IMG/VR virus record: IMGVR_UViG_3300027759_000407
Location: 1 to 24,462 of that record
Length of the DNA stretch: 24,462 bases
Origin: a virus
Strand: one strand, 5' to 3'
Shown: one piece after another, positions 1-24,462 of the stretch
Layout of the letters: each line of letters opens with the position of its first letter
How positions within the stretch are numbered: position 1 is the first letter of the stretch
Notes under the pieces: generated by a model
Told to the model about the DNA's origin: nothing
Database searches by the model: none
The model's input: the letters and a program-made list of their open reading frames with translations, nothing else
Translations under genes and position numbers: made by a program

Positions 1-1
1 G

Positions 2-364
2 GCTGCAGGTGTAGATGCAGATGAAAAAAGAATAAAAGACTTTCGTCCAATTTGGTGGCTCAGCACTCGCGGAAAAGATATCGGCGGGTTAAGGATGACC
101 GATCAATGTTTAGATTTTCTAATTGATAAAGCAGAAATTAAAATCTATAAAATAGATATTCCAAAAGAGCTTACTATAAGTTCGCAGGTACTTGTTTGGC
201 TTGATCAATATCTAGACACTCCATTCCATTTAACTAAAAAACACATAACTGTAATATCTGAAAAAGCAGCATTTGAGCTTTATCTATTTTCAGGCGATGT
301 TAAGAAGTTTGGCACTGCAAGATCTTTAGCAAAAAGACTGCGCCAAGAATCCACCTCCGAATAA
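2..364 (+). CDS. Conserved phage hypothetical protein, 5'-truncated
   Basis: The reading frame is open from the first full codon of the window to a TAA at 362-364, giving about 120 visible residues. An ATG lies at 95, but the coding sequence before it (with PIWWLSTRGKDIGGLR) continues smoothly into the rest. The purine run AAGG also touches that ATG with no spacing, so I take the gene as cut by the window edge rather than starting at 95. The protein is small, soluble and mixed alpha/beta, with no signal peptide or membrane segment. A pattern of a Trp-rich segment, GGLRMTD and a later FELYLFSGDVKKFG recalls a conserved unnamed protein of marine T4-like phages. That is recalled similarity, not a search. 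No function is assigned. It heads a row of five + strand genes. Confidence 0.7.
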   Translation, partial: AAGVDADEKRIKDFRPIWWLSTRGKDIGGLRMTDQCLDFLIDKAEIKIYKIDIPKELTISSQVLVWLDQYLDTPFHLTKKHITVISEKAAFELYLFSGDVKKFGTARSLAKRLRQESTSE

Positions 365-372
365 TAACACTA

Positions 373-380
373 TATAAATA
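373..380 (+). promoter_or_regulatory. T4-type late promoter octamer TATAAATA
   Basis: An exact TATAAATA lies in the 23-base gap between two genes. In T4-like phages this octamer is the late promoter recognised by the gp55 sigma factor with gp33 and the gp45 clamp. Transcription normally begins about six bases past the octamer, that is around 386-388. This would drive the four genes from 388 to 1861 late in infection. The predicted start falls on or next to the ATG at 388. Confidence 0.75.
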
Positions 381-387
381 TTTCACC

Positions 388-666
388 ATGTTCGATCTAA
401 ACCCTTTAGAAGTTTTAAACAAACGATCACTATCTCATATTCCTCCGCATTTTGCGAAGTTTAAAATTGATGATAGAGGAGTTAGTTTTGGCAGCGATAA
501 TCTAGAAAATTGGATCCGTAATCGATTAAAAGGTCGGTACGCAATTGCCAAACAGCCTACTATTGACAAAGACGAACATTTAAAAACAGCCACGTTTGTG
601 GCTTTTGAAGATCAAAAAGAACTAACATACTTTATGTTAGCCTGTCCACATTTAAGGAGAAACTAA
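388..666 (+). CDS. Conserved phage hypothetical protein (92 aa)
   Basis: A small soluble protein that starts MFDLNPLEV and ends FMLACPHLRRN. No catalytic motif, signal peptide or transmembrane segment is visible. The look of the two ends (NPLEVLNKR, an IPPHF motif, an acidic middle and a final ACPHLRR) matches my memory of a conserved unnamed gene in marine T4-like phages. No function can be given. There is no Shine-Dalgarno sequence before the ATG. Instead a late promoter octamer lies only seven bases upstream, so the message may be leaderless. The stop TAA overlaps the next ATG by one base (TAATG), which implies translational coupling. Confidence 0.8.
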   Translation: MFDLNPLEVLNKRSLSHIPPHFAKFKIDDRGVSFGSDNLENWIRNRLKGRYAIAKQPTIDKDEHLKTATFVAFEDQKELTYFMLACPHLRRN

Positions 667-908
667 TGGACCAACAAGAAAGCAAAGTATCACCGGGCGC
701 TCCAGTAGAGCCAACCACTGCACCAGCTGCCGAAGCTAATGGTCAGGGCGGGGCAGATCTTAACATCAATGATCTTGCAGCATTGCGTAGTATCATTGAT
801 GTAGCAAGTTCACGTGGAGCATTTAAGGCTGCTGAGTTAGAAGCTGTAGGTAAAATTTATAATAAACTTAACACTTTCCTAGAGTCAGTGACTGCTAAAA
901 AGGAATAA
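666..908 (+). CDS. Conserved T4-like phage hypothetical protein (80 aa)
   Basis: The N-terminal 30 residues are low-complexity and rich in Pro, Ala and Gly, probably disordered. Residues about 31-75 form a compact helical segment (LNINDLAALRSIIDVASSRG, then AFKAAELEAVGKIYNKLN). The disordered tail plus short helical domain is typical of a small unnamed protein widespread in marine T4-like phages. That is recalled similarity. It is preceded by a clear AAGGAG at 654-659 with good spacing to the ATG, and is coupled by TAATG to the gene before it. The next gene begins two bases after its stop. Function unknown. A structural or assembly-cofactor role is only a guess from its size and late promoter. 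Confidence 0.8.
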   Translation: MDQQESKVSPGAPVEPTTAPAAEANGQGGADLNINDLAALRSIIDVASSRGAFKAAELEAVGKIYNKLNTFLESVTAKKE

Positions 909-909
909 T

Positions 910-1563
910 ATGGCTAATCCAGTTAAACACGTTGGCAGGATCAAAAACACTGGAGTTAAAGTAATTACAGTGTTTAGAACCCTTCCGGGAGAATCAGACT
1001 CAGCTTTAGTGATTCAAGTTAATCAACTTAAAGATGAATACCATGATGCAATTATGCAATTGCTTGAAACTGATCAAGCACAAGAAGCATTTGAATTTGG
1101 AGAGATGTTATTTATTCGTCATTTCCCAGATGGGCGTCCAATGCTATCAGCATTACAACAAGACGGAAGATTGCAAAAAGTATCTACTAGCGATGTTTTA
1201 ATGACTCCGACTGTTAATGCTTCTGTTCCGTTGGATCAATTAAATGTTCTAATTGCTGAACAGAAGAACTGTGCTGTTGACGAATTATGCAATTTTGTCA
1301 GCGGAGCACAGGCTAATGCTCAGGCTAAGAAAGCACAAGAAGACAAGAAAAATTCTGCGCCAACTACCGAAGCAGTTTCTGCGCCCGTAAGAGCTCAGGC
1401 AGCACCCGATGCTGTTCTTACAGATACAGACATTGCCAAGAGTTATCGTAGTCAAGCTGATTCAATGTACAAAGAAGCTGCAAGACTTCGTAAAGAAGCA
1501 GATGCTTTAGATCCTCCAAAGAAGAAAGCCACTGCAAAAACATCTGAAGAGGCTGGTGTCTAA
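910..1563 (+). CDS. Conserved T4-like phage hypothetical protein (217 aa)
   Basis: Two parts are visible. Residues 1-130 form a folded domain (MANPVKHVGRIKNTG at the start, then GEMLFIRHFPDGRPML, then LNVLIAEQKNCAVDELCNF). From about 130 onward it is an Ala/Gln/Lys-rich, probably helical or disordered tail ending in a basic and acidic stretch. I recognise the folded part as a conserved unnamed protein of marine T4-like phages but know no function. A purine-rich AAGGA lies just upstream of the ATG. The gene starts two bases after the previous stop, and its own 3' end overlaps the next gene by eight bases. No enzyme motif is visible. Confidence 0.8.
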   Translation: MANPVKHVGRIKNTGVKVITVFRTLPGESDSALVIQVNQLKDEYHDAIMQLLETDQAQEAFEFGEMLFIRHFPDGRPMLSALQQDGRLQKVSTSDVLMTPTVNASVPLDQLNVLIAEQKNCAVDELCNFVSGAQANAQAKKAQEDKKNSAPTTEAVSAPVRAQAAPDAVLTDTDIAKSYRSQADSMYKEAARLRKEADALDPPKKKATAKTSEEAGV

Positions 1564-1861
1564 GGCATTATTCAAACCGCCCAGACATTTGGTTAAAGAA
1601 TGGCCAGAGGTCTTTGAGGACCTCTACATGAATACAATGCCTGTAGCCTATCTGATACTTTTGCGGTTAGAATTTACTAATGGTCGGATATGGGAAATCA
1701 ATGTTCAAGAGCAATTGGCAAACGCCGAAGCTGACGAAATTGCTAACAAGCTCTTGAATATATTTCAGGAGTATAGGAATGATATTAAAAAGATAGATTT
1801 TCAAATGGATGTAGAACGTTTAAAAAACGACATCCAGGAAAGTTCTAAAAATCTTTTATGA
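1556..1861 (+). CDS. Conserved phage hypothetical protein (101 aa), GTG start
   Basis: The start codon is GTG at 1556, inside the end of the previous gene (eight-base overlap). The next in-frame ATG would remove the conserved-looking beginning (KPPRHLVKEWPEVFEDLYM), so GTG is preferred. A weak GAAGAGG at 1546-1552 may act as ribosome binding site. The N-terminal half looks like a small alpha/beta fold with GRIWEINV; the C-terminal half is a charged amphipathic helix that could form a coiled coil. I recall similar unnamed proteins in marine T4-like phages; no function is known to me. It is the last gene of the + strand row. Its final 17 bases overlap the end of the convergent - strand gene, with no hairpin terminator visible between them. 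Confidence 0.78.
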   Translation: MSKALFKPPRHLVKEWPEVFEDLYMNTMPVAYLILLRLEFTNGRIWEINVQEQLANAEADEIANKLLNIFQEYRNDIKKIDFQMDVERLKNDIQESSKNLL

Positions 1862-3053
1862 AATATGATTCTGTTGAGTCAATAACACGATCAAGCATAA
1901 TTTTTTTAAAATCTAAAGTTTTATAATGATAGAAATTATGTTTGATCGTGTTGTTCCATTTATAAATTGCAGTTCGTCTACTTTCAGGATCTTGCACACA
2001 CCAATTTCTTAAAGATTGGTGAAACTGTAAAAATCGGTTGCTGTCATCGGCAATATCATCATAACTTTGATCAAGGCCGTCAAAGTCAGTTATAAATCCC
2101 CAGCTTCTTAATTTTCTTAGAGTGCCGCTTTGCCCTAATATCACAAAGGGATGACCTACTAATAACGGTCTAAATGTTTTTTCAGTAATGAACAATCCGC
2201 CTGTTTGATTAAAATGACTTTCAGTTACAACTGTTAGTTGACTATTTTCATATATTTCAAGATTGTTAATTAAGTTTGGTACTTGGTTCACTAGATCTGC
2301 TACATCTACAGTCTTGGGATAGTTAGCTGTTAATACAGATTTATAATGATTGTATTCTACTGTTTGGTATATCGGTGTATCAATACTGTGTGTACTAAAC
2401 CAAGCTCCACCGCTTACTAGACCTTGTAATTTATTCTCAGCAAGAAAATATAGATGTTCTGTTCTATGATTTCTATGAGCACGGTTTAAACTATTAAAAG
2501 GTAAGCAATGATCTTTTATAGTAACAGGCTGTGTTAAATGTACAGAATTGTTTGAAGTTTTTCCGTCCCACTCGATTCCTTCTTGAAATTCTATTAGTTC
2601 ATCTTGATTATGTTGATTACACCAGTCTGCATATTGTTGTCTTGCATTCAAGTTACCGGAAATTATTAGTAGTCCGTGTTTTGGCAACCTTAATAGTTTA
2701 ACAGTATTGTGCAAATGCAAGAACCCATCAAAATCTTCTTTGGTAAAATTGTCTCCCTCTACAATTGACAAAATAACAATTCTTAATTTTTTATTTTTAA
2801 CAGCAGAAATAACTTTACTTCGAATATCTAATAAAATATTTGAACTAGGCTTCGATATTTTTGCACACCAAAGACTAGGTATTTTGCTAACTTCAATTAG
2901 ATATATTCCTGGAGAATCATAGCTATCAGAATATACAGGTGTAAAATCTGACTTTAATAAACTTTCTTTTAATTCCTGTAGGGTTCTTACATTGTTAATT
3001 TGTTCTATATAAGAAAGATTAACGTTGTTGCAATCATCAAAATAACAAAGCAT
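1845..3053 (-). CDS. Putative phage/marine glycosyltransferase-like protein (402 aa)
   Basis: Two motifs define it. The first is LNRAHRNHR at residues 189-197. The second is a C-terminal block with VVTESH at 275-280, ITEKTFRP at 289-296 and HPFVILG at 301-307, followed by a SWGF and SYDDI pattern near 317-333. The same two motifs occur in the 430-residue protein at 6944-8236 and in the C-terminal half of the 705-residue protein, so this is a local paralogous family. The block with Glu before an EKT motif and a Gly/Pro-rich strand resembles the nucleotide-sugar site of GT-B transferases (GT10 and exostosin types), hence the call; donor and acceptor are unknown. Translation is coupled to the upstream methyltransferase by TAATG, with AGAGGA just before. 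It is the last gene of the - strand row and ends in TAG. Confidence 0.65.
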   Translation of the reverse strand: MLCYFDDCNNVNLSYIEQINNVRTLQELKESLLKSDFTPVYSDSYDSPGIYLIEVSKIPSLWCAKISKPSSNILLDIRSKVISAVKNKKLRIVILSIVEGDNFTKEDFDGFLHLHNTVKLLRLPKHGLLIISGNLNARQQYADWCNQHNQDELIEFQEGIEWDGKTSNNSVHLTQPVTIKDHCLPFNSLNRAHRNHRTEHLYFLAENKLQGLVSGGAWFSTHSIDTPIYQTVEYNHYKSVLTANYPKTVDVADLVNQVPNLINNLEIYENSQLTVVTESHFNQTGGLFITEKTFRPLLVGHPFVILGQSGTLRKLRSWGFITDFDGLDQSYDDIADDSNRFLQFHQSLRNWCVQDPESRRTAIYKWNNTIKHNFYHYKTLDFKKIMLDRVIDSTESYFIKDF

Positions 3054-3637
3054 TATAATCCTCTAGAAAGTATAACTCCATTATTGCCCGAATAGACTAT
3101 TTTGTAATTATGAATCAATAAAAAGGGAACTACCGCGCCAGACTTACCTATGTATATTCCTGCAGACTCAACATACGGTGTATCGTCACAGATAATCAAA
3201 GATTGTTCTGCCATATAGGGTAAACAATTGATCATTTGTTTAAGATGTTCAACCTGACTGCCTAAATTTGACCATTGAATATTATATTTGATATACTGTT
3301 CTTTGATCCTGTCAGCATTAAGTCCTGGATTAGACCAATCATAGTTGTCTAAATATAAAACTTTTATTTTTTTATTTAATGTTGGCAGAACTTCTTTAGC
3401 CCAGGTAGCGCCGTCTCTAATTTCCCATCTTATGTTTTCTAGATGAGTAAATTTATGTTTAACTTCGTCAACAATGTCAACAGTATAAAAAGGTAATTCT
3501 GTTCCCACAGACAATCCATTAAAAAACGGTGTTGACCCTTCGTCGCGGTCGCTGCCTATTTCTAATATTATATCTGTGTCTTTATTATAAGACAGCTGTT
3601 CTAAGTAAGGTTGAGCATTAAGATGAAAGTTTGACAT
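3053..3637 (-). CDS. Putative SAM-dependent methyltransferase (194 aa)
   Basis: A Rossmann-type class I methyltransferase pattern is visible. A glycine motif (ILEIGS at 24-29, followed by a DEGST turn) would bind the SAM methionine part. A strand ending in acidic residues follows (YTVDIVD at 51-57), then VLYLDNYDW at 93-101 and LIICDD at 147-152. This order fits the Methyltransf_24-like families often found in sugar and polysaccharide gene clusters. The glycine motif is less perfect (GSDRDEG) than the textbook GxGxG, so activity is likely but not certain. It is joined to both neighbours by one-base TAATG overlaps. Among glycosyltransferases and an epimerase, O-methylation of a sugar is the obvious inferred role. 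Confidence 0.65.
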   Translation of the reverse strand: MSNFHLNAQPYLEQLSYNKDTDIILEIGSDRDEGSTPFFNGLSVGTELPFYTVDIVDEVKHKFTHLENIRWEIRDGATWAKEVLPTLNKKIKVLYLDNYDWSNPGLNADRIKEQYIKYNIQWSNLGSQVEHLKQMINCLPYMAEQSLIICDDTPYVESAGIYIGKSGAVVPFLLIHNYKIVYSGNNGVILSRGL

Positions 3638-4341
3638 TATATAAATTGACTACGATGCGGGGGAGTTTCATGCGTAGCATTACTACTATAATAAAACTGA
3701 ATAAAATTTTGTCTTGTTACATTTTCAGGGCAAGTTAAAGGATTAGGGTGTCCGTGTATTAGGCGTTCATCATAATTCCAAATAGCTAATCTGTTAGGCT
3801 TGGGTGCAATTTTAACTAGACATTGAGTTTTATCAAAATCCCAAAATTCTAGATCGCCGCCCCAACTATCGTCCCATTCAGAATTCATATACAATATTAT
3901 ATTAACACGACGGGTAAGTCTAAGCTGCTCATTCCAATTGAAGTCATTATGCAGACCCAGGCTGTTTCCGCTAGATACACGAGTAATGCCGCCGCCACGA
4001 TAGTGTGGATCACCTACTAGTTTGTCAATGCCTGTCAGCTGCTCTATCCAGTTGAGAAATTGGGCTCCTTGAAAACTGTAGGCCATTGACTGTATTCTAG
4101 GAGTGCTGGTAAAGTTCCTACACTCTTTTCTATAACTTGTTCCGTTGCTGAACACAGTCCAATCAGTTTCCTGAAGGAAATCAACTTCAAAACTCAAGGT
4201 GTTGAATAGTTCTTCTGGTAGAAAATTGTCTATGATCGTATAAGGAACTGGAGAACCCGCAGCATGGCTTACTGCTAATTCAGCAGGGCTGTAATGCTGA
4301 TTCAATTCATTAAAGAATTTGTATATTTGACTGTGGCTCAA
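3637..4341 (-). CDS. 2-oxoglutarate/Fe(II)-dependent oxygenase (234 aa), TTG start
   Basis: The double-stranded beta-helix signature of the prolyl-4-hydroxylase-like superfamily is present. The metal pair is H131-x-D133 (in GLHNDFNW), followed by a strand RRVNIILYMN and a GGDLEFWD turn. The distal iron histidine is most likely H196 (LIHGHPNP), and R210 in TRQNFIQFYY is placed to hold 2-oxoglutarate. All expected ligands are present, so the enzyme should be active as a hydroxylase or related oxidase. The substrate is unknown; in this context a sugar, lipid or fibre side chain are options. The start is TTG, chosen because AAGGAG lies five bases upstream and no in-frame ATG is near. The beginning overlaps the epimerase fusion gene by 32 bases. 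Confidence 0.85.
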   Translation of the reverse strand: MSHSQIYKFFNELNQHYSPAELAVSHAAGSPVPYTIIDNFLPEELFNTLSFEVDFLQETDWTVFSNGTSYRKECRNFTSTPRIQSMAYSFQGAQFLNWIEQLTGIDKLVGDPHYRGGGITRVSSGNSLGLHNDFNWNEQLRLTRRVNIILYMNSEWDDSWGGDLEFWDFDKTQCLVKIAPKPNRLAIWNYDERLIHGHPNPLTCPENVTRQNFIQFYYSSNATHETPPHRSQFI

Positions 4342-6427
4342 AATGACTCCTTAAAAATTCAAACGATGTATTGTGTGATTTATTGTCTTTCTTAGAAAGC
4401 AATATTTCACGGTTTTTAGTTGCGATTAAACGACAATTAAACAACAGATCGTCGTATTGATCTTTTGGTAATTCTGATATTCTTTTTATTTCTGCAACTA
4501 TCATACTCAGTCTTTTGTGATTATCTTCTTCGAGATCGTATGATTCGTTTATATATGGACTAAATGTTTTAAATCCTAGACTACGGAAGTCTTCTAAGAA
4601 GTATGCTGTAGAAAATGCAATAAAGGGCTTGCCGCAGGCAATGGGCTTATTGGTTTTTTCTGTTATACTGCTTGGCGCTAGATCTCTTAACTTGCCCTTA
4701 CTGATATCTACATAATAAGACACATCGTAGTGTGTTTCTACTAGAATATGAAAATCTGCGTTTAGGATTGCATCGTAGGTTACATCACCCCATTTGTTTA
4801 GAACATTGTCGTTAACATCTAGTGCATAAGGCACTCCGGATAACCAAGTGTCTACCGTGGAATCTATTTTAAAATTCAGTGCCGTTAGATCTTTGGTCAT
4901 TGTGTCTTTGTCAAAGTATCTAACTTCACCATAGGGGAATATGTTGTAAAAACTATATCTGAAGTCTTTTAATAGATCCTGCTGCGCCAGTTTAGCATAT
5001 AGGTGCAGTCTCCAAGGACGATAATTTCTACTTAGCATACTGAATTTGTGTTCAGTGTGTTGATTATCGTGTATCTGTGTTTTTGCCAATAGATCGTTAA
5101 ACACTCCAATATTAACTCCGTAGACTGCTAGTTCAGTTAGTCTATCAGTTAAGAATTTCCTATGAACTTCGTCCATGACAATTATATACAGCTTTGCTGG
5201 ATGAATGTTTTTTTCTACAATTACTTGTTTGATATCGTGTGCTAGTTTATATGTAAATGTTTCGTTGCAATTTTCGTAGATAAATCTAGCAGTGGGATCT
5301 GTTCGTAGATGATCCCAATGTTTATTTTCCATACTGTCTATTAGGCCAACGCCTTCATGTAAATCATAATAATAATGGAAATAGTAAATTGTATCGGGCG
5401 CACATTCGCACTCGGATAATGGGGCCACAATATTTTTGTTTATTTTTAGATCATAGACCTTGCCTGTTTTACTAAAAATCTTTTTTTGACTTTTAATCCA
5501 GGCATAGGTCTTTTCTAGTCCGTACTCTAGTGTGTCAGCAGGGGCCCACCCTAATACGCCTTTGATATAATCATTATGGCTGTTGCGACCCATTACTCCT
5601 TGAGGACCAGGAATGTTTTTAATTGAAATATTTTTTCCGGCAATCTTAGCAATTAACATTACAAGATCATTAATGCTAATCATTCTTTCACTGCCAAGAT
5701 TAAGAGGTCCTTGAGTTTCTCCGTTAACTATTTTATGTATACCTTCAATGCATTCGTCAATGTACATAAAACTTCTAGTTTGATTACCTGGCCCCCAAAC
5801 TTCTACTTCGCCTGTGCTTTCAATTATCTTGCGGCAAAGTGCTGCTGGTGCTTTTTCTCTACCATCACACCAAGATCCAAGTGGTCCGAATACATTGTGT
5901 AGTCTAGCAATACGAACAATAAAATGATAATTTCTAGCATAGCTTAGGTATAGGCGTTCACTGAATAGTTTTTCCCAACCATACTCGCTGTCTGGTTCTG
6001 CAGGATATGCACTTTCTTCGCTGCACAGAGGGTTGTTGGGATCTAATTGATTATATTCGGGGTACACACAGGCGCTGCTGGTATAAAAAACTTTAAATAC
6101 TTTTTTCTTAACCATCTCATTGAGAATATTAAGATTTATTGTGGCACTATTATGCATGATATCAGCATCGTTATCGCCGGTGCTAATAAACCCTGCACCA
6201 CCCATATCTGCTGCTAGTTGATAGATACACCAAAGTTCTTCTATTACAACTTTAGCAACATCGTCTTGATTACGGAGATCAACAATGTGAAATTCGTCTG
6301 CATCTGTTTTACTAAATGAAGGATATTTTAAATCAGCACCTATAACATAATATCCTTGTTGCTTTAAACTAGTTACTAAATGAGTTCCAATAAACCCACC
6401 AGCTCCGCATACTAATACTTTTTTCAT
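4310..6427 (-). CDS. Fusion: GDP-mannose 3,5-epimerase + glycosyltransferase-like domain (705 aa)
   Basis: Residues 1-315 are an extended short-chain epimerase: NAD-binding GAGGFIG at 8-14, ADMGGAGFIS near 73-82, SSACVYPEY at 117-125, Tyr149-x3-Lys153, REKAPAALCRK at 190-200, and GPQGVMGRNS further on. These fit GDP-mannose 3,5-epimerase, which converts GDP-mannose to GDP-L-galactose and GDP-L-gulose. From memory, the plant enzyme's catalytic residues are C145, Y174, K178 and K217. Here C120, Y149, K153 and K192 stand at the same spacing (constant offset of 25). Residues about 340-705 are a second domain with LSRNYRPWR (465-473), ITEKTNKP (588-595), PFIAF and NESYD (627-631), shared with the 402- and 430-residue proteins and probably a glycosyltransferase. 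AAGGA precedes the ATG, which is coupled by TAATG. No stop or frameshift separates the halves. Confidence 0.85.
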   Translation of the reverse strand: MKKVLVCGAGGFIGTHLVTSLKQQGYYVIGADLKYPSFSKTDADEFHIVDLRNQDDVAKVVIEELWCIYQLAADMGGAGFISTGDNDADIMHNSATINLNILNEMVKKKVFKVFYTSSACVYPEYNQLDPNNPLCSEESAYPAEPDSEYGWEKLFSERLYLSYARNYHFIVRIARLHNVFGPLGSWCDGREKAPAALCRKIIESTGEVEVWGPGNQTRSFMYIDECIEGIHKIVNGETQGPLNLGSERMISINDLVMLIAKIAGKNISIKNIPGPQGVMGRNSHNDYIKGVLGWAPADTLEYGLEKTYAWIKSQKKIFSKTGKVYDLKINKNIVAPLSECECAPDTIYYFHYYYDLHEGVGLIDSMENKHWDHLRTDPTARFIYENCNETFTYKLAHDIKQVIVEKNIHPAKLYIIVMDEVHRKFLTDRLTELAVYGVNIGVFNDLLAKTQIHDNQHTEHKFSMLSRNYRPWRLHLYAKLAQQDLLKDFRYSFYNIFPYGEVRYFDKDTMTKDLTALNFKIDSTVDTWLSGVPYALDVNDNVLNKWGDVTYDAILNADFHILVETHYDVSYYVDISKGKLRDLAPSSITEKTNKPIACGKPFIAFSTAYFLEDFRSLGFKTFSPYINESYDLEEDNHKRLSMIVAEIKRISELPKDQYDDLLFNCRLIATKNREILLSKKDNKSHNTSFEFLRSHFEPQSNIQIL
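4347..4352 (-). promoter_or_regulatory. Ribosome binding site AAGGAG deciding a TTG start
   Basis: Read on the - strand, AAGGAG is followed by five bases and then TTG at 4341-4339. It lies inside the 3' end of the upstream epimerase fusion gene. This is the best Shine-Dalgarno match in the - strand block and is the reason for accepting a TTG start for the oxygenase. Confidence 0.7.
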
Positions 6428-6972
6428 TATTTTTCCTTTTTCTTTAACAATGTTAAAGATCCAACTGTTTTTACCATTTCAAAGTTATTTAATTTAACCA
6501 GTTGCTGTATATTTTTTTCTACATCAGGACAAAATTCATTGTGATCATGTATTAACAACAACCCGCCTATTTTTATAAATGAAGACCAACGATTAAGATT
6601 ATTATGTAATACAGGATCAAAATGTGTACCATCTTCAAAATATAAATCTATTTCTGTGTTCCAATCGTTAAAATCGGACCGTGCATTACCGCATAACACT
6701 TCTACATTATTATACTTAGACAATATATCTTTAACTCTTTTATATTCAATGTTTATTAGATCCGTGCTTTCTCCGTTAACTGAAAATAAATCAACTGTAT
6801 AAATTTTAATGTTAGGATTAGCTAGAGCCATTATTGTTGCCGATCCGCCAACTGCTGTTCCTATTTCAAATACTATTGAATCTGGAGGAATACCTGAAAC
6901 TATTTCTTTTAAGAATATTATTTCAGGAACAGTCATCATAGCATCATATTCCATATTTTTCCAAAAAGGCAT
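6427..6972 (-). CDS. Class I SAM-dependent methyltransferase (181 aa)
   Basis: The order of motifs is clear: VFEIGTAVGGS at 34-44 (SAM-binding glycine loop), YTVDLF at 58-63 (acidic strand end), DLYFEDGTHF at 109-118 and GGLLLIHDHN at 136-145. This is the typical arrangement of the Methyltransf_24 family, where the Asp-Gly-x-His pattern and the later His-Asp pair lie at the active site and may bind a metal. The 181 residues match a single minimal domain. The gene begins inside the end of the 430-residue glycosyltransferase gene (29-base overlap) and ends with TAA overlapping the epimerase fusion ATG. It is a more canonical methyltransferase than the 194-residue one. The inferred role is O-methylation of a sugar made by this block; the acceptor is unknown. 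Confidence 0.8.
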   Translation of the reverse strand: MPFWKNMEYDAMMTVPEIIFLKEIVSGIPPDSIVFEIGTAVGGSATIMALANPNIKIYTVDLFSVNGESTDLINIEYKRVKDILSKYNNVEVLCGNARSDFNDWNTEIDLYFEDGTHFDPVLHNNLNRWSSFIKIGGLLLIHDHNEFCPDVEKNIQQLVKLNNFEMVKTVGSLTLLKKKEK

Positions 6973-8236
6973 CTATCTCAATGTCCTGCATTGTATTTAA
7001 ATGAGCTGCATTATAGTCAACAATATTTTTAACTGCATAGGTAAAATCAATCTTTACATGATCAGGCCAACTGGCAATTGATGCAATAGTATTCATAATC
7101 ATTTTAAAACGCAGTTTATCGTCTTTTTCAAGGTCGTAACTTTCGTCCCAAAATTCTCCAAAAGTTTTAAATCCCATATCTTTTACATGTTGTAAACTTC
7201 CGGCAGCTCCTAATAATATAAAAGGCTGCATAAAGGCGATAGGTTTATATGTTTTTTCTGTAATATGTATAATTTTATTAAAGAAATATGTTTCAGTAAC
7301 AATATTAATTAAAGAATCGTTGTAAAGATGTTGTACAGGATCAACACTATCCTCCATAGGGTATCGACTAAAATTAGGATTATCTAATACTAATGGTAAT
7401 AATTTATCGGCGGCTAACACATCCTCGCTGGTTAACTCCATATCTGAAAATCGAGTTAAAAGATATTTGCAATTTTCAACAAATGATCTATTAGCTTCTG
7501 GTTGAGTTTTATCCATACTATAGTAACATTGATTGATTAAACCATATTGAACCATTGCTAGGTACAACATTAGTCGATGATCATTATATCTTCTATTAAA
7601 ACACAAGAATGTTTTTTTACGGGGTCCGGGTTGATATTTTAATATTAACGAGTTTTTTATTGCTGGGCCAACATTACATTTATCAATTCTAAACACTGGA
7701 AAATATTCCATTTGTATCTCAGGCAGTTTGTGATTTCTACGACAATAATCTTCATATACTTCAGTACCGTTGTAACAATTACTTAGATAGATTACCTGTG
7801 TCAATGGAAGACCTTTAGATATAAAATAATCAGATAGATGATTTAAAAATTCGTCGTCCATGTATCCTTCATAGAATAGTGTTACTAAGAAGTAAGCAGT
7901 TTTATTTCTTATGCGTTCTAAAACGTTAAAATGTATTTGATTATTATCAAAGAGGCCGTCAGAATTGTGAAAATTATGGAATTTATCTCTATAATGAAAA
8001 TTGGTCCAATTTAATTCGTATAAAAACACTTCGTCAGGTAATTTATAAGTTGGAGATATTCTAGAATTAAGAATCCTAGAATGAAAATGAGGTTTTTGAA
8101 ATAGGTCTCCCTTTATTTGAGGGAAATGATAATCTACTGATGCTTCCATTAGGTCAGATATAGTAGGAATCCTATTGTTAGTTATGGGGCCGTTGGGCCC
8201 TATCCATTCATATACTAGATTTAATTTTTTATTCAT
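6944..8236 (-). CDS. Putative phage/marine glycosyltransferase-like protein (430 aa)
   Basis: This is the cleanest member of the local three-protein family. FNRRYNDHR at 213-221 is followed by a hydrophobic helix. The C-terminal block has VTETYF at 313-318, ITEKTYKPI at 325-333, PFILLG at 338-343, GFKTF and DESYD at 364-368. The spacing between the two motif blocks (about 110 residues) is close to that in the 402-residue and fusion proteins. The motifs suggest a GT-B nucleotide-sugar transferase, but no exact family can be stated and substrates are unknown. The first 200 residues are specific to this protein. No signal peptide or membrane helix is seen. It overlaps the radical SAM gene by eight bases and the following methyltransferase by 29. 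Confidence 0.68.
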   Translation of the reverse strand: MNKKLNLVYEWIGPNGPITNNRIPTISDLMEASVDYHFPQIKGDLFQKPHFHSRILNSRISPTYKLPDEVFLYELNWTNFHYRDKFHNFHNSDGLFDNNQIHFNVLERIRNKTAYFLVTLFYEGYMDDEFLNHLSDYFISKGLPLTQVIYLSNCYNGTEVYEDYCRRNHKLPEIQMEYFPVFRIDKCNVGPAIKNSLILKYQPGPRKKTFLCFNRRYNDHRLMLYLAMVQYGLINQCYYSMDKTQPEANRSFVENCKYLLTRFSDMELTSEDVLAADKLLPLVLDNPNFSRYPMEDSVDPVQHLYNDSLINIVTETYFFNKIIHITEKTYKPIAFMQPFILLGAAGSLQHVKDMGFKTFGEFWDESYDLEKDDKLRFKMIMNTIASIASWPDHVKIDFTYAVKNIVDYNAAHLNTMQDIEIDAFLEKYGI

Positions 8237-9596
8237 CTTTGCAACTGTTATAAAATTCTATCATTTTTGGAAATATAGAGACAAAATCTGTGCCTCGTCT
8301 GCGATCATATTCTGTGAACCAATTATAAAAATCACGACGTCCTTCTTTTAATTTTTCCTTAGAATAAACAGTAGATTCCATGTAATCAACTACACGCCTA
8401 AATTTTTCATATTCTAAACTATTAAATTTTTCAACATTTTTATCATCGATATTGTTTTTAATAAATTCTAGATGGGCATACATATATGGCATAAATTTGT
8501 CTTTAGGTAAGATATTCATATCATATTGCAACGGTTCTTTTAAATATGGAGTATCAAATCGTACTGTGGCCCATGATCGGTGTTTATATATTTTTCTCCA
8601 TTCTAAAAATTTTTCAAGCAAATCTTGAAAATTAGTAACTGTTAAAATATTAAACGTAATCATAAAAGTTAACGGCAGGTTTGTTTTTGACATATAGGTA
8701 TGAAAATTTTGTTCCCATACTTCTAAATTCAAGCCTGTACGAATATACTCAGCGGGTTTTCCCCAAGTATCTAAACTAGTAAACATTTTAAATGTTTTAA
8801 TTTTCTTTTCACTTAATAACTTATTCACTCGTTCTACTAGTCTTTCCATTAGAATAGGTTTTATTCCAAAATTACTATTAATGTTTACCTCTAAATTAGG
8901 TTTAGGATTTTTATCTAAGTCTTCCAATAGACGCCAGGTACTTTGTTGTAACAGTGGTTCGCCCCCTGTAATGCGTAAGATGTTTAGAGTTTTACTAACT
9001 TCTGGCCACCAACGCCACCAAGCTTCAACATAGGGGTTAGTTTCTTCTTCATAGACTTTAAACCAATCAATGTCATTGCGATGATTCTTGACCATATCAT
9101 ACGGCCCAAAATCTTTAATCTCTTTATAATATGCACTGCTATGTTTAGGATGACAGTATCCACATTTAAAATTGCACTCATTACCAAAGCTAACTTCAAT
9201 ATATTCGGGATTTATATTTTGATTCCAATCACCGTTTTTGATTTGTTCAAATCGATCAGGTCTATATATTGAACTGTTACGTTCTTTTCGATCACTAATA
9301 TAGTCTTCACCTAATGTTTCAATATTCCAGCAATATTGACAACCGCTAGGTTTTTCTCCGTTGAGCATTTCTAATCGTTCTAACTTTTTTTGTTCTGTAT
9401 TATGCAATGCACTAGGATCAATTGCAATTTCATTTAAAGGAATTTTATGGGGACGGGGATGATAGCAACTGTGTGTTTCTCCCGTCTGTAGATATATTGT
9501 AGTATGATGCCATTTAGCCATACAGAAAGTAGGCGAAATTTCGTTCATAATTGGTATGAATTTTTTAATTCTTTCTAAGCTATTGCTATCATTCAT
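8229..9596 (-). CDS. Radical SAM enzyme with N-terminal twitch-like cysteines (455 aa)
   Basis: The core CxxxCxxC motif is C141, C145 and C148 (CNFKCGYC), which ligates the SAM-binding 4Fe-4S cluster. ITGGEPLL near 209-216 is the GGE motif contacting SAM, and later strands (VNINSNFG, FTSLDTWG) fit the partial TIM barrel. Before the core lie C25, C44, C86 and C89 (in GCQYCW), which look like an auxiliary iron-sulfur site of SPASM/twitch type placed at the N-terminus instead of the usual C-terminus. That arrangement fits the family named twitch domain-containing radical SAM protein. The reaction is unknown. Related SPASM/twitch enzymes modify peptides or sugars. It sits among glycosyltransferases and overlaps both neighbours by eight bases, so a sugar or a glycosylated fibre protein is a plausible substrate by inference only. 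Confidence 0.85.
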   Translation of the reverse strand: MNDSNSLERIKKFIPIMNEISPTFCMAKWHHTTIYLQTGETHSCYHPRPHKIPLNEIAIDPSALHNTEQKKLERLEMLNGEKPSGCQYCWNIETLGEDYISDRKERNSSIYRPDRFEQIKNGDWNQNINPEYIEVSFGNECNFKCGYCHPKHSSAYYKEIKDFGPYDMVKNHRNDIDWFKVYEEETNPYVEAWWRWWPEVSKTLNILRITGGEPLLQQSTWRLLEDLDKNPKPNLEVNINSNFGIKPILMERLVERVNKLLSEKKIKTFKMFTSLDTWGKPAEYIRTGLNLEVWEQNFHTYMSKTNLPLTFMITFNILTVTNFQDLLEKFLEWRKIYKHRSWATVRFDTPYLKEPLQYDMNILPKDKFMPYMYAHLEFIKNNIDDKNVEKFNSLEYEKFRRVVDYMESTVYSKEKLKEGRRDFYNWFTEYDRRRGTDFVSIFPKMIEFYNSCKDE

Positions 9597-11613
9597 TGGT
9601 TGTTTTCCATTTTAAAAATTCTTCTTCTAACCAATTAAAATTGTTTATTAATGATAATTTTTCTTTATTATTAATATTGTCTTCGCCATATTTCTTTCCT
9701 GCTTTTGCCCCAGCAATAGAGTATGTGCCAAACGGTTTATCTTCTCCTCGTGAACACCAAGCTATTAATCTTTCTTCAGTTTCTAAATCATATTGTTGAT
9801 CAATTACTTTACTGGCTAATTTAACACATTCACGAAATGCGCTCCTCCATGTGCTAAATGCATCTGTATTGAATTCAGTTACATTAGAAACCGAAGGCAT
9901 AACTTTAAAATTTTTACTTAAACTTGTAGTCATATCTGTGGTATTGGTATCCATGTTAAGGATTAATTTTTTAGGAAGCAACTTTACTCCTCCGTAACCA
10001 TAGAGTAATCCGTTAACTAAATTTAAACTTTTCCAAACGTGTACCGTGTCAAGAAAAATGTCTTTTTCGTTTCTATTGTAATAAGGAATGTAATCTATTT
10101 CAAAGTTAAAATCTTTAATAATAATAGCATCTGCATCAACTACCCAAAACATATCTGTTGTAGCAATCTTTGCTGCTTCAATATGAGCATTATGAATTCC
10201 TTTTACACCATCTATTCTCTTGGCTCTAGGAAACCTATCTGTTAATCTTTTAAAATTTTTGTCTGCGTTAGTTTCGTTGTAACTAATAAAAACTATATCA
10301 AACGGTTTAGGATTACTAACTACAATGTTGTGTTGTTTTTTTTCTATAGGAAATCTATGATCAAACTCTTTTTTAGTAATAGGGGAATTTTTAGAATATA
10401 ATACAACACCGTCGTACCAATCTCCATTTTTAAATACGTGAGTTATGTTTCTATGAAAATGATCATACACAGGAACATAATAACTATTAAAATCAAAATC
10501 TTTATCTAACACAACATCATTACGGATTACCCAAAACATTTCTGTTTTAGTATTTTGTAATGTTGTAATATAATCTTCAAACGTGTTTATTTGAAAAATC
10601 TCAAAAGGAACAGGTATTGATACTTGTATATTCCATTCTTTCTTTTCAACTGGAAATCGATAATTAAATTCTTTAGCTGTTAGTGTTTTAGATCTGCTCA
10701 TTAACATAAGCCCGTCGTAGAAATCCCCATTTTTAAACATGTGAGTTATACTTCGATCATAGTTGTATTTTCCATCATTAGGATCAAAGTAAAAATCAAA
10801 AATGCTGTGATCTACAAGTTCAATGTCTGGCCACACACACCAAAACATCTGTTGAGTTTCATTTTTTAAAATATCTTGATATTCTTGATAGCTATGTATA
10901 ACATATCGTGGATATCGGTACTTGCTAACTACTAGGTCATGTTCTTTTTTATCTACTAAGAATCTGCGATTAAATTCTCTTTTGCTTATTGTTTTTTCTG
11001 TTGAAAACAGTATAACTCCGCTTAGATAAGATTCAACCCCATTGCATGAATTTTTATACACATGATTTTCACTTCGATCATAGTTGTACTTTCCATCATT
11101 AGGATCAAAGTAAAAATCAAAAATGCTGTGATCTACAAGTTCAATGTCTGGCCACACACACCAAAACATAGATTTTGATTTTTCATTTATTAGATTTAAA
11201 TATTCATCATAGGTACTAATATATCTAATAGGGTATTGATACTTACTAGCAACAACATCAATTTCTTTTTTATTAACATAAAATTTAAAATCAAATTCTT
11301 TTTTAAGAATATTTGCTTTTTTAGGTATTAGTGCTACGCCAGAAATAAAAGACTCTGTTCCATAACAACTGTTTTTAAAAACATGTACATAGTCTTCGTC
11401 CCAGGAATGTATACGATAGTCAAAATTAAAGTTGTCAACAATTACAACATCGTCCCAAACTAGCCAAAAGAATTTAGTAAATGATTTCTTTTTAAGATCA
11501 TCAATAGAGTTTACATTTTCAATTTTTTGAGCTGAGGGAAACCGTTCACAAAACTTTTTCCATTCAATATCGCTAATGGTTTTTTTGCTTACATAAAAAA
11601 TATCGTAGATCAT
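9589..11613 (-). CDS. Five-module glycosyltransferase-like protein, four modules degenerate (674 aa)
   Basis: The protein is built from five copies of one core. Each has a Phe-Trp strand followed by an acidic strand, at residues 49, 150, 257, 360 and 489, then a His-x-Phe/Trp-Lys segment and a Gly-Val/Leu-x-Leu strand. The last module (about 436-674) is full length and has VDAD at 492-495 and GLLYGYGGVK at 535-544, closely matching the separate 297-residue protein encoded just upstream (VDAD and GLLYGNGGLK). In modules 1-4 the DxD is replaced by sequences such as VWDD, VWPD and IRND, so only module 5 should bind a metal-nucleotide-sugar. Modules 2 and 3 share a 33-residue stretch that is identical, encoded by a 99-base repeat. 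The start overlaps the preceding gene as ATGA. The extra modules may bind acceptor sugar or scaffold partners. Confidence 0.72.
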   Translation of the reverse strand: MIYDIFYVSKKTISDIEWKKFCERFPSAQKIENVNSIDDLKKKSFTKFFWLVWDDVVIVDNFNFDYRIHSWDEDYVHVFKNSCYGTESFISGVALIPKKANILKKEFDFKFYVNKKEIDVVASKYQYPIRYISTYDEYLNLINEKSKSMFWCVWPDIELVDHSIFDFYFDPNDGKYNYDRSENHVYKNSCNGVESYLSGVILFSTEKTISKREFNRRFLVDKKEHDLVVSKYRYPRYVIHSYQEYQDILKNETQQMFWCVWPDIELVDHSIFDFYFDPNDGKYNYDRSITHMFKNGDFYDGLMLMSRSKTLTAKEFNYRFPVEKKEWNIQVSIPVPFEIFQINTFEDYITTLQNTKTEMFWVIRNDVVLDKDFDFNSYYVPVYDHFHRNITHVFKNGDWYDGVVLYSKNSPITKKEFDHRFPIEKKQHNIVVSNPKPFDIVFISYNETNADKNFKRLTDRFPRAKRIDGVKGIHNAHIEAAKIATTDMFWVVDADAIIIKDFNFEIDYIPYYNRNEKDIFLDTVHVWKSLNLVNGLLYGYGGVKLLPKKLILNMDTNTTDMTTSLSKNFKVMPSVSNVTEFNTDAFSTWRSAFRECVKLASKVIDQQYDLETEERLIAWCSRGEDKPFGTYSIAGAKAGKKYGEDNINNKEKLSLINNFNWLEEEFLKWKTTNE
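10750..10848 (-). repeat. 99-base direct repeat, copy in module 3
   Basis: This stretch matches 11071-11169 at all but one of 99 positions (a T/C difference near the left end, silent in the protein). It encodes the same 33 residues beginning MFWCVWPDIELVD and ending YNYDRS. The copies are in the same frame and 321 bases (107 codons) apart. Sequence outside the repeat has diverged strongly between the two modules. Confidence 0.95.
11071..11169 (-). repeat. 99-base direct repeat, copy in module 2
   Basis: Partner of 10750-10848, in the same orientation and reading frame, with one base difference. It lies in the second module of the 674-residue protein. Near identity in only part of otherwise diverged modules suggests recent gene conversion or a recent local duplication. 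Confidence 0.95.
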
Positions 11614-12488
11614 CTTAGGTATGTATTTGTAAGTTTAATTGTTTCTTCGTACAGGTCTAATGTGTACTTGCTTTGATCAACATCTAAGTAAGGATAATCA
11701 AATCCCATTCCTTGTTTAATTTTCTCTCCTAGATCCTGTATGTCATGCTCTAGTTTTCTATGATCAACGTTTTGTTCATATATGTTTTTTAATATTTCAA
11801 AGTCTCGTACATCAACATAGTTCCATTTAGTGCAATTGGTCATCCACTGTCCTAACCTTGCTCCATGGATAGCATATAAACCGTTTTCTTCATGTGCTCC
11901 AACTGTCGACCAAATTTTTAATCTATGAAGATTATGCCACCATATACGTTCTCGAATTTCATCTGCAGGAACTCGAACTCCATCTAATAGAGTCATTTTA
12001 ACACCCTCTCGAAAACCTGCTCTCCATGCCTGAAATGGGCTTCCTGTAATAACAGTTTCACTGTAACATTCAGAAAACTGTTTATAACCATCTTCCCAAC
12101 AAAAATCTACCTGGCCACGATCGCTATCGCTAGCTTCATGTGTTTTCATGTTTAGGATAAAATCTTTGCGCCATATCTTTAGGCCACCGTTTCCATAAAG
12201 CAATCCGTTAATGCGATTTCTGGCCAGCCAACTATAAACCTGTATATTTTTATTGTTAGGATCAAATTCCAAATTAAAAAATCTATTGTCTACAATGTTA
12301 TCAGCATCAACAGTAATAACCCATTCTGTTTCGCTGGTTTCTGCTGCGGCTTTATGTGCGGCATCACTACCTTTAACTCCGTGTACACGTTTAGCCCAAG
12401 GTACCTTATTACACAAATCAGCATAATGCTGGTCAGCGTTTGGTTCGTCATAACTTAAAAAAACTATATCAAGTTCTAATGTCTTCAT
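11610..12488 (-). CDS. DxD glycosyltransferase-like protein (292 aa from ATG)
   Basis: A GT-A-like nucleotide-sugar transferase pattern: an N-terminal strand LDIVFLSYDEPNAD, a WAKRVHGVKG segment, then WVITVDADNI with the metal-binding Asp-Ala-Asp, then NGLLYGNGGLKIW and a QAWRAGFREGVKM helix. The family is a viral/marine type I cannot name exactly. The C-terminal module of the next gene is a clear paralog. I chose ATG at 12488. A TTG five codons earlier (12503) is also possible and would add MTSIH; a purine run AAGAAGAA lies before that TTG but is not a convincing binding site. The 3' end overlaps the next gene as ATGA. It overlaps the preceding gene by about 20 bases. Sugar and acceptor are unknown. 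Confidence 0.72.
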   Translation of the reverse strand: MKTLELDIVFLSYDEPNADQHYADLCNKVPWAKRVHGVKGSDAAHKAAAETSETEWVITVDADNIVDNRFFNLEFDPNNKNIQVYSWLARNRINGLLYGNGGLKIWRKDFILNMKTHEASDSDRGQVDFCWEDGYKQFSECYSETVITGSPFQAWRAGFREGVKMTLLDGVRVPADEIRERIWWHNLHRLKIWSTVGAHEENGLYAIHGARLGQWMTNCTKWNYVDVRDFEILKNIYEQNVDHRKLEHDIQDLGEKIKQGMGFDYPYLDVDQSKYTLDLYEETIKLTNTYLR

Positions 12489-13071
12489 ATGTATACTTGT
12501 CAAAAATTCTTCTTGTATAAATGCTAAACTTTTGAGATAGCTCTAATTTAAAACGATGTGGATACTTTACTAATTCGTTAACATTAAAACTAATCATTTC
12601 TTTTAATACATTAGGATCATTATACTCAGTTATTAAAAATATCATATCTTGATCTCCTTGCCATTCTATAGTTTTTAATAAAGGATTAATTTTAAATGTC
12701 AGTACCAGTTCTTGCCTATGGTATTCTATAGCTATGTCAGGTTTTGTAATATTGCTCCAACGTTTATCAACAACTCTGTGTAACACATCGTCAATCTTAT
12801 TAAGACCAGTAATTGAGGCAAGATTTACCTTAATGAGTTTTCCAGAAACTATATCTACTTTATAATGTCTTAAAGTGTCGCCTCTTTCGTATATTCCTAA
12901 TGCAATATCTAACTCTACTTGTATTTTATTTTTAATATTATTAACAGAAAAACCTGGATGCAATGCTATAACATTTCCTTCATTATCAAATTCAAAGAAA
13001 TAAGTTTCTTCAGGTACTTCAATGGTTTTAATCCATTCATCAAAAGGTGCTAGATCTAGGTGTTCTTCCAT
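12469..13071 (-). CDS. Phage protein of unknown function (200 aa)
   Basis: I do not recognise this protein. It is soluble, rich in beta-strand-forming and charged residues, begins MEEHLDLAPFDEWIKTIE and contains FEFDNEGNVIALHPG and later IEWQGDQDMIFLITEYNDPN. There are no cysteine clusters, glycine loops, DxD or signal peptide. GGAG five bases before the ATG supports the start. It lies between two glycosyltransferase genes and overlaps both (16 bases with the upstream gene), so it is surely co-translated with them. It may be an accessory or acceptor protein of the glycan pathway, or a small virion protein carried with it. I have no basis to decide. Confidence 0.7.
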   Translation of the reverse strand: MEEHLDLAPFDEWIKTIEVPEETYFFEFDNEGNVIALHPGFSVNNIKNKIQVELDIALGIYERGDTLRHYKVDIVSGKLIKVNLASITGLNKIDDVLHRVVDKRWSNITKPDIAIEYHRQELVLTFKINPLLKTIEWQGDQDMIFLITEYNDPNVLKEMISFNVNELVKYPHRFKLELSQKFSIYTRRIFDKYTYEDIRT

Positions 13072-13892
13072 ACTATCTCCTCTAGGATACTGATTAATTC
13101 ATCTGTAATAATATCCTTTTCAACATAATGAATTATATCAGTCTGTTGGTAATTACCAATTTTTAAGCTGCCGTTGCTCTTAAGATAAAACCCTACATGA
13201 TCGGTCACCCGATCAGTATCCCACGGCCAGTTTTGTACCTGCGGTTTTAAATGTACTACTCTTGGAAAATCTAAAGGGTAGGCTATTTCGCAGTCAATGT
13301 CTAGAAGCTTGGCCGACAACGCAAAGGCTTCGTCTGTTCCTATGACTTTAGGTATGTGATTATTTAAATAGAGATTTTTAAATTCCTGAGGGTTAATAAA
13401 AATCTGTCGGGCTAATTCAAAAAATTCATGTCTACATTCTTTTTTAAAAAAAGTCCACATTGAATATAAATTGGGCAGATCGTTTTTGGTAAATGCTTTA
13501 CGATAAGCATCACTAGTAACTACCTCACCTCTAAATGTGTAAGCACGATTAGCTACATATAATTCTGTGTTTTCTATAAAATAATCAATCCAGTGGCTGT
13601 AATCTCTAAGGAACAGCATATCTGCATCTAGACAAACGGTGTGCTCCCAAGGAGTTATTTCATCCATCCACGAACGGCCATCCCAAAACTTTTGTTCGGG
13701 CCATTCTATAATCTTATCAAATACCCAAGGACTTTTTAATTTATCAACTGGTGATTTGTCGTTAATAACCAAAGCTACTCGATCGTAACCTTGTTTTTGT
13801 GTGTTTTTAATACTTAAGGCTAGAGCATAGGCTAGTTTAAGATAGTCAATATCAGGATGGGCTGCTACAAATATCAAATAACCAAAGTTCAT
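13056..13892 (-). CDS. GT8-like glycosyltransferase (278 aa)
   Basis: The N-terminus is a Rossmann-like strand and helix (YLIFVAAHPDIDYLKLAYAL). CLDADMLFLRD holds the DxD at residues 89-91, the metal and nucleotide-sugar site. GTDEAFALS at 185-193 is the typical GT8 region near the catalytic centre, and a late HYV at 255-257 could supply the second metal ligand. Order and length fit GT8 or closely related retaining transferases such as those of lipopolysaccharide assembly. The gene is a paralog of the one before it. GGAG precedes the ATG at proper spacing and the start overlaps the upstream stop as ATGA. Donor and acceptor cannot be told from the sequence. Confidence 0.78.
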   Translation of the reverse strand: MNFGYLIFVAAHPDIDYLKLAYALALSIKNTQKQGYDRVALVINDKSPVDKLKSPWVFDKIIEWPEQKFWDGRSWMDEITPWEHTVCLDADMLFLRDYSHWIDYFIENTELYVANRAYTFRGEVVTSDAYRKAFTKNDLPNLYSMWTFFKKECRHEFFELARQIFINPQEFKNLYLNNHIPKVIGTDEAFALSAKLLDIDCEIAYPLDFPRVVHLKPQVQNWPWDTDRVTDHVGFYLKSNGSLKIGNYQQTDIIHYVEKDIITDELISILEEIVWKNT

Positions 13893-14749
13893 ATTAACTC
13901 CAGAAGACTGTCAGCGTTTCTGATTATGCTTTGTTTATTCATAATATGAACATCAGTACCCTTAGTTGTAGCAGCCCAAAAAGCAGAGACATCCTGCGGC
14001 TGACTAACTAAAAAAGTCAGTTTATTGTTGTCAACACTATGTAAAATATCTTTGTCAAAAACAGTAAGGATAGACGGAAGTGTGTAGGCAAATTCTGTTT
14101 CAAATCCGTTCATAATGTGTTTAGCAACACTAAAGGCAATGTCATTTCTAAACTGTTTAGGATTAAATCGGAATAGGTCAGCATAATAAACATAGTTGTC
14201 TTTGACAAAATCTACCAGTTTAAAAAAGAATTGACTTTCAACACTTTTATCAAACATCACAGTAGTTGCCCAAAACATGTGGATACCAGTTTCACTTACT
14301 CGACTATCTAATACGCCGCCACGCTCTCCGGTAAGGTCTGTCATACTGTGACCCATCATCACCGGAGCATCTACTGACCAATACTCATTTAATTTGTTAG
14401 AAAAGATTAAATAGTCGCTGTCTATCAGCAAGGTTTGGTCATAGGGGCTAAGTTCCCAAACGCTGTATCTATTTGAATTTACAAATGGAATAATTTTGCT
14501 TTCAAATCCATCGTGTAGATTTCTCACATTCTTAGTGTAAGGTCTGTTAACTTCTATAATTTGATCAAAGACTTCTTGTGCTTTAATCAATGTGCCTGAC
14601 TCTTCTAACCAAGATATTGTGCCTAAATCAGTTACAAGACTTACAGGAACACCTAAATTCTTTTTGGCAAGACCGCCTGCAATTATGGCCATTAAACCAT
14701 AATCAATATCAGGACTGTTGTGAGCAAATATTAGTACGCCTTTGGTCAT
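13889..14749 (-). CDS. GT8-like glycosyltransferase, diverged (286 aa)
   Basis: It shares with the next gene the opening (VLIFAHNSPDIDYGLMAII), a DxD strand (LLIDSDYLIF, Asp110-Ser-Asp112), a RNDIAFSVAKH segment at 201-210 in place of GTDEAFALS, and a final HIMNK near 268. It is therefore a second, more diverged member of the same GT-A family, and the two probably arose by tandem duplication. No membrane or secretion signal is seen. Both ends are coupled by ATGA overlaps, with GGATG as a modest binding site. It is the first enzyme of the glycan block after the small 116-residue gene. Substrates are unknown. Confidence 0.72.
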   Translation of the reverse strand: MTKGVLIFAHNSPDIDYGLMAIIAGGLAKKNLGVPVSLVTDLGTISWLEESGTLIKAQEVFDQIIEVNRPYTKNVRNLHDGFESKIIPFVNSNRYSVWELSPYDQTLLIDSDYLIFSNKLNEYWSVDAPVMMGHSMTDLTGERGGVLDSRVSETGIHMFWATTVMFDKSVESQFFFKLVDFVKDNYVYYADLFRFNPKQFRNDIAFSVAKHIMNGFETEFAYTLPSILTVFDKDILHSVDNNKLTFLVSQPQDVSAFWAATTKGTDVHIMNKQSIIRNADSLLELI

Positions 14750-15096
14750 ACATCCAATAACTTTTCAACAGATCTACTTGATTTAATTTTTTGATAATCT
14801 TCATAGTATTCGTAGGTAGCGGTAAAATACCTATCTATGATTTCATCTTTAAAAGTCTGTAGGTCAGCTACGAGTACTGGATTTCCGTTTTCGTCAACAA
14901 ACGGTACATTTTCGGTACGGCCTTGATCAATTAACATCTGAACAAATACAATGAGTTCGCGATTGATTTTGAATAGGCCGCCAGCATGACCGTAGGTCAA
15001 CTTTGCGTTGATTTTTTCTTTAAGAGTTTTTCTCTGAATAGCGAGAGTTTGTCGATAATTGGCAAACTCTAGAGCTTTAGATAATCTTTTGTCCAT
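14746..15096 (-). CDS. Conserved phage hypothetical protein (116 aa)
   Basis: The protein begins MDKRLSKALEFANYRQTL and is largely helical and charged. A short LTYGHAGGLFKINRELIVFV segment lies in the middle, and the end is YYEDYQKIKSSRSVEKLLDV. The overall pattern (helix, small beta part, then a helix ending in SRSVEKL) recalls a small unnamed protein of marine T4-like phages; function unknown. CGGAG lies well placed before the ATG. It is the first gene after a 57-base gap that holds a weak late-promoter-like site and an inverted repeat, so it may be the leader gene of the whole glycan block. Its stop overlaps the next start as ATGA. Confidence 0.75.
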   Translation of the reverse strand: MDKRLSKALEFANYRQTLAIQRKTLKEKINAKLTYGHAGGLFKINRELIVFVQMLIDQGRTENVPFVDENGNPVLVADLQTFKDEIIDRYFTATYEYYEDYQKIKSSRSVEKLLDV

Positions 15097-15114
15097 GGAA
15101 TCTCCGAATAAACA

Positions 15115-15135
15115 TAGCTGATTATTTACCAGCTA
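15115..15135. repeat. Inverted repeat TAGCTG / CAGCTA
   Basis: A perfect six-base stem (15115-15120 with 15130-15135) encloses a nine-base loop ATTATTTAC. It sits in the only sizeable gap between the fibre genes and the glycan block and encloses most of the weak late-promoter-like site. No U-run follows, so it is not a standard terminator. It could be an operator-like or RNA hairpin element, or chance. Confidence 0.4.
15123..15130 (-). promoter_or_regulatory. Weak late-promoter-like site GGTAAATA
   Basis: On the - strand GGTAAATA matches six of eight bases of the T4 late octamer. Its distance to the ATG at 15096 (26 bases between) is like that of the better GATAAATA site before the fibre gene at 19981. 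It is the only promoter candidate I see for the glycan block. Confidence 0.4.
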
Positions 15136-15153
15136 GTCTAGGAGTCCAAAATA

Positions 15154-16041
15154 TTATCCGCCTGTTATTGCGCCTGCTGAATAAGATGACCATGTATAAC
15201 TGGTCCAAGTTCCGCTTGGTGTAAGTGCATGACCGCCTGTAGGATAGGTCAATTCTACAGAATAATTCAGTGTGCCATCAACAATATCTTCCGGTAGTGG
15301 CGGTGCGCCGGGCATTGGGTCAACATAAGGATCATTCCATGATAATACAAAATTAAAAGTTGTAGCTGATCCTATGGCTGCATTTAACGCCACTGAAATA
15401 GCATAATTATTTGATGCATACGGAGCACTTGAATAAATTGAGTATAATGTCGTAGAACCTGTTCCCCAGCCGTAGACTGCTGCGCCACCAAATTCCTGGG
15501 TGCCTGCAGATGAAAGAAGATTACTCCATGCTGTATTTTGTGCGCTGGCAGCGCCACCGGTCCTAGAACTAGCGAATCGAATCTTCCCACCGCCATTCCA
15601 AAAATATCTAGCTTGATCTGCATTAGAAAAATTAAGAGCGTATGTAGCAGAAACAGCACTAGCCCAAGAACTTGTCCTAGAATTGCTGCCTGCGGAAGCG
15701 GTTGTTTTTCTAGAACTATGGCAATTAAATCTATCACCGTCTATTGTAGATGAATAGGCCGCAAAAGAATTAGGATCTGTAGAATTAATTAATTGTCCAG
15801 AAACATTTCCTGCTAGATTAAGGGCGGCAGCAGATCCATTCTGGTGAGCACTTGCATTTAATAAGTCATAACGAATATTATTAAAATCATTTGCTGAGAT
15901 CGTATCGCCTACATTTTTTGTAACACCAAAGGTTGATTGTCCATAACCCCTGCTTAATGATCCTGTACCCATGATACCGACGCCGGTGCCATAGGGGTTA
16001 TAGACATCGCTTGCAAGGGCTGTGGTTCCTGATCCTGCCAT
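15154..16041 (-). CDS. Virion structural / fibre-associated protein (295 aa)
   Basis: The composition is typical of phage tail-fibre parts: very rich in Ser, Ala, Gly, Thr and Asn, with few charges. The N-terminal third contains GTGVGIMGTGSLSRGYGQS and then GDTISANDFNNIRYDLLNAS. I have seen this opening in structural proteins of marine T4-like phages (a turn-rich segment followed by a SANxWNNLRxDL-like helix). The rest looks like beta-strands ending in a Ser/Thr/Trp-rich tail (TWTSYTWSSYSAGAITGG). AAGGATTAG precedes the ATG at good spacing. It follows the 590-residue fibre by nine bases and is the last gene of the fibre block. Exact position in the virion is unknown. Confidence 0.68.
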   Translation of the reverse strand: MAGSGTTALASDVYNPYGTGVGIMGTGSLSRGYGQSTFGVTKNVGDTISANDFNNIRYDLLNASAHQNGSAAALNLAGNVSGQLINSTDPNSFAAYSSTIDGDRFNCHSSRKTTASAGSNSRTSSWASAVSATYALNFSNADQARYFWNGGGKIRFASSRTGGAASAQNTAWSNLLSSAGTQEFGGAAVYGWGTGSTTLYSIYSSAPYASNNYAISVALNAAIGSATTFNFVLSWNDPYVDPMPGAPPLPEDIVDGTLNYSVELTYPTGGHALTPSGTWTSYTWSSYSAGAITGG

Positions 16042-16050
16042 TTCTAATCC

Positions 16051-17823
16051 TTAAAGAATAATTGCTTCAATTAATTTTACTTCAGTATTTAAACTAGATT
16101 CTAAAGCTATTGCAAATGTATTGGCATTAGAGTCTTCACTGGCCATTGCACATCCATCAGGGGCGGCAACTAATCTGTCGCCTTTACGTACATGACCAAT
16201 TACTCGAACGGGCACACGACCTTTAAGAGCAATATATGTGCCATTTTCTAAATCTTGATTCATCATTAGGCCAGGAGCGCCACTCACTACACCAACGGCA
16301 CGCTGTCCTACCCAGACGCTGGAAGTAACTTCGCGTTCTCCTCCTACGATCATAACTGTACCAATGTCATATTCTTTGTCTGCTAGATATTTTTCAGCTA
16401 GGTCAGCGCCTTGAACTGCGGTAGCAGTACCGTTGAATATGTTGGCTGAAAGATTTGCACTGCTGTCTCTTGCGGCAATGGTATTGGCCGTTTTTGAAGT
16501 TTTTGCAGATTTGTAAGATGAAGATGGGCTATCTACCGCTTCATTGTCAATTTTTACCCTATCTACTTTGTCTGATATTCCGATGAATCTATTAGCTGTT
16601 AAATCACCGTTGGAATCTCTAGAAGCAATTGTATTAACCACCGCGGTAATACTTTCACTTTTGCCGTTTAAATTATTTGTTGAGGTTGCTGTAGCAGCAT
16701 TACCTGTACAGCTAGAACTACTACCTGTGACATTACCTGTGACATTACCTGTGACATTACCAGTAACACTGCCAACAACGTTACCTGTTAAATTACCTAT
16801 AAAAGAACCTGTAATATTGTTAGTGACTATTAGATTATCTGCCCAAATTTGATACCAACGAAGACTATCGCTTCCTAAAGAATATTCACTATCTACTCCA
16901 GGAACAATTGCTGTTGTTGAGATATTGGCCATTGTTCGTGTTTCAGTTGACGAAAGACGAATTTTAAATTTTATGTTATTGCCTGCTTGATTTGTTATAG
17001 AAATATCAGATGCATCACCTAATGCAATACTTCCTTTAACTGCTGATGCGGCACTAAAGGTTATTCCATCAGAACTAAAATCAACTGTTGTTGGAAATAT
17101 TGGATTTTGTTTTAGAACTAAATCATTAACGGTATAAGCTAAGGTTTCGTCGTCTGGGTCAACCAAAGACCTAGTTGAAGAGCTTGTTCCCCATATTATT
17201 GCAGACGATGCCGAAGTTGTAACTCCAGCAGTGTTATCTGTACCTATTAAAGTTATACCTTTTTTAATACGTCCAAAATTAGGAATTAGTGCTTTATCTG
17301 CATCACTTAGTGTAAATGTATCTTTACTAAAAATAGCAACATCAGTTCCACCTGCTTTTATTCTAGCAATAGTTCTATTTTCATTTCCGCTGTCTTTAAC
17401 TGTTGTTGCTACAATAGTTGTTTCACCTAATGTAGTAGAATTCTGAGGGCCTACTAAAATAAATTCAGTGCCGGTCCAGCAATATAATTGTTGGGCTAAA
17501 CTATTAAACCAAAACTCGCCTGCACTTAATCCTAATGGAGCTGTGGCACTAGAAGTAGAGCCGCCCACCATTCTAAATCGTGTACCGTCATAAACTTTAA
17601 TTTTTCTATCAGTGCTGTCATACCAAAGTTGTCCGGACACAGGTTTGCTAGGCTGGTTAGAGCCTGCAAAATTTTCCATTAAATGTAAAAAGTTTTCATT
17701 CTGTACTTGACCATAACCGGCGTAATTTTTACCAACAAATCTAATATTTGTGGTATTATCGATAGTACCGTCTGCGACAGATACTAAAAAACTACCGTTA
17801 TATCTATTAACTTGATAAGCCAT
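16051..17823 (-). CDS. Tail fibre protein with TGN repeats and ADLAEKY C-terminal domain (590 aa)
   Basis: Residues 1-145 are a head domain (MAYQVNRYNGSF, VGKNYAGYG, NENFLHLMENFA, GQLWYDST, KVYDGTRF, TGTEFILVGP) shared with the 521-residue fibre. A YSLGSDSLRWYQIWADNL linker (about 314-331) is also shared. Residues 336-367 are a run of four-residue (x-T-G-N)-like repeats, likely a thin triple-beta shaft. Two similar NTIA-SRDSNGDLTANRF-like segments follow (397-415 and 447-465). From 473 onward ADLAEKY starts a compact beta domain (GTVMIVGG, VVSGAPGLMM, IALKGRVPVRVIG) found at the end of many phage fibres. AAAGG precedes the ATG; the gap from the Mtd_N-S74 gene is one base. This is a virion protein probably touching the host. 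Confidence 0.82.
   Translation of the reverse strand: MAYQVNRYNGSFLVSVADGTIDNTTNIRFVGKNYAGYGQVQNENFLHLMENFAGSNQPSKPVSGQLWYDSTDRKIKVYDGTRFRMVGGSTSSATAPLGLSAGEFWFNSLAQQLYCWTGTEFILVGPQNSTTLGETTIVATTVKDSGNENRTIARIKAGGTDVAIFSKDTFTLSDADKALIPNFGRIKKGITLIGTDNTAGVTTSASSAIIWGTSSSTRSLVDPDDETLAYTVNDLVLKQNPIFPTTVDFSSDGITFSAASAVKGSIALGDASDISITNQAGNNIKFKIRLSSTETRTMANISTTAIVPGVDSEYSLGSDSLRWYQIWADNLIVTNNITGSFIGNLTGNVVGSVTGNVTGNVTGNVTGSSSSCTGNAATATSTNNLNGKSESITAVVNTIASRDSNGDLTANRFIGISDKVDRVKIDNEAVDSPSSSYKSAKTSKTANTIAARDSSANLSANIFNGTATAVQGADLAEKYLADKEYDIGTVMIVGGEREVTSSVWVGQRAVGVVSGAPGLMMNQDLENGTYIALKGRVPVRVIGHVRKGDRLVAAPDGCAMASEDSNANTFAIALESSLNTEVKLIEAIIL
16723..16758 (-). repeat. 12-base tandem repeat, three exact copies
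   Basis: Three identical 12-base units (on the + strand acctgtgacatt) lie head to tail, and several degenerate units continue to about 16818. Each unit encodes four residues of the (N)VTG type in the shaft of the 590-residue fibre. Exact tandem copies could change in number by slippage or recombination, altering shaft length in frame. Confidence 0.9.
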
Positions 17824-17824
17824 G

Positions 17825-18397
17825 TTAAACCTTTTTCTTTAATTCGTTTATTTGCTGTTGTTGATCTTTAATGGCTTCAATTAGGTATGCAACGATTTTA
17901 GTATATTGAATGCCGCTAGGATTACCTTCTTCATCTTTAACTACTAAATTAGGAAGAACTTTATTTACATCTTCAGCAATTAATCCAGGCTCATTAAACG
18001 ATGATTGATCTTTACGATCATAGATAACACCGGTTAAATTTAATATACTTTCAAGGGCATTTGTTATTGGGTTTATATGTTCTTTTAATGCAATACTTGA
18101 TGTTTCAACTAGTTGCGTTGTTGTTATTCTTCCAGCTACACCTATACCTCCAGCAACAACTATTGCGCCGGTTGTTGTAGAACTACTGGCTGTGGTATTT
18201 GAGGAAATAATTTGGCCAATGAATGTTGTGGTTCCTCCAACAGAATCTAATCTAGTTGCAGGAAATCCTCCAGGAGTCACACCGTCGTGTACAACTACTG
18301 TTTTTTTATCTGTATCAACTGTTAACTCGCCGGGGGCTCCGACAAATATCGCATGTTGTGCGGTTGTACCTCGTCTAAATTGAACTCGTTTTGCCAT
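17825..18397 (-). CDS. Minimal Mtd_N + S74 intramolecular chaperone protein (190 aa)
   Basis: Residues 1-48 (KRVQFRRGTTAQH, GAPGELTVDTDKKTVVVHDG) are the N-terminal domain seen in the major tropism determinant and many phage fibres. Residues 60-98 are a short Ser/Thr/Gly stretch with TTGAIVVAGGIGVAG, as in T4-like fibres. From S100 on lies the peptidase S74 self-cleaving chaperone: S100-x4-K105 (a Ser-Lys pair at the expected spacing), INPITNALESILNLTGVIY, GLIAEDVNKVLPN, then a coiled-coil tail with QQQQINELKKK. S74 normally cleaves itself off after the fibre trimer folds. AGGAG precedes the ATG. The protein is much shorter than usual S74-carrying fibres, with almost no shaft to fold. Confidence 0.87.
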   Translation of the reverse strand: MAKRVQFRRGTTAQHAIFVGAPGELTVDTDKKTVVVHDGVTPGGFPATRLDSVGGTTTFIGQIISSNTTASSSTTTGAIVVAGGIGVAGRITTTQLVETSSIALKEHINPITNALESILNLTGVIYDRKDQSSFNEPGLIAEDVNKVLPNLVVKDEEGNPSGIQYTKIVAYLIEAIKDQQQQINELKKKV

Positions 18398-18415
18398 TGT
18401 TTTTTAACTCCTAGA

Positions 18416-19981
18416 TTATGCTATTGCGCCGTAATCCATAAATGCATCTGCCGCAGAAGTGATTAACCCGTAATCTTCATCTGTTCCTCCGCTGATTGAT
18501 CTCCAAGAAGAACCATCGTAGCCTTCCCAGTTAATATCAGTGGTATTAAATCTAATCATTCCGGCTGCGGCTGCTGGACGTTGTCCAGAAACTCCTGTTG
18601 GAACTAGCATTGCCCCTGTTCCTAAAAATCCTCCGTTACCGGAAACATATAAATTTCCGCCAATTGAAGCGCCACCTGAAACAACCAAAGCACCTGTTCC
18701 AGGTCCAGAACTCACTGTTGTATTTGAAAATGCAACTGCGCCGCTAGATGTTAATGTTGTAAATTTTGCTGAACCAGGATTAGTGCCACCAATATTAAAG
18801 TTATCTAAACTTCCGGTTGAACCTGATGATAAATTTACTGCGCTGGTGCTACCTGCCAACGATACATTAAAGTTAGCTGCTGGTGCGCCAGGTGATGGTG
18901 CTGCCATTGAAAAGGTACCGCTTACCGCAACTGATTGTATTGCCAATGGCGGAGCAGGTTGGCCAGGCGGGGCTGGTGGAGATTCAATTGTTCCTACTAA
19001 CTTACCGTAAATTGTTGTTGCGGTAACCGTTTCAGCTTTAACGTCTCTCCATTTAGCTGCGGTAGATCCTAAATCATATACTCCAGTTATTCCTGGCTCT
19101 ATACCTGTACGTTTTACAACGGCAACATCTTTTACATCATTGCCGTCATCGGAAATTCTAAGAACAAAAAATGAATTTTTTGAACTTTCAATTACAGGAA
19201 CTACACCATTTGCCACTGTAATTTTTAAATCATCAGCTTCACCTATAGTAATGCCATTATCTTTAAAATTAACTTGGGTAATAAATGCTGTATTTCCAGA
19301 TCTTAAAAAATCGGTGGCTGCAAATCCACCTAATCTATCTGCATTAGCAGCAGTTCCCCACACTCTATGCACTGATGAAGTAAGGCCGTTTACATCAGAG
19401 TTTATAAAATTTATACCAGGTCTAATGTTTGCAAATCCGATAATTGGATTTATAACAGAATTTAAGGTAAATGTTGCGCTGGCTACAATTGCTATTACAT
19501 CACCACCTACTAGGAATTTTATTATCTGCTGATCGCTGCCTACTTGGTCTTTAACTACCGCAGGGGCTGTTGAAGTTGCACCGTATACGGGGGCTTTTTC
19601 TGGTCCTACTAAAATAAAACCAGTTCCGTTCCAAACTTTAATTTGTTCGTTTTGATTATCCCACCAGAAGTCGCCTATAGCAAGTCCTGTAGGAGCAGTA
19701 GCACTGGATTCTGCACTGCTGGCAATTTTAAATTTTGTTCCGTCAAAAACTTTTAACTTTTTTACGCTAGTATCAAACCATAATTGACCGTTGATAGCTT
19801 TAGGCGGGGCGCTGGTATTTGCAAAATTTTCTAACAAATGCAAGAAATTTTCATTCTCTACTTCGCCATAACCACTGTAATTTCTACCTACAAATCTTAG
19901 GTCCGTAGCCGTGGTATTCAGTGTTTGATCGTCAACTGAAGCAAAGAAAGTACCATTATATTTGTTTAATTCATAGGCCAT
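18416..19981 (-). CDS. Tail fibre protein (521 aa), paralog of the 590-aa fibre
   Basis: The first 145 residues repeat the head domain of the 590-residue fibre (MAYELNKYNGTF, VGRNYSGYG, NENFLHLLENFA, GQLWFDTS, KVFDGTKF, GTGFILVGPE). The YDLGSTAAKWRDVKAET linker also matches. Beyond it the sequence differs: a Pro-rich hinge (ESPPAPPGQPAPPLA), Ser/Gly/Ala-rich strands, TGALVVSGGASIGGNLYVSG, and an end with GMIRFNTTD, WEGYDGSSWRSIS and a hydrophobic tail. No S74 domain is attached; the neighbouring gene carries one. A GATAAATA late promoter lies 26 bases before the ATG, which is preceded by a weak TTGGAT. Probably a virion fibre whose shared head attaches to the same base as its paralog. Confidence 0.83.
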   Translation of the reverse strand: MAYELNKYNGTFFASVDDQTLNTTATDLRFVGRNYSGYGEVENENFLHLLENFANTSAPPKAINGQLWFDTSVKKLKVFDGTKFKIASSAESSATAPTGLAIGDFWWDNQNEQIKVWNGTGFILVGPEKAPVYGATSTAPAVVKDQVGSDQQIIKFLVGGDVIAIVASATFTLNSVINPIIGFANIRPGINFINSDVNGLTSSVHRVWGTAANADRLGGFAATDFLRSGNTAFITQVNFKDNGITIGEADDLKITVANGVVPVIESSKNSFFVLRISDDGNDVKDVAVVKRTGIEPGITGVYDLGSTAAKWRDVKAETVTATTIYGKLVGTIESPPAPPGQPAPPLAIQSVAVSGTFSMAAPSPGAPAANFNVSLAGSTSAVNLSSGSTGSLDNFNIGGTNPGSAKFTTLTSSGAVAFSNTTVSSGPGTGALVVSGGASIGGNLYVSGNGGFLGTGAMLVPTGVSGQRPAAAAGMIRFNTTDINWEGYDGSSWRSISGGTDEDYGLITSAADAFMDYGAIA

Positions 19982-20006
19982 TTATATTATCCAAGCATGT
20001 AACTAG

Positions 20007-20014
20007 TATTTATC
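20007..20014 (-). promoter_or_regulatory. Late promoter GATAAATA
   Basis: On the - strand GATAAATA (seven of eight to TATAAATA) sits in the 42-base gap between the assembly chaperone gene and the 521-residue fibre. Late promoters of the NATAAATA type are known in marine T4-like phages. Transcription would begin near 20001, leaving a leader of about 20 bases before the ATG at 19981. Confidence 0.65.
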
Positions 20015-20023
20015 GTATCCGTA

Positions 20024-20503
20024 TTAATTGGCTATTAGGGGTTCTTTTGGCCAGTCTAAGTCAAAAGGCCATGAAGCCTGTTTATCAACGTCTCTAACTA
20101 GGGTACGATAGTCTGCCCATGCCGCTATCCACTCTTCTGTATGCTTGGTTTGCACACTAGGAAGTTCTGTCCAATCGCTGGAAATCAGTAAATTTCTCTG
20201 TCTAGACTTGGCCATGTCTTCGGCTTTCTGTGTAGCTGCTACTATTTCCTGCTCGCCCATATCACGTATTTCAAATTTTTGCATAACTACATTTCCGTCA
20301 AAAAACGGCTCTGCATCTACAACTGTTTTAAATCGTTCTGCCTGGGGAGGAAGCTCCATTTGAAAAGGGGCGTACCCTAAGGGACGTACATCGTCTGCTG
20401 TTATTGGATATCCAAAAGATACATTAGGATTCATTTGCCTAAGTATGTCTTCATTTATAGGATATCCTACTGGTTTGCCATCTAATATTTGAATATAATA
20501 CAT
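20024..20503 (-). CDS. Phage tail (fibre) assembly chaperone-like protein (159 aa)
   Basis: The C-terminal 65 residues carry the pattern of the Phage_tail_APC-type assembly chaperones: a helix with KSRQRNLLISSDWTELPSVQ, then EEWIAAWADYRTLVRD, then a final FDLDWPKEP. The N-terminal part (YYIQILDGKPVGYPINEDIL, LGYAPFQMEL) also matches the usual opening of such proteins. These small cytoplasmic proteins help fold or trimerise the fibre or adhesin encoded next to them and are not part of the virion. It lies 12 bases after the 1105-residue adhesin gene, as T4 gene 38 lies beside gene 37, so the adhesin is the likely client. An AGAGAGAAA run precedes the ATG. Confidence 0.8.
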   Translation of the reverse strand: MYYIQILDGKPVGYPINEDILRQMNPNVSFGYPITADDVRPLGYAPFQMELPPQAERFKTVVDAEPFFDGNVVMQKFEIRDMGEQEIVAATQKAEDMAKSRQRNLLISSDWTELPSVQTKHTEEWIAAWADYRTLVRDVDKQASWPFDLDWPKEPLIAN

Positions 20504-20515
20504 AATTTTTCTCTC

Positions 20516-23500
20516 TTATTGATATCTGGATCTATTTTCTTGATATAAATTTAACACTTCACTAGCGTTTAAACCCCTGTTCCATAGTCTGGCAACTCCT
20601 ACTGGGCCATTATGGCTGCTATGGAAGCCGGCATCGCCAATTCTATAAACATATCCTGCACTGCTATCTGCAGTGAAAGCATAATTTGCAGATCCTACTA
20701 CTGCCCCATTTATATATAGGGTGTGTGTATTTCCGCTGGTAGTAGCAACCATATGATACCAATTTCCAACTTCAGGGCGTGTATTAACTATTACATTAAC
20801 ATATCCGCCTGATCCATTAGCATTACCGTATCGTTGATATAGAAAATAGTTAGCACTATAATGATACCACAAGCCCCAGGTTCTTAATGACCCTGGTATA
20901 TTTCTTGCGCCATCATAATAGCCTTTACCAAATATTCTAACCCAATCATATGCGCCATCCCAGGAATCTAATTTAAACCAAATTTCAGCGGTCATATCAG
21001 TTCTTAGATCTACAGAAGAATTAGCCGTCCCTGATAGATATCCGTATGTTTGGCCGGCGTAGTCGTTATTTAGATCAAAAACTCCACCACCGTTTTGATT
21101 TCTCCAACTGAGTTGACCGTTGGCAGAAAATGTAGCGTTGTTGCTATTACCTGAAATATCATAAACTGTTGTTCCGCTGCCTGGATAACTAGAAGAATTT
21201 GCAGGATCTAAATGTAATACTAGCCCTGTGTCTGTAAATCCTTGTCCAAATCTAGCACGATTTTCATCATACAACGTTGTTATTTCTGTAGAGCTTAATT
21301 CTCTATTATAAATTTTAAATACTGCAAGGTCCATTACCTGCTGATAGCTATTCTCAAGTCGCCATCCACCGATACGTCCAACTCCGCTGTTAAAATTAGC
21401 ATAAGGACCGTACTGTACTGAATATTGCTGACTTAGAGACTCTCTAATTCCATCGATATAAATTTTATTTCGATAGTAATCTCCAACATTCATTACAAAT
21501 ACATAATGAGCCCATCGTCTAGGTAATGTTAGAGCATTAACTCTTGCTGCGGAAATTCCATAAACATCACCCTGGCCAGTGTTAAACCCTAGTGTTCCGC
21601 CAGAGGTCCATACATCATGTATGTTAAATCCAAAAAACATACCGCTGGCAAAACTATCAGCATAGGCCCACATTTCTACTGTAATGGTACTTGATGTTAA
21701 TTCATTTGCATAAAAATCAATCTTAGTATTTGACCATGCCGGAAATCTAAAAACTCTATTGTCGCCTAGTGTTTGTGGAGTATCAGGAACATACCCTAAC
21801 GATATAGTTCCATGATTAGCATTACCAGATATATCATACACGGTAGATCCGCCGGTATAGCTTAATACGTTTGATGCATCATAGTGTAATATTAATCCGA
21901 CAGTGGTAGCTCGTCTCCTTACTATAACGTCTGCTGCATTATAAGGATAGCTTCTTCCGTTGCCCCAAATAATTCTAACAGCGCCACCACCTCCGGCACC
22001 ACCTAAGATAGAATTTCCACCTGAGCCACCACCTCCAAATGCTCCGCCATCTTGACTGGTAGCATTAGTTCCGCCAGCTGTTATTCTAGCTGCAACATTA
22101 ACTGCATTAGCTAATCTGTAGGTTCTAGTATCCCATACTAAAGAACCAGTACTAGTTCTAACAGTTAGTGCAAAACCTGCTGGATTAGCCCACCAGGGGC
22201 CGCCGCCATAATTTCTTACAACAAACCGCAAGACATGACTGCCTGCAGACATAACATGAGTAGTAGTTTGACTGTAACGGAATTGATCCGTAATGCCTAC
22301 ATAAGTGCCGTCAACATAAAATGACATGTAATTATCAGCAGCATATTCTAGTGTATATGTACCTGTATAAGGTGCATAAAATACTCGATCTACAGTATGA
22401 TAATCGTTATCGGTATAATCTCTATTACTAATCCATACCCCGTAGGTATTGATAAAATTGCTCCAGGCCCAAGATAAATCAACTGGCCATAAATCTATAG
22501 GAGTATTAAGAGCTGCTGATAATCTTGTGTTAATACCGTTATAAGAACTACCACCACCACCTCTAGTGGCTCCAATATTTCCTACACCCTTAAGACCAAC
22601 ACCTCCCCCTCCTTGTGCTCGGCTAGGACTTGAAGAGCCGCCACCGCCACCGTAACCTGTTCCAGCTGTAATACCACCTGTGTAATAATTTTCACCTTTG
22701 CCGGCTCCGGGGCTAGGAATATATCCACCTGCGCCACCGCCACCACCGGCACCACCACCATAACCTGCACTTCCGTCGTGGTACCAATTAGCAACACCTC
22801 CACCAGTTCCGCCAGCGCCACCAGTTCCGCCACCAGTTCCAACTAATCCAGATCCTGTTGTACTAATTCTTGTACCTGTGTTTACTGGAGTATCAAATGT
22901 AACTAGATATGATGATCCGTTACTAACCGCAGGACTTATAACATTATTGCCTGGTTCTCTAACGGAAAAAATGTCAAAGAAATCAACACCAGCATAAAAA
23001 TGTATTTCATAGATATTAGTTCTACCTGTGGCTGCATAATCACCACCTTGCTGGCGAATAACAAATTTAGTATTATTGTTTGTTGCATAGGTATAGAGTT
23101 GATATAATCTTCTATCGCCTGGATAAATTAACACATGCGGTAACGCAGGACTATTTGCGGCAAATCCATAATATTGACTGCTGCCACCACCGAAACTAAA
23201 AAATCCATTTGAACTTATATAAACTGTATTATAGCTAACCCCAAGGAATCTTACAGGAAATGGTAACGGAACAGCATAATAAGTATCGTCAACATTGGTA
23301 TTAACAATTAACGAAGCAACTCCATTAACTGCTGTCATCTCTGCATTACCTATAGGGGCAAAAGGAATTCTTGATGTTGCATTACTACTGGCTGCGCCAC
23401 CGCCACCACCGTAGGGTTCAGTTCCACCACTGCCGCCAGTGGCATAAAGTAAATTTGTACCTCCACGGTATATTCCAGAAGGATATCCATCTTCACTAAC

Positions 23501-23833
23501 TGGTGTTTCACCAGGTTCGTCGTAGTCGTTGTCACCGTCGGGGTCAACAATACCCAACGGTCTTCCTCCTGATCCAACAACAATAGTAAGTGTTTCTCCG
23601 GGAGTGACCGGTATGTCGTTGCGCCATTGTAGGGCTCCGCCACCACCGCCACCACCATTTGGTGCTCCTGAACCACCGCCGCCGCCGCCAACAGCCACAG
23701 CACAAATTAAAGTTGTGTAATCAGGAACTACAAAATAATAAGTTCCCGGAATTGTAAATTCGGTTTGTTCTGCGCTGGTGTTTGTGATATCATATGCAGA
23801 CGCTGCGATTAAAACTTGTTCTAAGTTTAGCAT
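20516..23833 (-). CDS. Large glycine-rich / LamG tail adhesin (1105 aa)
   Basis: Order of domains by eye: a glycine-rich block at 49-150 opening with FTIPGTYYFVVPDYTTLI; a beta insert at about 155-330 (PFPVRFLGVSYNTVYISSNG resembles nidogen-type folds); a glycine-rich block at 331-440; a PA14-like module at about 453-575 (FYAPYTGTYTLEYAADNYMS and VDGTYVG); a short glycine block closing with GAVRIIWGNGRSYP near 617-630; and two LamG/concanavalin-like lectin domains (645-863 and 870-1105). The LamG domains begin GLILHYDASN and GLVLHLDPAN and end in LYDENRARF and LYQENRSRY. LamG and PA14 modules usually bind glycans, so this is the best candidate receptor-binding protein. AGCAGGT precedes the ATG. 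No signal peptide is seen, as expected for a virion protein. Confidence 0.85.
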   Translation of the reverse strand: MLNLEQVLIAASAYDITNTSAEQTEFTIPGTYYFVVPDYTTLICAVAVGGGGGGSGAPNGGGGGGGALQWRNDIPVTPGETLTIVVGSGGRPLGIVDPDGDNDYDEPGETPVSEDGYPSGIYRGGTNLLYATGGSGGTEPYGGGGGAASSNATSRIPFAPIGNAEMTAVNGVASLIVNTNVDDTYYAVPLPFPVRFLGVSYNTVYISSNGFFSFGGGSSQYYGFAANSPALPHVLIYPGDRRLYQLYTYATNNNTKFVIRQQGGDYAATGRTNIYEIHFYAGVDFFDIFSVREPGNNVISPAVSNGSSYLVTFDTPVNTGTRISTTGSGLVGTGGGTGGAGGTGGGVANWYHDGSAGYGGGAGGGGGAGGYIPSPGAGKGENYYTGGITAGTGYGGGGGSSSPSRAQGGGGVGLKGVGNIGATRGGGGSSYNGINTRLSAALNTPIDLWPVDLSWAWSNFINTYGVWISNRDYTDNDYHTVDRVFYAPYTGTYTLEYAADNYMSFYVDGTYVGITDQFRYSQTTTHVMSAGSHVLRFVVRNYGGGPWWANPAGFALTVRTSTGSLVWDTRTYRLANAVNVAARITAGGTNATSQDGGAFGGGGSGGNSILGGAGGGGAVRIIWGNGRSYPYNAADVIVRRRATTVGLILHYDASNVLSYTGGSTVYDISGNANHGTISLGYVPDTPQTLGDNRVFRFPAWSNTKIDFYANELTSSTITVEMWAYADSFASGMFFGFNIHDVWTSGGTLGFNTGQGDVYGISAARVNALTLPRRWAHYVFVMNVGDYYRNKIYIDGIRESLSQQYSVQYGPYANFNSGVGRIGGWRLENSYQQVMDLAVFKIYNRELSSTEITTLYDENRARFGQGFTDTGLVLHLDPANSSSYPGSGTTVYDISGNSNNATFSANGQLSWRNQNGGGVFDLNNDYAGQTYGYLSGTANSSVDLRTDMTAEIWFKLDSWDGAYDWVRIFGKGYYDGARNIPGSLRTWGLWYHYSANYFLYQRYGNANGSGGYVNVIVNTRPEVGNWYHMVATTSGNTHTLYINGAVVGSANYAFTADSSAGYVYRIGDAGFHSSHNGPVGVARLWNRGLNASEVLNLYQENRSRYQ

Positions 23834-23836
23834 AAA

Positions 23837-24462
23837 TTACCTGCTGTCAGACATTGTAATTGCGCCTCTCCAATTAGCGCCACCGTCATCGGTTATAAAC
23901 ACTAATACATCAACCCCGCTGGTTGCCAGTGCGGGCGCTGATCCTGCTGGCCAGCGAACTGTTCCTGGCCAATATTGTGTATACGAGCCGCCATTTCTAA
24001 GAGTTAAAATAAATCCGCCTGCTCTTGAGCCTGTAGGAGGATTTGTAAATGACCATGTAACTGCACCAGCTGCGGTTGCAGAAACAAAGTTTCCAGCTTC
24101 TTGGTTAATTGATGTTGCACCGGCTACGTTGCCCAATGCATTAGTTACCAAACTGTAATCTTGTAGTGCGGGTCGAAGCAATGTATAATCTTGGAAGTTT
24201 TGAGTTCCGTTAATGCTGCCAGCACCGCTGCCGTTAGCAGGAGTATAACCTAATGCTGCGGTAACTTGTGCTCCGCTAATTGAGCTAACCGTTCCTGCAT
24301 TACCAGTAACATTAATTCCCCAGGTACCACTAGCGTTTCCTCCGGTTAGTGTTGGAGAATAATTATTATAGTTTGCGCTGGTTAATAAATCATACCAACT
24401 ATTCCAGGTACTATCAATACCCTTTCGAATACGTAGTTGTGGGGTTCCGCCACTGTTAGCTG
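23837..24462 (-). CDS. Tail fibre protein, C-terminal part, 5'-truncated
   Basis: The frame is open from the right edge of the window to a stop at 23837, giving about 208 residues. The visible sequence begins LRIRKGIDSTWNSWYDLL, followed by TGGNASGTWGINVTGNAGTV, ISGAQVTAALGYTPAN and INGTQNFQDY, all typical of long tail-fibre shafts of T4-like and other phages. The end (NPPTGSRAGGFILTLRNGG, WPAGSAPALATSG, FITDDGGANWRGAIT) is a common fibre C-terminal domain. An in-frame TTG at 24181 is not the start, since coding sequence runs through it. Its stop lies three bases before the adhesin ATG, so the two genes are co-transcribed. Confidence 0.85.
   Translation of the reverse strand, partial: ANSGGTPQLRIRKGIDSTWNSWYDLLTSANYNNYSPTLTGGNASGTWGINVTGNAGTVSSISGAQVTAALGYTPANGSGAGSINGTQNFQDYTLLRPALQDYSLVTNALGNVAGATSINQEAGNFVSATAAGAVTWSFTNPPTGSRAGGFILTLRNGGSYTQYWPGTVRWPAGSAPALATSGVDVLVFITDDGGANWRGAITMSDSR

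Follow-up and report, generated by a model that had tools for sequence, protein, structure and literature searches.

Human LH3 (PLOD3) combines a catalytic glycosyltransferase domain with a non-catalytic, glycosyltransferase-like accessory (AC) domain, which has been proposed to aid substrate recognition (PMC6082870), and B3GLCT, a member of GT31, joins a glycosyltransferase-like N-domain without transfer function to a catalytic C-domain (PMC8233153). COSMC, also of GT31, is a pseudo-glycosyltransferase that acts as the chaperone of T-synthase, and the chondroitin polymerase of E. coli K4, K4CP, has been termed multidomain (both PMC7185993). For tandem or inactive glycosyltransferase arrays in phages, our search of the literature returned eukaryotic precedents only.

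The DNA analysed here, referred to as the window, is a stretch of 24,462 nucleotides from an uncultured phage. On its minus strand, where all features described below lie, a gene adjoining the tail-fibre genes (9589..11613) encodes a protein of 674 residues (P0001; the array protein), which consists of four degenerate modules of ~100 residues, followed by one GT-A-type domain of ~237 residues with an intact VDAD motif. The family is widespread yet unannotated: the array protein has no match in Pfam or NCBIfam and reaches at best E 0.03 in PHROG; tblastn of the array protein, its partner glycosyltransferase and the stand-alone form of its C-terminal domain against 50,697 records of isolated phages gave no match; and in uncultured viral contigs the C-terminal domain matched at least 600 stretches.

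Four modules and one GT-A-type domain

Self-comparison of the array protein yields periods of 107, 107, 101–103 and 129 residues, and the FW pairs that mark the five units lie at positions 49, 150, 257, 360 and 489, exactly where the earlier note had placed them. A module HMM from which the window protein and relatives near-identical to it had been left out matches residues 29–125, 130–232, 237–334 and 340–435 at 89–117 bits and the catalytic core (residues 473–554) at 23.8 bits, far above the 7.5 bits of the top-scoring of 500 shuffled copies; the shuffles and this independent HMM rule out chance periodicity. The relationship is equally clear between profiles: modules (306 distinct) and C-terminal domains (91 distinct) align in hhalign with a probability of 98.5% and E 1.7e-15, and an HMM of modules only matches 90 of the 91 C-terminal domains (median 30.4 bits), with shuffled or reversed controls at 7.3 bits or less (n=1468). 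The five related units are thus real and the periodicity stands as significant in profile-profile comparison; by these alignments, modules 1–4 share common descent with the catalytic domain.

The modules have lost the DxD. Module 1 (residues 1–128; 11230..11613) has WDD in place of DAD, module 2 (residues 129–235; 10909..11229) and module 3 (residues 236–337; 10603..10908) have WPD, and module 4 (residues 338–437; 10303..10602) has RND; all four are non-catalytic. Module 1 differs from modules 2–4 in that it keeps the N-terminal beta1-alpha1-beta2 of the GT-A core, whose extra helix and strand are gone from the internal modules, as seen in the shortened N-terminal half of module 2. Of 309 distinct modules none has the DxD at the aligned position, but 87/87 C-terminal domains and 59/59 partner proteins do; in the modules the first Asp is replaced by W, P, S or T, and the second position is D, N or E. 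A D-x-D two residues downstream of the aligned site is found in 29 modules, none of which has one at the catalytic position. The GT-A common core comprises 231 aligned positions with 8 strands and 6 helices (PMC7185993); the modules, which span ~95–107 residues and have several elements gone, fall short of it.

The C-terminal catalytic-type GT-A domain (residues 438–674; 9592..10302), delimited by alignment, AF2 and Foldseek, is intact across all relatives. Its DxD motif, D493-A-D495 (10129..10137), belongs to a V-D-[AG]-D pattern in which both Asp are invariant in the family, and it is preceded in the predicted model by a strand (residues 488–493), within an N-terminal half of Rossmann-like beta-alpha-beta-alpha-beta order. 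Also conserved are a candidate G-loop, Y-G-x-G-[GA], and an invariant Asp in a DMT motif, the assignment of the first as G-loop and of the second as the xED catalytic base requiring coordinates; no conserved C-terminal His is seen in the alignment of this domain. It would be this domain that performs catalysis, as a metal-dependent enzyme of the GT-A type.

In the AlphaFold model of the whole array protein (pLDDT 86.9), strands and helices follow each other in every module as they do in the catalytic core, except that one helix and one strand are missing. The modules are accordingly predicted to be a shortened GT-A core, and an unrelated fold, the outcome of structure prediction that would have spoken against the earlier note, receives no support from the AF2 models. 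With the whole protein as query, Foldseek ranks GT-A enzymes highest in the PDB (E 2.5e-5 to 1e-3, with low TM-scores for this multi-domain query), the top targets being the Mimivirus R699 enzyme, K4CP, SunS and the PBCV-1 capsid glycosyltransferase. The module pair on its own has individually non-significant matches (best E 0.054), the top 50 of which are all, by name, GT-A-type transferases or related nucleotidyltransferases. Profiles, models and DxD counts therefore agree that only the final unit retains the DxD and a full C-terminus, the first four being reduced to ~100 residues, and homology, DxD counts and predicted fold together bear out the proposal that a catalytic glycosyltransferase domain grew a row of inactive copies.

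Module number, origin and selection

Across related phages, where the earlier note had suggested comparing it, the module number ranges from 0 to 16, and from 0 to 5 even among phages whose neighbouring gene is 88–100% identical to that of the window, while the position of the array in the locus remains constant. On a 159-tip tree the ancestral state is 0 modules, the presence of modules switched about 3 times, and their number changed at least 47 times, as against 100 or more with shuffled labels; module number is a rapidly evolving variable of this system. Two otherwise near-identical array genes differ by an in-frame internal deletion; since assembly collapse may be the source of such deletions (L009/L024 and L007/L017), the partner-anchored survey is the main evidence for variable module number. 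Within the window, a tract in module 2 (codons 149–186; 11056..11169) is identical at 107/114 nt to its counterpart in module 3 (codons 256–293; 10735..10848), a likeness that points to recent duplication within the gene or to gene conversion. Among loci fetched by module similarity, with a six-sequence subset of modules as query, complete ORFs without the C-terminal domain raised the possibility of modules on other catalytic heads; these are split array genes, with the C-terminal domain on a second ORF where checked.

In the phylogeny a single clade holds all 211 module sequences, within which first and internal types separate, a second holds 51 of 52 C-terminal domains and a third 23 of 24 partners, a topology that shows the modules to have a single origin. 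The 297-residue neighbour, formerly put forward as the likely single-copy ancestor, cannot take that place, as it forms a paralogous clade of its own and co-occurs both with the array protein and with the stand-alone C-terminal domain. At the root of the family stands instead an orthologue of the C-terminal domain that forms a protein by itself, of ~230 residues, and is found in Bdellovibrionia genomes too; this stand-alone version is the single-copy ancestor.

The modules are under purifying selection and thus not decaying: dN/dS is 0.055–0.060 over 8–9 modules and 0.02–0.10 for single modules, compared with 0.02–0.035 for the catalytic domain. Decaying pseudo-domains are ruled out by the array value of ~0.055. 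The related possibility of neutral pseudo-domains, multiplying by unequal recombination and merely tolerated, would account for the fast change in module number, the viability of 0 modules, the intragenic near-identical tracts and a dS that is mosaic between modules and catalytic domain; we disfavour it as very improbable, because of the low dN/dS in the whole array and per module, because arrays of up to ~1,600 residues retain an open frame, and because first and internal modules are distinct types on the tree. As selection keeps the modules intact, the dead copies have probably acquired a job of their own.

What this job may be is suggested in part by the residues conserved. Polar residues are well conserved (His 100%, Glu 98%, Lys 98%, Trp 95%, counted over 179 distinct modules), which, together with the descent from a sugar-nucleotide-binding fold and the purifying selection, would suit lectin-like modules, each binding a sugar unit, so that the array would form a multivalent arm that stops a long glycan from leaving a processive enzyme or anchors the enzyme to a host glycan. 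However, the conserved positions may be structural, and the modules have lost the acceptor loop and the first Asp of the DxD, both sugar-contacting parts of GT-A folds; we consider lectin-like modules, and with them the sugar-binding role that the earlier note had suggested, possible but unlikely. A second suggestion comes from the two-module AF2 model (pLDDT 97.0, pTM 0.87), in which the relative orientation of adjacent modules is well defined, implying a stiff rod. Such a repeated rod, with a module number freely variable from 0 to 16 and altered by in-frame internal deletion between near-identical genes, could serve as a molecular ruler, fixing how far along a fibre or glycan the C-terminal domain does its work. 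Yet module number is uncorrelated with how long the nearest upstream fibre gene is (rho -0.01, p 0.95; n=33 loci, adjacent fibre genes only), which gives no support to a ruler for that gene or to the length-measuring role raised in the earlier note; a ruler of any kind seems quite improbable.

The locus and a proposed mechanism

Directly beside the array gene lie two genes with which its product may act. The partner glycosyltransferase (P0002, 297 aa; 11610..12503) is a paralogue with an intact TVDAD, which scores below the Pfam cut-off (Glyco_tranf_2_4, 15.8 against 27.5 bits) and is adjacent to the array gene in most loci. On the other side a twitch-domain radical SAM protein (8229..9596) matches NCBIfam NF033640 at E 1.4e-95, its 320.8 bits exceeding the cut-off of 170 bits; our literature search found no paper on such a protein in phages. 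The partner is fused to the C-terminal domain in three loci (L096, L100, L115), and in a fourth (L207) the radical SAM protein is joined in frame to a module and C-terminal domain; these fusions argue for functional linkage. The two glycosyltransferase components and a distant relative of the radical SAM protein are also found in Bdellovibrionia.

Beyond the partner follow a conserved protein of ~200 aa (12469..13071; a relative in 57 loci), two glycosyltransferase-like proteins without Pfam match, of 278 aa with a DAD motif (13056..13892) and of 286 aa with a DSD motif (13889..14749), a conserved 116-aa protein between the fibre and glycosyltransferase genes (14746..15096; a relative in 45 loci), and a conserved virion-type protein (15154..16041), presumably a tail fibre or appendage, which adjoins the tail-fibre genes and has no Pfam or PHROG match. 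The gene order of fibre, 116-aa protein, two glycosyltransferase-like proteins, ~200-aa protein, partner and array is the same for 0 to 7 modules, and as relatives with 0 modules have the same neighbours, the array is dispensable for the core activity. This bears on the thought that the modules serve the catalytic domain or its partner as an oligomerisation domain or intramolecular chaperone: COSMC, a GT-A homologue without DxD, does chaperone T-synthase (PMC7185993), and most loci have the partner gene next to the array, but a module-free catalytic domain exists with the same partner, and chaperoning would not explain why there are as many as 16 copies, so that we see little chance of it.

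The reading we prefer, to which we give about an even chance, is that of a catalytic glycosyltransferase in which a rigid, non-catalytic rod of variable length binds the acceptor or brings it into position. One duplication of the catalytic core would have given the founder of the modules. These would then have shed the DxD that binds the donor, together with the acceptor loop and some of the Rossmann half, and would have multiplied through further duplication and recombination. In the window protein the four-module array may form a rigid scaffold, in keeping with the stiff rod of the two-module model, holding or presenting the acceptor, and possibly binding it, for the sole active site at the C-terminus, and the enzyme would work with its two neighbours, the partner and the twitch radical SAM protein. 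A repetitive, phage-made polymer is the probable acceptor, most likely the phage's own tail fibres and less likely a host surface glycan; the operon also contains nucleotide-sugar genes, which are equally compatible with host-surface modification. More tentatively, and with less than even confidence, phages may have made the catalytic core into a new repeat domain, a half-size GT-A-derived module that builds rods as long as 16 units; each phage would adjust the number at this one locus to suit its acceptor, such as the tail fibre in use at the time, and the dead enzyme copies would provide a rapidly evolving, modular form of acceptor recognition. The locus as a whole suggests that phages have an uncharacterised glycosylation pathway, in which two GT-A enzymes and a twitch radical SAM protein are encoded next to tail-fibre genes.

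Comparison with described glycosyltransferases

In architecture the array protein resembles LH3 and B3GLCT, in that DxD-bearing and DxD-less domains of glycosyltransferase fold stand in one chain. LH3 too has an active GT-A-type and a catalysis-dead domain, and LH3 entries are among the Foldseek matches; however, it has one full-size accessory domain rather than 1–16 half-size modules, as well as a hydroxylase domain. In B3GLCT the order is the same, with the dead copy N-terminal and the catalytic one C-terminal, but the dead copy is a single full-length domain, and the protein is a eukaryotic secretory enzyme from a different glycosyltransferase family. The likeness does not extend to sequence: PDB searches with the array protein and with the C-terminal profile gave no match, and thus no detectable similarity to LH3 or B3GLCT. 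COSMC, like the modules, is a GT-A homologue that lost the DxD and has a non-catalytic role, but as a separate, single-domain chaperone. K4CP (PDB 2z86/2z87), among the best Foldseek targets, shares with the array protein the presence of more than one GT-A domain per chain; both of its domains are active, whereas the array protein has the DxD only in its final unit.

Viral GT-A enzymes are also among the best structural matches, namely the Mimivirus R699 collagen glucosyltransferase (PDB 9dyt) and the PBCV-1 capsid glycosyltransferase (PDB 2p72), described as helping to glycosylate the major capsid protein; unlike the array protein, they are without module arrays, and no profile-level sequence relationship to them was found. 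Long structural matches were obtained to two uncharacterised proteins of uncultured Caudovirales in BFVD, A0A6J5LK21 (804 aa, E 2.8e-34) and A0A6J5L5L5 (1076 aa, E 1.8e-31), presumably members of the array-protein family, with lengths that imply module numbers other than that of the window protein. Inactive copies of enzymes have been described as single accessory domains; in the array family the catalytic core appears to have been turned into a selected repeat unit, and living relatives preserve a nearly complete series of 0–16 copies, including orthologues with 0 and 1 module, so that the steps leading from enzyme to structural repeat can be tested directly.

Repeat units and their predicted fold

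The array gene (9589-11613, minus strand) encodes 674 residues, in which five FW strands lie at exactly the residues that the earlier note had named. Compared with itself, the protein gives strong diagonals with periods of 101-107 residues and 129 residues. A module HMM trained on modules of other phages, with the array protein and its close relatives excluded, recovers four modules (29-125, 130-232, 237-334, and 340-435; 89-117 bits) and the core of the last unit (473-554; 23.8 bits), against at most 7.5 bits among 500 shuffled array proteins. The periodicity is also significant in profile-profile comparison, where hhalign relates modules to C-terminal domains with a probability of 98.5% (E 1.7e-15), and a modules-only HMM matches 90 of 91 distinct C-terminal domains (median 30.4 bits; at most 7.3 bits on 1468 shuffled or reversed controls); at the profile level, the two are homologous.

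The confinement of DxD to the last unit is borne out across relatives: the motif occupies the aligned position in 0 of 309 distinct modules, as against 87/87 C-terminal domains, and in 59/59 partner proteins (homologs of the 297-residue product of the upstream gene, 11610-12503, minus strand). Modules mostly carry W, P, S, or T in place of the first Asp and usually D, N, or E at the second position; in 29 of them, an out-of-register D-x-D lies two residues downstream of the aligned site. The long loop ahead of the Y-G-Y-G-G segment and everything C-terminal of the core are missing; of the Rossmann half, module 1 retains an additional helix and strand, absent from internal modules. Conservation among modules is highest at positions occupied by His (100%), Ser (99%), Glu (98%), Lys (98%), Gly (97%), and Trp (95%). 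The dN/dS of the modules is 0.055 and 0.060 in two pairs of long relatives (0.021 and 0.035 for the catalytic domain in the same pairs), and 0.02 to 0.10 per module across nine modules of one pair of long relatives; because these values are low, the inactive modules are probably kept for function, and their reading as a neutral expansion conflicts with them.

AlphaFold2 models the whole protein with a mean pLDDT of 86.9 and a pTM of 0.62 (25 aligned relatives), and a module pair with 97.0 and 0.87 (121 alignment rows). Each internal module is predicted to run through the same succession of strands and helices as the C-terminal domain; the latter has an additional helix and strand close to its start, and its C-terminus is helical. 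Against the PDB, Foldseek matches the whole protein to GT-A enzymes (E 2.5e-5 to about 1e-3), namely Mimivirus R699, chondroitin polymerase K4CP, SunS, PBCV-1 capsid glycosyltransferase, and ppGalNAcT; the module pair has no significant PDB match (best E 0.054), its best 50 matches being by name all GT-A glycosyltransferases or related nucleotidyltransferases. In a viral structure library, two uncharacterised proteins of uncultured phages align with most of the array protein. Sequence and prediction depict the non-catalytic modules as a stiff row beside one intact catalytic-type domain, with selection acting on all of these units.

Spread, turnover, and origin of the array

The array protein has no match in Pfam or NCBIfam, only marginal ones in PHROG, and none in a PDB sequence search or among 50,697 phage records; its relatives abound among uncultured viral contigs. 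Across 168 distinct ORFs with a complete start, a sample biased by the queries used, the C-terminal domain follows 0 modules in 33, 1 in 19, 2 in 17, 3 in 15, 4 in 18, 5 in 34, and 7-16 in 32, so that module number varies from 0 to 16 in related phages. It changes fast: in a survey anchored on the partner gene, 0, 1, 2, 3, 4, or 5 modules occur among phages with a partner 88-100% identical to that of the window. The gene order fibre, 116-aa, two GT-like, ~200-aa, partner, array is constant from 0 to 7 modules. In four long relatives (L008, L027, L032, L076), a more divergent GT-like stretch (N-terminal ~150 aa) precedes the array, and an Anp1-like glycosyltransferase replaces the partner upstream; the 5-module proteins of L076, L165, and L132 extend ~225 aa beyond the catalytic domain.

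Long relatives show a period of two (L009) or three (L018) modules, so blocks of several modules duplicate together. Modules 2 and 3 of the window have a common tract (107/114 bases identical) with an uninterrupted run of identical codons. L009 and L024, like L007 and L017, are 99.9-100% identical outside in-frame deletions of 240 and 207 bases, which assembly collapse may have produced. In L070, L072, and L086, dS differs about fourfold between modules and catalytic domain, in opposite directions, and is therefore a sign of recombination within the gene. Elsewhere two overlapping ORFs divide the gene precisely at a module border, and the second ORF starts with an ATG within the overlap (L046, 9689-9723; L124, near 8590-8639; L123, near 5269; L125-L127, in L125 near 7983-8008); this split, found in four divergent sequences, may reflect either a two-chain version that has been conserved or programmed frameshifting.

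In a tree of the core, the 211 module sequences all group in a single clade, with 51 of 52 C-terminal domains in another and 23 of 24 partners in a third (supports 0.73-0.81). The C-terminal domain also exists as a stand-alone protein of about 230 residues, both in phages and in 11 of 144 Bdellovibrionia genomes; several of the Bdellovibrionia copies adjoin a partner, and a distant radical SAM relative lies downstream in the loci examined. Rooted on stand-alone domains, a tree of 159 tips gives 0 modules as the ancestral state, about three switches between none and some modules, and at least 47 changes of module number, versus 100 or more with shuffled labels. The rooted tree and the separate clades therefore make the 297-residue neighbour a paralogous partner and not, as first supposed, the single-copy ancestor; that a catalytic domain grew a row of inactive copies is supported by the homology, the single module clade, and the ancestral state. 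Separately, one Bdellovibrionia ORF of >1,200 aa (contig G103:C106; L288:3823-7500) joins a stand-alone domain to apparent further glycosyltransferase domains.

Gene neighbourhood and putative function

The array gene is linked to those of the partner glycosyltransferase and an NF033640 twitch radical SAM protein (8229-9596, minus strand). Partner and C-terminal domain are fused into one ~540-aa ORF in three phage loci (L096, L100, L115), and an 812-aa ORF (L207:6879-9314) joins a module, the C-terminal glycosyltransferase domain, and the radical SAM protein in frame; these fusions support a shared pathway. The cluster directly follows virion genes, among them those of an Mtd_N/Peptidase_S74 fibre-type protein and of a laminin-G-like protein rich in Gly, and its G+C (0.29-0.33 over 6001-13000, versus 0.35-0.45 in the flanking virion genes) suggests that it may have been acquired from elsewhere. 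It includes a 2OG-Fe(II) oxygenase (3637-4341), confined to four loci of the set, which beside glycosyltransferases recalls hydroxylation followed by glycosylation. Three window proteins (1848-3062, 4313-6478, and 6947-8257) form one family with the C-terminal motif ITEKT...KP...G...LGF; one is fused to an NAD-dependent epimerase, and their common part has no Pfam match.

The C-terminal domain would transfer a sugar, and the module array would bind or position the acceptor, plausibly a repetitive phage-made structure such as fibres. The enzymes of the cluster may instead modify the host surface, as both in the window and in L117 nucleotide-sugar genes are found with it. The modules might alternatively form a lectin-like arm or an internal chaperone; a ruler, the length-measuring role initially envisaged, is not supported, as module number shows no correlation with the length of the nearest upstream fibre gene in 33 loci.

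Comparison with known systems

Limited full-text searches revealed no account of a GT-A core cut down to roughly 100 residues and present in as many as 16 repeats, and to our knowledge none is known. A single non-catalytic domain adjoins the active GT-A domain in LH3 (a GT-A accessory domain; PMC6082870) and B3GLCT (an N-GT-like domain; PMC8233153), and the chaperone COSMC is a dead GT-A protein standing on its own (PMC7185993). Although it does not belong by sequence to the families of these three, the array protein would resemble LH3 and B3GLCT in its mode of working, as an enzyme with pseudo-enzyme accessory domains.
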